This document shows, in pieces, positions 1 to 64,000 of a DNA stretch of 64,000 nucleotides; position 1 is the stretch's first letter, and each line of letters begins with the position of its first letter. This stretch comes from Solwaraspora sp. WMMD1047 (GTDB lineage: Bacteria > Actinomycetota > Actinomycetes > Mycobacteriales > Micromonosporaceae): assembly GCF_029626155.1 (NCBI RefSeq), contig NZ_JARUBL010000001.1, positions 7,880,816 through 7,944,815 on the forward strand, in the 5' to 3' direction. The notes under the pieces were generated by a model that was given only the letters and a program-made list of their open reading frames with translations, had not been told where the DNA came from and ran no database searches. Both the position numbers and the translations under genes were made by a program.

Positions 1-261
1 GAGTTCGAGATTGAACTGGCCGAGTTCGGTCTGGAAGGTGGGGTCGGCGATGTTGGCGAGCACCTCGTCGTTGCGCATCGCCGGCTCGGCGTGGGCGTCG
101 ACCAGGTTGAGTTCGATCTCCAGCCCGGTCATCGGCCGGTCCGCGTCGAACCCGAAGTCGTCGAGCATCAGGGCGAAGACGTCCAGGCAGCGTCGGACCT
201 TCTGCCGGTACCGGACCCGGTCCTTACGGGAGAACGCGTCGGGAGAGAAGTCCTGGCCCAT
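1..261 (-). CDS. Glutamate-cysteine ligase-like protein, N-terminal part (runs off left edge)
   Basis: The first 87 codons of a minus-strand gene are visible; the 3' part lies outside the window. The peptide starts MGQDFSPDAFSRKDRVRYRQ and carries the segment MTGLEIELNLVD followed by FQTELGQFNLEL. This matches the N-terminus of the actinobacterial carboxylate-amine/glutamate-cysteine ligase family (GCS2/YbdK-like), in which the EIE motif contributes to the ATP/metal site. The ATG at 261 has a GGAGG about 6 nt upstream, which fixes the start. The family makes gamma-glutamyl amide bonds, but the substrate cannot be read from this fragment. The next gene upstream is about 330 bp away across an intergenic stretch, so this gene is probably transcribed from its own promoter. 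Confidence 0.75.
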   Translation of the reverse strand, partial: MGQDFSPDAFSRKDRVRYRQKVRRCLDVFALMLDDFGFDADRPMTGLEIELNLVDAHAEPAMRNDEVLANIADPTFQTELGQFNLEL

Positions 262-515
262 GTGTCCTCCCCGGCGCGAGGCGGTATGTCGGCGCGACCC
301 GGTGGCCTGGCGGCACGGCCGCCGGGAAGCGCGGTGGAACTTTCACGGTATGGCTGCCGAGCGCGTCTGACCAGCCGCTATGTCTCCAACGTCAGCTGGT
401 CGTCCAGCCATGAAACGGCCGGACGGCCCGTCGGGAGCCCGTGGAGAGCATCGGCCCGCGACCACCCTGGCATACGATCTCCACCGCTCTGTCACCGGGC
501 GTCATACCCAGAGGG

Positions 516-551
516 ACGCCCCGGTCACCGTGGGCCTGGTCACCGGGGCGT
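516..551. terminator. Stem-loop downstream of the YceI gene
   Basis: The arms ACGCCCCGGTCACC (516-529) and GGTCACCGGGGCGT (538-551) pair with one central mismatch around an 8-nt loop, and the + strand continues with a short T-rich run (TTTCTC). The element sits about 40 nt beyond the stop of the minus-strand YceI gene, so it is likely its transcription terminator. The rest of the 262-587 interval shows no convincing gene. Confidence 0.5.
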
Positions 552-587
552 TTCTCGTCAGGGCGGCGGGCGCCGTCCGACCGGGGC

Positions 588-1169
588 TCAGCCCTGGCGG
601 ATCGCCTCCCCCTCGATCTCGATCTTGACCTTCTTGCCGACCAGCACGCCGCCGCTCTCAATGGCGACGTTCCAGGTCAGACCGAAGTCCTCACGGTCGA
701 TCTCGGCGGTGGCGGAGAAGCCGAACACCTCCTGGCCGTAAGGGCTGGTGCCGGCGCCCTCGAACTCGACCTGGAGGTCGACGGGGCGGGTGACGTCCTT
801 GATGGTCAGCTCGCCGGCGAGGACGAACTCGTTGCCGCTGTGCGACTTCACGCCGGTGCTGCGGTACTCCAGGGTCGGGTACTTCTCGGCCTCCAGGAAG
901 TCGCCGCTGCGCAGGTGGTTGTCGCGGTCGGCCTGACCGGTGGTGATGCTCGCGGCCTGCAGGGTCGCGGTGACCGAGGAGGCCAGCGGGTCCTCGGCGA
1001 CGGTGATGGTCGCGGTGGCCTCGGCGAACTCGCCCCGGACCTTGCTCACCATCATGTGCCGGGCCACGAAGCCGACGCGCTTGTGCGCCTGGTCGAGCTC
1101 GTAGGTGCCGGCGGCCGGGATGGTGAGACCGTCCCAGGAGCGGGTAGCGGAACCGGTGCTGCTGGTCAT
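588..1169 (-). CDS. YceI-family lipid-binding protein
   Basis: The 193-residue protein is one YceI-like lipocalin-type beta-barrel. Typical features are AGTYELDQAHKRVGFVARHMMVSKVRGEF at the N-terminus (discontinuous key residues: D, H, F, H, M), the mid-region SGDFLEAEKYPTLEYRS, and LTIKDVTRPVDL. The family binds isoprenoid or other long amphipathic lipids. There is no signal peptide, so this is a cytosolic member, as is usual in actinomycetes. The ATG at 1169 has GGAAGG 8 nt upstream. It is divergent from a MarR regulator, a common pairing that suggests control by that regulator and induction by a lipophilic or oxidative signal (inference). Confidence 0.9.
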   Translation of the reverse strand: MTSSTGSATRSWDGLTIPAAGTYELDQAHKRVGFVARHMMVSKVRGEFAEATATITVAEDPLASSVTATLQAASITTGQADRDNHLRSGDFLEAEKYPTLEYRSTGVKSHSGNEFVLAGELTIKDVTRPVDLQVEFEGAGTSPYGQEVFGFSATAEIDREDFGLTWNVAIESGGVLVGKKVKIEIEGEAIRQG

Positions 1170-1220
1170 CGTGATGCCTTCCGTGAGAATTCGTTTACTG
1201 CGCCAACGACTGACGTAGCA

Positions 1221-1251
1221 ACTATAGCCAAAGCAATATTCCCCGTGTCAA
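1221..1251 (-). promoter_or_regulatory. Probable promoter of the YceI gene
   Basis: Read on the minus strand, a perfect TTGACA (complement of 1246-1251) precedes TATAGT (complement of 1221-1226) with a 19-nt spacer, slightly long but both boxes are near consensus. Transcription would start about 45 nt before the YceI ATG. The region is AT-rich compared with its surroundings. It lies between the divergent genes, so the MarR protein could bind here, but I could not identify a clean palindromic operator. Confidence 0.55.
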
Positions 1252-1270
1252 GCACTGGTACGATGGGCAG

Positions 1271-1792
1271 GTGACCGAGGAGATGAACGTCTTCGACGAC
1301 AGCCGGATCACCGCCATCGGCCTGCTCGTCGAGACCTACACGGGCCTGTCGGCGCGGTTCGCCGCGCAGTTCGAGGCGCACGGGCTCTCGGCGGTGGAGT
1401 TCGAGGTGCTGATGCGGCTGGCCCGATCCCCCGGCCACCAACTCCGGATGACCGACCTGGCCGCCCAGACCTCCCTCTCCACCAGCGGCGTCACCCGGGT
1501 GGTGGACCGGATGGAACGGGACGGCCTGCTCACCCGCCGGGCCTGCCCGTCCGACCGCCGCAGCTCGTACGCCGTGGTGACCGCGGCCGGCCGGAAACGG
1601 CTGGATGAGACGCTGCCCGGCCATCTGGAGCTGATCGAGCAGTGGTTCACCGGACAGCTCGACCCGATGGCGCTCTGTGGTCTGCTGGACGCCCTGCGCA
1701 AGGTCCGGGACGCAGTCCATCCGGGCGCCGTCGCCGGCAGCGCGGGTGGCCTGGAGCACGCCACCGAGGAGGCGACCGAGCCGGCCCGGTGA
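1271..1792 (+). CDS. MarR-family transcriptional regulator
   Basis: This 173-residue winged-helix regulator has the MarR layout: an N-terminal dimerisation helix, then EFEVLMRLARSPGHQLRMTD, the recognition helix region LAAQTSLSTSGVTRVVDRME, and the wing RDGLLTRRACPSDRRSSYAVVT, ending in helical dimerisation segments. MarR proteins dissociate from DNA upon binding phenolic or oxidised ligands. A GTG at 1271 is chosen because a TACGAT -10 box ends exactly 6 nt before it, indicating a leaderless transcript; an in-frame ATG at 1283 is the alternative. It is divergent from YceI and probably controls it and itself. Confidence 0.88.
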   Translation: MTEEMNVFDDSRITAIGLLVETYTGLSARFAAQFEAHGLSAVEFEVLMRLARSPGHQLRMTDLAAQTSLSTSGVTRVVDRMERDGLLTRRACPSDRRSSYAVVTAAGRKRLDETLPGHLELIEQWFTGQLDPMALCGLLDALRKVRDAVHPGAVAGSAGGLEHATEEATEPAR

Positions 1793-1953
1793 CGGACCAC
1801 GCCTGATCCGGTGACACCCGGTGCGCGGGATTCTCCCGTACCGGCAGAAAGACCGGCAGAACCCACGTGGCCACCTCCGCAATTACCCCCTTATGCCGCC
1901 AAGGGGGCAGAACTACTGGCTACTGTACGTCTGGGAGCAGGGGGGCTCCGCGA

Positions 1954-2014
1954 GGTGGCGCGGGCGAGGAAATACGAGGGGCTCTGTCGGGGGGCTTGTC
2001 TCGCCCGCGCCACC
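1954..2014. terminator. Perfect 15-bp inverted repeat at operon end
   Basis: GGTGGCGCGGGCGAG (1954-1968) and its exact reverse complement CTCGCCCGCGCCACC (2000-2014) flank a 31-nt loop. The element starts 19 nt beyond the stop codon of the minus-strand regulator ending at 2033. No T-tract follows, which is normal for actinobacterial terminators. It may also stop transcripts from the MarR gene on the other side. Confidence 0.6.
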
Positions 2015-2032
2015 CCGGAGCAGCTCAGATGA

Positions 2033-4939
2033 TCAATCTTGGCGGTCGGCCAGCTCGGCGCGACGCGGCCCCGGTATCCGCACCCCCACCGACCCGATCA
2101 ACGCCCGCTCCAGCGGCAGCAGGGTGATGGCACCCTCCGCGCAGACCTGCTCCAGTCGGGCCAGCGCGTCGTCCCGCGCCTCCGGGTCGTCGCTGCTGGC
2201 CACCAGGCCGACCAGCGACTCGACCACGTCCCGCAGATCACGACACCCCTGGTACGCCTGCGCGGCGGCGCCGAACCACTCCGCCGCCCACTCCCGATCG
2301 CCCCGGCGCAGGGCGAGCGTCGCCTCGATCAGGGCGCAGATGCCGTCATCCCGGTACGCCATGCCATCGTCACGCGGCTCCGCACCGTCCTTGCCGCCGG
2401 CCCGCAGATCGACCAGGACGGCGACCGCGGCGTCCAACTGGCCGTCCTGCGCCAGGGCCAGCCCGATGGTCCCGAGCATCCGGCGCCGGTGGCCGGGATC
2501 ACCCAGCTCGGCCAGCGCGGCGAGGACCCGCCTCCCCTGGTTGACGGCGTCCGGGTAGCGCCCGTCGAGCCGGGCCACCTCGGCCAGGTTCGCCCGGGCC
2601 AGCACCCGCAGCCGCTCGTCGCCGCACTGCGCGGCGAGCCGGTCGACCGCCGCCAGCCGGCGCCGGGCCGCGGCCAGATCACCGACCCGGATCTCATGCC
2701 AGGTGAGGTTGTTCTGGGCGACCGCCATGTCCCGGACCCGCCCGTGCCGGCTGGCCAGTTCGAGCACGGCCAGGCCGTGCTGCCGGGCCTGCTCGTACCC
2801 GCCGAGCGCCACCCACAGCCCGCAGAGCACCGACCGGGCCGCCAACTCGCCCGGCACGTCGGCCAACCGCTGGAACTCGGCCAACGCGGACCGCACCGCC
2901 GGCAACTCCTCCGGGCCGGCGCCATGCTCCTGGGCGAGCTGGGCCACCCCCACCTGGGCCCAGGCCCGCACGGCCGGATCCGCGTCATCGGTACGCGGAT
3001 CGGCCAGCAGCCGGCGCAACCACCGCCGGCCCGCCACGTCCCGACCCCGGAACCGCCACCACCTGGTGAGGCTCGCGGCCAGCGCCAACGCGGTGTGCGG
3101 ATCGTCACTGGCCGAGTGCGACAGAGCCGCCCACAGATCGCTTGTCACCTCGTCGAGCCGGCCGACCGCCCCGACCAGGTTCGCGCCCGCCAGCTCGGTG
3201 GCGGATCGGGCGGCCAGCCGGGCCATCACCACCGCGTGCCGGCGCCGGATCGCGGCCAGCTCCCCGTTCGCCGCCGCCCGCTCGGCCGCGAAGTCGCGCA
3301 CCACGTCCACCAGCCGGAACCGGAACTGGGTGGCCCCCCGGGCGCTGAGCAACCCGAGCGCCAGCAGCCGGTCGAGCAGCGGCACCGGGTCGACGTCCCG
3401 GCCGAGGGCCGGCGGGCCGGGCAGCCCGCCCCGGCCGGGGGCCGGCGGGTCGGCGGTGAGCGGGTCGGACGTCGCGGCCCGGCCGACGGCTGGCGGCGCG
3501 CCGTCCTCCTCGGCCAGCATCTCCTCGGCCAGCTCCAGCGACCAGCGGTTGCGGAACACCGCGAGCCGGCGGACCGCGGCCCGCTCGTCCGGCGCCAGGA
3601 GCCGATAGCTGGCCGCCACCGCGTCCCGCAGGGTCAGCGCGACCGCCGCCCGGGCCACCGGCGGCCGGGCCAGGTCCAGGACCCGGTTGCCGTACCGGCC
3701 CAGGATCTCGTTCAGGTCCAGGATGTTGCCACGGGCCGCGGCCAGTTCGATGGCGAGCGGCAGTCCACCGAGCCGGCGGACCAGGCCGATCAGGGCGGGC
3801 ACCTCGTCGGGCTGGGGCGGCTCGCGGCGAACCTGGCGAAGCCGGGCGAGCAGCAGCTCAGCGGCCGGATATCGGGCGACCTCGGAGAGCTCGGTGGCGA
3901 TGTCGGCGGGCGGCACCTCAAGCGGCGCGACCGGCCAGACCAACTCGCCCGGCAATCCGACCGGGTGCCGCCCGGTGGTCAGCACCCGCAGCCCCGGGGC
4001 GGTCCGGACCAACCACTGCAGGGCCTCGGCCACCGCCCCGGGCGACCGCTCGACGGCATCCACCAGCAGCAGGCACGGCGCGTCGGCGAGCCGCTCGGGC
4101 AGATCGGCGGCCCGGCCGACCCCGAAGACCGTCGCGGTGGCCGAGAGCACGTCGCTCTCCGTCGACTCCTCGGTGATCACGATCCCGGCGATGCCACCCG
4201 GATGCCACTCGGCGAGGCGGTGGGCGACCGCCAGGGCCAGGCAGGTCTTGCCGACCCCGGCCAGCCCGACCAGGCTGACGACCGCGGGCGCCGGGTCCTC
4301 GGTGAAACCCGGACCGGGTACGCCGGTCCCGGTCAGCGCGGCGGCCACCTCGGCCACGTCGCCGTCGCGTCCGATCAGCTCGCCCGGTACCGGCAACCCC
4401 AGCCCGGCCCGGGCGCCCGGACCGATCCCGGCCGACCCGCCCCCGACCCGCCGACCCCCACCCGGCCGGCCCCCGGCCGGCCCGCCAGCGACCTCGCCGC
4501 CACCACCCGACCCGCCACCACCCGACCCGCCACCACCCGATCCGCCACCGTCCGGCCCGCCCTCACCCGGCCCGCCCTCACCCGGCCCGTCGGATCCGCC
4601 GGGTGGCGGTGCCGGATTGCCCGCTGGCGCGGTGGACCGGAGGCCGGTCGCGCCGCCGTCGCGGGGATACCCGTCGATCGACCCCGGACCGGACCGGCGG
4701 GCGGCGGCGGCGAACTCGGACCGGTCGCTCCCCGCCATCCCCAGCGCCGCGGCGAGCAGTTCGACGGTGGTCCGCTGCGGCCGCTGGGATCTGCCCCGCT
4801 CCAGGTCACGCACGGTGCGGACCCCGACGCCGGCCCGCTCGGCCAGCTCCGCCTGGGTCAGGCCAGCCTGCCGCCGACGGGTCCGCAGCAGGTCGCTGAA
4901 GCCGGCCGGAACCTGGTCACCGCCATGATCCCGGTTCAT
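2033..4939 (-). CDS. XRE-HTH / NB-ARC ATPase / TPR regulator
   Basis: This 968-residue AfsR-like regulator begins with an XRE-type HTH (about residues 12-68: LLRTRRRQAGLTQAELAERA, then GVRTVRDLERGRSQRP). A Gly/Ser-rich linker (about 90-190) contains several GGGGS-type units. An NB-ARC/STAND ATPase follows with Walker A LVGLAGVGKTCLAL (near 233) and a hydrophobic Walker B (CLLLVDAV). The C-terminal third is alpha-helical TPR-like repeats rich in Ala/Arg/Leu. STAND proteins of this type act as ligand-gated switches; the signal is unknown. I chose the ATG at 4939 (MNRDHGGDQ), 14 codons inside the longest frame; neither start has a clear Shine-Dalgarno. It overlaps the 3' end of the MMPL gene by 23 bp, so the two are probably co-transcribed, with the exporter first. 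Confidence 0.82.
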   Translation of the reverse strand: MNRDHGGDQVPAGFSDLLRTRRRQAGLTQAELAERAGVGVRTVRDLERGRSQRPQRTTVELLAAALGMAGSDRSEFAAAARRSGPGSIDGYPRDGGATGLRSTAPAGNPAPPPGGSDGPGEGGPGEGGPDGGGSGGGGSGGGGSGGGGEVAGGPAGGRPGGGRRVGGGSAGIGPGARAGLGLPVPGELIGRDGDVAEVAAALTGTGVPGPGFTEDPAPAVVSLVGLAGVGKTCLALAVAHRLAEWHPGGIAGIVITEESTESDVLSATATVFGVGRAADLPERLADAPCLLLVDAVERSPGAVAEALQWLVRTAPGLRVLTTGRHPVGLPGELVWPVAPLEVPPADIATELSEVARYPAAELLLARLRQVRREPPQPDEVPALIGLVRRLGGLPLAIELAAARGNILDLNEILGRYGNRVLDLARPPVARAAVALTLRDAVAASYRLLAPDERAAVRRLAVFRNRWSLELAEEMLAEEDGAPPAVGRAATSDPLTADPPAPGRGGLPGPPALGRDVDPVPLLDRLLALGLLSARGATQFRFRLVDVVRDFAAERAAANGELAAIRRRHAVVMARLAARSATELAGANLVGAVGRLDEVTSDLWAALSHSASDDPHTALALAASLTRWWRFRGRDVAGRRWLRRLLADPRTDDADPAVRAWAQVGVAQLAQEHGAGPEELPAVRSALAEFQRLADVPGELAARSVLCGLWVALGGYEQARQHGLAVLELASRHGRVRDMAVAQNNLTWHEIRVGDLAAARRRLAAVDRLAAQCGDERLRVLARANLAEVARLDGRYPDAVNQGRRVLAALAELGDPGHRRRMLGTIGLALAQDGQLDAAVAVLVDLRAGGKDGAEPRDDGMAYRDDGICALIEATLALRRGDREWAAEWFGAAAQAYQGCRDLRDVVESLVGLVASSDDPEARDDALARLEQVCAEGAITLLPLERALIGSVGVRIPGPRRAELADRQD
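4499..4590 (+). repeat. 15-bp tandem repeats encoding a GGGGS-like linker
   Basis: Three near-identical 15-bp units (CCACCACCCGACCCG type) are followed by two units of CCCTCACCCGGCCCG type. On the minus strand they encode the flexible Gly/Ser and Glu/Gly/Pro linker joining the HTH to the ATPase of the regulator at 2033-4939. Copy number is likely to vary between strains through slippage. Confidence 0.75.
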
Positions 4940-7277
4940 GGGCTGGAAGCGTACGCAGGCCCTCCGTCGGGGGGCAGCCATTCGTCGATTGGCCGACCCG
5001 GGATCGGGCGGATAGCCGACAGATCTGATCGTGCAGCCGGCGTAGCGGTGCCGGCGCCCACCAGTTCCAGCGGCCGAGCAGGCTCATCGTCGCCGGCAGC
5101 AGCAGGCCGCGGACCACCGTCACGTCGATGATCACCGCGACCGCCATCCCGAACCCGATCTCCTTCACCGCGGTCAGCTCGCCGAGCAGGAAGCCGAGAA
5201 ACACGATGACCATGCAGACCGCGGCGGCGGTCACCACCGGCCCGGTCCGGGTGATCCCGGCGAGCACCGCCCGGTCACTCGCCCGCGCCGCGGCCGAACC
5301 CGGCGGCCGGCGATCCCACTCCTCCCGGATCCGGGCCAGCAGGAACACCTCGTAGTCCATGGTGAGCCCGAAGACGAAGACGAAGAGCAGGATCGGGGTG
5401 GTCAGGTCGATCGCCCCCCAGGGCTCGACGCCGAGCAGGCCGGCACCGACCCCCCACTGGAAGACCACCACGAGTACGCCGAGCGTGGCGAGCACGGTCA
5501 GCGCGTTGAGCAGCAGCGCCTTCACCGGAATGAGCACCGACCCGGTCAACGCGAAGAGCAGCACGCCGGTGACGAGCAGCAGCACCAGCACGGCCAGCGG
5601 CAGCCGGTCGGCCACCGAGGAGCGGTAGTCGACGAGTTCGGCGGCGGCCCCGCCGACCAGCAGGTCCACCGGGGTGTCCAGGGTCCGCACCGCCCGCACC
5701 AGGTCCCGCGACTGCGGGCCACCGGTCTCGCCGGCCGGGATCAGGTCGATCACCAGCGCCGCGCCGGGCACGTCCGGGCGCGGTCGCATCTGCTCGACGT
5801 GCGGCAGCGCGTTGAGCTGGTTGAGCAGGTCCCGGACCTCGGCGGTGGCCGGGTCGACGTCGGCCACCACCACGACCGGCGCCGCCCGCCCGCCCTCGAA
5901 GTCACGCAGCAGCACGTCGTACGCCTGGCGGGTCTCCATCGCGGCGGGCAGCGACCGGGCGTCCGAGTTGGCCAGGTTTGCCGCGGTGAGGAAGGGCAGT
6001 CCGAGCAGCAGCAGACCGGCCGCGGACCAGGTCGCGACCGGACCCGGCCGACGCTGGGCGTACCCGGCGAGCCGGCCCAGCAGGCCCGGAGCCGGACCGG
6101 CCGGATCGGGCCGACCGGCGCGGCGGTCGGCCCCCCGGTCCGACCCGGCGGCCGGCAGCGGACGCCCGGTGAGCTGGGCCGACCCGGCGGACGGTCGCCA
6201 GCGCCCGGTGAGCCGGGCCAACCCGGCGGTCGACCGCTGGCGTCCCGCGAGCAGGGTCAGGCCGCCGGCGGCCGGGATCCGCCGGTGCGACACCGCGATC
6301 AGCGCCGGCACCGCCGTCAGCCCGGCGGCCGTGGCCAGCACCACCACCAACAGGCCGCCCAGGGCCATCGCGGCCAGCAGGGGCTCGGCGAAGACGGCGA
6401 GGCCGGCCATCGCGGCGGCCACCGCCAGGCCGGAGACCAGCACCGCGCGGCCGGCGGTGGCCACCGTCCGGGCCAGCAGCTCCGCCGGCCCGGCGTCCGG
6501 CGCCCCGGCCCGCTCGTCGCGGAACCGGACGATCAGCAGCAGGGCGTAGTCCACCGCCAGCCCGATCCCGAGCAGGGTGACCACGTTGACCGTGAACTCG
6601 CTGATCGGGGTGACGGCGGTCAGCGCGTACAGCCCGAGCAGGGTGGTGGCCACCGCGGCGAGCGCCACCAGCAGCGGGATCGCCCCGGCCAGCAGGCCGC
6701 CGAGGATCACCACCAGCGCGACCAGCAGGACGCCGAGCGCGATCGACTCGCCGATCGCGGCGTCCCGGACGGCCTGGTCGGCGAAGGCCCGCTCGGCCAG
6801 CTTCTCCCCACCGACCAGCACCTGCGGCGCGTCGATCCCGCGCAGCGCGCGGACCACCCGGTCCTCCAGCCGCTCCCGCTCGGCCTCCGGCAGCCCGTCG
6901 ACCAGTTCGACCTGGACCAGGGTGCTGCGGTTGTCCGCCCCGATCCGGCCGCCCGGCGAGCTGTAGAGGTCGTCCACCTCGACCACCCCGGGCAGGGCGC
7001 GCAGCTCCGCGCCGACGGCGGTGACGCTGGCGACCAGGCCCGGGTCGTACGGGTCGCGGTCGCGCACCACCGCGACGACGGTCGGCCCTTCCGGTAGCAG
7101 CTCGTCGACCCGCCGCTCGGCCCGCTGCGACTCGGCGTCGGGCCGTAGCCCGTCGGTGCTGGTCAGCCGGTCGAAGACCGGACCGCCCAGGGCGGCGCCG
7201 GCGACGGTGAGCAGCAGCCAGCCGGCCAGGACCGGCCAGCGCCAACGGTGGACCGACCGACCGAGCGCGTGCAACAT
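4917..7277 (-). CDS. MMPL-family RND transporter
   Basis: The 786-residue protein has the duplicated MMPL layout: an N-terminal membrane helix (WPVLAGWLLLTVAGAALGG), a large extracytoplasmic loop, and a bundle of five to six helices containing NVVTLLGIGLAVDYALLLIV. A second TM-loop-TM half contains PILLFVFVFGLTMDYEVFLLAR. The Asp-Tyr pairs in the two GLxxDYxxxL motifs are the proton-relay residues of MMPL/RND exporters. Such proteins export lipids, siderophores or small molecules across the cytoplasmic membrane. The ATG at 7277 has AGGAGG 7 nt upstream; upstream codons in the same frame are ignored. A Pro/Ala/Arg-rich cytoplasmic insert (about 320-390, with repeated RLTGRWRPSAGSAQLTGR-like segments) follows the first membrane half. 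It probably forms an operon with the regulator at 2033-4939. Confidence 0.88.
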   Translation of the reverse strand: MLHALGRSVHRWRWPVLAGWLLLTVAGAALGGPVFDRLTSTDGLRPDAESQRAERRVDELLPEGPTVVAVVRDRDPYDPGLVASVTAVGAELRALPGVVEVDDLYSSPGGRIGADNRSTLVQVELVDGLPEAERERLEDRVVRALRGIDAPQVLVGGEKLAERAFADQAVRDAAIGESIALGVLLVALVVILGGLLAGAIPLLVALAAVATTLLGLYALTAVTPISEFTVNVVTLLGIGLAVDYALLLIVRFRDERAGAPDAGPAELLARTVATAGRAVLVSGLAVAAAMAGLAVFAEPLLAAMALGGLLVVVLATAAGLTAVPALIAVSHRRIPAAGGLTLLAGRQRSTAGLARLTGRWRPSAGSAQLTGRPLPAAGSDRGADRRAGRPDPAGPAPGLLGRLAGYAQRRPGPVATWSAAGLLLLGLPFLTAANLANSDARSLPAAMETRQAYDVLLRDFEGGRAAPVVVVADVDPATAEVRDLLNQLNALPHVEQMRPRPDVPGAALVIDLIPAGETGGPQSRDLVRAVRTLDTPVDLLVGGAAAELVDYRSSVADRLPLAVLVLLLVTGVLLFALTGSVLIPVKALLLNALTVLATLGVLVVVFQWGVGAGLLGVEPWGAIDLTTPILLFVFVFGLTMDYEVFLLARIREEWDRRPPGSAAARASDRAVLAGITRTGPVVTAAAVCMVIVFLGFLLGELTAVKEIGFGMAVAVIIDVTVVRGLLLPATMSLLGRWNWWAPAPLRRLHDQICRLSARSRVGQSTNGCPPTEGLRTLPAHEPGSWR

Positions 7278-7431
7278 CGACGATCCCTCCTGGCGGTGCC
7301 CCGGCCGACCGGGCACCGGGCGGGGCGGCGCCCGCCCGCCGCCCCACCCGCAGATGCAAGCACGCTCCGGCGGCCCGGCCAACCCGCGACCGGCCAATGC
7401 GGTCATACCGCTACGGCCAGTTCACCCTCGG

Positions 7432-8304
7432 TCAGGAGAGCCAGTCCTCGATGGCCAGTACCGCCAGCCGGGTGAACTCGTCGTGCAGGTCCGGGACGGT
7501 CTCCGCACCCTCCCAGCCGGCATCCCGCAGCACCGTCACCACCGGGCCGACCCGGACCACCGAGACCAGGTTCGTCGCGGTGCCGCTCGGGTTCCCCTCG
7601 ATGTCGAGCTGGCCCGTCCGCACCTCGATCAGCAACGTCCCGTCGGCGCGTTGGCCGGTGTCGAGCAGCCGGTAGCGGGCCGTCAGATCACCCTCGTTGC
7701 CGGTCGGACAGTCCCGGACGACTTCGGCGAGCTGGGTCATGAAGGCCGCCGCTCCGGTGCCCCGGTAGCTGGTGATCGTCTGGTAGAGGATCCCCTGCGG
7801 GACGTAGTCGGCGGTGTCCTGCGGTCGCTTGTAGACGTGTCCCATGGTCACCCGGTCCAGGATCGACCGGTCGCTGGCGAAGTCGGCCCCGCAGAGTTCC
7901 GGCAGCACCTCCGCGCCCTCACGGAGGGATCGCGGCCCCTCCTTCATGGTGTTCTCGGGCTGGACGAAGAAGGCCCGGTCCGAAATCTGGGCCGGCGGGT
8001 CGACCGACGGGGTCGGCGGCGGCGGGTCGACCGACGGGGTCGGCGACGGCGTGGGCGTGCCGGTCGGGGTGCCGTCGGGGCTCGGGGTGGTGCCGACGTA
8101 CGGTCCGGCCCGGTCCGTCCCGACCAGCACGGCGTTGGCGGTGGCCACCGTGCCGGCCACCGCGAGGACCGCCCCGGCGACGGCGACGGTGGCCCGGACC
8201 CGGGCCCGCCGGTCGGCGCGTCGACGCAGCTCGGCCGGCGGGGGCAGCGCGCCGACGCGGCCGGCGGTCACCAGCTCCGCATACCTGCGGTCGAGGTCAG
8301 ACAT
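7432..8304 (-). CDS. Membrane-anchored partner (probable anti-sigma factor) of the SigE-family sigma
   Basis: The 290-residue protein has a short cytoplasmic N-terminus (MSDLDRRYAELVTAG, then an Arg-rich stretch) and one membrane helix (about 38-60, VAVAGAVLAVAGTVATANAV). A Pro/Thr/Ser linker with two copies of PTPSVDPPP follows, then an extracytoplasmic domain of about 190 residues with two Cys (GLC-type, CGADF and RDCPTGN). It overlaps the sigma gene by 8 bp and has GGAGG 6 nt before the ATG. Position and topology suggest an anti-sigma or sensor role; no zinc-binding anti-sigma motif is visible, so this is inference. The extracytoplasmic domain is not one I recognise. Confidence 0.65.
   Translation of the reverse strand: MSDLDRRYAELVTAGRVGALPPPAELRRRADRRARVRATVAVAGAVLAVAGTVATANAVLVGTDRAGPYVGTTPSPDGTPTGTPTPSPTPSVDPPPPTPSVDPPAQISDRAFFVQPENTMKEGPRSLREGAEVLPELCGADFASDRSILDRVTMGHVYKRPQDTADYVPQGILYQTITSYRGTGAAAFMTQLAEVVRDCPTGNEGDLTARYRLLDTGQRADGTLLIEVRTGQLDIEGNPSGTATNLVSVVRVGPVVTVLRDAGWEGAETVPDLHDEFTRLAVLAIEDWLS
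7994..8045 (+). repeat. Two-copy 27-bp-period repeat in the membrane protein linker
   Basis: A 25-bp segment beginning GGCGGGTCGACCGACGGGGT occurs at 7994-8018 and again at 8021-8045. It encodes the duplicated Pro/Thr/Ser stalk (PTPSVDPP) of the minus-strand membrane protein at 7432-8304. Confidence 0.7.
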
Positions 8305-8863
8305 CGCGCACCTCCAGTTCGCGGCTCGGGTCGAGGTCGACGAGAATGGCGGCCAGCCCGGTCCGGCCCCGGGAGAGCCAGGACTTGACGGTGCCGGCCG
8401 GGACGGACGCCTCCTTGGCGATCTCGTCCACGGACATGTCGTAGAGGTAGTGCAGGGCGAGTGCCTGGCGGTGGTTGGCGGGCAGTTGCCGCAGCGCCCC
8501 TACCAGCAGGACGGTGTCCTCGCCCGGCGGGTCGGTGACGTCGGAGACCGGGCCGCGGCGGGTGAGGGTGGCGCGCAGGCCGCGCAGCCGCCGCCAGCGG
8601 TCGGTGGTCAGCCGGCTGATCACCAGCCGGGTCCACGCCTCCGGCGCCGGGTGGTCGACCAGCGTGCGCCACTGCCGCCAGGCCCTCGCGTACGCCTCCT
8701 GGACGATGTCCTCAGCCTCGGCGCGGTCGCCGGTGACGGCGATCGTGTAGCCGAGCAGGCGCGGTGAGGTCACCCGGTAGAACTCGTCGAAGCTGTCCGG
8801 GTCCCGCAACTCCCACCACCCGTCCCTGCCCGTCGGCCGGCTCTCTTCCGCTCGGCCGGTCAT
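8297..8863 (-). CDS. SigE-family ECF RNA polymerase sigma factor
   Basis: The protein has about 188 residues with both ECF sigma regions. Region 2 is FDEFYRVTSPRLLGYTIAV followed by GDRAEAEDIVQEAYARAWRQW. Region 4 is ALRQLPANHRQALALHYLYD and MSVDEIAKEASVPAGTVKSW, with the usual promoter-recognition helix. The order sigma then membrane protein, overlapping by 8 bp, is typical of an ECF sigma with its cognate regulator. The ATG at 8863 is preferred; a start at 8899 adds 12 residues. Neither has a recognisable Shine-Dalgarno. Confidence 0.88.
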   Translation of the reverse strand: MTGRAEESRPTGRDGWWELRDPDSFDEFYRVTSPRLLGYTIAVTGDRAEAEDIVQEAYARAWRQWRTLVDHPAPEAWTRLVISRLTTDRWRRLRGLRATLTRRGPVSDVTDPPGEDTVLLVGALRQLPANHRQALALHYLYDMSVDEIAKEASVPAGTVKSWLSRGRTGLAAILVDLDPSRELEVRDV

Positions 8864-8958
8864 ACCGGAGTTACGGCCGACCGGCCCGATCGGTTGCATC
8901 CCGTGCCCGAGTATCGGGGCTCATGTTTCCGGGTGCGGGTCGGACCTACCCTGGCGGG

Positions 8959-9387
8959 ATGAGGACGTCGACGGATGTCGCTCCCCGCTGGGCCGCCCCG
9001 ACCGTCGCGCTGCTGACCCTGGCTTGGCTCGCCGCGACGCTGGCACTGCTCTGGGCGGCGTTCGCGATCGGGATGGAGGCCTGGTCGGACCAGCACTCCA
9101 ACAACGGCGACCGGGCCGAGGAGCTGGGCCGGCGCGGTTCGTGGGCCGGGCTACGGCTGATCGCGGTCGCCCTCGGTGGTCCGCTGCTGATCGCCGCGGT
9201 GGCGTTCGCCGGCCGGCTGGTCAAGACCGGTGTGGCCTACCTGTTCCTGGCGATCCTGGTCGGCGCGCTGACCGCGCCACTGGCGATGAACTCGGCCCGG
9301 AACCTGGCCCCGGAGCCGCCGCCGCCGTCCGCTCCCGGCGGGTGCCAGGAGCACAGCGGCGGCGACACCCGCTGCCCGGGCGGCTGA
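8959..9387 (+). CDS. Small integral membrane protein, function unknown
   Basis: A 142-residue protein with three hydrophobic helices: TVALLTLAWLAATLALLWAA (residues 15-34), LRLIAVALGGPLLIAAVAFA (about 65-85) and VAYLFLAILVGALTAPLAM (about 92-112). A Pro-rich C-terminal tail ends in two Cys (GGCQEHSGGDTRCPGG). I do not recognise the family. A TACCCT -10 box ends 6 nt before the ATG at 8959, and there is no Shine-Dalgarno, so the gene is probably transcribed leaderless. It is divergent from the sigma gene and convergent with the acyl-CoA dehydrogenase, whose stop is 4 bp away. Confidence 0.6.
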   Translation: MRTSTDVAPRWAAPTVALLTLAWLAATLALLWAAFAIGMEAWSDQHSNNGDRAEELGRRGSWAGLRLIAVALGGPLLIAAVAFAGRLVKTGVAYLFLAILVGALTAPLAMNSARNLAPEPPPPSAPGGCQEHSGGDTRCPGG

Positions 9388-9391
9388 GCCG

Positions 9392-10540
9392 CTACAGCCC
9401 CAGGTCGCGGGCGATGATCATGCGTTGCACCTCGGAGGTGCCCTCGCCGATCTCCAGGATCTTCGCGTCCCGCCAGAACCGGGCCACCGGGAACTCGTTC
9501 ATGAAGCCGTAGCCGCCGTGAATCTGGGTCGCCTCCCGGGCGTTCGTCACCGCGCCCTCGCTGGCGTACAGCTTGGCGATCGCGGCCTGCCGTTTGAAGT
9601 CGGCGCCGGCCAGCATCCGGGCCGCCGCGTCGTAGTAGGCGAGCCGGGCGGTGTGCGCCCGCAGCTCCATGTCGGCGATCTTGAACTGGATGGCCTGGAA
9701 GTTGCCGATCGGCTGACCGAACGCCTGCCGCTGCCTGGCGTACGTGATCGACTCGTCGACGCAGCCCTGGGCCAGGCCGACGGCGAGCGCGGCGATGGCG
9801 ATCCGGCCCTCGTCCAGGATCCGCAGGAACTGGGCGTACCCGCGGCCGCGCTCACCGAGCAGGTTGGCCGCCGGCACCCGGCAGTCGTCGAAGGTCAGCT
9901 CGTGGGTGTCCGAGGCGCACCAGCCGACCTTCGAGTAGCCCGGCGCCACGGTGAAGCCCGGGGTGCCGCTCGGCACGATGATGCTGGACAGCTCCTTCGA
10001 GCCGTCCGGGTTGCTGCCGGTGACGGCGGTGACGGTGACCAGGGTGGTGAGGTCGGTACCCGAGTTGGTGATGAACGCCTTCGACCCGTTGATCACCCAG
10101 TGGTCGCCGTCGAGCACCGCGCGGGTGGCGGTGCCGCCGGCGTCCGAGCCGAAGCCCGGCTCGGTCAGCCCGAACGCGGCCAGCGCCTCGCCCGCGCAGA
10201 GCTTCGGCAGCCAGCGGTCCCGCTGCTCGGCGGTGCCGTACCGGTGGATCGGCATGGCGCCGAGCGAGACCGCCGCCTCCAGCGTGATCGCGACGCTGGA
10301 GTCGACCCGGGCCAACTCCTCGATGGCCAGGCAGAGGGCGAAGTAGTCGCCGCCCATCCCGCCGTGCTCCTCCGGGAACGGCAGCCCGAACAGCCCCATC
10401 TTGCCCATCTGCCGGATGACGTCGTACGGGAAGGTGTGCCGTTCGTAGTGTTCGGCGATGACCGGCGCGACCACCTCGCGGGCGAACTCGCGCACGCTCG
10501 ACCGGAGCGCCTCCTGCTCCTCGGTGAGCCTGAAGTCCAT
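9392..10540 (-). CDS. Acyl-CoA dehydrogenase
   Basis: A 382-residue flavoprotein with the full acyl-CoA dehydrogenase fold: N-terminal helical domain (LTEEQEALRSSVREFAREVV), the FAD/substrate signature AAFGLTEPGFGSDAGG, and the C-terminal motif QIHGGYGFMNEFPVARFWRD. The C-terminus ILEIGEGTSEVQRMIIARD has a catalytic-type Glu at position 366 (GEGT), as in short- and medium-chain enzymes; isovaleryl-CoA dehydrogenases carry a small residue there. The enzyme forms the alpha-beta double bond of an acyl-CoA using FAD and ETF. The ATG at 10540 has GGAGG 5 nt upstream. It lies 31 bp after the carboxyltransferase gene in the same operon; the substrate is likely a branched or short acyl-CoA from amino-acid degradation. 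Confidence 0.9.
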   Translation of the reverse strand: MDFRLTEEQEALRSSVREFAREVVAPVIAEHYERHTFPYDVIRQMGKMGLFGLPFPEEHGGMGGDYFALCLAIEELARVDSSVAITLEAAVSLGAMPIHRYGTAEQRDRWLPKLCAGEALAAFGLTEPGFGSDAGGTATRAVLDGDHWVINGSKAFITNSGTDLTTLVTVTAVTGSNPDGSKELSSIIVPSGTPGFTVAPGYSKVGWCASDTHELTFDDCRVPAANLLGERGRGYAQFLRILDEGRIAIAALAVGLAQGCVDESITYARQRQAFGQPIGNFQAIQFKIADMELRAHTARLAYYDAAARMLAGADFKRQAAIAKLYASEGAVTNAREATQIHGGYGFMNEFPVARFWRDAKILEIGEGTSEVQRMIIARDLGL

Positions 10541-10571
10541 CGGATCCTCCATCGGGTTGCCGGCGCGGTGC

Positions 10572-12104
10572 TCAGACCGGGGTGACGCCGTGCCGGCGGC
10601 GGGAGAAGTGCCGGTCCCGGCCCCGGGCGGCGGCGATCCGGCGGATCAGTTCGGTACGCAGTTCGGCCGGCTCGACGATGGTGTCGACGACCAGTTCGCT
10701 GGCGAGCCGGACGACGTCGATGTCCCGCTCGTACTCCTCGCGGCGGGCCGCGACGAAGGCGGCCCGCTCGGCCTCGTCGGCGATCGCCGCGATCTTGTTG
10801 GCGTAGACGGCGTTCACCGCGGCCTCCGCGCCCATCACGGCGATCTTCGCGGTGGGCAGGGCGATGGTGGCGTCCGGCTCGAAGCCGGGTCCGGCCATCG
10901 CGTACAGGCCGGCGCCGTACGCCTTCCGGACCACGACACAGATCTTGGGTACGGTCGCCTCGGCGATCGCCGTGATCATCTTCGCGCCGTGCCGGATGAT
11001 GCCCTGCTTCTCCACCGCGGAGCCGACCATGAAGCCGGGCACATCGGAGAGGAAGATCAGCGGCACGTTGAAGGCGTCGCAGAGCTGCACGAACCGGGTC
11101 GCCTTGTCGGCCGAGTCGACGAAGAGCACCCCGCCCTTGAACATCGAGTTGTTGCCGACCACGCCGACCACCTCGCCGTCGAGGCGGCCGAAGCCGATGG
11201 TCAGCTCCCTGGCCCAGAGCGCCTGGATCTCCAGAAAGCTGCCGTCGTCGAGCAGGCCCTTGGCGTACCGGCGCATGTCGAAGGCCTGCCGCTCGCTGGT
11301 CGGCACCAGTGCGGCGAGATCGACCCCGGCGGGCGCCGCGACCGCCGGCGCGGCCGGCGGCTGCTGGGTCCAGTTCGCCGGCAGGTAGGACAGGTAGCGC
11401 CGGACCACGTCCAGCGCGTCCGCCTCGGTCTTGCAGAGAAAGTGCCCGACGCCGGACTCGGCGCAGTGCACCCGGGCGCCGCCCATCGCCTCCAGGGTGG
11501 TCTTCTCGCCGGTCACCATCTCGACCATCCGGTCGGAGCCGAGGTACATGCTGGCGTTGCCGTCGACCATGGCGACCACGTCGCAGAACGCCGGGATGTA
11601 CGCCCCGCCGGCCGCGCTCGGCCCGAACAGGGCGCAGACCTGCGGGATCGCCCCGGAGGCGCGGACCTGGTTCCAGAAGATCTTCCCGGCGCCGCGCCGG
11701 CCGGGGAAGAGCTCGACCTGGTCGGTGATCCGGGCACCGGCCGAGTCGACCAGGTAGACCATCGGCAGTCCGGCGGCGTAGGCCCGCTCGATGATCCGGA
11801 TGATCTTCTCGACGGTGCGGGCGCCCCAACTGCCGGCCTTGACCGTGGAGTCGTTCGCCATCAGGCAGACCGGCCGGCCGTCGATGCTGGCCTGGCCGGT
11901 GACCACCCCGTCGGCGGGTAGCCCGTCGGCGGTGGCGTTGGCGAGCAGCCCGTCCTCGACGAACGAGCCCTCGTCGACCAGCAGGGCGACCCGTTCGCGG
12001 GCGAAGAGCTTGCCCTTGGCCGCGTTTGCCGCGTGGTAGCGCTCCGCGCCACCGGCCCGGACCCGCTTGCGCAGTTGCTCAAGTGCCTCGCCGTCGAGCG
12101 TCAC
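10572..12104 (-). CDS. Acyl-CoA carboxylase carboxyltransferase (beta) subunit, methylcrotonyl-type
   Basis: The 510-residue protein has both crotonase-like halves of a biotin-dependent carboxyltransferase. The N-half contains MVYLVDSAGARITDQVELFP and CALFGPSAAGGAYIPAFCD. The C-half contains PLIFLSDVPGFMVGSAVEKQ and AYGAGLYAMAGPGFEPDAT; the two Gly-Gly oxyanion-type segments are intact. It moves CO2 from carboxybiotin to an acyl-CoA. Neighbouring HMG-CoA lyase and acyl-CoA dehydrogenase suggest 3-methylcrotonyl-CoA as substrate (leucine degradation); propionyl/acetyl-CoA carboxylase subunits look similar. The GTG start at 12104 has GGGGAGG 6 nt upstream. Its own promoter with a palindromic operator lies just upstream. 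Confidence 0.88.
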   Translation of the reverse strand: MTLDGEALEQLRKRVRAGGAERYHAANAAKGKLFARERVALLVDEGSFVEDGLLANATADGLPADGVVTGQASIDGRPVCLMANDSTVKAGSWGARTVEKIIRIIERAYAAGLPMVYLVDSAGARITDQVELFPGRRGAGKIFWNQVRASGAIPQVCALFGPSAAGGAYIPAFCDVVAMVDGNASMYLGSDRMVEMVTGEKTTLEAMGGARVHCAESGVGHFLCKTEADALDVVRRYLSYLPANWTQQPPAAPAVAAPAGVDLAALVPTSERQAFDMRRYAKGLLDDGSFLEIQALWARELTIGFGRLDGEVVGVVGNNSMFKGGVLFVDSADKATRFVQLCDAFNVPLIFLSDVPGFMVGSAVEKQGIIRHGAKMITAIAEATVPKICVVVRKAYGAGLYAMAGPGFEPDATIALPTAKIAVMGAEAAVNAVYANKIAAIADEAERAAFVAARREEYERDIDVVRLASELVVDTIVEPAELRTELIRRIAAARGRDRHFSRRRHGVTPV

Positions 12105-12175
12105 GCCGACCTCCCCGAGCCCCGTCCTGACGACCGTCCCGCTGTCGGGGGTGCCGTCTCACCCCGCAAACACTG

Positions 12176-12191
12176 AACGATCGTTAGGCTA
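12176..12191 (-). promoter_or_regulatory. Promoter with TetR-type palindromic operator for the carboxyltransferase operon
   Basis: On the minus strand TAGCCT (complement of 12186-12191) forms a -10 box immediately followed by the perfect 10-bp palindrome AACGATCGTT (12176-12185), where transcription would begin. Repressor binding would therefore block initiation. It precedes the carboxyltransferase start by 71 nt. The TetR regulator at the head of the other half of the cluster (16965-17609) is the obvious candidate binder (inference). I found no second copy upstream of the TetR, biotin carboxylase or HMG-CoA lyase genes. Confidence 0.6.
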
Positions 12192-14429
12192 TCGTACCGG
12201 GGCGGCCGGATCCACGGCCGCCGGGCCGGCCGTGGCCGGGCTCGTCGGCCGGGACGGGTCCTTCGGCGGTGTCGCACCAGACGGCGCATCCGACGGCGGA
12301 CCCGTCGGCTCCGGATTCGGTTTCTGCTCATCCTGGCGTTCCACCAGCCTGCCCGGGTCCTGCTGGCCGCCCGTTCGCCGCTCCCTGGCCTGCCGGTCGG
12401 CGCGATCGCCGGCCGCCTGATCCGGCCCGCCGGCCCGGTACGAGATCCGCTGATCGTCTCCCACCGCACCGGGCAGGGCCGCCACCGGTCGCCCCTGCAA
12501 CGCCGCGGCGAGGAAGTCCCGCCACAGCTCCGCCGCCATCCCCTCGCCCCGGATCGGGCGCTTCGCCCGGTCCCGCAGCGGCCCCGGCTCGGCCTGGCCG
12601 AGCCACACCACCGCGGCCAGGTCACCGGTGTACCCCGCCATCCAGGCCTCCTGACTCTCGACGGTGTCACCGAAGCCGACCGTGCCGAACATCCCAGCCG
12701 CCGGCCGCTCCCGGACCGGGGTGTGCACGGCCACCACCTTCGCCAGCACCGCCGTCAGCTCCGCCGCCACCGCCGGGGGAAGCACCTGCGCCCGGCGGGC
12801 CGGCGGCACCGCCCAGTGCCGGCCGTCCGCGCTGATCACCCGATCGACGAACCGCCGCTGCGCGTGCACCCCCTCGGCGGCGAAGGTCGCGTACACGCTG
12901 GCGAGGTCGGCGGGCGCGACCGGATAGCGGCCCAGCGCGATGTCGGCCCGGGTGCTTCCCGGGGCCGGGGCGCCCGGCTCGTCCACGAGCGACCGCCGAC
13001 CCTGGTACTTCTGCGGCACGCCGATCCGGACCGCCAGCTCCCGCACCGATTCCGGTCCGACCGCCTCGGCGAGCGCGTAGTACGGGGTGTTCAGCGACCG
13101 CAACATCGCGAAGTCGAGCGAGCAGACCGGACACTGCTCGTTGTCCCGGTTGTAGAGCGGGACCCCGCCCCGATCCCGGAAACTGCGCGGCGACCTGCCG
13201 TCCCAGATCGAGCCGGCCGAAATCCCCTTGATCAGCCCGGTGGCCAGCACCACGGGCCGGAACGCGGCACCCGGCGCGCGGGGCGCCAACGCGTCGTCGA
13301 AGTAACCCACCCCACGGCTGCCGCCGTAGTAGCCGCGCACCGCCCCGGTGGCCGGCTCCACCGCCACCAACGCCGCCCGCAGCCCCTTCGGCTGGTCCTT
13401 CAGCGTCGCCGCGACCCGGTCCAGGGCCGCCGTCTGGACCTGCTCGTCGATGTGGGTGACGACCGTCAGGCCGGCGGTCCGCAGCGACTGCGCCGAGACG
13501 CCCAGCGCGGCCAGTTCCCGCTCCACCTGGTCCACGATCTGGCCCAGCGGGCCGGCCAACGCGGCCGGGCCCGGCGCCTCCGGCGTGATCTCGGGATACC
13601 GGGCGGCCGCCACGGCGCCCGCCTCGATCCAACCCAGCTCCGACATCGCGGTGAGGACCCAGCGCCAGCGGTCCGCCGCGCCCGCCGGGTCGACGGCCGG
13701 GTCGAAGTGGTACGGATCCTTGATCACCGAGGCCAGCACCGCGCCCTGCTCGACGCTGAGCCGGTCGACCCCGACCCCGAAGTAGGCGTGCGCCGCCGCG
13801 CCGATCCCGTACGCCCCCCGTCCGAAGTAGATGGTGTTGAGGTAGCGCTCCAGGATCTCGTCCTTGCGGTACCGCCGCTCGATCTTCAGGGCGAGGACGA
13901 TCTCCTTCGCCTTCCGCTCGGCGGTCCGCTCCTGGGTCAGGTACGCGTTCCGGACGTACTGCTGGGTGATCGTCGACGCACCCTGGGCCGCGCCGTCGGC
14001 GACGTTGCGTACCACCGCCCGGGTCAGCCCCCGCCAGGAAACCCCGGGATGGTCGTGGAAGGACCGGTCCTCGGCCGCCAGCACCGCCTGCCGTACCGGC
14101 ACCGGCACCTGGTCGAGCGAGACATCCTGCCGGCTGGTCACCCCCAGCCGCGCCAGCTCGGTCTGACCGTCCCGGTAGTACAGCACCGACGCCTGCGGCA
14201 CGACCGGCTCGGACGGCAGCGGCACCGAGCCGGCGTACCCGGCCACCGCGACACCGGCCCCCAACGCGAGCACCACCAACTCGACGACCCCGATCACCAA
14301 CCACCGCCGCCAGCGCGCGACCCGCCGGTCAGCACCGGCCCCGGCGCGGCCGCGGTGGCCGCGGTGGCGGTGGCGATGGCGATGGCGGCTGCGGTGCCGC
14401 AAGAGCGAGGCGATCCGTCGGACAACCAT
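12189..14429 (-). CDS. Class A penicillin-binding protein with degenerate transpeptidase domain
   Basis: The 746-residue protein has a His/Arg-rich cytoplasmic start (residues 10-37) and one membrane anchor (about 43-66). A GT51 transglycosylase domain follows, with catalytic Glu120-Asp121 (AAEDRSFHDHPGVSWRG), GASTITQQYVRN and ERYLNTIYFGRGAYGI. A transpeptidase-like domain and a Pro/Ala/Arg-rich tail complete it. In the transpeptidase domain the serine of the SxxK motif is missing (PGAAFRP, residues 386-392, for the usual PGSxFKP). SLN is kept at 445-447, and the KTG position reads FGT (581-583). It should polymerise glycan strands but is not expected to cross-link. It interrupts an acyl-CoA degradation cluster. 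ATG at 14429 with GGGAAG 4 nt upstream. Confidence 0.88.
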   Translation of the reverse strand: MVVRRIASLLRHRSRHRHRHRHRGHRGRAGAGADRRVARWRRWLVIGVVELVVLALGAGVAVAGYAGSVPLPSEPVVPQASVLYYRDGQTELARLGVTSRQDVSLDQVPVPVRQAVLAAEDRSFHDHPGVSWRGLTRAVVRNVADGAAQGASTITQQYVRNAYLTQERTAERKAKEIVLALKIERRYRKDEILERYLNTIYFGRGAYGIGAAAHAYFGVGVDRLSVEQGAVLASVIKDPYHFDPAVDPAGAADRWRWVLTAMSELGWIEAGAVAAARYPEITPEAPGPAALAGPLGQIVDQVERELAALGVSAQSLRTAGLTVVTHIDEQVQTAALDRVAATLKDQPKGLRAALVAVEPATGAVRGYYGGSRGVGYFDDALAPRAPGAAFRPVVLATGLIKGISAGSIWDGRSPRSFRDRGGVPLYNRDNEQCPVCSLDFAMLRSLNTPYYALAEAVGPESVRELAVRIGVPQKYQGRRSLVDEPGAPAPGSTRADIALGRYPVAPADLASVYATFAAEGVHAQRRFVDRVISADGRHWAVPPARRAQVLPPAVAAELTAVLAKVVAVHTPVRERPAAGMFGTVGFGDTVESQEAWMAGYTGDLAAVVWLGQAEPGPLRDRAKRPIRGEGMAAELWRDFLAAALQGRPVAALPGAVGDDQRISYRAGGPDQAAGDRADRQARERRTGGQQDPGRLVERQDEQKPNPEPTGPPSDAPSGATPPKDPSRPTSPATAGPAAVDPAAPVR

Positions 14430-14456
14430 CTGCTTCCCGTCTCTGCTCGACGTTGC

Positions 14457-14490
14457 GGTTCGCCCGGCGGTGCGCGCCGTCGGGCGAACC
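14457..14490. terminator. Strong stem-loop between HMG-CoA lyase and PBP genes
   Basis: GGTTCGCCCG (14457-14466) pairs perfectly with CGGGCGAACC (14481-14490), and the stem continues inward with three more pairs after one mismatch. It lies about 90 nt past the HMG-CoA lyase stop and 28 nt before the PBP start on the minus strand. It may end the TetR-biotin carboxylase-lyase transcript, separating it from the PBP gene. Confidence 0.5.
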
Positions 14491-14576
14491 CGATGTCGAA
14501 CTCAGAGACGGAAAATCCGGTGCCGGAGTTGCGCCTTCATCGATACTTCACGGGAATCGAACCGGTCCCGTACGGC

Positions 14577-15485
14577 TCAGGCCAACCGGGTACGCGGACC
14601 GGCCCGCAGCACGCCGGACGGCAGCCGGCGGCCGACCAGCTCCTCGGCCAGCGCCGCCGCGGCCAGCAGCGCGTCCAGGTCGATGCCGGTCGCCACCCCC
14701 ATGTCGTGCAGCATGTGCACCACCTCCTCGGTGGCCACGTTGCCGCTGGCGCCCGGGGCGTACGGACAGCCGCCCAACCCACCCACGCTGGCGTCGAACT
14801 CGGTCACCCCCAGCTCCAGCGCGGTGAGCAGGTTCGCCAACGCCGTACCCCGGGTGTTGTGGAAGTGGAGCAGGACCGGAATCGCCGGCTGACGGTCCCG
14901 GACCGCCCCGACCAGCTCGCGGACCCGGCGCGGGGTCGCCATCCCGGTGGTGTCGCCGAACGCGACCCGGTCCGCCCCGTCGGCGACCACCCGGTCCACG
15001 ATGCCGGCCACCCGCGCCGGCTCGACATCCCCCTCGTACGGGCAGCCGAAGCTGGTCGCCACGATCACCTCGGCGCTCGCGCCCGCGCCGTGCAGCAGGT
15101 CGATCAGCTCCGCGATGTCGTCGAGCGACTCGGCGGTGGAGCGGTTCACGTTGCGCCGGTTGTGGGTGTCGCTCGCCGAGACCACCACCTCGATCTCGGT
15201 GAAGCCGGCCGCCAACGCCCGCCGGGCGCCCCGCGAGTTCGGCACCAGCGCGGAGTACCGCACCCCGGCCGCCCGCCGCGCCCGCGCCCACACCTCGTCG
15301 GCGTCGGCCATCTGCGGGATCGCCTTCGGGTGCACGAAGGAGACCGCCTCGATCCGGCCGACGCCGGTGCCGGAGAGGGCGTCGAGCAGCCGCACCTTCC
15401 CGTCGGTCGGCACCGGGTCCTCGTTCTGCAGCCCGTCGCGCGGGCCGACCTCCCGGATCGACACCTCCGCCGGCAACTCCGCCAT
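14577..15485 (-). CDS. Hydroxymethylglutaryl-CoA lyase
   Basis: A 302-residue DRE-TIM metallolyase. It starts with SIREVGPRDGLQNEDPVPTD, in which the RDGLQNE motif supplies the metal and general-acid Asp. It has metal-binding HFHNTRGTALAN and the signature loop SVGGLGGCPYAPGASGNVAT with the catalytic Cys. The enzyme splits HMG-CoA to acetoacetate and acetyl-CoA, the last step of leucine degradation. The ATG at 15485 has GGAAGG 9 nt upstream. It lies 85 bp downstream of the biotin carboxylase gene on the same strand. Confidence 0.92.
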   Translation of the reverse strand: MAELPAEVSIREVGPRDGLQNEDPVPTDGKVRLLDALSGTGVGRIEAVSFVHPKAIPQMADADEVWARARRAAGVRYSALVPNSRGARRALAAGFTEIEVVVSASDTHNRRNVNRSTAESLDDIAELIDLLHGAGASAEVIVATSFGCPYEGDVEPARVAGIVDRVVADGADRVAFGDTTGMATPRRVRELVGAVRDRQPAIPVLLHFHNTRGTALANLLTALELGVTEFDASVGGLGGCPYAPGASGNVATEEVVHMLHDMGVATGIDLDALLAAAALAEELVGRRLPSGVLRAGPRTRLA

Positions 15486-15570
15486 CTGCGCACACCTTCC
15501 GTCGGGGCAACCGGGATCACGCCGGGTGCCGCGCGCCGCCGCCGGGTTTGGTGGACGGCGCAGCTCGACG

Positions 15571-16938
15571 TTACTTCGGCTGCGGGGCGCGCATCCGGGC
15601 GACGATGCCGGTGTCGTAGTCGCCGCCGACGAACTCGGGGTTGTTCAGCAGCTCGGCGAAGAACGGCAGGTTGCACTTGGGGCCGGCCACCTCGAAGCCG
15701 GCCACCGCCGCCCGGGCCCGGGCCAGCGCCTCGGCCCGGTCGGCGCCGTGCACGATCAGCTTCGCCAGCAGCGAGTCGTAGAACGGGGTGACGGTGGTGC
15801 CCAGCGCGTACCCGGAATCGACCCGGACCCCCTCGCCGGCCGGCTCGGTCCAGGCGCTGATCACCCCGGGGCCGGGCAGGAACCGCTTCGGGTCCTCGGC
15901 GTTGACGCGCAGCTCGATGGCGTGCCCGCGCGGCGCCAGCGCGTCCGGGTCGAAGCCCGGGGCCAGCCCGGACGCCACCCGCAACTGCTCCGCGACCAGA
16001 TCGACCCCGTAGACCAGCTCGGTCACCGGATGCTCGACCTGCAGCCGGGTGTTCATCTCCAGGAAGAAGAACTCGCCGCCGGCGGCACCGGCCGCGTCCG
16101 GGACGAAGAGGCATTCCACGGTGCCGGCGTTGCGGTAGCCGACCGCCGCGCCGGCCCGCACCGCCGCCGCCAGCAGTGCCGCCCGCAGGTCGGGGGTGAG
16201 CGCCGGGGACGGCGACTCCTCGGCCAGCTTCTGGTTGCGCCGCTGCACCGAGCATTCCCGCTCACCGAGCGCGACGACCCGGCCGTCGGCGAGTCCGAGG
16301 ATCTGCACCTCGATGTGGCGTACCCGGGGGAAGTAGCGCTCGATCAGCACCGAACCGTCGCCGAACATCCGCTCGGCGAAGGCGCGGACCTTGTCGTACT
16401 CGGTGCGCAGGGCCGCCTCGTCGGCGGCCACCGCCATCCCCATCCCGCCGCCACCGGCGGCGGCCTTGACCATCAGCGGATAGCCGATCGCCGCGGCGGC
16501 TTCCAGGGCCGCGTCGACGGTCGCCGCCGGGTCGGCGGTGCCGGCCGCGACCGGCACCCCGGCGGCGGCCATCAGGTTCCGAGCATTGATCTTGTCGCCC
16601 ATCGCGGCGATCGCGTCCGCGCCGGGTCCGACCCAGACCAGGCCGCTGGCTGCCACGGTACGGGCGAAGTCGGCGTTCTCCGACAGGAAGCCGTAGCCGG
16701 GGTGGATGGCGGCCGCCCCGGTGGACCGGGCCGCGTCGAGGATCGCCGCCGGGTTCCGGTAGCTCTGCGCCGGGTTGGCCGGGCCGACGCAGACCGCCTC
16801 GTCCGCCTCCGTCACGAACGGCAGGTCGACGTCGGCCTCGGAGTGGACCGCGATCGTGCGCACCCCGAGCTGGCGGGCGGTCCGGATGATCCGGCGGGCG
16901 ATCTCGCCCCGGTTGGCGACGAGCAACGACTCGATCAT
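15571..16938 (-). CDS. Biotin carboxylase subunit, without a carrier domain
   Basis: A 455-residue ATP-grasp biotin carboxylase. It starts MIESLLVANRGEIARRIIRT, has the Gly-rich ATP loop KAAAGGGGMGMAVA, the substrate loop VQILGLADGRVVALGERECS, and EMNTRLQVEHPVTE with the catalytic Glu/Arg. It ends shortly after NLPFFAELLNNPEFVGGDYD, where the biotin carboxylase domain stops. Leucine-pathway alpha subunits are normally about 600-670 residues with a C-terminal biotinyl domain (AMKM motif); none is present here or in the 85-bp gap downstream. The carrier protein must come from elsewhere. The ATG at 16938 lies 26 nt after the TetR stop, so the two genes are probably co-transcribed. Confidence 0.88.
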   Translation of the reverse strand: MIESLLVANRGEIARRIIRTARQLGVRTIAVHSEADVDLPFVTEADEAVCVGPANPAQSYRNPAAILDAARSTGAAAIHPGYGFLSENADFARTVAASGLVWVGPGADAIAAMGDKINARNLMAAAGVPVAAGTADPAATVDAALEAAAAIGYPLMVKAAAGGGGMGMAVAADEAALRTEYDKVRAFAERMFGDGSVLIERYFPRVRHIEVQILGLADGRVVALGERECSVQRRNQKLAEESPSPALTPDLRAALLAAAVRAGAAVGYRNAGTVECLFVPDAAGAAGGEFFFLEMNTRLQVEHPVTELVYGVDLVAEQLRVASGLAPGFDPDALAPRGHAIELRVNAEDPKRFLPGPGVISAWTEPAGEGVRVDSGYALGTTVTPFYDSLLAKLIVHGADRAEALARARAAVAGFEVAGPKCNLPFFAELLNNPEFVGGDYDTGIVARMRAPQPK

Positions 16939-16964
16939 GCCGGGTATCTTGCCGGCCGCGGCCG

Positions 16965-17609
16965 TCACGGGGCCGGGTCCCCGGAGTCCGGGTGGTGCAG
17001 GAGCGCGGCCAGCGTCGCCGCCCGCAGCAGCACGGCTCGGCGCTGCCGCTCCACCTCGCCACCGAGGAAGGGGGTGGAGTTCATCAGGCCGAACGCCGCG
17101 TGCGCCAGCACCCGCGCCTCGCCCGCCGACAGCCCGGGGTGCAGGGCGGTCAGGGTGGTCACCCACTCCTCGACGTAGAGCCGCTGCAACCGGCGGATCT
17201 GCCGGCGCGGTTCCTCCGGCAGCCGGTCCAGCTCGTGCAGGTGCAGCGCGATCACGGCCGGGTTGGCGAGCGCGAACTCGACGTGGAAGTCGATGAGCGA
17301 CTCCAGGGTGGCCTGCGGGTCGTGCCGGTGTTCGGTGACCCGCTGCCGGCCGCCGGCGAGCAGACCCTCACTCACCGGGATCAGGGCGGCGACGAGCATC
17401 GCCTCCTTGCCGGCGAAGTGGTGATAGAGGGCCGGCCCGGTGACCCCCGCCGCCGAACCGATGTCGTCCATCGAGACGCCGTGGTAGCCGCGCGCCGCGA
17501 ACAGACCGACCGCGATCTGCAGAATCTCGTCCCGCCGTGATCGTCGTCGCGGGACGGCACCGTCCGCCGGTTCGGCCCCCGCCCCTGTCACCTGCTGTCC
17601 CACCGTCAC
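16965..17609 (-). CDS. TetR-family regulator of the acyl-CoA degradation cluster
   Basis: A 214-residue TetR protein with the N-terminal HTH RRRSRRDEILQIAVGLFAAR and DDIGSAAGVTGPALYHHFAG, then a helical ligand domain. GTG at 17609 is chosen because TAGGCT ends exactly 6 nt upstream, indicating a leaderless message; a TTG at 17612 in the same frame would fall within the untranscribed spacer. It heads the biotin carboxylase/HMG-CoA lyase genes. It is the likely repressor acting at the palindrome AACGATCGTT (12176-12185) upstream of the carboxyltransferase (inference). The ligand is probably an acyl-CoA intermediate. Confidence 0.85.
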   Translation of the reverse strand: MTVGQQVTGAGAEPADGAVPRRRSRRDEILQIAVGLFAARGYHGVSMDDIGSAAGVTGPALYHHFAGKEAMLVAALIPVSEGLLAGGRQRVTEHRHDPQATLESLIDFHVEFALANPAVIALHLHELDRLPEEPRRQIRRLQRLYVEEWVTTLTALHPGLSAGEARVLAHAAFGLMNSTPFLGGEVERQRRAVLLRAATLAALLHHPDSGDPAP

Positions 17610-17615
17610 CAATCC

Positions 17616-17621
17616 AGCCTA
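17616..17621 (-). promoter_or_regulatory. -10 box of leaderless TetR promoter
   Basis: TAGGCT on the minus strand ends 6 nt before the GTG at 17609. No -35 consensus is evident at the usual distance. Confidence 0.5.
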
Positions 17622-17674
17622 GCCAGCCGTCAACTCCGCCCCACTCCGGCAGGGCCGTCAGTCGCTCCGCCCCG

Positions 17675-20600
17675 TCACTCCTCGGCGTCCAGGCGGTACT
17701 CCGCCCGCAGCGCCTCGGCCTCCTCGGTCCGGCCCAGCGCGGCCAACGCCTGGGAGAGCAGCCAGGCCGCCCGCTGCACCACGCTCGACCCGGCGGGCAG
17801 ACCCCCCAACGCGGTACGCAGCAGCGGCTCCGCCTCGCCGGGCCGGTCCAGCCGCAGCAGCACCTCGCCGAGCAGCAGGTCGACCTGGATCGCCTCGCCG
17901 AACGCCTGGATCTCCCGCAGCCGGTCGGGCACCCCGCGCAGGCGCTCCAGGGCCTGGTCGTGCCGGTCCAGCCCGACCAGCGCCCGGGCGCCGGTGTCGG
18001 CCAGCATGGCCCGTTCCCAGGCGGCGGCGGGGTCGTCGGCCAGCTCGGGCGGCAGGCCGGCGGCCCGCTCGTCGGCCCGGGTCAACGCCGCCAGCGCCTC
18101 CTCGGTCTCCCCGGCCCAGTGCCGGGCGGCCACCTCCCGGCGCCGGACCCGCAGTTCGTCCAGCGGGCTGCCGGCGAGCTGGTACGCGGACGCGGCGGCG
18201 GCGAACCGCAGCGCGGCGAGGGCGTCCCGGTCCTGGCTGTAGAGCAGGTCACCGGCCTCCTCCAGCACCTGCCCCCGGCCGGCGAGGTTGTCCGGGCCGT
18301 CCAGGTTGTCGGCGAGCCGGTCCAGCACCAGCAGCGCCTGATCGTCCTCGCCGAGCCCCACGTAGATGGTGGCGAGCAGGTGTCGGCACCGGTCGGCGTC
18401 GCCCTGGTGACCGAGCTTGTCCAGCTCGGTCACCGCCTCCTCGGCCACCTCGGCCGCGTCCAGCAGCCGGTCCGCCCGCCGGTACGCGTTGGCCAGTTCC
18501 CAGCGCAGGAAGGCGGCGCCGTGGGCGATGCCGCGCTCGGCGCAGAGCGCCACCGCCTCGACGAAGTCGTCGATCGCCTCCGGCGCCCGGTCGGTGGCCA
18601 GCAACGCCCGGGCCCGGCCGGCGCGGGCCGGCAGTGCGGCCTCGCCGGTCGCCACCCGGACCGCGTCGTCGTAGGCCGCCACGGCCGCCGCCGGCTCCTC
18701 CTGCGACCGGGCGTACGCCAGGCAGGCCGCCGCGTAGTGGCCGGCCAGCCCCAGGCCGCCGTAGATGTCCCGGGCCTGTTCGGCCGCGGCAGCCGCCTCC
18801 GGCCGCCGGTCCAGGCCGTCCAGGCAGTGCGCCCGGCGCAGCGCGATCCGGGCGATCAGGTACGGATCGTCGAGGGTCGCCGCCACCTCGGCGGCCCGGT
18901 CGACCGCCGCCAGCGCGTCGGCCCAGCGTTCCAGTTCGACCAGGGCGACGGCGAGCCGGTCGTGCCCGCCGGCCTGGTCGACCGGCTCACCCCGGTCGGC
19001 CAGGTAGTCGGCCGCCTCCTCGACCATCGGCAGCCCTTCGCCCGGCTCGCCGGCCAGGCAGAGCAGCACTCCGAGCCGGCCGATGACGACCCGCTCCCGG
19101 ACCGGGTCCGGCACCTGCCGGTACAGCTCGGCGGCCTCCCGGTTGGCCGCCTGGGCGCCGGGCAGGTCGCCGGCCATGTGCCGTTCGGTGGCCCGGAACT
19201 CGGCCCGCCGGGCGGCCAGCGCCGGCGGCAGCACCCCGTCCTCGCCCGCCGGCGCCCCGTCCTGGCCCGCCGGCGCCCCGTCCTCGGCCGACCCCGCGCG
19301 GGCCTCGGCCGAAGCGGCGCCGACGCGCTCGTCGAACGTTCGCAGCACCACCAGCAGGTCGTCGTAGCGTTCGGTCCGCCAGCACTCCTCGGCCAGGTCC
19401 AGCAGCCGGGCCGCGGTGGCGCCGGGCGGCACCTCGATCGGCGGCGGCGGGGGCGCGAGGGCCGGCCCGGGATCGGCCGGCCCGGTTGCACCGGGTTGCC
19501 CGCCGCCCGCCGCCGACCCGGTCGCGCCGGAGTCCGTGTCGACACCGGCCGTACCGGCGGCGAGGGCCAGGGCGGCGGGCTGACCCGCTGGGTCGGAAGC
19601 CTGTCCCACCCCGGCCGAAGCCGCGGTCGGCGCGGTCGCCGGCTGGCCGGTCGCCGTCCCGGCGGGGCCGGTGCGCCGGGCGCTCGCCGAGAGCGGCAGG
19701 TGCGGCCCGATCGGGTCCCGGGCCATCCGGGCGGCTACCCACTCGGACTGGCTCGTCGTGCCGTTGCGGGCGTCGAACCGGCTGGCCAGGTCGGTGGCGT
19801 GGGCGGCGAGTTCGGCCCGCAGCTCGGCGACCGGCACGTCGGCGGCGGCGCGGTCACCGGCCGCCCGGCGGTGCACGGTCAGGTCGCCGTGTCCGGCCGC
19901 CTCCAGCCGGCGCAGCACCAGCGCGGCGGCGGCGGCGAACGACATCGCCGCGGCCGGGCTCGGCGCCCGGTCCAGCCAGTCCAGGTGCCGTTCGATGATC
20001 TCCAGCCCGCGGGCGTCGTTGTCGGTGAGCGCGCAGAACTCGACGTGGTCGCCGATGTCCCACAGGTCGGCCAGGTTCCCCCGGACCGCCCGGTACGCCC
20101 GCCGGTGCGCGTCCCGCGCCGCGTCCCGGCGACCGGTGCGCAGGTACGGCAGCAGCAGCGAGCTGAGGATGCCGTGCGGCTGCTCGGTGCAGGAGAGCCG
20201 GCCGGAGAGCACCGGCTCGGCCACCCCGATCGCCTCCTCGTCCCGTCCCCGGGCGGCCAGGTACAACGCCTGTGACGACGGGTCGCAGCCGGCGCAGTCG
20301 GAGAGCTCGTCGCGGGGGGTGGTGGTCCACCGCCGGTACCACTGCTCGGCGTCGTCGTCGTGGCCCAGGTGCCGGGCCACCCGGTGCCGGCACTTGTGGA
20401 CGGCCTGCAGGCTGTGCCCGCCCTCCCGGTAGCGGCGTTCCATGTCGTCGAGGACCGCGTAGGTGCGGTCCAGCGGGATCTCCGGGAAGTTGAGCATTGC
20501 GTTGATCATGTATTTGAAGTGCCAGAGCAGGTAGCGGGCCTGCCGCTGGTGGTACGGCCGGGGGTCGCGGTCGTAGTCGGCCAGGCACCAGGAGAAGGTG

Positions 20601-20800
20601 ACGAACGACTTCGCCGGCTCGCCGCCGTAGACGTACGAGGTGGTGGCCTGCATCCGGGCGGTGAACGCCAGCTCGCCGTCGCCCAGCGCGTCGGCCTGCC
20701 GCAGCAGCTGCTCCATGGCCGCTATCTGGCCCGACCCGTACGGCATGTCCGACGCCTGCCGGAGTAGCCGCCACAGGTCGTCGGTGGTGGGGGTGGTCAC
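17675..20800 (-). CDS. Large TPR-repeat protein paired with HSP90-family chaperone
   Basis: A 1041-residue soluble protein. Residues 1-330 form a conserved helical region (WRLLRQASDMPYGSGQIAAM; CAGCDPSSQALYLAARGRDE). A low-complexity Ala/Gly/Pro linker covers about 373-460. The C-terminal 580 residues are TPR-type helical hairpins (AYARSQEEPAAAVAAYDDAV; ATIYVGLGEDDQALLVLDRL). No signal peptide or membrane helix is seen. GTG at 20800 has AGGAG 11 nt upstream, lying inside the end of the HSP90 gene, whose stop is only 7 nt away. The tight coupling suggests the TPR protein works with that chaperone, as a cochaperone or client adaptor (inference by analogy with TPR partners of eukaryotic Hsp90). 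Confidence 0.75.
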   Translation of the reverse strand: MTTPTTDDLWRLLRQASDMPYGSGQIAAMEQLLRQADALGDGELAFTARMQATTSYVYGGEPAKSFVTFSWCLADYDRDPRPYHQRQARYLLWHFKYMINAMLNFPEIPLDRTYAVLDDMERRYREGGHSLQAVHKCRHRVARHLGHDDDAEQWYRRWTTTPRDELSDCAGCDPSSQALYLAARGRDEEAIGVAEPVLSGRLSCTEQPHGILSSLLLPYLRTGRRDAARDAHRRAYRAVRGNLADLWDIGDHVEFCALTDNDARGLEIIERHLDWLDRAPSPAAAMSFAAAAALVLRRLEAAGHGDLTVHRRAAGDRAAADVPVAELRAELAAHATDLASRFDARNGTTSQSEWVAARMARDPIGPHLPLSASARRTGPAGTATGQPATAPTAASAGVGQASDPAGQPAALALAAGTAGVDTDSGATGSAAGGGQPGATGPADPGPALAPPPPPIEVPPGATAARLLDLAEECWRTERYDDLLVVLRTFDERVGAASAEARAGSAEDGAPAGQDGAPAGEDGVLPPALAARRAEFRATERHMAGDLPGAQAANREAAELYRQVPDPVRERVVIGRLGVLLCLAGEPGEGLPMVEEAADYLADRGEPVDQAGGHDRLAVALVELERWADALAAVDRAAEVAATLDDPYLIARIALRRAHCLDGLDRRPEAAAAAEQARDIYGGLGLAGHYAAACLAYARSQEEPAAAVAAYDDAVRVATGEAALPARAGRARALLATDRAPEAIDDFVEAVALCAERGIAHGAAFLRWELANAYRRADRLLDAAEVAEEAVTELDKLGHQGDADRCRHLLATIYVGLGEDDQALLVLDRLADNLDGPDNLAGRGQVLEEAGDLLYSQDRDALAALRFAAAASAYQLAGSPLDELRVRRREVAARHWAGETEEALAALTRADERAAGLPPELADDPAAAWERAMLADTGARALVGLDRHDQALERLRGVPDRLREIQAFGEAIQVDLLLGEVLLRLDRPGEAEPLLRTALGGLPAGSSVVQRAAWLLSQALAALGRTEEAEALRAEYRLDAEE

Positions 20801-20807
20801 CGGGTTG

Positions 20808-22601
20808 TCACTCCTGTCCGGGTACGGCGCGGCCGAGCAGGCCGAGGAAGGAACTGTTGAGCAGGGCGGCGTCGGCCGGCCGGATGGGGTGGTAGCCGAG
20901 CAGCAGCGCCTGGCCGTAGAGCGCCTCGACGGCCAGCCCGACCAGCTCCGGGTCGGTGAGCGTGGTGACCCGGCGGACCAGCGGGTTGCGGTGGTTGAGC
21001 ACCAGTTGGGGCCGGTCCGGCGGACCGGAGGAGGCGAGCGCGTCGAGCACCCCGGCCCACAGCTCGTCGGCCCGGTCCCGGCTGGCCTGCAGCTGGTCGT
21101 GGAACGCCGCCGAGCGGCTGACCAGGTAGAGCGCCGGCAGCGAGGCGGGGTCGTAAGAGCGCACCACCACCTCGCAGCCGAGTCGTTCCAGCACCCGCTG
21201 GGCGGTGTTGAGGAACGGCCGCAGGGCCAGCTCCACCCCCGGGTCGAGGGCGTCGAAGCGGGTGGTCAGGTCGGTCGGTTCGAGGCGTTCGATGAGCACG
21301 GTGCGATCCACCGCCGGCAGCCGCTCGATGATTTCGGTGTCGTAGGTGTAGCCGCCGTTGACCACCGCCAGGTCCTGGGCGGCGGCGACGGCCGCGAGCT
21401 GCCGGAACTCGTCGATGGTGGCGGCGTAGCGGATCAGACCGTGTTGTTCGCGGAACTCGGCCAGGGTGGTCCGGCCGGTGTTGGTCTCCATCGGCCACCA
21501 CTGTTCGACCAGCCGGAGCATGTCGTCGTCGTGCAGGGCGAGCGCCTTGACCCCGAGGTGGTGCACCTGCAGGAAGTCGCCGAGCCGTTGCGGGTCGCCG
21601 GTGGCGAGTCGGACCAGCCAGTCCCGGAGCTGTTCGCCGAGCGACTCCCGGGTGGCCTCCAGCAGGTTGTCCTCGTAGAGCGCCTCCCGGCTGGCGGTCG
21701 GCCGCAGCTCGCTGGCGTCGACCACGCAGCGGGCGAAGAACGCCCAGTCCGGCAGCAGCCCTTCGGCGCCCTCGGTGAGCAGCATCCGCTTGAGGTAGAC
21801 CCGGTGCCCGCCCCGGGCCGCCGGGTTGACCGGGGTGGGCAGCACGAACGCCGCGCCGGTCAGGCCTGCCTCCGGCACCGCCAGCGGGATCACGTCGAAC
21901 GGGGTGAAGCCGAGCACCTCGTGGGCGTACCGGAGCAGGTCCTCGCGGTGCTGGTAGGGCGAGGTGTCGGCGGTGGCCGCCCACGGCGGCGGCCCGGTGC
22001 TGGTCTGCACGTCGCCGACGAGGACGGTGACCGGCAGCAGGGAGCCGAAGAGGCGGGCCAGTTCGGTGACGGTGGACTGGGCGAACCAGTGATCGGCGTC
22101 GCGGCGGGGGATCAGGGTGACGGTGGTGCCCGGTTCGATCCGCTCGTGCGCGGGGCCGGCGACCTCGACCGCGTAGCGGCCGTCGGCGTAGCCGGTCCAG
22201 AGCACCGTCGGGGAGTCGCGGTGCCGGGTCTTGACCTGGATCTCGTCGGCGACGAGGAAGCAGGAGAGCAGGCCGATGCCGAACTGGCCGAGGAACTCGT
22301 GCCGGGCAAAGCCCAGTTCGTCCCGTTTGGAGCTTCGGCCGATGGTGGCCAGCAGCTCATGCACTTGCGCCTCGGTCAGCCCGATGCCACTGTCGTGGAC
22401 CCGCAGCGTGCCGTCGCCGGTCACCTCGGGCGGCAGAATCCGGACCACGGCGGGGGCGTCCGGTTCGGCTGCCCGGCGGGCGGTGATCGCGTCGACGGCG
22501 TTCTGCAGCAGCTCGCGGACGTAGACGCGTGGGCTGCCGTAGAGATGGTGACTGAGCAGGTCGACCACGCCGCGCAGGTCGACCTGGAAGGTACGTTCCA
22601 C
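20808..22601 (-). CDS. htpG: HSP90-family (HtpG-like) molecular chaperone
   Basis: About 597 residues. The N-terminal GHKL ATPase domain carries Glu30 and Asn34 in RELLQNAVDA, the nucleotide-binding VHDSGIGLT, and GQFGIGLLSCFLVAD as lid/Gly motif. The middle domain includes VYLKRMLLTEGAEGLLPDWA and the catalytic-loop-type RPTASREALYED. The C-terminal part is divergent from E. coli HtpG and ends RAVPGQE, without a MEEVD motif. I start at GTG 22601 (VERTFQVDLRG), where family similarity begins; upstream codons in frame look non-coding. It is first in a two-gene operon with the TPR protein. HSP90 proteins use ATP-driven dimer closure to mature clients in the cytosol. Confidence 0.85.
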   Translation of the reverse strand: MERTFQVDLRGVVDLLSHHLYGSPRVYVRELLQNAVDAITARRAAEPDAPAVVRILPPEVTGDGTLRVHDSGIGLTEAQVHELLATIGRSSKRDELGFARHEFLGQFGIGLLSCFLVADEIQVKTRHRDSPTVLWTGYADGRYAVEVAGPAHERIEPGTTVTLIPRRDADHWFAQSTVTELARLFGSLLPVTVLVGDVQTSTGPPPWAATADTSPYQHREDLLRYAHEVLGFTPFDVIPLAVPEAGLTGAAFVLPTPVNPAARGGHRVYLKRMLLTEGAEGLLPDWAFFARCVVDASELRPTASREALYEDNLLEATRESLGEQLRDWLVRLATGDPQRLGDFLQVHHLGVKALALHDDDMLRLVEQWWPMETNTGRTTLAEFREQHGLIRYAATIDEFRQLAAVAAAQDLAVVNGGYTYDTEIIERLPAVDRTVLIERLEPTDLTTRFDALDPGVELALRPFLNTAQRVLERLGCEVVVRSYDPASLPALYLVSRSAAFHDQLQASRDRADELWAGVLDALASSGPPDRPQLVLNHRNPLVRRVTTLTDPELVGLAVEALYGQALLLGYHPIRPADAALLNSSFLGLLGRAVPGQE

Positions 22602-22789
22602 GCGTTGTCCACTCTTCCCGGGTCCGCAAATGCCGGCGCTCACGGTACCGGGGATCGGTTGCCGACCGCTTCCCCCTCTCACCGGGCGGATTTCCGGCCG
22701 GTCCAGCCCGGCCAAGGGCTGGATCAGTCTGCCGTCCAGGGCCGGAGTCTGAGGTCGGCGGCCGGATCAGCCTCGCGGCCCGGGGCGGG

Positions 22790-23941
22790 TCAGCGGTAGA
22801 CCAGGCCGGAGAGGCGATGGGCCAGGTTGGTGCGGAAGGCGGGCACGGTTGCCAGTCCGCGCAGTGTGAGGTTGCGGGCCGCGCGCAGCCCGGCGGGGGC
22901 GGTGGCCAGTCGGGTGAGGCGGTCGGCGAACCGGACCACCTCGTGGGCGACCGGCCGGCGCGCGGCGGCGTACTCGTCCAGGGCGGCTTCCGGCCCGCCG
23001 GTCAGCACCCCGGCCAGCGCCTCGCCCAGCGCGACGGCGTCCTGCAGGCCGAGGTTCATGCCCTGTCCGCCGGCCGGGCTGTGCACGTGTCCGGCGTCAC
23101 CGGCCAACAGCACCGGCCCGACCCGGAACCGGTCGGCCACCCGGTGGTGCACCCGGAACCGGGACCCCCAGACCACTTCTGCGATCCGGCTGCGCCGCCG
23201 GGCCGGGCCACGGTGGTCGAGCAGCAGCTGCACGAACGACCGGTCGGGCCGCTCCGGCGCGGTCGGTACGGCCGCGACGATCCGGACCAGGTCGTCGCCG
23301 GGGATCGGCGCCCAGACCAGCATCCCGGCGCCGGAGAAGAAGAGGATCACCTCGTCCCGGGGCAGGTCGCTGTCGACCCGGACGTCGGCCAGCGTGAACG
23401 ACTCCCCCTCGTCGCCGGCCTCGCCGAAGCCGATCCCGGCCAGCCGCCGGACGGCGCTGTGCATCCCGTCGGCGCCGACCAGGTAGCGGACCCGGACGGC
23501 GGCACCGTCGGCGAAGGTCGCGGTGGCGCCGGCTCCGTCGCGGTCCAGCCCGACAAGTTGGTACGGCCGCAGCACGCGACCGCCGAGCGCGACCAGCCGG
23601 TCGTGCAGCACGCCCTCGGTGACCGGTTGGGGGACCATCAGCGCGTACGGGTAGCGGGTGGGGAGGTTGTCGAAGCGGACCGGGACCAGGATCCGGTCGC
23701 GGTCGCGGACCGTGAAGCGCGGCGCGTGGATGCCCTGGGCGGCGAGCGGTTCGGCGGCGCCGATCCGGTCCAGCACCTCCAGCGTGTGGGCGTGCACCAC
23801 GGCGGCCCGGGAGGTGTTGGCGCCCTGTTCGGCCTGGTCGACCACGGTCACGTTGATGCCGCGGGTGGCCAGCGTGGCGGCGGTGGCGAGCCCGATCGGG
23901 CCGGCCCCGACCACCAGGACGTCGGTGCTGTTGGGAAGCAT
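22790..23941 (-). CDS. FAD-dependent monooxygenase (PHBH/UbiH-type aromatic hydroxylase family)
   Basis: A 383-residue group A flavoprotein monooxygenase. It has the N-terminal Rossmann motif VLVVGAGPIGLATAATLATR, the DG motif YLVGADGMHSAVRRL, and the GD motif VLLAGDAGHVHSPAGGQGMN near residue 270. The family hydroxylates phenolic or polyketide substrates using NAD(P)H and O2. It lacks the C-terminal thioredoxin-like domain of larger relatives. The ATG at 23941 has GAGGAGG 4 nt upstream. It is divergent from a TetR gene; operators in between indicate that the monooxygenase is induced when the TetR ligand is present, typical of detoxification systems (inference). Confidence 0.87.
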   Translation of the reverse strand: MLPNSTDVLVVGAGPIGLATAATLATRGINVTVVDQAEQGANTSRAAVVHAHTLEVLDRIGAAEPLAAQGIHAPRFTVRDRDRILVPVRFDNLPTRYPYALMVPQPVTEGVLHDRLVALGGRVLRPYQLVGLDRDGAGATATFADGAAVRVRYLVGADGMHSAVRRLAGIGFGEAGDEGESFTLADVRVDSDLPRDEVILFFSGAGMLVWAPIPGDDLVRIVAAVPTAPERPDRSFVQLLLDHRGPARRRSRIAEVVWGSRFRVHHRVADRFRVGPVLLAGDAGHVHSPAGGQGMNLGLQDAVALGEALAGVLTGGPEAALDEYAAARRPVAHEVVRFADRLTRLATAPAGLRAARNLTLRGLATVPAFRTNLAHRLSGLVYR

Positions 23942-23996
23942 TGCTCCTCCTCGACTGGCCATCGACGTCTGATCCTCGATGCCAACGACCGTTTGC

Positions 23997-24066
23997 CAAC
24001 ACTTGTTGACACAACGGTAGAGCCGCCGACGATGCGATGTCAACACCTGTTGGCCTACACTTGTTG
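23997..24066. promoter_or_regulatory. Three operator copies (CAACA-CY-TGTTG) between monooxygenase and TetR
   Basis: Perfect palindromic half-sites CAACA/TGTTG occur at 23997-24008 (CAACACTTGTTG) and 24041-24052 (CAACACCTGTTG). A third site, degenerate in its left half, is at 24055-24066 (CTACACTTGTTG). Copies one and two are inverted versions of one 17-bp site with flanks GCC and ACA. Copy three overlaps the TACACT -10 box (24056-24061) and ends 2 nt before the TetR ATG, so binding there would shut off the regulator's own leaderless promoter. Confidence 0.75.
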
Positions 24067-24068
24067 GC

Positions 24069-24770
24069 ATGACGTCGAGGGAGCGAGTCGAGAGCACCCC
24101 GGGCCGCAGGTCGGAGGGCACCCCGGGGCGCCGGTCGGACGCCACCCGGGCCGCGATCCTGCGCGCGGCCCGAGAGCGGTTCGCCGCCGACGGCTACGAG
24201 CGGGCCACCATCCGCGCGATCGCGGCGGACGCCGACATCGACCCGTCGATGGTGATGCGCTACTACGGCAGCAAGGAGAAGTTGTTCGCCGCGGCGGCCG
24301 AGTTCGACCTGCGCCTACCGGAGTTGGCCGAGCTGCCACCGGACCGGATCGGGGCCGCGCTGGTGGGCCACTTCGTCGACCGGTGGGACGGCGACGAGAC
24401 GATGACGGCGCTGCTGCGGGCCGGCACCACGAACCCCGCCGCCGCCGAACGGATGCGGCAGATCTTCGCCAGCCAACTCGCCCCGGTCGTCCGCCGGGCC
24501 CTTGGCAGCGGCGCCGAAGCCGAGGCCGAGGCCGAGGCCGAGGCCGATCGACCCGAGGCCGAGGGTGCCTGGCTGTCTCGGCTCTCCCCTGAGCAGCGGG
24601 CCGGCCTGGTCGCCAGCCAGATCCTCGGCCTGGCCCTGACCCGCTACGTGCTCATCCTCCCTCCGGTGGCCGACCTGACCCGCGACGACCTGGTCGCCTG
24701 GATCGGCCCAACGATCCACCGCTACCTGACCGCGCCCTCGCCCTCGCTGCGGCCGTCGCCGTCGCCATGA
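24069..24770 (+). CDS. TetR-family regulator
   Basis: A 233-residue regulator. Its N-terminal HTH lies at about 22-68 (RSDATRAAILRAARERFAAD; IRAIAADADIDPSMVMRYYG), followed by a helical ligand-binding domain ending in VADLTRDDLVAWIGPTIHRY. An unusual Ala-Glu dipeptide run (about residues 149-160) sits in the ligand domain. No Shine-Dalgarno exists; TACACT ends 7 nt before the ATG, consistent with leaderless transcription. The three CAACA-N2-TGTTG sites indicate autorepression and control of the divergent FAD monooxygenase. Confidence 0.87.
   Translation: MTSRERVESTPGRRSEGTPGRRSDATRAAILRAARERFAADGYERATIRAIAADADIDPSMVMRYYGSKEKLFAAAAEFDLRLPELAELPPDRIGAALVGHFVDRWDGDETMTALLRAGTTNPAAAERMRQIFASQLAPVVRRALGSGAEAEAEAEAEADRPEAEGAWLSRLSPEQRAGLVASQILGLALTRYVLILPPVADLTRDDLVAWIGPTIHRYLTAPSPSLRPSPSP
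24513..24547 (+). repeat. Hexanucleotide repeat encoding (Ala-Glu)n
   Basis: Five to six tandem GCCGAG/GCCGAA units inside the TetR gene encode an Ala-Glu run in the ligand-binding domain. Such hexamers can change copy number without shifting the frame. Confidence 0.75.
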
Positions 24771-24778
24771 TGATCAGA

Positions 24779-24824
24779 TGATGAAAACGGTCGCCAGAAG
24801 CCTGATAAGCGACCGTTTTCATCA
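24779..24824. terminator. Bidirectional terminator, 16-bp perfect stem
   Basis: The left arm TGATGAAAACGGTCGC (24779-24794) and the right arm GCGACCGTTTTCATCA (24809-24824) are exact reverse complements around a 14-nt loop. The TTTT within the right arm, and its complement on the other strand, suits termination in both directions. It sits between the convergent TetR (stop 24770) and sulfurtransferase (stop 24838) genes. Confidence 0.8.
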
Positions 24825-24837
24825 GTTGATGTTGCGG

Positions 24838-25740
24838 TCAGCCGGCCAGACCACCGGGTTGCTCGCCGCGCACCACCGGTGCCCGGACCAGGTTGCCCCA
24901 TTCGGTCCATGATCCGTCGTAGTTGCGCACCTGCGGATAGCCGAGCAGGTGCCGCAGCACGAACCAGGTGTGGCTGGACCGTTCCCCGATCCGGCAGTAC
25001 GCGATCACGTCGTCGGACGGCGCGAGCCCGAGCTGGTCGGCGTAGATGCTGCGCAGCTCGTCCGCCGACTTGAACGTGCCGTCGTCGTTGACCGCCGACT
25101 TCCACGGCTTGCTGACCGCGCCCGGGATGTGCCCGCCGCGCATCGCCCCCTCCTGTGGATAGTCGGGCATGTGCAGCAGGTCGCCGGTGTACTCGGCGGG
25201 CGACCGGACGTCGACCAGCGGGCGGGCGGCGGAGATGTGCGCCATCACCTGGTCGCGGAACGCCCGGAGCTGGCTGTCGTCACGGACCGGCACCGGGTAC
25301 TCGACCGGCTCGCGGACCGGCTTCTCCCGGGTCAGCTCGCGTCCCTCCGCGACCCACTTCTGCCGCCCACCGTCGAGCAGCCGCAGGTCCGGATGCCCGA
25401 AGAGCGAGAAGACCCAGAGCGCGTACGCGGCCCACCAGTTGAAGTTGTCGCCGTAGAAGACGATCGTGTCGTCGCGACCGATGCCCTTGGCGGCGCAGAG
25501 CGCGGCGAACCCCTCGGCGTCCAGGTAGTCCCGGGTGACCTGGTCGTTCAGCTCCAGGTGCCAGTCGACTTTGACAGCACCGGGGATGTGCCCGGTCTCG
25601 TAGAGCAGCACGTCCTCATCGGACTCGATGACCACCAACTTGTCGGAGCCGAGGTTCTCGGCCAGCCACTCGGTGGTAACCAGACGCTGCGGGTCGGCGT
25701 AGGACTGGAGGTCCGGGGTGGGATCGCTGGGAACTGGCAT
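24838..25740 (-). CDS. Sulfurtransferase with two rhodanese domains
   Basis: A 300-residue protein with a catalytically silent N-terminal rhodanese domain ([20 protein letters not shown]) and an active C-terminal one. The C-terminal loop [20 protein letters not shown] supplies the persulfide Cys; CRIGERSS is the thiosulfate:cyanide sulfurtransferase-type loop. The C-terminal domain begins around [11 protein letters not shown]. It likely transfers sulfane sulfur from thiosulfate. The ATG at 25740 has no Shine-Dalgarno, but TAACTT on the minus strand ends 6 nt upstream, so a leaderless transcript is likely. Confidence 0.9.
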
Positions 25741-25851
25741 GTTGCCAAGTTACGCCGTACCGCCGCCGGCGGCCCTGGGAATGCGGAGCGAGCGGCTTGA
25801 CCCGCGTCTCACTTCCGCGTCGATCTATCGGTGGTTGTCACTTCGCTCCGG

Positions 25852-25857
25852 TATACA
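25852..25857 (+). promoter_or_regulatory. -10 box of the LLM oxidoreductase gene
   Basis: TATACA ends 6 nt before the ATG at 25864, so transcription should start at the start codon. No clear -35 box stands at 16-18 bp. Confidence 0.5.
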
Positions 25858-25863
25858 CGTCGC

Positions 25864-26646
25864 ATGAAGTTCGCCATCTCCATCCCGCCGGCCGGCGATC
25901 CGGCAGATCTGATCGCCTGTGTCCGGGCCGCCGAAGAGGCCGGCTGGGACGGCTTCTTCTTCTGGGACCACATCTATCCCGGCGACGGGTTCTCACTGCA
26001 CGACCCGTGGGTGCTGCTCGGCGCCGCCGCGACCGCCACCAGCCGGATCCGGCTCGGGGCGATGGTCACCCCGCTGGCCCGCCGCCGCCCTTGGAAGGTC
26101 GCCAAGGAGATCGCCACGCTGGATCAGCTCAGCGCCGGCCGGGTGGTGGTCGGGGTCGGCCTGGGCACCCCCGACACCGAGTTCACCGCGTTCGGCGAGT
26201 CCGCCGATCGCCGGCACCGGGCCGCCGTATTGGATGAGGCGCTCGCCCTGCTGGACGGCTTCCTCCGCGGCGAGGTGGTGGACCACGAGGGCCCGCACTT
26301 CCAGGTCCGGGCCCGGCTCACCCCCGGCTGCGCGCAGACACCGAGGCCGCCGATCTGGGTGGCCGCCACCTGGCCGCACCGGCGTCCGCTCGCCCGGGCG
26401 GCGCGCTTCGAGGGCGTCTTCGCGCTCGGCCGCGACGCCGTCGGCGGACTCACCCCGGACCAGGTCCGCGAGGTCCGCGCCGCCATCGGCCCGGACCGCG
26501 ACATCGTCGTCCCGCACGACCCCGAGGTCCCCACCGCCGAGTACGCCGAAGCCGGCGTCACCTGGCTGGTCGTCGGCCCGGACGACCCGGACGGCGACTG
26601 GCTCGGCCGCCTCCGCACCAACCTCACGCCCGGCCCCCCAACCTGA
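25864..26646 (+). CDS. LLM-class (F420/FMN-dependent) oxidoreductase
   Basis: A 260-residue TIM-barrel flavin/F420-dependent oxidoreductase of the luciferase-like monooxygenase class. Recognisable parts are AEEAGWDGFFFWDHIYPGDG at the first strands, ATATSRIRLGAMVTPLARRR, and AGRVVVGVGLGTPDTEFTAF with the Gly-rich cofactor loop. It ends with the short C-terminal region EAGVTWLVVGPDDPDGDWLG. Actinomycete members mostly use F420; FMN use cannot be excluded. The substrate is unknown. The ATG at 25864 follows a -10 box by 6 nt and lacks a Shine-Dalgarno. It is divergent from the sulfurtransferase. Confidence 0.85.
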   Translation: MKFAISIPPAGDPADLIACVRAAEEAGWDGFFFWDHIYPGDGFSLHDPWVLLGAAATATSRIRLGAMVTPLARRRPWKVAKEIATLDQLSAGRVVVGVGLGTPDTEFTAFGESADRRHRAAVLDEALALLDGFLRGEVVDHEGPHFQVRARLTPGCAQTPRPPIWVAATWPHRRPLARAARFEGVFALGRDAVGGLTPDQVREVRAAIGPDRDIVVPHDPEVPTAEYAEAGVTWLVVGPDDPDGDWLGRLRTNLTPGPPT

Positions 26647-26653
26647 CCCGCCT

Positions 26654-26715
26654 TGATCAAAGGATGAGAAGTCCCGGATTCAGCCGCGAACGCGGGACTT
26701 TCCATCATCTGATCA
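26654..26715. terminator. Stem-loop between convergent LLM oxidoreductase and SGNH hydrolase genes
   Basis: The core arms AGTCCCG (26670-26676) and CGGGACT (26693-26699) extend outward to GATG/CATC with two mismatches, and both sides carry TGATCA (26654-26659 and 26710-26715). The position, 8 nt past one stop and 25 nt from the other, indicates a bidirectional terminator. Confidence 0.65.
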
Positions 26716-26739
26716 GGAGCTCGGCCGCCCCGGGGAGGG

Positions 26740-27516
26740 TCAGGGGTGGTGGTTGGTGAGGGGGCCGAGGGTCGGGCGCTTGGCGGCGACCGTGTCGCCG
26801 GACGACCGGCCGGTCAGCCGCCGTCTGATCCACGGCGCGAGGTGCTGCCCGACCCAGCGCAGGTCGGCGCCGCGCGCCGCCAGCCACGGGGTCGGCGCCG
26901 GGCGTGGCGGCACCAGCAGCCACTCCTCGTCACAGCCGACCCCGAGCGTGGCCAGCACGTGCGCCGCCACCCGCCGATGGCCGGCGGCCGACAGGTGCAG
27001 CCGGTCCGGGCTCCACAGCAGCGGATGGTCGAACCCCTCGTCGGCGAAGAGGTCGACGAGCTTGGCGCCGTGCCGCTGCGCGGTCTCGCCGACGGCCCGG
27101 TTGAGCACCGCCACCCGGGGAGCCACCAGCCGCTGACCAGGCAACCTGGCCATCAGGTCGGCGAACCGGAACAGCAGCACGTCGGCCCCGGTGGCCCGCA
27201 GTTCGGCCACCACCGCGTCGAACCGCTCGATCATCGGGCCGGGCTCGAAGCTGCGGCGCAGGATGTCGTTGCCGCCGGCCGCGAAGCTGATCAGGTCGGG
27301 GCGCATGCCGATGGCGGCCGGCACCTGGTCGGCGACGACCGCCGGGAAGGTCCGGCCGCGGACCGCCAGGTTGGCGTACCCGAAATCGGGGCCGGCCTCC
27401 GCCGCGAGCCGGACGGCCACCAGGTCCGCCCAGCCCCGGAAGGTCCCGTCCGGGTACGCGTCATCAAGTCCCTCGGTGAAGCTGTCCCCCACCGCGACGA
27501 AGCTGCCCCACCGCAC
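26740..27516 (-). CDS. SGNH/GDSL-family hydrolase
   Basis: A 258-residue hydrolase with all four SGNH blocks: FVAVGDSFTEG (nucleophile Ser12), a Gly in NLAVRG, SFAAGGNDILRRS (block III GxND), and LHLSAAGHRR (catalytic Asp-x-x-His in SPDRLH). The family cleaves esters of lipids or acetylated sugars. No signal peptide is visible from the GTG at 27516, which has GGGGGAGG 5 nt upstream, so it is probably cytosolic. The C-terminal 60 residues are basic and hydrophobic (WVGQHLAPWIRRRLTG). The substrate is unknown. Confidence 0.87.
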   Translation of the reverse strand: MRWGSFVAVGDSFTEGLDDAYPDGTFRGWADLVAVRLAAEAGPDFGYANLAVRGRTFPAVVADQVPAAIGMRPDLISFAAGGNDILRRSFEPGPMIERFDAVVAELRATGADVLLFRFADLMARLPGQRLVAPRVAVLNRAVGETAQRHGAKLVDLFADEGFDHPLLWSPDRLHLSAAGHRRVAAHVLATLGVGCDEEWLLVPPRPAPTPWLAARGADLRWVGQHLAPWIRRRLTGRSSGDTVAAKRPTLGPLTNHHP

Positions 27517-27616
27517 GCAGTCCTCCCCCGGATCGCTCGACGTTACCGGCCAGTCTGGCACCGCCGGCCGCCCCCACGGGCACCCGCCACCTGGGACGTG
27601 CCCCACACTGATCCAT

Positions 27617-27676
27617 GATCCTCAGGACATTGGGCACGGATTTGCGCTCGTTGGCGTGCCAGATGTCCTGACGATC
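27617..27676. terminator. Long two-segment stem-loop
   Basis: CAGGACAT (27623-27630) pairs with ATGTCCTG (27663-27670), and GGCACG (27633-27638) pairs with CGTGCC (27655-27660), separated by a 2-nt internal loop. Flanking GATC sequences add partial pairing. It begins 7 nt past the stop of the minus-strand gene at 27683 and probably terminates it. Confidence 0.65.
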
Positions 27677-27682
27677 GAGCGG

Positions 27683-28060
27683 TCAAAGGTCGGGCTCACC
27701 CGGGTGGTCGGCCCGCGGGTCGAGGTTCAGCTCGGACAACCGCTTCTGCGCCTGCCGGCCGTACCAGCACAGCCCGGTCAACTCGCCCAGCGGAAGGCCG
27801 CACCCGCAACGCTTATCGTCGGCCGGCTCGTGTCGCGCGAGCATCATCCGCAGCGTGTCCGCCTGCACGGCCGGCGGAACGCCGTCCGGCGCCCGACCGG
27901 CTTGATCCTCGGGAACCTCGATCCCCGAGCCGCTTGTGGTGTCGACCCAGTAGCGACGAGGTCGCCCCGGGAAGTTGTGGTGCCCGCCGATGCGCCGGTC
28001 GTTAATCGGTCGCCACCTGCTATTCCAGCCGGCCCTAGGCTCGTCGTCCCTGGTCCCCAT
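27683..28060 (-). CDS. Small hypothetical protein with CxC...C segment
   Basis: A 125-residue hydrophilic protein I do not recognise. It is Arg/Asp/Pro-rich, with MLARHEPADDKRCGCGLPLG followed by LCWYGRQAQKRL, a possible small metal-binding knuckle (Cys-x-Cys and a third Cys about 11 residues later). The N-terminus NDRRIGGHHNFPGRPRRYWV is basic and could contact nucleic acid. The ATG at 28060 has GGAG 9 nt upstream and is preferred over the ATG at 28069. It is divergent from the XRE/DUF397 pair and followed by a clear terminator, which supports it being a real gene. GC is slightly lower than in the neighbours. Confidence 0.5.
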   Translation of the reverse strand: MGTRDDEPRAGWNSRWRPINDRRIGGHHNFPGRPRRYWVDTTSGSGIEVPEDQAGRAPDGVPPAVQADTLRMMLARHEPADDKRCGCGLPLGELTGLCWYGRQAQKRLSELNLDPRADHPGEPDL

Positions 28061-28216
28061 CTGCGCCATCTCCAGTCAGCCGTTTCAGATGTCTCAAGCG
28101 CTTACGAATTCACTTGATGTCCACCCTGGACTGAGGATCGCGCAAAGCGGAAGATGGAAGGGTGAAAGTAACTGGACAGGGCGCGTGTCATGGGCGCAGA
28201 GAAAGGTTGAGAATAC

Positions 28217-28996
28217 GTGAGTAACAATGGAGTACCGAGGATCCTGAAGTTCCTTCGCGCTCAAGCCGGCATGACCCAGGAACAGTTGGCCGAACGGCTC
28301 AGCGTCTCCACGTCGCTGATCGCAAAGTTTGAGACCGGTCGGCTCATTCCTATGGCGGACACTGCGCGGATGATCGACGGGGTCGTCAACAGCGGCAACC
28401 TGGTCCAGGAGACCTCGGCCGAGGCAAGGAAGGGGGTGCCGCCGGAGTGGTTCCAGCCGTGGCCGGAGGTCGAGCGGGACGCCACCGCGATTCGGTGGCA
28501 CGATCCGAGCATCATTCCCGGGCTACTTCAGACGGAGAGGTACGCGCGGTCGGTCCTGACCAGCGGTCTTCTTACGGCAGCCCAGTCAGAGGAGTTCACC
28601 GCGCACCGACTCGGCCGGCAGTCCACGGTCTTCGACCGCGACGACCCGCCCCTGTGCCAGTTCGTCATTGACGAGTGCGCGCTTCGCAGGGGTGACCGCG
28701 ACATCCTGATCGAGCAACTGCAGTGGCTGATCGAGATCGGAACCCGTCCCCGCGTCTTCATTCACGTGATCCCGGCTTCCGCCGGGCTTCACGTCGGGCT
28801 CTCCGGACCGTTCATGCTCGCGACACTCCCGGACGGCCGGTCGGTCGGATTCGTTGATGACCAGTTGGAGGGAAGGCTGATCACGAGCACGGCAAAGGTT
28901 GTCGCGCTCGATCGAGCCTGGCAGGCTTTGAGCGCGGTCATCCTGCCGCGCGACCTCTCCAGAGACCTGATCAAGAAGATTGCGAGCGAGCTATGA
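28217..28996 (+). CDS. XRE-family regulator with DUF5753 domain
   Basis: A 259-residue protein. The N-terminal XRE HTH is at about residues 8-60 (LKFLRAQAGMTQEQLAERLS; VSTSLIAKFETGRLIPMADT). DUF5753 covers about 75-255 (WHDPSIIPGLLQTERYARSV; FIHVIPASAGLHVGLSGPFM). This is the Streptomyces WhiJ-like family, whose members act with small DUF397 partners in development and antibiotic control. The GTG at 28217 has an AAAGG-type Shine-Dalgarno about 10 nt upstream. Codons are noticeably less GC-biased than the surrounding genes. Its stop overlaps the ATG of the DUF397 gene (ATGA). Confidence 0.9.
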   Translation: MSNNGVPRILKFLRAQAGMTQEQLAERLSVSTSLIAKFETGRLIPMADTARMIDGVVNSGNLVQETSAEARKGVPPEWFQPWPEVERDATAIRWHDPSIIPGLLQTERYARSVLTSGLLTAAQSEEFTAHRLGRQSTVFDRDDPPLCQFVIDECALRRGDRDILIEQLQWLIEIGTRPRVFIHVIPASAGLHVGLSGPFMLATLPDGRSVGFVDDQLEGRLITSTAKVVALDRAWQALSAVILPRDLSRDLIKKIASEL

Positions 28997-29175
28997 GCAC
29001 CGCCGATCCCCGCTGGCGCAAGTCCAGCCGCAGCAACGCCAACGGCTCTGCGTGCGTAGAGGTCGCCGGCAACCTGCCCGGCCGGGTGCTGGTGCGCGAC
29101 AGCAAGGATCAGGCTGGACCGTCGTTGACCTTCAAGCCGGCAGCGTGGTCCGCGTTCCTCCGAGGCGTCCAGTAG
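28993..29175 (+). CDS. DUF397-domain protein
   Basis: A 60-residue protein with the DUF397 signature WRKSSRSNANGSACVEVAGN and VLVRDSKDQAGPSLTFKPAA, ending WSAFLRGVQ. It overlaps the XRE-DUF5753 gene by 4 bp (ATGA). In actinomycetes such pairs behave like regulator and antagonist/partner modules; the role here is inferred from the family. Confidence 0.92.
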   Translation: MSTADPRWRKSSRSNANGSACVEVAGNLPGRVLVRDSKDQAGPSLTFKPAAWSAFLRGVQ

Positions 29176-29194
29176 CTCTGAGTATCCCCGTATT

Positions 29195-29259
29195 CATGAT
29201 CATGGCGCAATCAGCCGTGGAAAGCGCCGTATTCCACGGCTCAGTGCGCCATGATCATG
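29195..29259. terminator. Two-tier perfect stem-loop after the DUF397 gene
   Basis: The outer arms CATGATCATGGCGCA (29195-29209) and TGCGCCATGATCATG (29245-29259) are exact complements. The inner arms AGCCGTGGAA (29213-29222) and TTCCACGGCT (29232-29241) are also exact, with 3-nt internal loops and a 9-nt apical loop. Its place 20 nt past the DUF397 stop suggests a terminator; the length of perfect pairing (25 bp) is unusual. Confidence 0.7.
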
Positions 29260-29300
29260 GGCGATGTCGGCGTGCCGCCGTTGCTGCGGTGCTCTCACTG

Positions 29301-29450
29301 GCGCGGGTGCTCGCGCGGGTGCGGCGCGGGGCGAGTGCGGGGGCGGTGCGGGTGCGGGGCAGGTTCGGGTGTGGGCGGGTGCGGGCGAGTGCGGGCGGGT
29401 GCGGGGCGATGCGGCGCGGGGCGGGCAAATCGGGGTGAGCGGGTGGGGCT
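29301..29450 (+). repeat. G-rich low-complexity tract upstream of proS
   Basis: About 150 bp with many GTGCGGG/GCGGGCG units and more than ten runs of three or more G on the + strand. No gene is seen in it. It ends just before the -10 box of proS. It could fold into G-quadruplexes on the non-template strand. Confidence 0.6.
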
Positions 29451-29470
29451 GGTGCTCGTAGGCTGCCCAG

Positions 29471-31234
29471 ATGTTGTTGCGGATGTCGACGTTGTTCCTG
29501 CGGACCCTGCGGGAGGATCCGGCCGACGCGGAGGTGCCGAGCCACCGGCTGCTGGTCCGGGCCGGCTACATCCGGCGGGCCGCACCGGGCGGCTACACCT
29601 GGCTGCCGCTCGGCCGGCTGGTGCTCGACCGGATCACCGAGGTGGTGCGGGCCGAGATGACGGCCATCGGCGGGCAGGAGGTGCACTTCCCGGCGCTGCT
29701 GCCGGCCGAGCCGTACCAGACCAGCGGACGGTGGGCCGCCTACGGCGACGACATTTTCACCCTCGCCGACCGGCGCGGCGCCGAACACCTGCTCGCCCCG
29801 ACCCACGAGGAGATGGCCGCCCTGCTGGTGCGGGACACCTTCTCGTCGTACCGGGACTTCCCGGTGACGATCTTCCAGGTGCAGACGAAGTTCCGCGACG
29901 AGGCGCGGCCCCGGGCCGGGCTGCTGCGCGGTCGGGAGTTCCTGATGAAGGACGCCTACTCGTTCGACCTGGACGAGGCGGGACTGCGGAAGGCGTACGA
30001 GCGGCACCGGGAGGCATACCGGCGGATCTTCGACCGGCTCGGGCTGACGTACGCGATCGTGACCGCGACCTCGGGTGCGATGGGTGGTTCGGTCTCCGAG
30101 GAGTTCCTGGCCGACACCCCGGTCGGCGAGGACACCTATGCACACTGCGCCACCTGCGGTTATGCGGCGAACGTCGAGGCGGTAACCACCCCCGCCCCGG
30201 CCGTCGGCGACCCGGCGGCGCACCCGCCCGCGCAGGTGCACGACACTCCGGACACGCCCACCATCGCCTCGCTTGTCGCGCTCGCCAACACCCGGCGCCT
30301 TGGCGGCCGGGCCGACTGGACCGCGGCCGACACCCTCAAGAACGTGGTGGTGACCGTGCACCGGCCGGCCACCGACAGCGACTCCACGCCGAAACCCGAG
30401 CTGCTGGTGATCGGGGTGCCCGGCGACCGGGAGGTGGACCTGCGGCGGGTGGAGGCGGCCCTGCACCCGGCCACGGTGACCGTCCACGACTGGCCCGCCG
30501 ACGCGGCGACGGAGCTGGTGCGGGGCTATATCGGTCCGCAGATCCTGGCCAAGCTCGGCATCCGGTACCTGGTCGATCCCCGGGTGGTGCCGTGCACCGC
30601 CTGGCTGACCGGGGCGAACGAGCCGGGCCGGCACGCGGTCGACGTGGTCTGCGGTCGCGACTTCGTGCCGGACGGCACCATCGAGGCGGCCGACGTGCGG
30701 GCCGGCGACGGCTGCCCGGCCTGCCGCAGCGGCGCCCTGGCGATGCGCCGGGGCATCGAGGTCGGGCACGTGTTCCAGCTCGGCCGCCGGTTCACCGACG
30801 CCTTCCGCATCGACGTCACCGGCCAGGACGGCAGGCTCGTCCGGCCGACCATGGGCTGTTACGGGATCGGGGTGTCCCGGCTGGTGGCGGCGGTCGCTGA
30901 GCAGCACCACGACGACCGCGGGCTGGCCTGGCCGGCGGCGGTCGCGCCGTGCGACGTACACGTGATCGTGGCCGGCAAGGACGCGCAGCGCGACGCGGCG
31001 CTTGACCTCGGCGGGCGGCTGGCCGAGCGCGGCCTGCGGGTGCTTGTCGACGACCGGCCGCAGGTCTCGGTCGGGGTGAAGTTCACCGACGCCGAGCTGA
31101 TCGGCATCCCCCGCGCCGTCGTGGTCGGCCGCCGTCTCGCCGAGGGGTACGCCGAACTACGCGACCGGGTCACCGGGGAACGGGCCGACGTGCCCTTGGC
31201 CGACCTGGTCGACCGACTCGCCGACCCGGCCTGA
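29471..31234 (+). CDS. proS: Prolyl-tRNA synthetase (bacterial type)
   Basis: A 587-residue class II synthetase. Motif 1 lies in [18 protein letters not shown], motif 2 in [20 protein letters not shown], and motif 3 in [17 protein letters not shown]. An editing (INS) domain is inserted at about 225-400 ([20 protein letters not shown]), as in bacterial ProRS. A C-terminal anticodon-binding domain begins near [16 protein letters not shown]. It charges tRNA-Pro. The ATG at 29471 ([12 protein letters not shown]) follows a TAGGCT -10 box by exactly 6 nt with no Shine-Dalgarno, indicating a leaderless message. Confidence 0.95.
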
Positions 31235-31326
31235 TCGATGCGCCTGGGTCGGACAACTCGATCGACCCGACGAGCCCGGCCCGACGACACCGGCCTAGTA
31301 AGCCTGGCCTCGACGACCGACCAGCG

Positions 31327-31368
31327 CGACCCGGCCCAGGGGCGGCGTGCCGTTCGTGGGCCGGGTCG
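31327..31368. terminator. Bidirectional terminator between proS and the epimerase gene
   Basis: CGACCCGGCCCA (31327-31338) and TGGGCCGGGTCG (31357-31368) are exact complements around an 18-nt loop, lying between convergent stops at 31234 and 31376. Confidence 0.7.
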
Positions 31369-31375
31369 GGCGGGG

Positions 31376-31999
31376 TCAGCTCTTGAGGACCGGCTTCTCG
31401 CCGGCGCGCAGCGTCTCGTAGAAGCGCTGGCACTCGTCGTAGGAGGGCAGCCGGCCGGCGGCCTTCACCTCGGCCAGCGACGGGGCCTTCGCGTCCCGGT
31501 CCGACAGGATCGGGGTGAGGTCGGTCGGCCAGGGCAGCGCCAACTCCTCGTCGAAGACGTTCACGATGTGCTCGCGGGTGGGGGCGTACCGGGCCGAGCA
31601 GATGTAGGTCATCACCGTGTCGTCCTCGAGCGAGACGAACGCGTGACCCAGCCCCTCGGAGAGGTAGATGGCCCGGTGCTCGGTGGTGTCCAGCCGCACG
31701 ATCTCGTGCTGGCCGAAGGTCGGCGAGCCGACGCGCAGGTCGACCACCACGTCGAGCAGCGCGCCGCGCGGGCAGTAGACGTACTTCGCCTGGCCGACCG
31801 GCACGTCGGCCCAGTGCACCCCGCGGATGACACCCTGGTGGGAGACGCTGTGGTTGGTCTGCGCGACGGTCATTTCAAAGCCGAGCGCGTCGACGAACGC
31901 CTCGGCGTCGTACCAGACCAGGAAGTTTCCCCGATCGTCGGGAAACTGCTGGGGTACGAACTCCCACACTCCGGGGATCGACAGCTCGGTGGCTTTCAC
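31376..31999 (-). CDS. rfbC: dTDP-4-dehydrorhamnose 3,5-epimerase-like (RmlC family)
   Basis: A 207-residue cupin of the RmlC family. It has DDRGNFLVWYDAEAFVDALG near the N-terminus, the catalytic-His segment VIRGVHWADVPVGQAKYVYC (His62), and YLSEGLGHAFVSLEDDTVMT. The tail ALPWPTDLTPILSDRDAKAP is usual for deoxysugar epimerases. RmlC epimerises C3 and C5 of dTDP-4-keto-6-deoxyglucose. No rmlA, B or D is nearby, so this copy may serve a different deoxysugar or be scattered. The GTG start at 31999 has AGAGG 7 nt upstream. Confidence 0.87.
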   Translation of the reverse strand: MKATELSIPGVWEFVPQQFPDDRGNFLVWYDAEAFVDALGFEMTVAQTNHSVSHQGVIRGVHWADVPVGQAKYVYCPRGALLDVVVDLRVGSPTFGQHEIVRLDTTEHRAIYLSEGLGHAFVSLEDDTVMTYICSARYAPTREHIVNVFDEELALPWPTDLTPILSDRDAKAPSLAEVKAAGRLPSYDECQRFYETLRAGEKPVLKS

Positions 32000-32027
32000 T
32001 GTTCACCTCTCGCATCGGGCAGTTACA

Positions 32028-32056
32028 GAGCCTACCGGCCGATCGCCGGTAGGCTC
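32028..32056. repeat. Perfect 12-bp hairpin in a divergent promoter region
   Basis: GAGCCTACCGGC (32028-32039) and GCCGGTAGGCTC (32045-32056) pair exactly around the 5-nt loop CGATC. It lies between the divergent epimerase (start 31999) and CBS gene (start 32144), so it is not an ordinary 3'-end terminator. Each arm contains a TAGGCT/AGCCTA hexamer resembling the -10 boxes used elsewhere in the window, so it may be a pair of facing promoters or an operator. Confidence 0.5.
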
Positions 32057-32143
32057 GTCCACGGAAGGTACGACCGGGTGTAGCGGGTTGGCGACTGGGT
32101 ACCGCCTGTTCAACGAATGACTCTTTACCCCCCGGAGGACCCA

Positions 32144-32569
32144 ATGACCACTTTCAAGGTCTCTGACGTGATGACGAAGCAGGTCATCTACCTGCCCGCG
32201 GAGACCACTCTGGACGAGGCGGCCCGGGTCATGCGGGAGGCCGACATCGGCGACATCGTGGTGACCGACGGTCCCGGCCTGCTGGGCATGGTGACCGACC
32301 GGGACATCGTGGTCCGGGCGGTGGCCGAGTGCCTGGACCCGTCGACCACCACGATCGGCTCCATCGCCACCCGGGACATCGTGATGCTCGAACAGCATTC
32401 GACCGCTGACGAGGCGGCGGCCCTGATGCGGGAACGGGCCATCCGTCGGATTCTGGTCTGCGACTCCGAGCGGCAGCTGGTCGGCATCGTCTCGCTCGGC
32501 GACCTGGCCATGCGGTTCGACCCGTCGTCCGCGCTCAGCGACATCAGCGAGGCCGCCCCGAGCCGGTGA
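32144..32569 (+). CDS. Tandem CBS-domain protein
   Basis: A 141-residue protein made of two CBS motifs: residues about 5-62 (KVSDVMTKQVIYLPAETTLD; VVTDGPGLLGMVTDRDIVVR) and about 73-130 (IATRDIVMLEQHSTADEAAA; LVCDSERQLVGIVSLGDLAM). Such stand-alone pairs bind adenine nucleotides and sense energy or redox state; the partner is unknown. ATG at 32144 has GGAGGA 5 nt upstream. Its stop overlaps a GTG in the SufE frame, but SufE probably starts further on at 32584. Confidence 0.9.
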   Translation: MTTFKVSDVMTKQVIYLPAETTLDEAARVMREADIGDIVVTDGPGLLGMVTDRDIVVRAVAECLDPSTTTIGSIATRDIVMLEQHSTADEAAALMRERAIRRILVCDSERQLVGIVSLGDLAMRFDPSSALSDISEAAPSR

Positions 32570-32583
32570 CTAGCCTGGACGGC

Positions 32584-33021
32584 ATGCCACCCAAGCTCGC
32601 CGAGATCGTCGAGGAGTTCGCCTCCGCGCCCCGCGACGTCGTACTGGAAATGCTGCTGGAGTTCTCCGACGCGGTCCCGGCGCTCCCGGCCGAACTGGCC
32701 GGGCACGCCGGGATGGAGCAGGTGCCGGAGTGCCAGACGGCATTCTTCCTGCGCGTCGAGGTGGCCCCGGACCGGACCGTGACGACCTGGTTCGACTGCC
32801 CGCCCGAGTCGCCCACCACCAGGGCCTTCGCCGGCATCCTCGCCGAAGGGCTGGCCGGGGCGAGCGCCGAGGAGGTGCTCGCCGTACCAGATGATCTTTA
32901 TCAGCGGATGGGGCTGGCCGGGGCGATCAGCCCGCTGCGGGTCCGGGGCGGCAACGCGATCCTGGCCCGGCTCAAGCGGCAGGTACGCGAGCAGGTGCGG
33001 GCCGGGGAACAGAGCGACTGA
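32584..33021 (+). CDS. SufE-family Fe-S cluster assembly protein
   Basis: A 145-residue SufE-like protein: MPPKLAEIVEEFASAPRDVV, the sulfur-accepting Cys50 in EQVPECQTAFFLRVEV, and FAGILAEGLAGASAEEVLAV. SufE takes persulfide sulfur from the desulfurase SufS and boosts its activity. In many actinomycetes it sits beside a sulfurtransferase gene, as with the rhodanese at 24838 several kb away. The ATG at 32584 follows TAGCCT by 7 nt, so it may have its own leaderless promoter after the CBS gene. Confidence 0.88.
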   Translation: MPPKLAEIVEEFASAPRDVVLEMLLEFSDAVPALPAELAGHAGMEQVPECQTAFFLRVEVAPDRTVTTWFDCPPESPTTRAFAGILAEGLAGASAEEVLAVPDDLYQRMGLAGAISPLRVRGGNAILARLKRQVREQVRAGEQSD

Positions 33022-33042
33022 CCGGCGGCGTTGTCCCCGGTC

Positions 33043-33672
33043 ATGGAGATCGAGATCTACGCCGACGTGGTCTGCCCGTGGTGCTACCTCGGCAAACACC
33101 GGCTCACCGAGGCGCTGACGGGGTTCGACGGCGAGGTCGCCGTCCGCTTTCGCCCGTTCCAGCTCGACCCGCGGCCGGTCCCCGAGCCGCGGCCGCTCAT
33201 CGACAGCCTGGCCGAGCGGTTCGGCGGCGCCGAGCGGGTCCGTCAGATGTTCGCGCAGACCGCCGCCACGGCCGCCCGGGACGGCCTCGACCTGCGGTTC
33301 GACCGGGCGGTGGCGGCGAACACCTTCGACGCCCATCGACTGGTCTGGCACGCTGCCCAACGCGAGATGGACGAGCCGGTGGTCGAGGCGCTCTACCGGG
33401 CGCACTTCACCGACGGCGTGAACGTCGGGTCGCGCCCGGAGCTGGCCAGGATCGCCGGCGAAGCCGGGCTGGACGACACCGAGGTCGCCGCGTTCCTGGA
33501 CTCCGACGCCGGGGTCTCCGAGCTCCGCGCCGAGTTGGCCGCCGCCCGCGACCTCGGGGTGACGAGCGTGCCCACCTTCGTGCTGGCCGGCAAGTACGCG
33601 GTCACCGGCGCGCAGGAGGCCGAGACGCTGCGCGGCGTGCTGGCTGAGGTCCGCCGACGCGAGGCGGCCTGA
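33043..33672 (+). CDS. DsbA-family (FrnE-like) thiol oxidoreductase
   Basis: A 209-residue thioredoxin-fold protein of the FrnE/DsbA group. It begins MEIEIYADVVCPWCYLGKHR with active-site CPWC at residues 11-14, and has a helical insertion (ERFGGAERVRQMFAQTAATA; FDAHRLVWHAAQREMDEPVV). The cis-Pro strand is GVTSVPTFVLAGKYAVTGAQ. There is no signal peptide, so it acts in the cytosol, perhaps as a 2-hydroxychromene isomerase-like or disulfide reductase enzyme. ATG 33043 is chosen over an in-frame TTG at 33031. Confidence 0.88.
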   Translation: MEIEIYADVVCPWCYLGKHRLTEALTGFDGEVAVRFRPFQLDPRPVPEPRPLIDSLAERFGGAERVRQMFAQTAATAARDGLDLRFDRAVAANTFDAHRLVWHAAQREMDEPVVEALYRAHFTDGVNVGSRPELARIAGEAGLDDTEVAAFLDSDAGVSELRAELAAARDLGVTSVPTFVLAGKYAVTGAQEAETLRGVLAEVRRREAA

Positions 33673-33682
33673 CCTCCGGCGA

Positions 33683-33698
33683 TGTTTCACGTGCAACA
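33683..33698. promoter_or_regulatory. parS-like ParB-binding site
   Basis: TGTTTCACGTGCAACA differs from the bacterial parS consensus TGTTTCACGTGAAACA at one position. It lies in the 39-bp gap between the convergent DsbA and YbaK genes, where a functional site would not affect coding. GATGTT/AACATC flank it as a further inverted repeat. parS sites nucleate ParB spreading for chromosome segregation and usually cluster near the replication origin. Confidence 0.65.
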
Positions 33699-33711
33699 AC
33701 ATCGATTTCTG

Positions 33712-34263
33712 TCAGCCTGCCGGCCGGGCCAGATCCTCGATCACCTGGGCGTTCGGCAACGCACCGAGCGCCGGACCGGGCAGAGCGATCTTGCTGCGCC
33801 GCAGCCCGGACCCGATGATCACGTGCGCCGCGGCCACCACCCGGGCGTCGACCAGGATCGGCCACTGCTCGGGTAGGCCGATCGGGGTGATGCCGCCGTA
33901 CTCCATCCCGGTCAGCTCGACGGCGTCGGCCATCGGGGCGAAGCTGGCCTTCCGGACGTCCAGGTGGCGGCGGACCACCCCGTTCACGTCCGCCCGGGTG
34001 GTGGCGAGGATCACGCAGGCGGCGTAGCGGAGCACGCCGTCGCGCTTGCCGGCCACCACCACACAGTTCGCCGAAACCTCCAGGCCCACCTGGTACGCCG
34101 CGCAGAAGGCGGCGGTGTCGGCGAGGGTCTCGTCGATCGGCGCGACGAGCACGGCGTCGGCGTCGACCGGAGCCTCCGGCGACCAGCTCTCCAGTGCCGC
34201 CGCCACCGGCGACGCGAGCAGGTCGGGTCGGCTGCGGGCCGGCTCCGTCTTCAGGGTCCCCAT
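33712..34263 (-). CDS. YbaK/EbsC-family aminoacyl-tRNA deacylase-like protein
   Basis: A 183-residue protein of the YbaK/ProX superfamily: ANCVVVAGKRDGVLRYAACV, VVRRHLDVRKASFAPMADAV and GMEYGGITPIGLPEQWPILV, the last being the typical Gly-rich substrate loop. Family members hydrolyse mischarged Ala- or Cys-tRNA-Pro. Presence on the same chromosome segment as proS (about 3 kb away) is suggestive but no operon links them. The ATG at 34263 has GAGG about 11 nt upstream. Confidence 0.85.
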   Translation of the reverse strand: MGTLKTEPARSRPDLLASPVAAALESWSPEAPVDADAVLVAPIDETLADTAAFCAAYQVGLEVSANCVVVAGKRDGVLRYAACVILATTRADVNGVVRRHLDVRKASFAPMADAVELTGMEYGGITPIGLPEQWPILVDARVVAAAHVIIGSGLRRSKIALPGPALGALPNAQVIEDLARPAG

Positions 34264-34314
34264 CACGGGTGCGATCCTCGCACCCCGAGGGCCGTTCCGC
34301 CGAGCCGGTCCAGG

Positions 34315-34548
34315 TCAGCCGGTGATCGTCCCCTCCATCAGCATCGGATGGCGCGGGGCGTCGAGCTCCTCCTCGCGGGCCAACCGGGCGGCGTCCACCA
34401 TGCCGTGCCGGACGGCGAGCCGCAGCACTCCATAGAGGAACGGGAATCCCAGAACGTACAAAATCATGGCAGAAGCGACTTCGAGCATGGCCTCAATGTA
34501 GGTGACCGCCGACTCCGAAAACGTCTCATCTTCAGGATTCGTGGCCAC
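34315..34548 (-). CDS. Small membrane protein, hypothetical
   Basis: A 77-residue peptide with one strong hydrophobic segment (about 22-44, MLEVASAMILYVLGFPFLYG) and a charged C-terminus (RLAREEELDAPRHPMLMEGT). I do not recognise it. Its GTG overlaps the end of the exonuclease gene by 17 bp on the same strand; an internal ATG at 34488 could instead be the start. The absence of a clear Shine-Dalgarno leaves the start uncertain. AT content is higher than in neighbouring genes at the 5' end. Confidence 0.45.
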   Translation of the reverse strand: MATNPEDETFSESAVTYIEAMLEVASAMILYVLGFPFLYGVLRLAVRHGMVDAARLAREEELDAPRHPMLMEGTITG

Positions 34549-35113
34549 CGTGGCCCGGCAGCCCCGGCCCGGCTCCCAGTACGGCGGCGAACACCTCGGC
34601 CAGTTCGGCCGCGTCCTCGCCGGCGTGGTGGGTGTGTCGCAGCCCGGCCAGGCCGAGCTGCTGCTTGATCCGGCGGTTGTGGGTACGGGACCAGTCCGTA
34701 CCGGTCAACCCCATCCAGTAACTGCGCAGGTCCACCCCGGAACCGGTGCTGCCGAACGGATTCCGGCCGACGAACCGGACGAAGTACCAGTGTACGAACA
34801 TGCCGTCCCAGACGGCCGGCGCGGCGAGAAAGACCGGCCGCCCCACCCGGCACAGCCCGTCGACCCAGGCGGCGGCGGCCGCCATCGCCACCTCGGCGGC
34901 CGGCGCCTCCCGGCACAACCGGTCCCGGTCCAGCCCGGACACCGCCAGCGCCGCCGGATCGAACTGGTCGGAGATCGGCCGCAGCTCGGTGTAGAAGGTC
35001 AGGTCGGGCCGGCCGGCCACCGCCATCCCCAACGAGATCATGCTGTACGGGCCGGGAATCGGCCCGTCCGCCTCGACATCCACAGCGACGTACAGATCGG
35101 GTAGCTGCGCCAC
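34532..35113 (-). CDS. DEDDh-type 3'-5' exonuclease
   Basis: A 193-residue protein. ExoI contains Asp12 and Glu14 (YVAVDVEADGP); a second acidic motif lies around PAVWDGMFVHWYFVRF; the last motif is RHTHHAGEDAAELAEVF with His and Asp near residue 160. The pattern matches the DEDDh RNase T/oligoribonuclease-like superfamily. It probably trims RNA or DNA 3' ends; substrate unknown. The GTG at 35113 follows TAGGCT on the minus strand by exactly 6 nt, indicating a leaderless transcript. Confidence 0.8.
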   Translation of the reverse strand: MAQLPDLYVAVDVEADGPIPGPYSMISLGMAVAGRPDLTFYTELRPISDQFDPAALAVSGLDRDRLCREAPAAEVAMAAAAAWVDGLCRVGRPVFLAAPAVWDGMFVHWYFVRFVGRNPFGSTGSGVDLRSYWMGLTGTDWSRTHNRRIKQQLGLAGLRHTHHAGEDAAELAEVFAAVLGAGPGLPGHGGHES

Positions 35114-35156
35114 CCGGCCAGCCTATGGCCAGCCGCGTCCCCGGCGCCGGTGCGAC

Positions 35157-35795
35157 CTAGCGGAGCAGGCTGACGACGGTGAGGCCGACGAAGAAGACGA
35201 GGACCACCTCGCTGATGATCCAGGAATGCGAGTTCGCCCAGTCCCGGATCTTCGGCAGCACCGCCTCCGCCCGCCGCCCGAGCAACAGCAGACAGAGCAG
35301 CGGCAACGCCAGCAACAGGACCGTGAACAGGACGAACGGCAGCACATGCCACCACGGCCGGTCATGCCGGGCCAGGCTCGCGCCCACCGTGATCATCGTC
35401 AGGTCGTCGCTGGGCATCGCGATGATCAGCAGCAGGCCGAGCCGGGCGGCGAGTCCCGGACCCGCCGTTTCCAGCCGCCCCATCCACGTCGGCGGGTCCG
35501 ACCGGTGCCGGTGCAGGAAGGCATTGATCATCAACACGACCAGCAGCACCAGGACCACAACGTCGATCCAGCGGCCCACCGGACCCTGCTCCGCACCCGA
35601 ATCGAAGCTCAACTTCAACCAGCGGACCAGCCAGTACGAGGCGGTCACGCCGACCAGGACCGCGGTCCCGGCCCCGGCCAGATAAGCCGCCGAGGTCCGC
35701 TTCGCGTCCCGGCCGGTGGCCAGGAAGACCGCTCCGATGAACTGCGAGCCGACGACCATCACGAACGCCAACGGCAGCACGGTTAGGAAGTTCAC
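35157..35795 (-). CDS. GAP/Sap-family integral membrane protein
   Basis: A 212-residue protein with six predicted membrane segments, starting MNFLTVLPLAFVMVVGSQFI. It includes IDVVVLVLLVVLMINAFLHR, LAARLGLLLIIAMPSDDLTM and WHVLPFVLFTVLLLALPLLC, and ends IISEVVLVFFVGLTVVSLLR. The layout resembles the GAP family (related to mycobacterial sulfolipid-addressing Sap and to LysE exporters). It may help export a lipid or small molecule. The GTG at 35795 has GAGGAG 5 nt upstream; an open frame continues upstream but is antisense to the ATPase gene. Confidence 0.78.
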   Translation of the reverse strand: MNFLTVLPLAFVMVVGSQFIGAVFLATGRDAKRTSAAYLAGAGTAVLVGVTASYWLVRWLKLSFDSGAEQGPVGRWIDVVVLVLLVVLMINAFLHRHRSDPPTWMGRLETAGPGLAARLGLLLIIAMPSDDLTMITVGASLARHDRPWWHVLPFVLFTVLLLALPLLCLLLLGRRAEAVLPKIRDWANSHSWIISEVVLVFFVGLTVVSLLR

Positions 35796-35984
35796 CCGGT
35801 CTCCTCGTGTCCGCCCCATTCTCCGGCCCGCGGTCGGACCGCGAGCCGGTTTCCTCGAACCGCCGGCCCACCTGGAGCCGCCAACGCGGCCGGGCCACCC
35901 GAGGTCCGGCAGCGCCCGCCGGGGACCGTGCATAACGCGCGGCTGGGCGGGAAGCCTGCGGCAGCCGACGCAGGGGAGGCGGGT

Positions 35985-38900
35985 ATGGGAAATCCGATTC
36001 CCAGGCTGTCGCTGGGCGCGCTGCTGCCCGACCGACTGGTGCCGACCGGGCTGCTGCCCGACGGGGCGGTGCCGGACCTGATCGGCGGGCTGTCCCGGGG
36101 GGCGCAGGCGACGCTGGGTCGGGCCGCCCGGTCGGCCGGGCTGAGCCGCCGCGGCGTCTGGTCGACCGCGGGCCGACACCACATCGAGGTACGCGGCGTC
36201 GCCCAGGTCGGCGGCGAACGGCTGGCCCGACGGGTGGAGTCGGCGCTGGCCCGGCACCCCGGAGTGAACTGGGCCCGGGTGAACGCCCCGTCCGGCCGGG
36301 TGGTCGTGTCGGTCGGCGAACCGAAGCCGCCGCTGCGGGAGCTGATCTCGATCGTCGCCCGGGTGGAGCGCTCGGACGACTTCGAACCCGACAACGACCG
36401 GCCGCCCCCGCACCCACCGGAGGAAGGCCCCCGGACCGGCCGGGCGCTCTCCACCCTGGCCGCCGACGCGCTCGGCCTGACCCTCGCCGCGGCGACCCGG
36501 GTGCTGCCGTTCACCCCGGTGCCCGGCGAGGTGGCCGGCCTGCTCAACGTGATCGAGATGCACCCGAAGCTGCGCGCGCTGGCCGGTCAGGGGCTGCGCA
36601 GCCACCACCGGGCCGAGTCGGTGCTACCGCTGGTGGAGGCGGTGGCGGTCGGATTGACCGGCGGCTGGGCCGGCATCCTGCTCGACGGCGCGCAGCGGCT
36701 GCTGCAGTGGGGCGAGGCGCGGGCCCAGTGCGCGGCCTGGGAGCAGGCGGAACCCGCGCTGGCCGGAACCCCGGAACAGGCCGCCGCGCCGCCGGTGGTG
36801 GACGAACGGCCCCGGCCCAAGCCGGACGGCCCGGCCGAGCGCTACCTGACCAGGATTCTCTCCACCGGGACGCTGCTCGGCGGCGTGGTGCTGCCCGCCG
36901 CCGGCCGCAAACGGGCCGCGGCCCTCGCCCTCTCGACGCTGCCCAAGGCACCGATCGCGGGCCGGGAGGCGTACGCGGCCCAGCTCGGCCTGACGCTGGC
37001 CCGCCGAGGGGTCATCGCGATGGACCGCACCGTGCTGCGTGAGCTGGACCGGATCGACACCCTCGTGCTGGACGTGGCGGCGCTGCAGTCACCGCGCGGC
37101 GTGCTCGTCGACCTTGTCCCGCTGCCCGGCACCGACGCCGAGCAGGCGGCGATCCGCGCCTTCGGGCTCTTCGACCCGACCGAGCCGACCGCCGTCCGGC
37201 GCGCCGACGGCTGGTCACTCGGCCCACTCACCGCCGTCCACCCGGCCGGCCCGACGGTGCCCGAGCCGACCGACAGCCGACCCGACGCACCCGACCCGGC
37301 CGGCAACCGGTCGGGAGCATCCGGGCCGGCCGAGGTCGCGCCGGACGCGGGCGGACCGGACGCGGGCGGACCGGACGCGGGCGGACCGGACGCGGGCGGA
37401 CCGGACGCGGGCGGACCGGACGACAAGGCCACTGCCGCGAGCGACGAGCCCATTGCCGCGACGGTGGACCGGTTGGGTGCCGACGGCGGCACCCTGCTCG
37501 GCCTGACCGACGGCGGCCGACTGGTCGCCCTGGTCCGTACCGAACCGGAACCGATGCCGGGCGTGGAGGCGCTGCCCGCCGCCGCCCGCCGGGCCGGTCT
37601 GCGCCTGGTGGTGGCCGGCGGCGACGAGCGCCGGCACGGCTACGCCGACCAGCTGGTGCCGGGCGGTTCCCGGCTGGTCGCCTCGGTGCGCGAACTGCAG
37701 GCCGACGGGTCGATGGTGATGCTGGTGTCGGCCAACCGGCGGGCGCTCGGTGCCGCCGACTGCGGGTTGGGCGTCTGCCGGCCGGGCGCGGTCACCCCGT
37801 GGGGAGCGCATCTGCTGGTCGGCACCGATCTGGCCGTACCCGCGCTTGTTGTCGAGGCCGCCGGGATCGCCCGGGAGCTGGTCCGCCGGCACATCCTGCT
37901 GGCGGGCGCCGGCACCGGCCTGGGCGCGCTCGCCGCCTTCACCTCGGCCCGCTCCCAGCTGCCGGGCCGGACGATGCTCGCGGTGAACGCCGCCGCCGGG
38001 GTGGCGCTGGCCCACGGCGTCTGGCGGGCCAGGCAGGTGCCCGACCGGGCGGCGCCCAGCTCGTCGGTACCGGTTCCGTGGCACCTGATGCCGGTCGACA
38101 CCGTGCTGGCCCGGCTCGACACCGGCCCCGCCGGGCTGCCGGCCGGCGAAGCCCGGCGCCGGCGCCGCCCGACCGGCGCCGGCCAGGTCGACGGCGTGAG
38201 TCTGGTCCGCGCCCTCGTCGACGAGCTGTCCAATCCGCTCACCCCGGTCCTGGTCGCCGGTGCCGGTCTCTCCGCCGCGGTCGGCTCGGTGGTGGACGCC
38301 GCCCTGGTCGGCGGGGTGGTCGGCGTCTCCTCGGCGGTCGGCGCGGCGCACCGGGTCGCCACCGAACGGTCGCTGGCCGCGTTGCTGGCCCGGTCCGCGG
38401 TGACCGCCCGGGTCCGCCGGGCCGGCTCGACCGAGGTGCTGCCGGCGGACGAGCTCGTCGCCGGTGACGTGATCGAGGTCGAACCGGGCGACGCGGTCCC
38501 GGCCGACTGCCGGCTGATCGAGGCGGTCGGCCTGGAGACCGACGAGTCCTCGCTGACCGGGGAGTCGCTGCCGGTTGCCAAGACCGCCCAGCCGGTGGTC
38601 GCCGCCGAGGTCGCCGAGCGGCATTCCATGCTGTACGAGGGCACCACCGTGGCCGCCGGCCGGGGCTGCGCGGTGGTGGTCGCCACCGGCCCGGACACCG
38701 AGGTCGGCCGGGGCATGGCGCTGGCCCGGCAGGCCCCGCCGAGCAGCGGCGTCGAGGCCCGGCTGCTCAAGCTGACCCGGGCCTCGATTCCGCTGGCCGC
38801 CGGGTCGGCGGTCGCCGTGGCCGGGGCCGGACTGCTGCGCGGCGTACCGCTGGCGGAGTCGGCGGCCACCGCCGCGAACCTGGCGGTGGCGTCCGTGCCC

Positions 38901-40658
38901 GAGGGGTTGCCGTTCCTGGTCGGGGCCGCGCAGCTGGCCGCGGCCCGGCGGCTCGCCGAGCACGGCGCGTTGGTCCGCAACCCCCGCACGATCGAGGCGC
39001 TCGGGCGGGTGGATGTGCTCTGCTTCGACAAGACCGGCACCCTGACCGAGGGTCAGCTGCTGCTCGCCGGGGTCGGCGACGGCGGCCGGTACGCCCCGGT
39101 CGAGGAGCTGGACGACCGGCTGCGGCTGGTGCTCGCGGCGGCGCTGCGGGCCACCCCGGCCGGCGCTGACCCGCCCCGGGCCGCCCAGCAGACCGACCTG
39201 TCGGTGTCGGCTGGCGCCCGGGCCGCCGGGGTGGTGCCGGAGACCGGGGCGCCGGGCTGGCGGGAGACGGCGACGCTGCCGTTCGAGCCGTCCCGGGGCT
39301 ACCACGCCACCACCGGCAGCTCCGACGGCACCCGACTGTTGAACGTCAAGGGCGCCCCGGAGACGATTCTGCCCCGCTGCACCCGGCGGCGGACCCCGGA
39401 CGGGGACCTGCCGCTCGACGACGCCGGTCGGCGGGACCTGCAGGACCTGCTGGCCCGGCACGCCGGGTCCGGCCACCGGCTGCTGGCGGTGGCCGAACGG
39501 GCGCTGCCAGCGGCGACCGCCGATGGCGGCACCGCCGACGCCGAACCGGTCGACACCGACGTGGCCGAGTTGACCTTCGTGGGGTTCCTGACCCTCGCCG
39601 ACGGCGTCCGGGCCAGCGCCGCGCCCGCGGTGCGGCGGATCCGGGAGGCCGGCGTGCACACCATCATGATCACGGGCGACCACCCCGGCACCGCGCGGGC
39701 CATCGCCTCGATCATCAGCCCGGACGGACCGGAGCCGCGGGTGATTACCGCGACCGAACTGGACCGCCTCGACGACGACGCGCTCGCCGACCGGCTGTCG
39801 CGCACCGACGTGGTGGCCCGGTGCACGCCGGCGCACAAGGTACTGATCATCCAGACCCTGCAGAAGTGCGGTCGTACCGTCGCGATGACCGGGGACGGGG
39901 CGAACGACGCCCCGGCGATCCGGCTCGCCGACGTCGGCATCGCACTCGGCAAACGGGGTACGCCGGCCGCCCGCGCGGCGGCGGATCTGGTGGTCACCGA
40001 CGATCGGCTGGAGACCATCATCGCCACCCTGATCGAGGGTCGGGCGATGTGGTCCTCGGTCCGGCACGCGTTGAGCATCCTGGTCGGCGGCAATCTGGGC
40101 GAGATCGCGTTCAGCGTGCTGACCGCCGCCGCGACCGGCCGGTCCGCGTTGACCGGTCGGCAACTGCTGCTGGTCAACCTGCTCACCGACCTGGCTCCCG
40201 CGATGGCCATCGCGGTCCGGCCGCCCCGCCCGGAGAGCACCGATCACCTGCTGCACGAGGGGCCGGACGCCTCGCTCGGCGGAACCCTGGCCCGGGAGGT
40301 CGCGCTGCGGGCGGCGAGCACCACCCTCGGCGCGACGACCGGCTGGACGCTGGCCCGGTTCACCGGCCGCCGCCAGCGGGCCAGTACGGTCGCCCTCGCC
40401 GCCCTGGTCGGCACCCAGCTCGGGCAGACCCTCATCGACGGCGGGGCCAGCCCGACGGTGTTGGCCTCGACGGCCGGCTCACTGCTGGTTCTCACCGTCG
40501 TCATTCAGACACCCGGGGTGAGTCACTTCTTCGGTTGTACGCCGCTCGGCCCGGTCGGTTGGGCGATCGCGACCGGTTCCGCGCTCGGGGCCACCCTCAC
40601 CAACCGGGTACTCGACCGGCTGCCGATCGACGGGCTGCTCCCCACCGAGCCGTCCTGA
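35985..40658 (+). CDS. Large P-type cation-transporting ATPase (CtpI-like)
   Basis: A 1557-residue P-type ATPase with a long N-terminal extension. Residues about 60-130 include a degenerate HMA-like domain (HHIEVRGVAQVGGERLARRV) without the CxxC. A cytosolic low-complexity segment (about 420-490) contains five GGPDA repeats. The core has TGES (858-861), a PEGLP membrane motif, the phosphorylation site CFDKTGTLTEGQ (Asp1015), the KGAPE nucleotide-binding loop and the GDGANDAPAIRLAD hinge (about 1303), then C-terminal TM helices. Size and layout match mycobacterial CtpI, whose transported ion is not firmly known. The ATG at 35985 has GGGGAGG 5 nt upstream. Confidence 0.87.
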   Translation: MGNPIPRLSLGALLPDRLVPTGLLPDGAVPDLIGGLSRGAQATLGRAARSAGLSRRGVWSTAGRHHIEVRGVAQVGGERLARRVESALARHPGVNWARVNAPSGRVVVSVGEPKPPLRELISIVARVERSDDFEPDNDRPPPHPPEEGPRTGRALSTLAADALGLTLAAATRVLPFTPVPGEVAGLLNVIEMHPKLRALAGQGLRSHHRAESVLPLVEAVAVGLTGGWAGILLDGAQRLLQWGEARAQCAAWEQAEPALAGTPEQAAAPPVVDERPRPKPDGPAERYLTRILSTGTLLGGVVLPAAGRKRAAALALSTLPKAPIAGREAYAAQLGLTLARRGVIAMDRTVLRELDRIDTLVLDVAALQSPRGVLVDLVPLPGTDAEQAAIRAFGLFDPTEPTAVRRADGWSLGPLTAVHPAGPTVPEPTDSRPDAPDPAGNRSGASGPAEVAPDAGGPDAGGPDAGGPDAGGPDAGGPDDKATAASDEPIAATVDRLGADGGTLLGLTDGGRLVALVRTEPEPMPGVEALPAAARRAGLRLVVAGGDERRHGYADQLVPGGSRLVASVRELQADGSMVMLVSANRRALGAADCGLGVCRPGAVTPWGAHLLVGTDLAVPALVVEAAGIARELVRRHILLAGAGTGLGALAAFTSARSQLPGRTMLAVNAAAGVALAHGVWRARQVPDRAAPSSSVPVPWHLMPVDTVLARLDTGPAGLPAGEARRRRRPTGAGQVDGVSLVRALVDELSNPLTPVLVAGAGLSAAVGSVVDAALVGGVVGVSSAVGAAHRVATERSLAALLARSAVTARVRRAGSTEVLPADELVAGDVIEVEPGDAVPADCRLIEAVGLETDESSLTGESLPVAKTAQPVVAAEVAERHSMLYEGTTVAAGRGCAVVVATGPDTEVGRGMALARQAPPSSGVEARLLKLTRASIPLAAGSAVAVAGAGLLRGVPLAESAATAANLAVASVPEGLPFLVGAAQLAAARRLAEHGALVRNPRTIEALGRVDVLCFDKTGTLTEGQLLLAGVGDGGRYAPVEELDDRLRLVLAAALRATPAGADPPRAAQQTDLSVSAGARAAGVVPETGAPGWRETATLPFEPSRGYHATTGSSDGTRLLNVKGAPETILPRCTRRRTPDGDLPLDDAGRRDLQDLLARHAGSGHRLLAVAERALPAATADGGTADAEPVDTDVAELTFVGFLTLADGVRASAAPAVRRIREAGVHTIMITGDHPGTARAIASIISPDGPEPRVITATELDRLDDDALADRLSRTDVVARCTPAHKVLIIQTLQKCGRTVAMTGDGANDAPAIRLADVGIALGKRGTPAARAAADLVVTDDRLETIIATLIEGRAMWSSVRHALSILVGGNLGEIAFSVLTAAATGRSALTGRQLLLVNLLTDLAPAMAIAVRPPRPESTDHLLHEGPDASLGGTLAREVALRAASTTLGATTGWTLARFTGRRQRASTVALAALVGTQLGQTLIDGGASPTVLASTAGSLLVLTVVIQTPGVSHFFGCTPLGPVGWAIATGSALGATLTNRVLDRLPIDGLLPTEPS
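37341..37422 (+). repeat. Five perfect 15-bp tandem repeats inside the P-type ATPase
   Basis: The unit CCGGACGCGGGCGGA repeats five times without change plus a partial sixth, encoding (Pro-Asp-Ala-Gly-Gly)n in a low-complexity cytosolic segment. Perfect identity implies recent expansion. Confidence 0.85.
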
Positions 40659-40669
40659 CCCGCCGTCGG

Positions 40670-41335
40670 TCAACCCCGCTGGCGGGTGCGGCGCAGTTCG
40701 GCCCGCAGGTGGAGGGCGACCAGGGCGATCCAGGCCCACCCGACGGCGATGGTGGCCCGCTGGAAGAGGCCGGCCCGGTCCTCGACGGTCACTCCGAACA
40801 GGAGCGCCGGCACGGCCAGCGCGGTCACCACCGAGTAGACCGCCCACCGTCGTTCGCCGCGCCGGGACGCGAACCGGCGGGCCAGCACGAGACAGCCCAG
40901 CGGCAGCGCGCCGAAGACCACGACCGCGGCCAGGTCGTGCGCGGTCCCGTGCCAGGTGTCGGCCGTCGCACCCGGCGGGTAGCCGTTCACCGGATCGGAG
41001 ACGAAGAGGCCGGAGGCGACCAACCCCAACCCGTACGCGCCGATCAGGATCGGCGCCCAGCGGCCGCCCCGACCGCCGCCGATCGCCCGCCGCACCCCGA
41101 CGGCGAAGGCGCACATCATCAGTCCGGTCAGGACGAAGTTGCCGATCTGGACCCAGCCCCGGTCGCCGATGCTCAGCGCGCTCGCCAGGTGCCGGCTGGT
41201 TTGGTAGTCCGGCCGGAGCGCCCCCTCGACGAGCACGACCGCCAGGAACAGGGGCGCGGCGACGGCCCCGCAGGCCAGCAGGGCGGAAGTGCCGCGGCGC
41301 CGGGGCGGCACCGGGCGGGATGCTCGCGCGGCCAT
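40670..41335 (-). CDS. DUF998-family membrane protein
   Basis: A 221-residue protein with about six membrane helices: SALLACGAVAAPLFLAVVLV, GNFVLTGLMMCAFAVGVRRA, APILIGAYGLGLVASGLFVS, HDLAAVVVFGALPLGCLVLA and two more. The motif FVSDPVNGYPPGATADTWHG preceding HGTAHDLAA is typical of DUF998. Function unknown. The ATG at 41335 has AAGGGGG 6 nt upstream. It is convergent with the ATPase (stop 12 bp away) and divergent from the AfsR-like gene, separated by 224 bp in which I see no further gene. Confidence 0.8.
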   Translation of the reverse strand: MAARASRPVPPRRRGTSALLACGAVAAPLFLAVVLVEGALRPDYQTSRHLASALSIGDRGWVQIGNFVLTGLMMCAFAVGVRRAIGGGRGGRWAPILIGAYGLGLVASGLFVSDPVNGYPPGATADTWHGTAHDLAAVVVFGALPLGCLVLARRFASRRGERRWAVYSVVTALAVPALLFGVTVEDRAGLFQRATIAVGWAWIALVALHLRAELRRTRQRG

Positions 41336-41559
41336 CGACGACCCCCTTCTCTCCCCACAATTGCAGCGGATGGTACGCCGATGGCATCAGTGGTTAAAGT
41401 AGACAATCCCGGCTACTAAAGTCGCTCCCCGCCCGGCGCCCCCGGCGACTTTCGGCCGGCATCCGGTTGGCGGAAACCCGACAGCCCGCGACCGCCCGAC
41501 CGGCCAGTTCGGACCGCAATTCGATGGAGCGCACCAGCCGCCTCTGATAGGCAGTCAGC

Positions 41560-44500
41560 ATGCGGTTTTTCCTGCTCGGGCCCCTTGAGGTCTGGCACGA
41601 CGGGCGGATGTTGCCGCTCGGCGGACCGCAGCGCCGCGACCTGCTCGCCGTGCTCCTGCTCAACGCGAACCGGGTGGTCGCCACCGACCGGTTGATCGAC
41701 CTGCTCTGGGGTGAGCAACCCCCGCCGACCGCCCGGAGCCTGCTCCAGGGTTGCGTCGCGCAACTACGCCGTACGCTGCACCACGGCGACTGGCGGCCGC
41801 TGGTCACCGCCGCACCCGGCTACCTGCTGCGGGTCGGCGCCGGCGAGCTTGATCTCGACCGGTTCGAGGAGCTGGCGGCGACGGCCAGCCGGGACACCGA
41901 GGCCGGCCGGCTGGTGGCGGCGGCCGCCGCCCGCTACCAGGCGCTGTCGCTGTGGCGGGGCGACCCGCTGGACGGGATCAACCTGGAGATCTGCCGGGTG
42001 GAGGCCGACCGCCTGACCGAGCGCCGACTCGCGGTGCTCGAGGAACGCATCGACGTCGACCTGCGGTTGGGTCGGCTGCTCGGCCTGGTCGCCGAGTTGC
42101 AGGGGCACGTCCGCGCGTACCCGTTCCGGGAGCGGCTCTGGGCGCAGCTCATGGTGGCCCTGCAGCTGGCCGACCGGCAGGCCGACGCGCTCGCCGCATA
42201 CCAGGAGGTGCGCCGCCTCCTGGTGGACCAGCTCGGCGTCGACCCGGGCGGTCTGCTGCGCCGGCTGGAGCACGCGGTGCTGACCGGCACCGACGTGCTG
42301 GCCGAGTACGCCCGGCTGCGCGGATTCGGCGGTCCGACGCCCGATGCGATCGGGGTGGGCAGTCGCGAGGCGCCGGTCGAGTCGGCCGGGTTGCCCACGC
42401 CGGCGCAGCTTCCGGCGCCGGTGCCGGCGTTCGTCGGGCGGGTCGAGCAGCTCAACGCGCTGGACGACCTGCTGACCGGCGAGGGCATCTCGATGATCGT
42501 CGGTGGCGCCGGGGTGGGCAAGACGGCGCTCGCCGTGCACTGGGCGCACCGGGTCCGGGACAAGTTCCCCGACGGGCAGCTCTACCTGGACCTGCGCGGC
42601 TGGGCGCCCGGCTCGCCGGTGCAGCCGTTGGCCGCGCTGACCGGTTTCCTGCCGGCCCTCGGGGTGCCCACGGACCGGGTTCCGGTGGAGACCGAAGCGG
42701 CCACCGCGCTCTACCGCAGCCGGTTGGCCGGCCGGCGGATGCTGATCCTGCTGGACAACGTCCGCGACGCCGAGCAGGTCCGCCCGCTGCTGCCCGGCGA
42801 TCCGCACTGCCGGGTGCTGATCACCAGCCGGGACCGGCTCAGCGGGCTGGTCGCGCGGGAGGGCGCCCGCCGGCTCACCCTGCCGGAGCTCACGCCGGGC
42901 GAGGCGGCCGCCCTGCTGGCCTCGATGATCGGACCCGCCCGGATCGCGGCCGAACCGGCGGCGGCCGGCGACCTGGCGGGCGCCTGCGCGCACCTGCCGC
43001 TCGCGCTGCGGATCGCCGCGGCCAACATCACCGACCGACCACACCGGCGGATCGCCGACCACGTCGCCGACCTGACCGGCGGCGCGGGGCTCACCGGGTT
43101 GGCGATCAGCGGAGACGACCGGGTGGCCGTCCGGCCCGCCTTCGAACTGACGTACCGGACCCTGCCCGACCGGGCCCGGCGGATGTTCCGGCTGCTCGGG
43201 CTCGCCGCCGGGCCGGACATCCTGCTGGACGCGGCGGCCGCGCTCGCCGGCGTGTCGCGCGCCGAGGCGGCCGACACGGTCGACCGGCTCGCCGCCGCGC
43301 ACCTGGTCCACCAGCCGACCCCGGACCGGATCGCCGCCCACGACCTGATCTGCCGGTACGCCGGCGAACTCGCCGACGGCGAGGAGAGCGGAGCCGACCG
43401 GACGGCGGCGACCGACCGGCTCTACCGGTGGTACGCCGCCACCGTGGACGCGGCCGCCGCCCACCTCTACCCGGAACTCCTGCGCGCCACCGATCCCGGG
43501 ACCGCCGCCGCTGACGGGCTGTCCTTCCCGGACAGTGCCGCGGCGCTGGACTGGCTCGACGCCGCCCGACCCAACCTGGTCGCGGCGATCGTCCACGCCG
43601 CCGCACACGGGCCGTACCGGGTGGCCTGGCAGTTGGCCGACGCGCTGCGCGGCTACTTCTGGCTGCGGATGCACGCCCTGGACTGGCTGACCGTCGCCGA
43701 GGCCGGCCGGGTCGCCGCCGAGGCCGACAAAGATCTGCGCGGTCAGGCGGCGGCCCAGCTCAGCCTCGGCGACGCGCACGGCCGGCAGAGCCGCTACCAG
43801 CTCGCCATCGAGCACTACCGGGAGGCGTTGCGGTTCGACCGGCTGGCCGGCTGGACCGACGGCGAGTCAGCCTCGCTCGGCAACCTCGGCAACGTGCACT
43901 GGTGGTCCGGGCAGCTTGCCGAGGCGGCCGAGCGCTACCAGGAGGCGCTGCTGCTGGCTCAACGCACCGGCCGGCTCGCTGGCCAGTCGGCGAACCTGTC
44001 CAACCTCGGGGCGGTCTACTGGCAGCTCGGCCAGCTCGCCCGGGCGGCCGACCACCACACCCGGTCGCTGGCGATCGCCCGGCAACTGGGTTCACCGTTC
44101 GGGCAGGCGGTCGACCTGTGCAACCTGGGCGCACTGCACCTGGAGCTCGGCCACCCGCAGGAGGCGCTGCGGCACCTGGCGGCGGGGCTGGCACTGCATC
44201 AGCAGATCGGCGACCGCAGCGGGATGGCGGAGGCACTGCGCACCATCGCCGAGGTGCACCGGGACACCGGTGACCACGAGCAGGCCCTCTCGTACGCCCG
44301 ACGGGCCGACGCGCTGGCCGAGGAGACCGGCAATCCGCGCTACCGGGCGGACACCCGCAACACGCTGGGCCGGATCCACCTGCGGCTCGGTGCGCCGGCC
44401 ACCGCGATCGAATGCCACGCCACGGCGCTCGCCCTCTCCCGGGGCAGCGACAGCCGGCACCCGGAGCTGGCCGCCCTGATCGGGCTGGCCGACGGCTGGC

Positions 44501-44964
44501 GGGAAAGCGGCCGGCCGGACCGGGCGGTCAGGTTCGCGACCGAGGCCGTCGGGCTCGCCGAACTGACCGGCTACCAGGTGCTCGCCGGGCACGCGTACCT
44601 CGCCCTGGCGGCGGCGGAGATCGCCGCCGACCGGCCGGACCGGGCCGTCGAATCGGCCCGCCGGGCGCTGGCGGTGCACGGTCGGACCGGTCACCGCCTC
44701 GGACGGGCGCGCGGACACCTGGTGCTCGGTCGGGCGGTGGCCCTGCTGGCCGCCGGACCCGACCCGACGGGGGAGCCAGCCGGCAAGCGCGGCGGCGGTG
44801 CGGCCGGCGGGGCGGCGGTCGAGCACTGGCGGCGGGCGCTGGCCATCTTCGCCGAGTTCGAGGCGGCCGAGACCGCCGAGGTCCGGCGGCTGCTGGCCGG
44901 CGGGACCGGACCGGCCAGCGGTAGCGGCGGCCGGTCCCGCCGGGTCAGTAGGCTGCCAGCGTGA
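41560..44964 (+). CDS. AfsR/SARP-type regulator (OmpR-like HTH, BTAD, NB-ARC, TPR)
   Basis: A 1134-residue regulator. Residues 1-92 form an OmpR-like winged helix (MRFFLLGPLEVWHDGRMLPL; VATDRLIDLLWGEQPPPTAR). Residues 95-245 form the BTAD domain (DLDRFEELAATASRDTEAGR). The NB-ARC has Walker A IVGGAGVGKTALAVHW near 318 and Walker B ILLDNVRDAEQV. The C-terminus holds TPR repeats (about 720-1050; SLGNLGNVHWWSGQLAEAAE and similar). This is the AfsR architecture of Streptomyces, activating secondary metabolism after phosphorylation or ligand sensing. No biosynthetic cluster is adjacent. It overlaps the 3' end of the convergent gene at 44945 by 20 bp. Confidence 0.88.
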   Translation: MRFFLLGPLEVWHDGRMLPLGGPQRRDLLAVLLLNANRVVATDRLIDLLWGEQPPPTARSLLQGCVAQLRRTLHHGDWRPLVTAAPGYLLRVGAGELDLDRFEELAATASRDTEAGRLVAAAAARYQALSLWRGDPLDGINLEICRVEADRLTERRLAVLEERIDVDLRLGRLLGLVAELQGHVRAYPFRERLWAQLMVALQLADRQADALAAYQEVRRLLVDQLGVDPGGLLRRLEHAVLTGTDVLAEYARLRGFGGPTPDAIGVGSREAPVESAGLPTPAQLPAPVPAFVGRVEQLNALDDLLTGEGISMIVGGAGVGKTALAVHWAHRVRDKFPDGQLYLDLRGWAPGSPVQPLAALTGFLPALGVPTDRVPVETEAATALYRSRLAGRRMLILLDNVRDAEQVRPLLPGDPHCRVLITSRDRLSGLVAREGARRLTLPELTPGEAAALLASMIGPARIAAEPAAAGDLAGACAHLPLALRIAAANITDRPHRRIADHVADLTGGAGLTGLAISGDDRVAVRPAFELTYRTLPDRARRMFRLLGLAAGPDILLDAAAALAGVSRAEAADTVDRLAAAHLVHQPTPDRIAAHDLICRYAGELADGEESGADRTAATDRLYRWYAATVDAAAAHLYPELLRATDPGTAAADGLSFPDSAAALDWLDAARPNLVAAIVHAAAHGPYRVAWQLADALRGYFWLRMHALDWLTVAEAGRVAAEADKDLRGQAAAQLSLGDAHGRQSRYQLAIEHYREALRFDRLAGWTDGESASLGNLGNVHWWSGQLAEAAERYQEALLLAQRTGRLAGQSANLSNLGAVYWQLGQLARAADHHTRSLAIARQLGSPFGQAVDLCNLGALHLELGHPQEALRHLAAGLALHQQIGDRSGMAEALRTIAEVHRDTGDHEQALSYARRADALAEETGNPRYRADTRNTLGRIHLRLGAPATAIECHATALALSRGSDSRHPELAALIGLADGWRESGRPDRAVRFATEAVGLAELTGYQVLAGHAYLALAAAEIAADRPDRAVESARRALAVHGRTGHRLGRARGHLVLGRAVALLAAGPDPTGEPAGKRGGGAAGGAAVEHWRRALAIFAEFEAAETAEVRRLLAGGTGPASGSGGRSRRVSRLPA

Positions 44965-45763
44965 ACTCGGCGGTGCGGACCACGCCGCCGTGTTGGAACT
45001 CGAAGAAGAGCTGGTAGCTGCCGGCCGACGGCACCTGGACCACGAACGCGACCACCGAGCTGGCGGCGCTGGCCGGCGCCGGGTGCACGTGCAGGTAGCC
45101 GAGGTCGCCGTGCCGCAGCGCGACCAGATGCCCGTAGGAGCCGAGGTAGCGCTCCAGATCCGGCACCGGTACGCCGTCGCGGCCCAGCCACACCAGGATC
45201 TGACTGGCCTGACCGGGTCGCAGCCCGCCGTCCAGGGTCACCGTGTAGCCGTCGACGAGGACGGTCGCCTCGTCTGCTGGTGGGGCGGCCCGCGGCGCGT
45301 ACTCGCCGGGCACCAGCAGGTCCGTCCCGAGCGTGACCGGCAGCTCGGCGCCGGCCGGGACGAAGTCCGCGAAGACCCGGTACGCCCCCGCCGCCGCGAC
45401 CGTCACCGGCACCCGCCACGTCCCGTCCGGGGTCATCGCCGGATGCAGGTGCCGGTAGCCGCCGAGGTCCCGGCCGACCAGCACCAGGTGCAGGTCGCGT
45501 TCGTGGTTCTGGCGGAACTCGGTGACGCTGGCGCCGGTCGGGCCGGCGATCCGGAACGCCAGCTCGCCGGCCTCGCCGGCCACCGACGGGGCGGCCAGCA
45601 GCTCCAGGGTGTAGCCACCCTGGCTGATCTGCAGGCCGCCCACCTGGTGACCGGCGTGGCCGGGTTGGACCGCCGCCGGCCGGGCGGTGGCCGGGGGTGC
45701 GGCGGACCGGCCGGCCACGAAGCCGGCCGCCGCCGTCAGCCCGAGGATCACCGTGATGGCCAC
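44945..45763 (-). CDS. Secreted/membrane-anchored protein of unknown function, possibly metal-related
   Basis: At least 272 residues: an N-terminal hydrophobic segment (AITVILGLTAAAGFVAG), a His-containing segment (PGHAGHQVGGLQISQGGYTL) and two similar beta-sandwich repeats. Each repeat has a His-rich line: DLHLVLVGRDLGGYRHLHPA and GYLHVHPAPASAASSVVAFV. Similar actinomycete proteins are found with copper genes; I infer a possible periplasmic metal-handling role. The GTG at 45763 gives a signal segment without a basic N-region. Upstream codons SRIDRRGLPRA would supply one, but no ATG, GTG or TTG exists there; GGGAG stands 6 nt before an ATC. Confidence 0.6.
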   Translation of the reverse strand: MAITVILGLTAAAGFVAGRSAAPPATARPAAVQPGHAGHQVGGLQISQGGYTLELLAAPSVAGEAGELAFRIAGPTGASVTEFRQNHERDLHLVLVGRDLGGYRHLHPAMTPDGTWRVPVTVAAAGAYRVFADFVPAGAELPVTLGTDLLVPGEYAPRAAPPADEATVLVDGYTVTLDGGLRPGQASQILVWLGRDGVPVPDLERYLGSYGHLVALRHGDLGYLHVHPAPASAASSVVAFVVQVPSAGSYQLFFEFQHGGVVRTAEFTLAAY

Positions 45764-45811
45764 CGCCCTCGGCAGGCCCCGTCGATCGATGCGCGAGATG
45801 ACCGGCTCCCG

Positions 45812-47149
45812 TCAGGCGGCCGGCAGTCGGGCGGGAATGACGACCGGTTCCGCCTCCGCCGCCACCGTGGGCAGGTTGGGTCGCAGGACGAAGAGCCCCT
45901 GCTCGATCCCGCTGACCACCACGTTGCCGCTGGGGAAGTACGGGTAGACACTCCACGCGCCGTTCATCGACGCGGTGTTGCTCGACGGGTAGATGTCGAA
46001 GTAGCCGGCCTCGGTGAGCGTGCCGGACCCGACGTTGCGCAGGTCCAGGATGCGCAGGCCGGCCCGGTAGTTGGCCTGGTAGCTGTAGCTGCCCTTGACG
46101 TACTGGTTGTGGTCGGTGGCGGCCGCCGACGAGGTGTAGGTGCCGATGTGCCGGGGCGCGTCCAGGTCGTACAGGTCGAAGACGAAGGTCTTCGTGCCGC
46201 CGCCGGCCCGCGACTCGTCCAGCTCGTCGTCGAGCAGGAAGTAGCGCTGGTTCTCGGTGAGCCAGCCCTGGTGGGTGTACTGGCGGCCGGAGTACGACGC
46301 CTTGACCAGCTGCCGCGGGCTGGACTTGCTCGTCACGTCCACGATGGTGACGGTGTCCTCGTTGGAGCTGACGCAGATCTCCCGGCCGGTGTAGGCGCTG
46401 TCCGGTCCCCGGTAGACGACGCACTGGGTGTCGTGGGTGTAGCCGTCTCCGCTGACGCAGCCGGCGTACGCGGGTGCCTTCGGGGTGGCGATGTTCACCA
46501 TGTGCAGGCCGCCGCTGCAGGTGTTGGAGCCGACCGCGTACGCGAAGCCGGTCTGTTCGTTGATGGCGATGTTGTGCGAGTTGCCGAACCGGTTGTAGTG
46601 GGTGTCGGCGGTCCAGGTCCGGGGCGTGGTCACCCCGCGCAGCCGGGTCAGGTCGAAGACCTGCATGCCGTGCCCGCTGACGTCGGCGACGATGAAGGCG
46701 TGGTCCCGGTAGACCTTGATGTCCCGCCAGATCGCCGTCCGGTTCTGGTACGCCGGTAGGTTCCCCAGGTAGACCGGCGCGGTCGGGTTGGTGACGTCCA
46801 CGAAGGACGTGCCGTTGCGGCGGCCGACCAGGGCGTACTCCTTGCGGTTGGTCGGATCGGTCCAGCCCCAGATGTCGTTGCCCTGGCTGCCGCCGATCTG
46901 GCTCAGCGGCATGAACGCCAGCAGGTCGACGTTGCGGCACGGGTAACCGCTGGCCTGCCCGCCGCTGCAGGAGACCGCCGCCAGCGGGGCCAGGCTCTGG
47001 GTGGGCTCGCGTTGCGCCATGAAGGCCACCGCCGATTCCCGCCCGGCGGGGGTGTCCGGGTCGTGCGCGACGGAGGGCGCCGTCGGTGCGGCCAGTGTCC
47101 CGGCCAACACCACCAGCGCGACGCCGATCGTTGTTCGTCTCCCACGCAT
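45812..47149 (-). CDS. Secreted LVIVD-repeat / choice-of-anchor B-type protein
   Basis: A 445-residue protein with a signal peptide (MRGRRTTIGVALVVLAGTLA, cleavage likely after SVAH or nearby). A beta-propeller-like body has repeated segments: GRRNGTSFVDVTNPTAPVYL, SGHGMQVFDLTRLRGVTTPR, GGLHMVNIATPKAPAYAGCV and NYRAGLRILDLRNVGSGTLT. Four or more Cys are present. The layout matches the choice-of-anchor B family; the C-terminal sorting signal is not seen here. The ATG at 47149 has AGGAGG 6 nt upstream. It lies upstream of, and nearly touching, the gene at 44945, so the two are probably one operon of surface proteins. Confidence 0.82.
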   Translation of the reverse strand: MRGRRTTIGVALVVLAGTLAAPTAPSVAHDPDTPAGRESAVAFMAQREPTQSLAPLAAVSCSGGQASGYPCRNVDLLAFMPLSQIGGSQGNDIWGWTDPTNRKEYALVGRRNGTSFVDVTNPTAPVYLGNLPAYQNRTAIWRDIKVYRDHAFIVADVSGHGMQVFDLTRLRGVTTPRTWTADTHYNRFGNSHNIAINEQTGFAYAVGSNTCSGGLHMVNIATPKAPAYAGCVSGDGYTHDTQCVVYRGPDSAYTGREICVSSNEDTVTIVDVTSKSSPRQLVKASYSGRQYTHQGWLTENQRYFLLDDELDESRAGGGTKTFVFDLYDLDAPRHIGTYTSSAAATDHNQYVKGSYSYQANYRAGLRILDLRNVGSGTLTEAGYFDIYPSSNTASMNGAWSVYPYFPSGNVVVSGIEQGLFVLRPNLPTVAAEAEPVVIPARLPAA

Positions 47150-47297
47150 GCGGGCCTCCTGTCGTCGTACGGCGGCGGGCGGCGGTGGCCACCGGCCCCG
47201 AATGACATTGATCCGTTTAAGTGAGCGTGCGGTGTCCGAAAAGGCCAGTCAAGGGACGGTGGTGATACCGAAACCGTCATATCGGCCCCGGACACGA

Positions 47298-47331
47298 GTG
47301 TCCCGGCCCGCGCGAACGCGGACCGGGACAC
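47298..47331. terminator. Tetraloop stem-loop after the HPF/RaiA gene
   Basis: GTGTCCCGGCCCGCG (47298-47312) and CGCGGACCGGGACAC (47317-47331) pair over 15 bp with one mismatch around a CGAA tetraloop. It starts 14 nt past the stop of the minus-strand gene at 47345. Confidence 0.75.
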
Positions 47332-47344
47332 GGTGGGACCGTTG

Positions 47345-47746
47345 CTACGACCGGGGTTCGGGCTGCTCGTCCTCGACGGCCGGCTCGACCGGCGGGAGAT
47401 CCCGCAGGTGGCGGTTGTTGCGCGGTTCCCGCTTGGTCTTCGAGTCGTTGAGGCGCCGGCGCAGATCGTCCCGGACGTCGTTGAGCGCCGCCTTCAGGTC
47501 CTCCTCGGTGGAGGTGGTGACGATCTTCGGTCGGCCGGCGACCCAGCACTCCAGGGTGACCTTCTGGCCCTTCGCCTCGCGGTCCTTGACCGACAGCTCC
47601 AGCTCGGTCCCGTCGACCGGGAAGCTGGCCAGCCGCGCGTCCAGGGTGGTGAACTGCTCGACGATCCAGTTCCGGTCGCCCTGCGAGAATCCGGCACCCA
47701 TCCGGAGGCAGTCCTCGACGGTGGCCGGGTTCGACCGGGCGCTCAT
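47345..47746 (-). CDS. HPF/RaiA-like ribosome-associated protein
   Basis: A 133-residue protein with the beta-alpha-beta-beta-beta-alpha pattern of ribosome hibernation factors: RNWIVEQFTTLDARLASFPV, VTLECWVAGRPKIVTTSTEE and DLKAALNDVRDDLRRRLNDS, followed by an acidic/basic tail. It lacks the long C-terminal dimerisation domain, so it is the short RaiA type. Such proteins block the 30S tRNA channel during stress or stationary phase. ATG at 47746 has GGGGAGGG 8 nt upstream. It lies downstream of the type VII-like operon with 144 bp between, room for its own promoter. Confidence 0.7.
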   Translation of the reverse strand: MSARSNPATVEDCLRMGAGFSQGDRNWIVEQFTTLDARLASFPVDGTELELSVKDREAKGQKVTLECWVAGRPKIVTTSTEEDLKAALNDVRDDLRRRLNDSKTKREPRNNRHLRDLPPVEPAVEDEQPEPRS

Positions 47747-47890
47747 CGGCTGGCCCTCCCCTCGGCGCGCACGGATCCGCTGACGCGGGACAAGCTGTCA
47801 CTGAGCATGTTCGCTGACCTCCGTTGGACGATTCACGGTCCATCAGCTCATACCCAGCGGGCACCGCCCGCACGCACTCGACCGCAGGCT

Positions 47891-49276
47891 TCACGGTGCG
47901 GGCTGGGCGCCGCTGGTCGGCGGATGCCAGAACGGGTCGTCGGTGTCGTCTGCCATCCGGGCCCGGGCCGCCCGTCCCGCCAACCGCGCCCGGCGGCGGG
48001 CCAGCACTCCGGTCAGCGCCCGCACCGGCGGTTGCAGGAGGAATCCCATGATCAGGAAGAGCACCAGCCCGGCCCCGACCCAGGTGAGCACCCGGCTCAG
48101 CGTCGCCAGCCGGTTGGCCGGCTGCTCGGGGGCTGCGGCGTTCACCCCCACTCCGCCGGGTAGCGGTGTCGTCACCGCGGCCACCGGGCTCACCAGTCCG
48201 GCGTCGACGGTGGCCCGGACCTGCCGGGTCACGTCGGCAGCGGGCAGCCCGGGGTGGGCCGAGCGGACCAGCGCCGCGGTGCCGGCCACGAAGGCGGCAG
48301 CATATTCCGCACCGGTGCCGGACCGGCCGATCGTCGCCACATCCACACCGGGGGCCAGCAGGTCCACGGCACCGTCGGGGTAGCTCTCGGCGGCCTGCTG
48401 GTCGGCGTCCGCCGCGCCGACCCGGAGCAGACCGTCGGCGGGGGCCGCCGCGACCGTGGCGGGCAGCACCACCACCACGTCCCGGGCGATCGCATCGTCG
48501 ATCGCGGCCCGGACGTCGCGGTCGGTGGCGTCGACCGCGACCCCCAGCAGCAGCACGTCGGCACCGGTCCCGGTCGCCACGGTGATGGACCTCGCGGCGA
48601 TCGGGTTGGGCAGCCGGCTGGCGCCGGCCCGGATCGGCACGATCCGGGCACCGGGCGCAATGCCGAAGTTGTCGTCGTCGCCGGCGACGATGCCGGCCAG
48701 GGCGGTGCCGGCGCCCTCGCATCCGATGTCACCGCGGCCGGTGCCGGCCAGCACGTCGGCCCCGGTGGCGACCCGGTTGGCCAACTCGGGGGCGGAGCCG
48801 TTCACGCCGGCCGCGATCACCGCCACCTTCACGCCCGAGCCGTCCGCGGCCGTCCAGGCCCGGTCGGGGGTGAGCAGGGTCTGCCCCCAGGCGGCCTCGG
48901 CCGGTACTGCGCCGTTCGCACCGCAGTCCGACGAGCTGGCGCCGACCGTCGGCAGCGGGCCGTGGTTCAGCTCGGCGCCGACCGCGTCCCAGGGCAGCAC
49001 GAGGTGCCAGCCGGCGCGGAGGTTGGCCGGGTCCGACAGCCGGCGGCCGTCGGGCTGCACCCGGCCGGTGTTGAGGTCGAGGATCTCCCCGGCCCGGTCC
49101 GCGTCGCCCAGGAAGCGGTCCGCGATCGACCAGAGGTTCTCCCGGGGGTTCGTCACCGTGTAGTAGTAGCCGACCGCCGGGGCCACCGCGGCGACCGCCG
49201 GAGCCGGGACCGTCCCGGTGACGGCCACCGCGAACGTCGCCGCAAGTGCCAGGTCGCGAAGCCTCATCCTCACCAC
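47891..49276 (-). CDS. mycP: LysM-mycosin fusion, catalytic triad lost (pseudoprotease)
   Basis: A 461-residue S8-type mycosin with a signal peptide (residues 1-30). A LysM-like domain follows (about 37-97, YYYTVTNPRENLWSIADRFL), then a subtilisin fold and a C-terminal membrane helix (about 396-414) with a basic cytoplasmic tail. The three catalytic positions are changed: Asp to Ala155 (VAVIAAGV for VIDTGV), His to Ala189 (GCEGAGTALAG for GHGT), Ser to Glu324 (GAEYAAAFVAG for GTSxAA). The fold motifs around them remain. Mycosins (MycP) are essential parts of mycobacterial type VII secretion. This version must act structurally, perhaps anchoring the machine to peptidoglycan via LysM (inference). 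It overlaps the upstream gene by 7 bp. Confidence 0.82.
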   Translation of the reverse strand: MVRMRLRDLALAATFAVAVTGTVPAPAVAAVAPAVGYYYTVTNPRENLWSIADRFLGDADRAGEILDLNTGRVQPDGRRLSDPANLRAGWHLVLPWDAVGAELNHGPLPTVGASSSDCGANGAVPAEAAWGQTLLTPDRAWTAADGSGVKVAVIAAGVNGSAPELANRVATGADVLAGTGRGDIGCEGAGTALAGIVAGDDDNFGIAPGARIVPIRAGASRLPNPIAARSITVATGTGADVLLLGVAVDATDRDVRAAIDDAIARDVVVVLPATVAAAPADGLLRVGAADADQQAAESYPDGAVDLLAPGVDVATIGRSGTGAEYAAAFVAGTAALVRSAHPGLPAADVTRQVRATVDAGLVSPVAAVTTPLPGGVGVNAAAPEQPANRLATLSRVLTWVGAGLVLFLIMGFLLQPPVRALTGVLARRRARLAGRAARARMADDTDDPFWHPPTSGAQPAP

Positions 49277-50886
49277 TCCGACCTCTCGACCAACGCCCAG
49301 TCGTGGTCGTCGTTGGCCAGGCAGGGAACGAACTGGAGCCGGGCCTCGGGGCCGCCGGTACCCGAGCCGGGGACCTCAAGGCACATGTCGGTGACCGTGT
49401 TGCGCAGCCAGTAGTACTGGAACCCGCCGGAGCTGCGCTTCGGCTCCAGCCGGAAGTACTGGTTGTCCTGGTCGAAGCAGCCGGTGGTGTTGAGCTGGGT
49501 CTCGTTCGCCACCGTCCCGACCCCGGGCGGGTCGATGCAGAAGCCGTCGTCGACGTTGCGGATCCAGTAGAGCTGGTAGCCCTGGCTGTCCTTGGCCCGC
49601 GGCACGAACGACCACTCCTGGTTGTCCTCGGTGTTCTTCGCGCAGGTGAACTGGTTCACCGGCCCGTCACGCTTACCGGCGCCGGTGCCGGGGATGTCGA
49701 CACAGAGCTTGGTACGCAGGTTGAGGATGAAGTACGGACCGTAGCTGCGACCCGAGCCGTCCGCCTGGGCCGCCTTCACCGGGGGCTGATTGTCGCGCAC
49801 CTTGGTGGTGTTCCCGCCGGTCGGCTTCGCCGCGGGCGACGACGGGGCGGGCTTCGATGCCGGGGGCTTGGGCAGTTGCAGGCGGGGGTCCTTGGCGTAC
49901 TCGGTCTGGGCCTTCTTCACGGCCTCGACGAGCGGGGTCTGCGCTGCCCGGTCGCCCCGGGTGAACGCGGCGAGGGCCGGGCCGTACTCGCCGCCGGCCT
50001 GGTCGATCAGCTTGCACATCGCGCGGCCGAGGGCCGCGATCGCCACCGCCGGCTCCCACGGGGTACGGCGGGGAGCGACGTCGGCGTGGGTGCGCCAGAC
50101 GCCGGGCAGGAACTGGGCGATGCCCTGCTCGCCGGCGGGTCCGAGCCGGTTCGGGTCGAAGCCGGAGGTCACCATGATCTGCGCGGCGATCCGGGCCGGC
50201 GGCAGTTCGGGGCAGCGCTTCCCGGCGGTGACGATCTGCGGCAGGTACACCTCGGGCACCAGGACCACCGGGTCGCCGGTGGGGTACCCGGCGCTGGCGG
50301 GCGGCGAGGCCGGCAGCCCGCCGAAGGCCGGCTGGAGGGCGTACCAGGCGGCGTAGCGGTCGACGGTCTCCACGTAGTCGGCGGCGCTCTCCGGCACCGC
50401 GCCGGCCGCGATCACCTGGTCGATGCCGAGCCGGTGCGCCGCCAGCGCGACCCGCCACGGATCCTCCTCGATGTTCAGCGCCCGGGACTGGCCGACGAGC
50501 TGGCACATGGCGTGCGCGAGCGCCGTGATGGCGTCCTCGCGGTCGGTCGGGACGGCGTCCGGCGAGGGCGCGTACTTCTGCCACTGCTCGGGGGTGAGCG
50601 CGGCGACCCCGACCGCGCCGCCGTCGCGCATCTCCGGCACCGGCTGGTCGTCGAAGTTCGAGGCGACCATGACCTGGCCGGCCAGCCGGGCGGGGGTGAG
50701 CGTCGGGCAGGACGCCGCGGCGCGGACGAGAATGCGTACGTCGGTGGCGCTGAGCCGGTTGCCTTCCAGCGGTTCGGCGGCGTTGGCCGCCTGCCGGGCC
50801 GCGAAGGCGGCGGCTCCGATCAGGATGATCAGCGACAGGCCGGCGCCCAGGATCACCGGCCGGCGGACGTTGGGCATCCGGAACAT
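49270..50886 (-). CDS. Membrane-anchored tandem SLT-like/ricin B-lectin protein
   Basis: A 538-residue protein. One N-terminal membrane anchor (about 9-32) is followed by two SLT-type lysozyme-like domains: RLAGQVMVASNFDDQPVPEM (about 55-135) and RIAAQIMVTSGFDPNRLGPA (about 218-300). A Pro/Ala/Lys linker and a ricin-type beta-trefoil complete it (about 382-539; FILNLRTKLCVDIPGTGAGK, DNQYFRLEPK). In SLT enzymes the catalytic Glu precedes SxF; here it is Ala76 in domain one and Thr241 in domain two (numbered from a TTG one codon further upstream). Both domains therefore probably bind but do not cut peptidoglycan. ATG at 50886 shares its A with the preceding TGA (TGATG), with GGGAG 7 nt upstream. 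Confidence 0.75.
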   Translation of the reverse strand: MFRMPNVRRPVILGAGLSLIILIGAAAFAARQAANAAEPLEGNRLSATDVRILVRAAASCPTLTPARLAGQVMVASNFDDQPVPEMRDGGAVGVAALTPEQWQKYAPSPDAVPTDREDAITALAHAMCQLVGQSRALNIEEDPWRVALAAHRLGIDQVIAAGAVPESAADYVETVDRYAAWYALQPAFGGLPASPPASAGYPTGDPVVLVPEVYLPQIVTAGKRCPELPPARIAAQIMVTSGFDPNRLGPAGEQGIAQFLPGVWRTHADVAPRRTPWEPAVAIAALGRAMCKLIDQAGGEYGPALAAFTRGDRAAQTPLVEAVKKAQTEYAKDPRLQLPKPPASKPAPSSPAAKPTGGNTTKVRDNQPPVKAAQADGSGRSYGPYFILNLRTKLCVDIPGTGAGKRDGPVNQFTCAKNTEDNQEWSFVPRAKDSQGYQLYWIRNVDDGFCIDPPGVGTVANETQLNTTGCFDQDNQYFRLEPKRSSGGFQYYWLRNTVTDMCLEVPGSGTGGPEARLQFVPCLANDDHDWALVERSEW

Positions 50887-51527
50887 CAACTGGCTCCCTG
50901 CGCGAGCAACTCGTCCTCGGTCGGCACGTCCACCTGTTCACCCCAGCGCAGGGTGCCGACGATCATGTCGAAGAGCAGGACGATCGCCTGCACCGGTTCG
51001 GCGTCGACATCGCCGTCGGTGAGCACGGTGAAGGTCAGCAGTCCCCAGACGCCGGGCACGTCGGGGTTGGCCACGTAGTAGCTGACCCGTACCGTCGGGG
51101 CCTTGCGCCTGATCCGGTCGCTGTCGATGACCGCGTAGATCCGCACCGCGGACGCGCCACCGATCTCCAGGTACTCCCCGTTCGGGCCGGCGTCGGCGAG
51201 GATCGACGCCAGCAGCTTCTCCGGGTCGGTGGTCTCGTCGCTGTCCTCGAGCACCGACATGATCATCGAGCCGGGCAGTCGCTTGCCGTTGAACTCCCGC
51301 AGCGGCAGCAGCACCGCCCGGGCGCCGTTGCTCCCGGCCTCGTCGGTCGCTTCGGTGAGTTCCTTGCGCAGCACCCGCCGCCACGGCCCGGCCTTGTCGC
51401 GCGGCAGGGTGTCCGGCAGGTGCTGCCGGATGATCTCCTCGATGATCCGCGCCCGGACCCGGGACATCTCGGGGGTGGTCGGGATCTGCACCCAGCCACC
51501 GGGCACCACGAGCTGAAAGTCGATCAT
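50886..51527 (-). CDS. Type VII operon protein of unknown function (213 aa)
   Basis: A 213-residue soluble protein beginning MIDFQLVVPGGWVQIPTTPE. A helical stretch (RARIIEEIIRQHLPDTLPRD) and beta-rich parts follow (VRVSYYVANPDVPGVWGLLT; AIVLLFDMIVGTLRWGEQVD). I do not recognise the family. The opening P-GW pattern and final beta-helix order resemble the LpqN/Mog1-PsbP fold, a weak suggestion only. It overlaps both neighbours by 3-4 bp (ATGA and TGATG), so expression is coupled to the secretion genes. No signal peptide, so it probably acts in the cytoplasm, for example as a chaperone like EspG in mycobacteria (inference). Confidence 0.65.
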   Translation of the reverse strand: MIDFQLVVPGGWVQIPTTPEMSRVRARIIEEIIRQHLPDTLPRDKAGPWRRVLRKELTEATDEAGSNGARAVLLPLREFNGKRLPGSMIMSVLEDSDETTDPEKLLASILADAGPNGEYLEIGGASAVRIYAVIDSDRIRRKAPTVRVSYYVANPDVPGVWGLLTFTVLTDGDVDAEPVQAIVLLFDMIVGTLRWGEQVDVPTEDELLAQGAS

Positions 51528-52261
51528 GACTGGTCCCTCCCGCCGGTCGGGGCCGCGAATCGCAGCGGCGCGGCGTCCCCGGTCGGCGCGGCCATGCTGT
51601 CGGCGGCGATCAGGTGCATCAGCGCCTCCACACCGAAGCCGATCAGCGCCATCTGGTCCATCCCGAAGACCCGGGTACGCAGCAGCACGTCGACGTCGGT
51701 GCCGGGCGCCGCCGCGGTCGCCGGCACCTCCAGCCGCAACGCCGCGTCGACCCGGCCGTAGACGCCCTCCTCCTCGGAGGAGGCCAGCGCGAACACCCGC
51801 AGTCCGTCGCCGCGGTCGGTGGCCACGTAGTCGATGACCGGCTCCCGGACGTCCCCGCCGAGCCCGTCGGCGCCGACCTCGGCCATCAGGTAGGCCGGGT
51901 CGTCCGCGCGCGGCTCGCGGAACTCGGCCGTGACGAGCAACGGCATCCAGCGCAGGTCGCCGCCGACGAACGCCGCACCCCAGAAGAGCCGGACGTACGC
52001 GGGCAGCCCGGCGGCGCGTTCCAGCAGGCTGCGCGCCACCGCCTGCCCCATCTCGCCGATCGCGAACGGGAACTCCTCCGGCTCCTCGGCCGGCCATTCC
52101 GCCCGGGCGGCGGCCACCTTCTCGCCCGCCCACTCGTCGAGCAGGGCCGACACCCGCGCGGTCCAGTCCGTCACCGTCTGCGCGTCGCTGTCCGGGGCGG
52201 GCACCCAGTTCCAGAACCAGGAGACCTCGGGGACCACCGACGGGCCGGATCGTGACGTCAT
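51524..52261 (-). CDS. Type VII operon protein of unknown function (245 aa)
   Basis: A 245-residue acidic soluble protein: SWFWNWVPAPDSDAQTVTDW at the start, a helical middle part (AIGEMGQAVARSLLERAAGL), then beta-strands (GGDLRWMPLLVTAEFREPRA; REPVIDYVATDRGDGLRVFA) and a final helix (MALIGFGVEALMHLIAADSM). No known domain is recognised. The order of secondary structures and the hydrophobic closing helix recall the 213-residue neighbour, so the two may be distant paralogues. It overlaps both neighbouring genes by 4 bp (ATGA). Confidence 0.65.
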   Translation of the reverse strand: MTSRSGPSVVPEVSWFWNWVPAPDSDAQTVTDWTARVSALLDEWAGEKVAAARAEWPAEEPEEFPFAIGEMGQAVARSLLERAAGLPAYVRLFWGAAFVGGDLRWMPLLVTAEFREPRADDPAYLMAEVGADGLGGDVREPVIDYVATDRGDGLRVFALASSEEEGVYGRVDAALRLEVPATAAAPGTDVDVLLRTRVFGMDQMALIGFGVEALMHLIAADSMAAPTGDAAPLRFAAPTGGRDQS

Positions 52262-53475
52262 CCTCGGTTCCACGCATCGGTGTTCTGGCCGCCGGGCCAG
52301 ACCAGGCCGGCGGCGAGGGCGAAGAAGATGTTCGGCACGGTCCAGGCCAGCCAGGTGAAGTTCATCCCGCGGGTGGCGCCGCCGAGGATTCCGGTCAGGT
52401 CGCCAAGGGTGCTGATCCCCCGCGCCCCGTCCCACCACCACTTGCCCAGGGCACCGAAGTTGCCGTGCCGGAAGGCGCCCCACCACTTCTCCAGGCCGGT
52501 CATGAAGGTCGTCCACTCGGTACGGAAGAAGCCGGGCTTGGCGATCAGGGCGGGGACGTCGGCCATGTTGGAGAGCGGGATGACCACCCCACCGCCCGGG
52601 CCGAGGGTGCCGAAGTTGAACCGGAGCGAGCCGAGGATCTTCATGGTGCTGGCGAGCTTGCTGCCGAACTTCAGGATGGCCACCCCGATCCCGGCGAGGC
52701 CGAGCCCGACCGCGCCGAGGATGACGTCGACCACGTCGCCCTCGCCGTGGGCCAGCAGCACGCTGTCGGCTATCAGGGCCACCGCGCCGGCGGCGATGCC
52801 TAAGAAGAGCAGGGCGTTCACGCCAGGGATGAGGAAGGCGAGCGCGGTCAGGACCATCGCGATGATGCCGAAGATCTTGCTGATCCACTTGAAGGCTTCG
52901 TTGATCTTGTCTTTGAGGGTGTCGGTCAGCCCGTCGTCGTACCGGTCGCAGTTGACCGCGTCGCCGAGCCGCTTGCCGGCCACGTCCAGCGCGTCCAGGG
53001 CGGCGGTCAGGCGGTTCTTCGCCGCCGTCATCGCCGACTCCGCCTCGCTCTGTGCCTTGGACTTGTCGGCGCCCTTCTGCTGCTCCTCGGGCGGGATCGT
53101 GCCGTCCGGCCCCGGCACCGGGTCGGGCAGGGCGTTCGCCCGGGTCTGCGCCTGCGACGCGTCCTCCCGGTCGCTGCGGGCCCCGGCGACCTCGGACTTG
53201 GCGTGCTGCAGGTCGGGCTCGTACCGGCGGATCTCGACGGCCGCGTCCTCGTACCGCACCGACGCCTTGCTCAGGCCGTCCTTGATCTCCTCGGCGTCCT
53301 TCTTGAGCGGCTCGACCCACTTGCCCCGCAGGCCATCGCTGCCGGCGTCCACGATCTTGGCGAGCTTGGCGATCGCGTCGTCGATGGTGGTGGAGATGTC
53401 CGCGTACCGGCGCTGGGCGTCGTGGATCTTCGCCGGGTCGGCGTCGTCGAGGAGCTTGAGCCGGAAGGCGGTCAC
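52258..53475 (-). CDS. 405-residue helical/membrane protein, candidate type VII substrate or pore
   Basis: Residues 1-180 are long alpha-helices with heptad-like charge patterns (AKIHDAQRRYADISTTIDDA; LRGKWVEPLKKDAEEIKDGL), like the helical N-terminal domains of WXG/LXG-type exported proteins. Residues about 185-285 hold three hydrophobic segments (IFGIIAMVLTALAFLIPGVN; ALLFLGIAAGAVALIADSVL; VIL GAVGLGLAGIGVAI region). The C-terminal 110 residues are Trp/Gly/Phe-rich (EKWWGAFRHGNFGALGKWWW) and end in another hydrophobic stretch. I do not recognise a toxin domain. GTG at 53475 has GGAGGAG 7 nt upstream and overlaps the upstream stop by 4 bp. Confidence 0.65.
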   Translation of the reverse strand: MTAFRLKLLDDADPAKIHDAQRRYADISTTIDDAIAKLAKIVDAGSDGLRGKWVEPLKKDAEEIKDGLSKASVRYEDAAVEIRRYEPDLQHAKSEVAGARSDREDASQAQTRANALPDPVPGPDGTIPPEEQQKGADKSKAQSEAESAMTAAKNRLTAALDALDVAGKRLGDAVNCDRYDDGLTDTLKDKINEAFKWISKIFGIIAMVLTALAFLIPGVNALLFLGIAAGAVALIADSVLLAHGEGDVVDVILGAVGLGLAGIGVAILKFGSKLASTMKILGSLRFNFGTLGPGGGVVIPLSNMADVPALIAKPGFFRTEWTTFMTGLEKWWGAFRHGNFGALGKWWWDGARGISTLGDLTGILGGATRGMNFTWLAWTVPNIFFALAAGLVWPGGQNTDAWNRG

Positions 53476-53753
53476 GGCTTCTCCTCCAGGCTCGCCGCCA
53501 GCTGGCGCTCCCCCTCGGCCCAGTTCTCCTCGGCCGACTTGACCTCGTCGCGGAACTTCTCCATTGACTCGACCATCTTTTTCCGGTTGATCCGCCAGTT
53601 GTGGGCGAAGTCGCCCATCGACAGGTTGGCGTTGTGCTGGCCCCAGTGGCCCTTGAACTCGTTCTGGAACTTGGTCGCCGAGTTGAACTGCTCGATCAGC
53701 GCGTTGAGATCGTCGACCAGACCGCCCAGGTCCCTGACCACGATGTCGGCCAT
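53472..53753 (-). CDS. Small helical WXG100-like protein
   Basis: A 93-residue all-helical protein. Helix 1 is VRDLGGLVDDLNALIEQFNS; the turn region is FKGHWGQHNANLSMGDFAHN; helix 2 is WRINRKKMVESMEKFRDEVK, continuing SAEENWAEGERQLAASLEEK. Length and helix-turn-helix form match the WXG100 superfamily, although the WxG itself is replaced by HWG/NWR near the turn. It could pair with the WXG100-like protein encoded at 58166. ATG at 53753 shares its A with the EccC-like gene's stop (TGATG). Confidence 0.7.
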   Translation of the reverse strand: MADIVVRDLGGLVDDLNALIEQFNSATKFQNEFKGHWGQHNANLSMGDFAHNWRINRKKMVESMEKFRDEVKSAEENWAEGERQLAASLEEKP

Positions 53754-56700
53754 CACACCACCGTTCCCGCTCGTCGGATGTTCGGCTCCGCCGCCAGCAG
53801 CGGAATCTGGACGGTCTGCAACTCCCCGTCGCCCAGGTGCACCCGGGCGACACCGGGCACCACCCGGTCGACCAGCCCGGCCCGGGTCAGCCGCACCCCG
53901 ACCAGGTCACCGGCGCCGAGCGTCGGCGGGGAGAGCAGCGCGCCGCGCCGGTTCTTCTTGATCTCGACCTGCCAGCCGGAGAAGCCCATCGCCACCGAGG
54001 CGATCTCGCCGGCGATGACCACCGCCCGCCGGTTCCCGGCCGCGCCGCGGACCAGTTGGCGCAGCCAGTCCCGGCACGACACGTCCCGCCACGCCTCGGC
54101 GTCGTCGACAAGCAGCGCGACCGGACCCTCGCCCGGGTCGACCAGGGCGGCGAACTCCTCCTCGGTCGGGTTGTCGCCGGTGATGACCCCGCGCACACCC
54201 GGCCGGCCGGCCAGGTCGCGCAGCGGTGACCGCATCGGCGCACCGATCACCAGCTCGGTCCCGGACCGCAGCAGCGACTCCGCCATCACGCCGAGCGCGG
54301 TGCTGCGCCCGGACCGGGACGGGCCGGCGATCAGGAAGGTCGGCTGGTCGTTGAGCAGGTCCGCGCCGACCGGCTCCAGTTCGTCCCCGCCGACCCCGAG
54401 CAACGCCCACATCGGATCGGGTACGCCGACGATCTCCCACGCCTGGTCGAGCGTCAGCTGGCTGGGCAGGACCGCGATCCGGGCGGGGCGCCGCGCCTTC
54501 GGCACCGCCGCCTCCCGGTCGGTGAGCGTGCCGGCGAGCGCGTGCATGGCGGCCACCTGGGCCGGGCCGGCCGGGTCCTCGGCCACCAGCGCGACCTGCA
54601 CCTCGATTCCGCTGATGGCGCGGTAGCCGCGCCCCGGCGGCAGGCTCTCCGGGATCTTGCGCGGGTTGAGCCCGGCCAGCGTCGCGTCGCTGCGGTCGGA
54701 GAGCCGCAGCACGAGCTTCTCCTCGCAGAGCGAACTCATCCGGCCGCTGAGCAGGCTGTGGTCGCCAGCCACGATCAGGTGCACCCCCGCGCTGGCGCCC
54801 TCCCGCATCAGGATGTGCACCAGGTCGGTGAGCGCCCCGCTGTCGTGCTCGCTGAGGGTCCCCATGAACCCCTCCCAGCGGTCGAGCAGCAGCAGGATGT
54901 GCGGCAGCCGGTCGGCGGCGGGGGTGGCCGCCCGCTGCTCGGTCAGGTCCGCGAACCCGCCCTCCCCGAGCAGCCGCTGGCGGCGCTGCACCTCGGCGTG
55001 CAGCCGGTGCAGCAGGCGGCTGGCCCGCTCCACGTCGGTGCGCTGCGCGACCGCGCCGCAGTGCGGGAACTTCGTCATCGGCAGCAACGCGCCGTTGCCG
55101 CAGTCCAGCCCGTACAGGTGCAGGTCGGCCACGCTCGCGGCGGCGGCCGCCGCCGCGGCGATCGTCCGCAGCGCCTGCGACCGGCCCGACCGGGGCGCAC
55201 CGACGATGTGCAGGTGGCCGAAGGTGGAGAGGTCGATCGTCATCGGCACCTGCCGCTGGCTGCGCGGCAGGTCCTGCACGGCCCAGACGAAGGAGGGCTC
55301 ACCCCGGGCGTCGCGGCGCGGCTCGGCGGTCAACTCCAGCACCGACGCGGTCGGCAACGGCGGCAGCCAGGGCCGGCGCTGCGCCGGAATGCCGAGCATG
55401 TCGTTCGTCTGCCGGATCGCCTCGACGAGCACCGACAGGTCGGTGGCCTCGTCGGTCTCGGCGGCGGCCCGGGGCCGCTGCGGCAATGGGCGGCCCAGGT
55501 CCAGCCAGCCGACCTGGTGCAGGAACGGCGCCGCCACGGCCAGCGCCGGGTCCCGCTGCGGTCGGCGGCCGCCGACCCGGCCGGTCTGGAACGGGATGAG
55601 CGAGCTGTGCCCGAGCCGGGCGTACCCGCGTCCCGGATGGGCGGCGGAGATGCTGGCCGCCTCCCGGGCGTCGATCACGTCGGCGCTCTCGCCCTGGTCG
55701 GTCACCCGCAACGCGATCCGCAGGTTGGTGTTCGCGCGGATCTCCGCGGAGACCACGCCGGACGGGCGCTGGGTGGCCAGAATCAGGTGGATGCCGAGCG
55801 ACCGGCCGCGCTGCGCCACGTTCACCAGACCGGTGACGAAGTCCGGCAGTTCCCGCGCCATCGACGCGAACTCGTCGATGACGATCAGCAGTCGGGGAAT
55901 CGGCGCCGGCACCGGCCGCCGGCTGGCGAAGTCGAGGTAGTCCTCCAGGTCCTTCGCGCCGACCGAGGCGAGCAGGTGTTCGCGGTGGGTCAGCTCCGCC
56001 CCCAGCGAGGTGAGCGCCCGCTCCACCAGGTGGGTGTCGAGGTCGGTGACCATCCCGACGGTGTGCGGCAGGTCGACGCAGTCCTTGAAGGCGGCGCCGC
56101 CCTTGTAGTCGACGAGGACGAAGTTCATCGCGTCGGGCCGGTTCGCGACCGCGAGCGAGGCCACCAGCGTCTGCAGGAACTCCGACTTGCCGGAGCCGGT
56201 GGTGCCCGCGACCAGGCCGTGCGGTCCATGGTGGACGAGATCGAGGGCAAACGGCCCGTCCAGGGTGTAGCCGATCACCGCCCGGGTGCTGCGCGGCGAC
56301 GCGGCCCAGCGGGCGTTGATGCCGGCGGCCGACGGCTCCTCCAGACCCAGCACCTCGAGCAGCCGGGCGGCCGGCGGCAGGGCAGCCTCGCCGTGGGTGT
56401 CGCTCACGTCCCGGACCGGGGCCAGCCGCCGCCCGACGGTGGTGAACCACTCGTCGCTCACCTCGTCGACCCGGACGTCGTCGATCTGCGCGGCCCGCTG
56501 CTGACGCATCGTGGTGGGCAGGCCGGCACCGCCGACCACCACGGTCGTGCACTCCTCCGGCAGGGTCCGCTCGTCGGAGTCGACACAGATGAAGTAGACG
56601 CCGACCGCCGGACCGCCGAGCAGGATCGAGACGACGCCGGGCAGCGCCCGCAGCCGCCGGGCGCCGTCCAGCACGACCACCACGTCGGGGTCGGCGAACG

Positions 56701-58153
56701 CCACCCCGGAGCCGACGTTGAGGCGGGCCTGCCGGCGGGTGTCGATCAGCTCGATCAGCTCCGCGATCCGGCGGGCGATGGTCTCGGCGTCCGTGCCGAG
56801 CAGGGTGAGGGTCTGCTGACCGAGCGACGGCCGGGTGTGCGGCAGCCAGGCCGTCCACTCCCACAACGCCTCGCCCGCCGGGTCGGTGAGCACATACAGC
56901 TGCAGGTCGCGGGGGCTCTGCATGACGGCGAGCTGCCCGGTCATCCAGCGCGCCAGGCGACGGGGCCAGTCGTCGCGGCCGGCGACACCGACGACGCCCG
57001 CCTGCACGATCGAGAACGCCACCGGGACATCGGGCTGCTGCCGGGGCGTACGCCGGTCGGCGCCGGCCTCGTCGACGACGATCGCGCTCGGCAGATCGGC
57101 GAGGCCGACCCGGACCACCAGGTGGTCCGGGTCTGTGCGGCGGCGTTCCCAGAGCCGGGCGCGCGGGCCGGTCGCGACGACCAGCAGCTCGGCCGGGTCG
57201 GGGGCGCCGACCCGGGCGTCGTGGCGTTCCAGGACCAGCGCCTCGGCGATGTCCTCCTCGATCGCGGCCACCCGCCTGCGGTGCTCGGCCAGCTGGCTGC
57301 GGTAGCTGCGGTTGCCCTGCCTCCGGCTGGTCCACCAGTTGCCCAGCACCATCAGCGGCGACATCGCCGCGAACATCAGGTACAGCGGGTTGCGCAGCAC
57401 CAGGGACATCACGATGCCGAACGCCGCCGGCAGGGTGGCCGTCAGCCACGGCAGCCCGAACGAACTCGGGGCCTTCGGCTCCGCCGGGATGCGGAACTTG
57501 TCCGGCCGGACCGGCGGAAGCAGCCGCGGCGGCCGGTTGTAGTCGAGGTACTCGCGCTCCGGCGACGGCTCGACCATCGCGTCCGGGCAGCGCACCGGGT
57601 GCGCCTCCAGCACGGTGGCGCCGGCCGCGATCAGCGCGGTCTCCGGCCAGTCGACCTCCGTACCGGAAAGCTCCTCGCGGTCGAGCTGCAGACCGCTGTC
57701 GTCGACGGCGCGGACGTACACCTCCGCGTCGAAGGTCACCCGGACGACCGCGGCGACCGGCGCCAGACCGGCCAGCCGGACGGCGCAGCCGTCGGCCTGG
57801 CCGATCCGGTGTTCGCCCGGACCCAGCGACCAGAGCCGGCCGGCGTCGGCGCCGGCCACCGCCCGGATCGTCACCAGGCCACCGACCGTGTACGGCGCCG
57901 GTCCCGGCCCGCCGATCCAGAGCACCGACCCGTCGTACATCCCACTCGCCTGAAGCGACCGGTCGAGATCGAGCGGGCGGTCGTCGAGATGGATGAGGCC
58001 GGTGTCCAGGGTGGCGCCGTGCGCGAGGTACGACGGGTCGAAGCTGTCCAGCAGATTCTTGACGATGTCCCGGACCGGTGTGGCGGGGTCGGCGTCAATC
58101 ACCACGTCGGCCGACCACGCCGGCTTGGCCGCCAGGGTGATCAGCATGCGCAC
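53753..58153 (-). CDS. eccC: FtsK/EssC-type type VII secretion ATPase
   Basis: A 1466-residue ATPase. Residues 1-80 look ubiquitin-like, followed by an FHA-like domain (SLGPGEHRIGQADGCAVRLA, about 110-185). The linker YNRPPRLLPPVRPDKFRIPA, as in firmicute EssC, precedes two membrane helices (about 235-275). Three FtsK/SpoIIIE domains follow. Only the first has an intact Walker A (GTTGSGKS, Lys656) with Walker B LLIVIDEFA. The second and third read GAPRSGRS (Arg991) and GPSRSGRS (Arg1283). This order (FHA, two TM, three ATPase modules) is EssC-like rather than classic actinobacterial EccCa/EccCb. The GTG at 58153 is the longest start; ATG 58147 is an alternative. Confidence 0.9.
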   Translation of the reverse strand: MRMLITLAAKPAWSADVVIDADPATPVRDIVKNLLDSFDPSYLAHGATLDTGLIHLDDRPLDLDRSLQASGMYDGSVLWIGGPGPAPYTVGGLVTIRAVAGADAGRLWSLGPGEHRIGQADGCAVRLAGLAPVAAVVRVTFDAEVYVRAVDDSGLQLDREELSGTEVDWPETALIAAGATVLEAHPVRCPDAMVEPSPEREYLDYNRPPRLLPPVRPDKFRIPAEPKAPSSFGLPWLTATLPAAFGIVMSLVLRNPLYLMFAAMSPLMVLGNWWTSRRQGNRSYRSQLAEHRRRVAAIEEDIAEALVLERHDARVGAPDPAELLVVATGPRARLWERRRTDPDHLVVRVGLADLPSAIVVDEAGADRRTPRQQPDVPVAFSIVQAGVVGVAGRDDWPRRLARWMTGQLAVMQSPRDLQLYVLTDPAGEALWEWTAWLPHTRPSLGQQTLTLLGTDAETIARRIAELIELIDTRRQARLNVGSGVAFADPDVVVVLDGARRLRALPGVVSILLGGPAVGVYFICVDSDERTLPEECTTVVVGGAGLPTTMRQQRAAQIDDVRVDEVSDEWFTTVGRRLAPVRDVSDTHGEAALPPAARLLEVLGLEEPSAAGINARWAASPRSTRAVIGYTLDGPFALDLVHHGPHGLVAGTTGSGKSEFLQTLVASLAVANRPDAMNFVLVDYKGGAAFKDCVDLPHTVGMVTDLDTHLVERALTSLGAELTHREHLLASVGAKDLEDYLDFASRRPVPAPIPRLLIVIDEFASMARELPDFVTGLVNVAQRGRSLGIHLILATQRPSGVVSAEIRANTNLRIALRVTDQGESADVIDAREAASISAAHPGRGYARLGHSSLIPFQTGRVGGRRPQRDPALAVAAPFLHQVGWLDLGRPLPQRPRAAAETDEATDLSVLVEAIRQTNDMLGIPAQRRPWLPPLPTASVLELTAEPRRDARGEPSFVWAVQDLPRSQRQVPMTIDLSTFGHLHIVGAPRSGRSQALRTIAAAAAAAASVADLHLYGLDCGNGALLPMTKFPHCGAVAQRTDVERASRLLHRLHAEVQRRQRLLGEGGFADLTEQRAATPAADRLPHILLLLDRWEGFMGTLSEHDSGALTDLVHILMREGASAGVHLIVAGDHSLLSGRMSSLCEEKLVLRLSDRSDATLAGLNPRKIPESLPPGRGYRAISGIEVQVALVAEDPAGPAQVAAMHALAGTLTDREAAVPKARRPARIAVLPSQLTLDQAWEIVGVPDPMWALLGVGGDELEPVGADLLNDQPTFLIAGPSRSGRSTALGVMAESLLRSGTELVIGAPMRSPLRDLAGRPGVRGVITGDNPTEEEFAALVDPGEGPVALLVDDAEAWRDVSCRDWLRQLVRGAAGNRRAVVIAGEIASVAMGFSGWQVEIKKNRRGALLSPPTLGAGDLVGVRLTRAGLVDRVVPGVARVHLGDGELQTVQIPLLAAEPNIRRAGTVV

Positions 58154-58165
58154 GGCGTACCCCGG

Positions 58166-58462
58166 TTACTTGTTCAGCGAGCCGGCGAGCTGGGTGTCCA
58201 TGTCGCGCAGCGCCTCGACCGCCTTGTCGAGCCACTCGGAGAGCAGGTCGAGGTTCTCCATCACCTGGTTCGCCGCGGTGATGAACTCGGTGTGCACCTC
58301 GTCGAACCGGCCGGACGCCTGGTCGGTGACGAAGCCGGACGTGGTCAGGGTGTCCACGATCTGCTTGCACTCGGTGAGCCGGGCGTCGATCTCGTTCTTG
58401 TTGTTGCGCATCCGGGTCGCGCTGTCCGACATCTCCGTGTAGGTGATGTTGAGGTTCGCCAT
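58166..58462 (-). CDS. WXG100-family (ESAT-6-like) protein with altered motif
   Basis: A 98-residue helical hairpin protein: helix 1 NLNITYTEMSDSATRMRNNK to KQIVDTLTTSG, a turn at GFVTDQASGRFDEVHTEF, helix 2 AANQVMENLDLLSEWLDKAV and the tail RDMDTQLAGSLNK. The WxG turn reads FVT here (Trp to Phe, Gly to Thr), but size, position just before the ATPase gene and helix pattern fit the family. Such proteins are exported as dimers and are needed for secretion. ATG at 58462 with GGGA 8 nt upstream; first gene of the operon. Confidence 0.85.
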   Translation of the reverse strand: MANLNITYTEMSDSATRMRNNKNEIDARLTECKQIVDTLTTSGFVTDQASGRFDEVHTEFITAANQVMENLDLLSEWLDKAVEALRDMDTQLAGSLNK

Positions 58463-58669
58463 CGGGTCGTCCCTTCGAGTGGTGCGAGCCGTGCGGCGGC
58501 GCCCGGCCCGGGGTTCGGCAACCGAGCCCAAACGTAGAAACGGCGCCCGGGCCACGTCCAGAACGAGACCGGTGGAGATGGGCCCCTGGGCCCAGGCCAC
58601 GCGTTGACAGCCATCCCCGCACCGCTGACGATTCACGACGGCGGATGGCGTCGGTGGAGGGAGTTGACC
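58463..58669. promoter_or_regulatory. Divergent promoter region of the type VII operon
   Basis: This 207-bp interval separates the WXG100 gene (minus) from the gene at 58670 (plus), so it must contain the start sites of both units. It is GC-rich; I could not pick out convincing -35/-10 boxes or a palindromic operator. Confidence 0.45.
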
Positions 58670-59428
58670 GTGAGCTGGCTGGGACGTGCCACCGTGGACC
58701 GCCGGCCGGCCGACCAGGGCGGCCACGAGCGCTCCGGAGCGTGGACGGTCGACCGGGCGGTCCGTGTGCTGGCCACCGGCTGCGCCGAGGCGCAGCGCCC
58801 GGTGCCCGCGGTCGGCGCCCTGGTCCTGGGCCCCGAGTCGCTGTCGCTGCGGCTGACCACCCCGGACGAGACGCCGCCGCCGGGGTGGACCGCGGAACGG
58901 CACGGCCGCGGCTGGCGGACGACGCTGCGGTGGGTGGCCGGCGCGGCGGTCGACGAACGACTGCCGGACCCGTTTCCGCTGCTGGTCTCGCTCGGCGTGA
59001 TCGACGAAGGGCGGCTGCTGCTCAACCTCGGCCAGGCGGCCGGGATCATCGGCGTGCAGGGCGACACCGAGCTGGCCCGCGGCCTGGTCCGCTCCTGGTC
59101 CCGGCGGCTCACCACCAGCCCGTGGTCGGCCGGCACCCGGGTGATCCGGGTGGGCTTCGCACCCGACCCCGACTTCGCCGGCGTGGACGTGTCCCGGCTG
59201 GTCGAGGTGGCGCCGGTCCTGGACGACCCGGCGGGCGGCATCCTCCTCTTCGCCGACCGACCCGCCGGCCGGGACCAGTACCAGGTCGACCGCCTGCTCG
59301 CCGAGCCGGTCCGCCGCTGGACGGTGGTGGCGGTCGACGTAGACGCCGCGACCTGGCGGTTCACCGTCGGCGTGGACGGTGCCGTCGACACCGGACTCTT
59401 CACGGAACCGGTGCGTCTCCGCTCGTAG
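58670..59428 (+). CDS. Hypothetical protein divergent from the type VII operon
   Basis: About 252 residues, no signal peptide or membrane helix. It begins MSWLGRATVDRRPADQGGHE from the GTG at 58670, which has GGAGGG 8 nt upstream. Visible parts are RAVRVLATGCAEAQRPVPAV, LPLLVSLGVIDEGRLLLNLG-like segments, and a C-terminal beta region (ILLFADRPAGRDQYQVDRLL; TWRFTVGVDGAVDTGLFTEP). I do not recognise the family. Its divergent position and proximity to the LuxR gene suggest it belongs to the same module, for example as a regulator-linked accessory protein (inference). Confidence 0.6.
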   Translation: MSWLGRATVDRRPADQGGHERSGAWTVDRAVRVLATGCAEAQRPVPAVGALVLGPESLSLRLTTPDETPPPGWTAERHGRGWRTTLRWVAGAAVDERLPDPFPLLVSLGVIDEGRLLLNLGQAAGIIGVQGDTELARGLVRSWSRRLTTSPWSAGTRVIRVGFAPDPDFAGVDVSRLVEVAPVLDDPAGGILLFADRPAGRDQYQVDRLLAEPVRRWTVVAVDVDAATWRFTVGVDGAVDTGLFTEPVRLRS

Positions 59429-59487
59429 CGACCCGTGTGGAGCGAACGTGAAGGGCCCGTGAAGCGGTCGGGACCACACTTGTCCTC

Positions 59488-60033
59488 ATGACTACGGCTT
59501 CCGTGGTGCCGACGATGGCTTCCGTGGCGCCCGCCGCGACCGCCGGTCGGCTGCGGATCGCGATCTCCAGTCCGGAGATCCTGGCCCGCATCCGTCACGA
59601 GTTCGCGAGCAAGGGCCTGGCCGTCGAGATCGACGGCCTGCCCTCGGTCGAGGTGGTCGTCGTCCCGGGGACCGGCGCGGCTCCCGGCACGAGCGCGCTC
59701 GCCGAGGCTTTGAACGGACTGGCCGGGCCGCACACCCGGCAGCGCGACCCGGCCACCGCCCGCTACCGGCTGGCGTTGATCCCGCGCGACCGCCGGCAAC
59801 CGGCCGAACAGCCGCGCCCCGGACCGGACGACTGCCGGTCGCTGTCACCGCGGGAGGCCGAGGTGATGGACTCGATCTGCCGCGGCATGGGCAACGCCGA
59901 CATCGCCGTCCTGCTGAAGGTCCGGCAGAAGACCGTGAAGAACCACGTGAACCGCATCTTCGCGAAGCTCGGCGCGCGCAACCGGGTCGAGGCGGTCCTG
60001 ATCTGGCAGCACGCCCGCGCGGGGTCCGCCTAG
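59488..60033 (+). CDS. LuxR-family HTH regulator
   Basis: A 181-residue protein. The N-terminal half resembles a truncated receiver or sensor (LRIAISSPEILARIRHEFAS; LAVEIDGLPSVEVVVVPGTG), without the phospho-acceptor Asp pattern. The C-terminus is a GerE/LuxR HTH: SLSPREAEVMDSICRGMGNA, then DIAVLLKVRQKTVKNHVNRI and FAKLGARNRVEAVLIW. It may regulate the type VII-like operon. The TAG stop shares a CTAG with the stop of the convergent regulator gene. Confidence 0.8.
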   Translation: MTTASVVPTMASVAPAATAGRLRIAISSPEILARIRHEFASKGLAVEIDGLPSVEVVVVPGTGAAPGTSALAEALNGLAGPHTRQRDPATARYRLALIPRDRRQPAEQPRPGPDDCRSLSPREAEVMDSICRGMGNADIAVLLKVRQKTVKNHVNRIFAKLGARNRVEAVLIWQHARAGSA

Positions 60034-62813
60034 ATCTCCAGACCGGCCAGGAAGGCGCGCACCTCGGCGGCCTCCTCGGCGTGCAGCTCGTCGAACCGCA
60101 CCAGCGCCCGCCGAGCGAGGTCGACACTGCCTTTTCCACCTCCGCCGTCGGATGCGCTCGCCCGTGCCAGGCCGAAGAGCGCGAGCGCCTCGTGGTAGCG
60201 GTCCCCGGCGTCCTCGCTGATCCGCAGCGCGTCGGCGAAGGTCTCCTCCGCCGCCTCCTGCTGGCCGAGGCCGTGCCGGGCCAACCCGAGGTTGATCAGC
60301 AGGTTGGCCTCCAGGATCTGGCTGCGCGCCCGGCGGGCGTACGCCAGGCCCGGCAGTCCGTCGCGCATCGCCTCGTCCCACCGCCCGGTCTCGGCGTTCA
60401 GCTCGCACAGGATGTCGTGCATCGCCGCCAGGTAGTAGTCGATGCCCTCTTTGCGGGCCAGCTCCAGCGCTTCGCGGGCCGGCTCGCGGGCGGCGTCGTA
60501 CCGCTTCGCCTCGCGCAGCGTCGACGCCAGATTGCCGAGCAGGCTGATCCGGTCCCGCCAGTCGTCGGGGTTGAGCAGCAGCTCCAGCCCGCGGTTGAGC
60601 TGCTGTACCGCGGTGTCGTTCTGCCCCAGCCGGGAGTAGGCGACGCTGGAGTGGTTGAGCAGCATCGCCTGCGCCCGGTGGTTGCCGGTCGCCTCGGCCG
60701 AACGCATCGCCACCCGCAGCAGGGCCAGCCACTCCAGCGGTTGACCGGCCGTGTAGAAGTAGTCGAAGAGCAGGCAGGTCAGGTGCCAGGCGGGGCCGTG
60801 TTGGCGATCCCGGTTGGCCGCCCGCACCAGCGCGACGATGTTCTGCCACTCCACCTCGCACCAGCGCAGGCAGTCGCGCTGCTGGTCGAAGAGGACCGGC
60901 GGTACGTCGCTGTGCGGCGGCTCGATCGGCGCTCCCCGGGCGGCCAGCCCGTCACCGCGGCGGTTGGTGAGCGTGACCCGGTACCAGGAGAGCACCCGCG
61001 ACAGCGCGTCCCGGCGGTCGTCGGCCCCGAGCCCGCCGGACAGCTCCGTGGCGTACACCTTGGTCAGGTCGTGCATGGTGAACCGGTCGTCCTCCTGTTC
61101 CAGGAGGTAGCAGGCGCTGAGCTTGCCGAGCAGGTTCTCGGCCCCGTCGAGGTCGACGCCGAGCAGCGCCGCCGCGGTGTGCCGGGTCACGGTCGGTCCG
61201 GGGAAGACGCCGAGCAGCCGGAACGCCCTGGCCTCGTCGTCGGTCAGCGCCGCGAACGACCAGGAGAGCACACCGCGTACGGAACAGAGCGGGTCGTCGG
61301 CCAGCTGCAGCGCGTCCAGCCGGTGCTGGACGTTCTCCAACTGTCCGACCAGGTCACCGATGCGCGCGTCCGAGGTCGAGCCGACCTGCTCGGCCGCGAT
61401 CTGGAGGGCGAACGGGGACCGGTCGCAGAGCGTCGTGAGCCGGCGGGCGGGCTCCGGCTCGGCCTTCACCCGGTCCTCTCCCACCATCGCGGCGAGCAGG
61501 CCCATCGACTCGTCCGGGCTGAGCGGCCCGAGCGGGATCCGGCGGGCGCCGTGCCGGACCGCCAGGCCGGACAACCGGTTGCGGCTGGTCACGATGACGA
61601 AGCAGGTGTCGCCGCCGGGCAGCAGGTCCTCGACCTGCTCGGCGGTGCTGGCGTTGTCGAGCACCAGCAGAACCCGCTTGTCGGCCAGCATGCTGCGCCA
61701 GAGCGCGATCCGCTCCTCGTGCCCACTCGGCACCTGCCGCGCCCCGACGGAGGTCAGCAGCTGGTGCAGTGCCGCGTCCGGGGTGAGGGCCGCGTGCGAC
61801 GGGTCGAAGCCACGCAGGTTGATGTAGACCTGCCCGTCCGGGTAGCCGTCGCGCAGCATGTGCCCGCTCCGGACGGCGAGCGCGGTCTTGCCGATGCCCC
61901 CGACTCCGACGATCATGACGATCCGCCGTCGCGGCTCGGCCCGCCCGGCGGAGCTGCCCAGCACCGCGAGCAGTTCGGCGGAGCGACCTACGAAGACGTC
62001 GTTGTCGTGGGGCAGTTGCGCCGGCCGGAGCGCCCCTTCGGACGCCGGCTTCGGCGGGGGGTCCGCCCCGGCGCGCCGATCGTCGGCGAGGATCTCCGCG
62101 TAGACGGCCTGCGTCGCCGGCGCCGGGCTGATCCCCAGCTCGGCCGCGAGCCCTCGGCGCAGGTTCTCGTACTGGGCCAGGGCGTCGGCGGTGCGGCCGA
62201 CGCGGTGCAGCGCGGTCATCAGGACGCTGCGCAGCCGTTCGTCGAACGGGTGGGCGGGGATCTCCGCGAGCAGCCGGTCGATCACCTCCGGGAGCCTGGT
62301 GGGCTGTGCCAGCTCGGCGTAGTCGACCAGGAGTCGCAGCCGCACCCCGGCCAGCCGGTCGCGGGCCTGCGCGACGAACGGCCCCGGTACGCCGACCAGA
62401 TATGACCCCGGCGACCATCGCGCCAACGCCTGCTGGTACGCCTCGAGTGCCTGCCCGGTGCCCCGGGCCATCCGCGCCCGTTCGACCAGGTCCTCCCCGG
62501 CCAGGATGTCGAAGCTCTCCCGCGGCAGCCGCAGCGAGTAGCCGGCTCGCTCGCTGACCAGCAGGTTCTGCAGTGGACCGAGGGCACGGCGCAGCCCGGA
62601 GAGATAGGTGTGCAGGCTCCCCGCCGCGGTGGTCGGCGGCGCCTCGCCCCAGATCCCGTCGACCAGCTCACCGCGGGAGACGGTGGTGCCGGCGCAGAGG
62701 GCCAGCACGGCGAAGGCGGCGCGCTGCTTCGGCGGGCCGAGGTCGATCTCGTCGTCGTCTACGTAGACGCGGAGCGGGCCGAAACCTTCGACCCTCAAGC
62801 GGTCCTCACTCAC
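60030..62813 (-). CDS. AfsR/SARP-type regulator (second copy)
   Basis: A 927-residue regulator: winged-helix DNA-binding domain (about 1-95: VEGFGPLRVYVDDDEIDLGP; SRGELVDGIWGEAPPTTAAG), BTAD (about 100-240) and NB-ARC with Walker A IVMIVGVGGIGKTALAV near 307 and Walker B VLLVLDNAST. TPR repeats follow (SSVAYSRLGQNDTAVQQLNR; LGLARHGLGQQEAAEETFAD). GTG at 62813 has GGGGGAAGAG 5 nt upstream and is preferred over upstream in-frame ATGs. Same architecture as the regulator at 41560 but only moderately alike; it stands beside the type VII-like locus and LuxR gene. Confidence 0.86.
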   Translation of the reverse strand: MSEDRLRVEGFGPLRVYVDDDEIDLGPPKQRAAFAVLALCAGTTVSRGELVDGIWGEAPPTTAAGSLHTYLSGLRRALGPLQNLLVSERAGYSLRLPRESFDILAGEDLVERARMARGTGQALEAYQQALARWSPGSYLVGVPGPFVAQARDRLAGVRLRLLVDYAELAQPTRLPEVIDRLLAEIPAHPFDERLRSVLMTALHRVGRTADALAQYENLRRGLAAELGISPAPATQAVYAEILADDRRAGADPPPKPASEGALRPAQLPHDNDVFVGRSAELLAVLGSSAGRAEPRRRIVMIVGVGGIGKTALAVRSGHMLRDGYPDGQVYINLRGFDPSHAALTPDAALHQLLTSVGARQVPSGHEERIALWRSMLADKRVLLVLDNASTAEQVEDLLPGGDTCFVIVTSRNRLSGLAVRHGARRIPLGPLSPDESMGLLAAMVGEDRVKAEPEPARRLTTLCDRSPFALQIAAEQVGSTSDARIGDLVGQLENVQHRLDALQLADDPLCSVRGVLSWSFAALTDDEARAFRLLGVFPGPTVTRHTAAALLGVDLDGAENLLGKLSACYLLEQEDDRFTMHDLTKVYATELSGGLGADDRRDALSRVLSWYRVTLTNRRGDGLAARGAPIEPPHSDVPPVLFDQQRDCLRWCEVEWQNIVALVRAANRDRQHGPAWHLTCLLFDYFYTAGQPLEWLALLRVAMRSAEATGNHRAQAMLLNHSSVAYSRLGQNDTAVQQLNRGLELLLNPDDWRDRISLLGNLASTLREAKRYDAAREPAREALELARKEGIDYYLAAMHDILCELNAETGRWDEAMRDGLPGLAYARRARSQILEANLLINLGLARHGLGQQEAAEETFADALRISEDAGDRYHEALALFGLARASASDGGGGKGSVDLARRALVRFDELHAEEAAEVRAFLAGLEI

Positions 62814-62960
62814 CGAGTCTCTTCCCCCGGTTCCGCACGGGCCGTCCATATCGACCGGCTTTGCGGCCCAGCGTACTCCCAGCCGGTGACCCGGCCGTAC
62901 CGGCACCGTCTCGGAGGGTCAGTCCGGACCGGTGGTCCCGGTCTTGACGATCGAGCGAGT

Positions 62961-62983
62961 ATACCGAGTATCATACCCGGTAT
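62961..62983. promoter_or_regulatory. 23-bp palindromic operator overlapping PadR start
   Basis: The half-sites ATACCGAGTAT and ATACCCGGTAT flank a central C and match as inverted repeats except for one pair. The palindrome covers a TATCAT -10 box (62969-62974) and the first bases of the PadR ATG (62982), so binding would block a leaderless promoter. Autoregulation of PadR and the following ABC genes is the natural reading. Confidence 0.7.
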
Positions 62984-63557
62984 GAGCATCCGCCATGCCC
63001 TGTTGGCGCTGCTCAGCGAGGGCCCGAAGTACGGCCTCCAGCTGAGACACGACTTCGAGTCCCGTACCGGGGAGGTGTGGCCGCTGAATGTCGGGCAGGT
63101 CTACACCACCCTGCAACGCCTGGAACGCGACGGCCTCGTCGAGTCGGAGGGCTCCGGGCCGCAGAACGTCTTCACCATCACCGGGACCGGTTCGGACGAG
63201 CTGACCCAGTGGCTGCGCACCCCACCTGACGTCGTTCCGCCACCACGGGACGAGCTCGTCATCAAGCTGCTCGTGGCGATGCGCGTACCGGGGGTGGACC
63301 TGCCCGAGCTGCTCCAGGTGCACCGCCGGCACCTGGTGCAGGCGATGCAGGAGTACACCCACCTCAAGAGCGACATCGCCGAGGGGGAGGTGGAGCTGGC
63401 GCTCGTCGTGGACGCGGAGCTGTTCCGGATCGAGGCGATCGTCCGCTGGCTCGACACCGCGGATGCCCGACTCAAGCGCCTGCCGGCCCCCACCGCGAGC
63501 GAAAAACCGACGTCCGCGCCGCGGATCGGCCGAAGGATCGCGGGGGTACGGCGATGA
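62982..63557 (+). CDS. PadR-family transcriptional regulator
   Basis: A 191-residue regulator: the N-terminal winged helix MSIRHALLALLSEGPKYGLQ with VGQVYTTLQRLERDGLVESE, then the C-terminal helical dimerisation domain (PELLQVHRRHLVQAMQEYTH). PadR proteins often sit upstream of ABC exporter genes and repress them until a drug or other ligand binds. TATCAT ends 7 nt before the ATG and no Shine-Dalgarno is present. Its stop overlaps the ATG of the ABC gene (ATGA), so the two form an operon. Confidence 0.9.
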   Translation: MSIRHALLALLSEGPKYGLQLRHDFESRTGEVWPLNVGQVYTTLQRLERDGLVESEGSGPQNVFTITGTGSDELTQWLRTPPDVVPPPRDELVIKLLVAMRVPGVDLPELLQVHRRHLVQAMQEYTHLKSDIAEGEVELALVVDAELFRIEAIVRWLDTADARLKRLPAPTASEKPTSAPRIGRRIAGVRR

Positions 63558-64000
63558 GCACCGCCATTGAACTGCGCCAGGTCTGCAAGGTCTACGGATC
63601 GGGTCCCGCCGAGGTGCACGCGCTGCGCGAGGTCGACCTCGCCGTCCGGACCGGCGAACTGGTGGCGGTGATGGGCCCGAGCGGATCAGGCAAGAGCACC
63701 CTGCTCACCATCGCCGGAACGCTTGAGGAACCGACAAGCGGCGACGTGCGGATCGCCGGCCAGGACCTGGCGGGCCTGTCCCGCAACGACCGGGCCCGGC
63801 TACGGCGCCGGTCGATCGGGTTCGTGTTCCAGGACTTCAACCTGCTCGCCGGCCTGACCGCCGTCGAGAACGTGGCGCTCCCGCTGGAACTGGACGGGGT
63901 GAAGGCCAAGGTCGCCCGCACCGCCGCGATGGCGGTGCTGGCCGAGCTCGGCCTGGCCGGGCGGGCCACCCACTACCCGGACGAGCTCTCCGGCGGCGAG
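63554..64000 (+). CDS. ABC transporter ATP-binding protein (MacB/LolD-like), truncated by window edge
   Basis: The first 149 residues are visible. Walker A GPSGSGKST, the Q-loop FVFQDFNLLAGLTAVENVAL and the start of the signature LSGGE are clear. The layout ELRQVCKVYGSGPAEVHALR and GTLEEPTSGDVRIAGQDL is that of MacB/LolD-type exporters of lipoproteins, peptides or drugs. The membrane component should lie just beyond the right edge. It overlaps PadR by 4 bp. Confidence 0.92.
   Translation, partial: MSTAIELRQVCKVYGSGPAEVHALREVDLAVRTGELVAVMGPSGSGKSTLLTIAGTLEEPTSGDVRIAGQDLAGLSRNDRARLRRRSIGFVFQDFNLLAGLTAVENVALPLELDGVKAKVARTAAMAVLAELGLAGRATHYPDELSGGE

Follow-up and report, generated by a model that had tools for sequence, protein, structure and literature searches.

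A divergent type VII-like secretion cluster without EccB, EccD or EccE at its locus in Solwaraspora sp. WMMD1047

The window analysed here, a stretch of 64,000 nucleotides from Solwaraspora sp. WMMD1047 (NZ_JARUBL010000001.1, positions 7,880,816 to 7,944,815), contains eight minus-strand genes at 47891-58462 (Table 1). All eight, which had been proposed in a sequence-only reading of this DNA, are supported by codon-usage gene calling and by their translations. With the gene starts chosen here, a 12-bp gap separates the WXG100 gene from the ATPase gene, the genes from ATPase through SLT-ricin overlap by 1, 4, 4, 4 and 1 bp, and a 2-bp gap precedes the mycosin gene, which would instead overlap its neighbour by 7 bp if the GTG at 49276 were the start. 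The overlaps of 3-7 bp read previously from the ATPase onward were thus roughly right.

Table 1. Features of the cluster and its flanks, with positions in the window.
Feature	Position	Strand	Basis
WXG100-family protein, 98 aa	58166..58462	-	PF06013, 47.3 bits, above cut-off
Triple FtsK/EccC-type ATPase, ~1466 aa	53753..58153	-	FtsK_SpoIIIE and TIGR03928/03924/03925 matches
wxg2, 93 aa, a second small helical protein resembling WXG100	53472..53753	-	Profiles built in this analysis; no Pfam family above cut-off
405-aa protein, helical with hydrophobic segments	52258..53475	-	Hydropathy, alignment of 12
245-aa soluble protein without known family	51524..52261	-	Same place in 11/11 named core loci
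213-aa soluble protein, predicted PsbP/Mog1 fold	50886..51527	-	Structure model, fold search
SLT-ricin protein, 538 aa, N-terminally anchored, accessory	49270..50886	-	Pfam, residue alignment
LysM-mycosin, LysM-like domain and mycosin-like subtilase fold, accessory	47891..49267	-	Pfam/NCBIfam, hydropathy, alignment
LysM-like segment within LysM-mycosin	48950..49180	-	Alignment; Pfam LysM 18.2 bits, below cut-off
274 protein, divergent core gene (ORF open from 58604)	58694..59428	+	Predicted P-loop-less FtsK/EccC-like domain
LuxR-type regulator (PF00196), possibly linked	59488..60033	+	Homologue in 4/11 named core loci, one partial
BTAD/NB-ARC/TPR (AfsR-like) regulator, probably linked	60030..62906	-	Homologue within fetched locus in 8/11 named core loci

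The conserved unit comprises seven genes, those for the WXG100 protein, the ATPase, wxg2, the 405-, 245- and 213-residue proteins (hereafter 405, 245 and 213) and 274. The last of these lies just outside the eight genes, and was missed by the earlier statement, in which the established machinery is reduced to the ATPase and a mycosin-like protein. Thirteen named loci were collected with a 213 profile, so that the presence of 213 in them is given by construction, which is not the case for the other six core genes. The core is found in 11 of the 13, at 43-88% local protein identity, in Actinoplanes, Micromonospora, Streptomyces, Kitasatospora and Streptacidiphilus, and the gene order, for which a survey of relatives had been suggested, is kept. 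The SLT-ricin and LysM-mycosin genes adjoin the ATPase only in the window and in one of the 11 named core loci; they are accessory and stand outside the core, to which they had previously been assigned. A Curtobacterium plasmid, belonging to another order, carries six of the seven core genes in recognisable form, arranged WXG-wxg2-405-(211 aa)-213-274-ATPase; its ATPase is just 49% identical. All genes compared have a pN/pS below 1, with values of 0.64-0.97 for wxg2, 405, 245 and 213 that indicate weak constraint. Given the recurrence of the core in 11 of 13 loci, the pN/pS values below 1 and the presence of six of the seven genes on a plasmid of another order, the cluster is not a chance assembly.

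In 121 genomes of the family, 18 of 19 places matching the 213 profile lie within ~6 kb of such an ATPase, as do 22 of 24 strong matches of the 274 profile (E below 1e-26); this proximity was judged by eye, with one 213 and one 274 place checked separately. Loci of the L041, L061, L076 and L077 type encode large proteins for which membrane segments are predicted, and the genes shown include no homologue of 213; at two loci inside the 274 group (L059 and L060), the genes shown include one for a kinase and none for 274. Some relatives stand beside an annotated T7SS-secreted protein.

The ATPase matches FtsK_SpoIIIE in Pfam (201 bits) and, below their cut-offs, the NCBIfam models for EssC (TIGR03928, 556 bits against a cut-off of 778), EccCa (403 bits) and EccCb (331 bits); EccC and YukB are among its PDB profile matches. 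It is 68-82% identical to the ATPases of 11 relatives, and in sequence comparison its branch is separate from those of T7SSa and T7SSb. The previous label of ‘EssC-type’ is not supported, as identity is ~26% to two T7SSb EssC proteins against ~29-31% to four T7SSa EccC proteins of the same genome. Residues 11-80 form a YukD/ubiquitin-like domain (26.4 bits, just below the cut-off of 27; E 1.2e-5), followed at residues ~90-190 by an FHA-like stretch judged by eye only. The Walker A lysine is kept in the first of the three ATPase domains only (12 of 12 clade-A rows).

The WXG100 protein, 68-88% identical across all 11 named core loci, by eye reads S-G-F where W-x-G is expected. Profiles of wxg2 cross-match WXG100 rows, a result to be read in the light of the merging of these profiles during iteration, and the protein is a candidate substrate or targeting partner. 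No Pfam or NCBIfam family is matched above cut-off by 405, 245 or 213, and hydropathy reveals no membrane helices in 213 or 245. The N-terminal part of 405 is helical and WXG/LXG-like; hydrophobic segments follow at 201-219 and 249-267, forming a hairpin that is glycine-rich by eye in the alignment. 405 is among the two core proteins with the lowest conservation; within clade A its conservation extends as far as the C-terminus. The two clade-B 405-like proteins scanned carry a PF21725 T7SS_signal domain and, at the C-terminus, a PF15644 toxin domain, in every case above cut-off. 405 is a candidate exported substrate.

The structure model of 213, which is of middling confidence (pLDDT 66.5, pTM 0.59), predicts a PsbP/Mog1 fold closest to the Eag chaperones of type VI secretion. 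EagT6 (Z 9.4), SciW (Z 8.6) and, between these values, PA0094 are matched by the model, and the top Foldseek match is the SciW-Rhs1 TM complex (E 4.7e-4); the fold list further includes Tsi3, an immunity protein (Z 6.0), along with LpqN, DcrB and PsbP. EagT6 and SciW shield the transmembrane helices of T6SS effectors (PMC7773334). The likeness of 213 to these proteins lies in the predicted fold and in a gene position near that of a hairpin protein. Unlike them, it has no DUF1795 sequence match (0 of 24 members of the family), and whilst Eag proteins serve the T6SS, binding of a hairpin by 213 is only proposed. Homologues of 213 accompany proteins with quite different C-termini, and in two Actinoplanes 213 is fused via a helix to SLT-ricin. 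As a shared fold shows no function, a chaperone role does not follow from it; that 213 might be the chaperone of the hairpin-bearing 405 is put forward tentatively, with rather less than an even chance.

For 274, the model (pLDDT 79.1, pTM 0.73) predicts an FtsK/EccC-like fold without a P-loop. A chain of the ESX-5 complex is matched at Z 10.1 and FtsK at Z 9.6, and the fit of FtsK, TcpA and RecA-type proteins is almost as good as that of the ESX-5 chain (Z 8-10). Sequence profiles tie 274 to the ATPase not at all in one comparison and weakly in another. Thus 274 resembles the ATPase domains of EccC and FtsK in predicted fold, but differs from them in the absence of the Walker A P-loop (22 of 22 rows) and in being linked by a membrane helix, in relatives, to LysM or ricin. 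A homologue is present in all 11 named core loci, one truncated by a contig end. The architecture is SP-LysM-TM-274 in both Actinoplanes core loci and all six clade-B loci, 274-TM-ricin in seven of eight Streptomycetaceae loci (the eighth is truncated by a contig end) and TM-274 in Curtobacterium. In the five LysM or ricin rows checked, the charges flanking the helix place 274 inside and the wall domain outside. The LysM-like segment of LysM-mycosin also occurs on membrane-anchored forms of 274. A 274-like domain is also present in a Tad-pilus locus. Because it is elsewhere joined via a membrane helix to LysM or a ricin lectin, 274 is proposed as a wall-tethered stator standing in for EccB, EccD and EccE, a role for which the chances appear evenly balanced.

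Wall-binding parts, LysM and ricin lectin, are present as had been suspected. In the SLT-ricin protein, the ricin lectin exceeds its Pfam cut-off and SLT (PF01464) falls below it. The catalytic Glu, the position of which we take to be set by the ESGF motif, is replaced by A in the first of two SLT-like repeats and by T in the second in four distinct genomes; a single-domain SLT relative (L081_11) has E, by eye, at the repeat-1 position. LysM-mycosin matches subtilase (PF00082) above cut-off and mycosin (TIGR03921) at 122.7 against a cut-off of 278.75 bits, its LysM profile matches a PDB LysM protein (E 1.3e-5), and hydropathy indicates a membrane helix at its C-terminus. The Asp/His/Ser triad reads A/A/E in the window and G/S/E in the three other distinct genomes, while three mycosins of the window's genome keep D/H/S. 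Judged by these residues, both proteins look catalytically dead, and a role as enzymes is not supported. In mycobacteria, secretion does not require the protease activity of MycP1, while MycP stabilises the complex (PMC5082899). Two Actinoplanes keep 213-SLT-ricin and the mycosin with no ATPase above 35% identity, so this module can exist without the motor.

Pfam and NCBIfam models of EccB, EccD, EccE, EssA and EssB found nothing on the eight proteins, apart from the YukD-like part, in agreement with the earlier description of a T7SS-like cluster lacking EccB, EccD and EccE. Our own EccB and EccD profiles gave no match in any of the 13 named loci, nor among the genes of the window from position 44000 onwards. 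Among the proteins of the locus itself there was no family match to EsaA, EssA, EssB or a separate EsaB, nor to a kinase in Pfam, and a kinase profile of our own likewise gave no match, whether in the window or among the 13 named loci. The cluster very probably encodes a secretion system of the T7SS type, and it is equally probable, from its sequences, that this is a subtype distinct from T7SSa, T7SSb and T7SSd as described, T7SSc and T7SSe-j being only partly compared.

The explanation that we favour, and consider fairly probable as a whole, is a distinct T7SS subtype with 274 as a wall-tethered stator and 213 as a chaperone. The triple ATPase would be the motor, exporting the WXG100 protein(s) together with 405, in which a WXG/LXG-like helical part would be paired with a membrane-spanning hairpin. 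The Eag-like 213 would keep this hairpin in solution within the cytosol until export; wxg2 would serve as targeting partner. 274 would dock on the cytosolic side of the motor in place of EccB, EccD and EccE, tied in most relatives by one membrane helix to a wall-binding domain; in Micromonospora, where 274 is free, LysM-mycosin and SLT-ricin would grip the wall as clamps rather than enzymes. A bolder version is rather doubtful: a T7SS in which an Eag-like chaperone serves hairpin substrates, a nucleotide-binding-dead copy of the motor fold, tethered by exchangeable LysM or lectin domains, replaces EccB/D/E, a pseudo-mycosin and pseudo-transglycosylase provide the grip in Micromonospora, and the same tethered domain serves an actinobacterial Tad pilus. 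The Eag fold has been called diagnostic of type VI secretion by a recent survey.

Should the cluster instead be an add-on motor and substrate set, it would borrow the EccB, EccD and EccE of a T7SSa encoded elsewhere in the genome. Actinomycetes with T7SSa are expected to have EccB, and the search for EccB elsewhere, suggested previously, gave a divided answer. The window's genome has four EccB and two EccE places, all away from the locus, and among genomes holding a relative 12 of 13 have EccB, and 12 of 13 EccE above cut-off, so help in trans is possible. However, the nearest EccB is ~0.96 Mb distant, the ATPase is remote in sequence from the T7SSa EccC proteins of its own genome, the cluster has a conserved accessory set of its own, and the draft genome of Streptomyces sp. 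CBMA29 carries the operon with no EccB match and no EccE above cut-off; borrowing is improbable. Slightly less so, but still unlikely, is a toxin-delivery device in which 405 acts on membranes as an antibacterial toxin, with 213, 245 or both as immunity proteins. The low conservation and glycine-rich hairpin of 405, the toxin domain of the clade-B relatives and the fold of Tsi3 fit such a device, whereas polymorphic toxins would not be conserved to the C-terminus, the partners of 213 homologues vary, Eag chaperones fit the fold of 213 better than Tsi3 does, and neither 213 nor 245 has a membrane helix, even though the membrane would be the toxin's site of action.

An FtsK-like complex that works on the envelope or on DNA, with the WXG proteins as regulators and no protein export, would suit the FtsK type of the ATPase, the wall-binding parts and the 274-like domain at a Tad-pilus locus. 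Against it, the best matches of the ATPase are EccC/EssC models, a WXG100 partner is present, and relatives have T7SS_signal substrates or an adjoining annotated T7SS-secreted protein, leaving it very improbable. Least probable of all is that the window operon is a decaying remnant. This would explain the lost triad and Glu, and degenerate mycosins occur at two T7SSa loci of the window's genome as well; yet the residues are changed in all four distinct genomes, where the proteins are still 57-67% identical to those of the window and their frames open, and against HM5-17, in which the motor is 82% conserved, their pN/pS is 0.56-0.61.

If the favoured subtype is real, a system that keeps the motor and WXG100 while seemingly swapping the whole scaffold could show what EccB, EccD and EccE are needed for. 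Its testable parts would be a pseudo-ATPase that stands free, a chaperone resembling Eag and wall clamps made of dead enzymes; such a chaperone in a T7SS, if confirmed, bears on the means by which T7SS substrates with a hairpin are kept soluble until they are exported.

The T7SS classification of Garrett et al. 2024 (PMC11217815), in the portion relevant here, places only T7SSa and T7SSd in the Actinomycetota, and the cluster, earlier proposed as undescribed, is unlike T7SSa, T7SSb and T7SSd as set out there. With T7SSa (ESX) it shares an EccC-type triple ATPase, WXG100 and, in the window, a mycosin-like protein; it differs in its locus without EccB, EccD and EccE, in its more distant ATPase on a branch of its own, in the ubiquitin-like domain at the ATPase N-terminus, in the lost mycosin triad and in the absence of an adjacent mycosin from 10 of 11 named core loci. 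Like T7SSb (Ess/Yuk, Bacillota), it has WXG100, a YukD-like domain, the FHA-like stretch (by eye) and, in relatives, large WXG/LXG-type proteins, but the locus has no EssA or EssB, the ATPase is distant from EssC and the YukD-like part is fused to it. The partner types of T7SSc and T7SSe-j (kinases, phosphatases, vWA, Tad genes and others) have no Pfam match in the operon. Some kinase-bearing relatives (L042-L044, L058-L060, L068) may be nearer T7SSd. T7SSd, from Olsenella and Bifidobacterium, is described in that portion of the classification as having the kinase TsdD, TsdH and a large Ig-like TsdI without a ubiquitin-like part; the cluster is like it in combining an ATPase, WXG100 and few partners with no EccB, EccD or EccE, and unlike it in having no kinase and in the presence of 274, 213 and the YukD-like domain.

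The eight genes of the operon, which encode a WXG100 protein, a triple FtsK/EccC-type ATPase, a second WXG-like protein (wxg2), three proteins named by their lengths in residues (405, 245 and 213), an SLT-ricin protein and a LysM-mycosin, are borne out as listed in the sequence-only reading: all are called by codon usage and all lie on the minus strand. From the ATPase gene through the SLT-ricin gene, neighbouring genes overlap by 1-4 bp, with gaps of 12 bp before the ATPase and 2 bp before the mycosin. The divergent core gene, 274, was missing from that list. The contig that carries the operon comprises 8144409 bases of an 8.16 Mb genome, and the window occupies its positions 7880816-7944815. 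PADLOC returned generic ATPase and subtilase matches and, for the WXG100 protein, two that were marginal, and nothing else. Inspection by eye of P0001 and P0003 revealed no YxxxD/E secretion motif.

Positions of the features discussed, in the window or on contig C1 of the host genome (G000)
Feature	Position	Strand	Reference
Eight-gene operon	47891-58462	-	window
274 gene	58694-59428	+	window
Gene for 133-aa protein	47345-47746	-	window
L015, locus with second non-T7SSa ATPase	6988000-7007000		G000:C1
L016, T7SSa locus	about 2012800		G000:C1
L017, EccB locus	6966658		G000:C1
L018, T7SSa locus	about 4498700		G000:C1
L019, T7SSa locus	383268		G000:C1
Gene for 1007-aa protein	8130-11153		L080
Same gene	about 6002130-6005153		G000:C1

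The operon is also present in Micromonospora sp. HM5-17 and Actinoplanes lutulentus, both of the same family. A pattern-based scan of a species-genome collection with the 213 profile, which is blind to relatives without either peptide pattern, gave 68 pattern matches, of which 13 were confirmed as named loci. In 11 of these 13, the core loci, the order WXG100-ATPase-wxg2-405-245-213 is kept, together with an opposed 274 homologue, which answers in the affirmative the question of conserved gene order raised from the sequence. The core loci belong to Streptomyces (four), Kitasatospora, Streptacidiphilus and Actinoplanes (two each) and Micromonospora (one). At L047 the contig end cuts the 274 gene, and the draft genome of Streptacidiphilus pinicola (L053) has a broken wxg2 frame. 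A BTAD/NB-ARC regulator homologue lies inside the fetched locus at 8 of the 11 core loci and a LuxR homologue at four, one of them partial; L054, where the match spans the DNA-binding part only, is left out of this count. The 133-aa protein encoded 144 bp past the mycosin bears a weak likeness to a ribosome hibernation factor (PF02482, 24.8 bits, cut-off 23.7), and no homologue of it was found in the named loci.

SLT-ricin and LysM-mycosin genes next to the core are a feature of two loci only, the window and, among the 11 core loci, that of Micromonospora HM5-17. At the remaining two named loci, in Actinoplanes philippinensis and A. xinjiangensis, a membrane helix links 213 to SLT-ricin in one fusion protein, the mycosin comes next, and an ATPase of more than 35% identity is absent from both genomes. 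A further arrangement, WXG-wxg2-405-211 aa-213-274-ATPase, is found on a 164-kb plasmid of Curtobacterium, with an ATPase 49% identical to that of the window; the 211-aa gene occupies the place of 245 and matched none of the profiles. A plasmid search with 213 returned one record only. On a Streptomyces atratus plasmid (NZ_CP108277, locus L079), homologues of LysM-TM-274, WXG100, the ATPase, 213 and wxg2 surround an annotated 2028-aa 'putative T7SS-secreted protein'.

Among 121 genomes of the family, close 213 homologues occur in four, and a wide 213 profile finds 19 places in 15 genomes. ATPase homologues at E<=1e-100 are found in 34 (at most four candidates scored in each) and the 274 profile matches in 44, with 24 places at E below 1e-26. 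When printed positions were compared by eye, an ATPase gene lay within about 6 kb of 18 of the 19 213-places and 22 of the 24 strong 274-places, one place of each kind being at a contig end and settled by reading the sequence. The places away from an ATPase are a 213-SLT-ricin fusion and the 274 genes of two genomes, G035 and G118; in G035 an SLT-ricin relative adjoins the 274 gene. Across 296 genomes of the phylum, with two candidates scored per genome, 41 have an ATPase match at E<=1e-80, some at the T7SSa level of 30-33%. Between the window and Micromonospora HM5-17, pN/pS rises from WXG (0.27), ATPase (0.35) and 274 (0.48) through mycosin-like (0.56), SLT-ricin (0.61) and 245 (0.64) to wxg2 (0.77), 213 (0.82) and 405 (0.88); as these are uncorrected proportions in GC-rich DNA, the high values are no sign of positive selection.

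The telling feature of 274 is its domain architecture. Both Actinoplanes core loci and all six clade-B loci, which are further relatives with longer 405-like proteins, encode a signal peptide-LysM-TM-274 protein. In seven of the eight Streptomycetaceae loci the order is 274-TM-ricin lectin, with PF00652 above cut-off in all seven, and a contig end cuts the eighth. Despite this reversed order, the two LysM and three ricin rows checked agree in topology: judged by the charges flanking the helix, 274 is inside and the wall-binding part outside. Curtobacterium and L015, the second system of the host genome, have TM-274 (by eye in L015), and in Micromonospora 274 is free-standing; there the mycosin-like protein bears the LysM part and the SLT protein the lectin. 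The name 'LysM-like' is used because the profile matches a PDB LysM protein (E 1.3e-5) and four of 12 members have below-cut-off Pfam matches. L034-L037 were considered as MycP and rejected, the BLAST match covering the LysM part only.

A model of 274 built from 11 sequences (pLDDT 79.1, pTM 0.73) best matches residues 125-399 of one chain in the ESX-5 pore complex (Z 10.1, rmsd 3.7, 162 aligned). This chain is taken as EccC5, the name under which the profile search lists the same entry. FtsK (Z 9.6), TcpA (9.2) and EccC3 (8.8) follow, with RecA-type proteins close, and the best Foldseek match is FtsK (E 3.5e-4). A P-loop is absent from all 22 rows of the 274 alignment. Comparison of the 274 and ATPase profiles gave no match, nor did a PDB sequence search with the 274 profile give a convincing one; when the comparison was split by domain, weak local matches appeared (p 0.004 and 0.0005), so that sequence profiles weakly suggest kinship between the two. 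About half of the weaker 274 matches lie in long frames, of roughly 1000 aa or more, and the two such frames read are in Tad-pilus-like loci. One of these loci, L080 of the host genome, whose Tad character is confirmed by TadE and T2SSE matches, encodes a protein of 1007 aa that combines LysM-like, membrane-helix and 274-like parts. The 274-type domain may be shared by two envelope machines.

The ATPase begins with a YukD-like part (26.4 bits, cut-off 27) and contains FtsK domains; the EssC and EccC models score strongly on it, yet below their cut-offs. Residues 90-190 look FHA-like by eye; no Pfam FHA match was obtained. Identity is about 29-31% to T7SSa EccC and 26% to T7SSb EssC, so the ATPase is not specially EssC-like and the earlier label 'EssC-type' has been dropped. 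In a 49-row tree its branch is separate from the four T7SSa EccC of the host genome, and in a 24-row tree it is separate from these and from two Bacillota EssC; the larger tree omits Micromonospora HM5-17, A. lutulentus and rows under 1250 aa (L038). In the 24-row tree the branch uniting the actinobacterial group is supported at 94/99, which is below the starred level, and there is a junction of long branches between the T7SSa and T7SSb rows. In all 12 rows of clade A, the close relatives of the operon, the Walker A lysine is present only in the first ATPase domain, with Arg in the other two.

At seven relative loci (L042-L044, L058-L060 and L068) a Ser/Thr kinase gene lies near the ATPase, with no 274 among the genes shown; the kinase profile was built from two Pfam-confirmed proteins (L042, L044), and the remaining kinase labels rest on this profile. 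In the annotation of these relative loci the WXG and wxg2 profiles, having merged during iteration, give labels that are inseparable. Two of the loci, L059 and L060, have retained homologues of 213 and 405 and are placed within the 274 group, and it is possible that the scaffold has there been swapped for a kinase. L076 has both a kinase label and a 274 gene; L064, L073 and L074, with no ATPase call, were left out. The ATPase of L015 is 47% identical to that of the window, and besides two WXG100-like genes the locus has one for a 337-aa protein and one for a large protein whose length is at least 1915 aa.

The 213 protein was modelled from 14 sequences (pLDDT 66.5, pTM 0.59). The model matches EagT6 (Z 9.4, rmsd 4.9, 128 aligned), PA0094 (9.1), SciW with an effector transmembrane domain (8.6) and LpqN (8.3), as well as DcrB, PsbP and Mog1; Foldseek ranks first the structure of SciW with the transmembrane domain of Rhs1 (E 4.7e-4). 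In the sections cited, Eag chaperones are described as keeping effector helices soluble by mimicking membrane-helix packing (PMC7773334), and PsbP/MOG1 domains are termed diagnostic of T6SS export (PMC12419801). None of 24 members of the 213 family matched DUF1795, the Eag family. Homologues of 213 usually adjoin wxg2, near a protein with membrane segments; L041, L061, L076 and L077 have such proteins but no 213 among the genes shown. The 405 protein has a helical start followed by two hydrophobic segments, with a C-terminus that is also conserved in clade A. Its clade-B homologues are 864-912 aa long, and the two scanned contain PF21725 and the toxin domain PF15644. From the modelled fold, the neighbourhood and the anatomy of its partners, it is hypothesized that 213 may act as a chaperone. 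PDB sequence searches with the 213, 405 and 245 profiles gave no convincing match, and the 213 and 245 profiles did not match each other; a second PsbP/Mog1-type protein in 245 was a by-eye impression and is not claimed.

At the Asp/His/Ser positions, A/A/E or G/S/E is read in the mycosin-like proteins from the window, from Micromonospora HM5-17 and from the two Actinoplanes, while three mycosins at other loci of the host genome retain D/H/S. At the T7SSa loci L016 and L018 of the host the mycosins are degenerate too (G/R/A and D/T/G), and catalytic loss is therefore not unique to this system. In the two SLT repeats, A and T stand where the ESGF motif places the catalytic Glu; a shorter SLT relative (L081_11) retains Glu at the first by eye. 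In mycobacteria, according to PMC5082899, secretion does not require the protease activity of MycP1, and mycosins stabilise the membrane complex, which by analogy would suit a structural role for the mycosin-like protein.

Profiles for the kinase, EccB and EccD gave no match across the 13 named loci, and it might be supposed that the operon borrows EccB, EccD and EccE in trans. In the host genome EccB is encoded at four places and EccE at two, all away from the operon. The sequence-only reading had counted co-conserved copies elsewhere against a minimal system; EccB is indeed encoded in 12 of the 13 genomes with a relative, and EccE above cut-off in 12 of 13, and the co-occurrence fails in Streptomyces sp. 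CBMA29, a draft genome that has neither by these criteria, although one ATPase match in it is at the T7SSa level (33%). Borrowing in trans is thus the less likely explanation. Elsewhere in the host genome, L017 has EccB with no EccC or EccD seen in its 18-kb stretch, and the 16 kb of L019 show EccC, EccD and a mycosin of T7SSa type but no EccB; the two may complement each other.

The operon is judged to be a new T7SS variant; that it is a conserved unit is well supported, and the mechanism proposed for it, as yet a prediction, is plausible. In the open-licence literature searched, neither a window-type operon nor a T7SS with an Eag-like chaperone was found described. According to the cited sections of Garrett et al. 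2024 (PMC11217815), in which T7SSc-j were defined, T7SSd of Olsenella and Bifidobacterium is the sole new subtype in Actinomycetota, and its hallmarks are the kinase TsdD, TsdH and TsdI, with no ubiquitin-like part. The operon described here differs on both counts, since it lacks a kinase and its ATPase includes a YukD-like domain.
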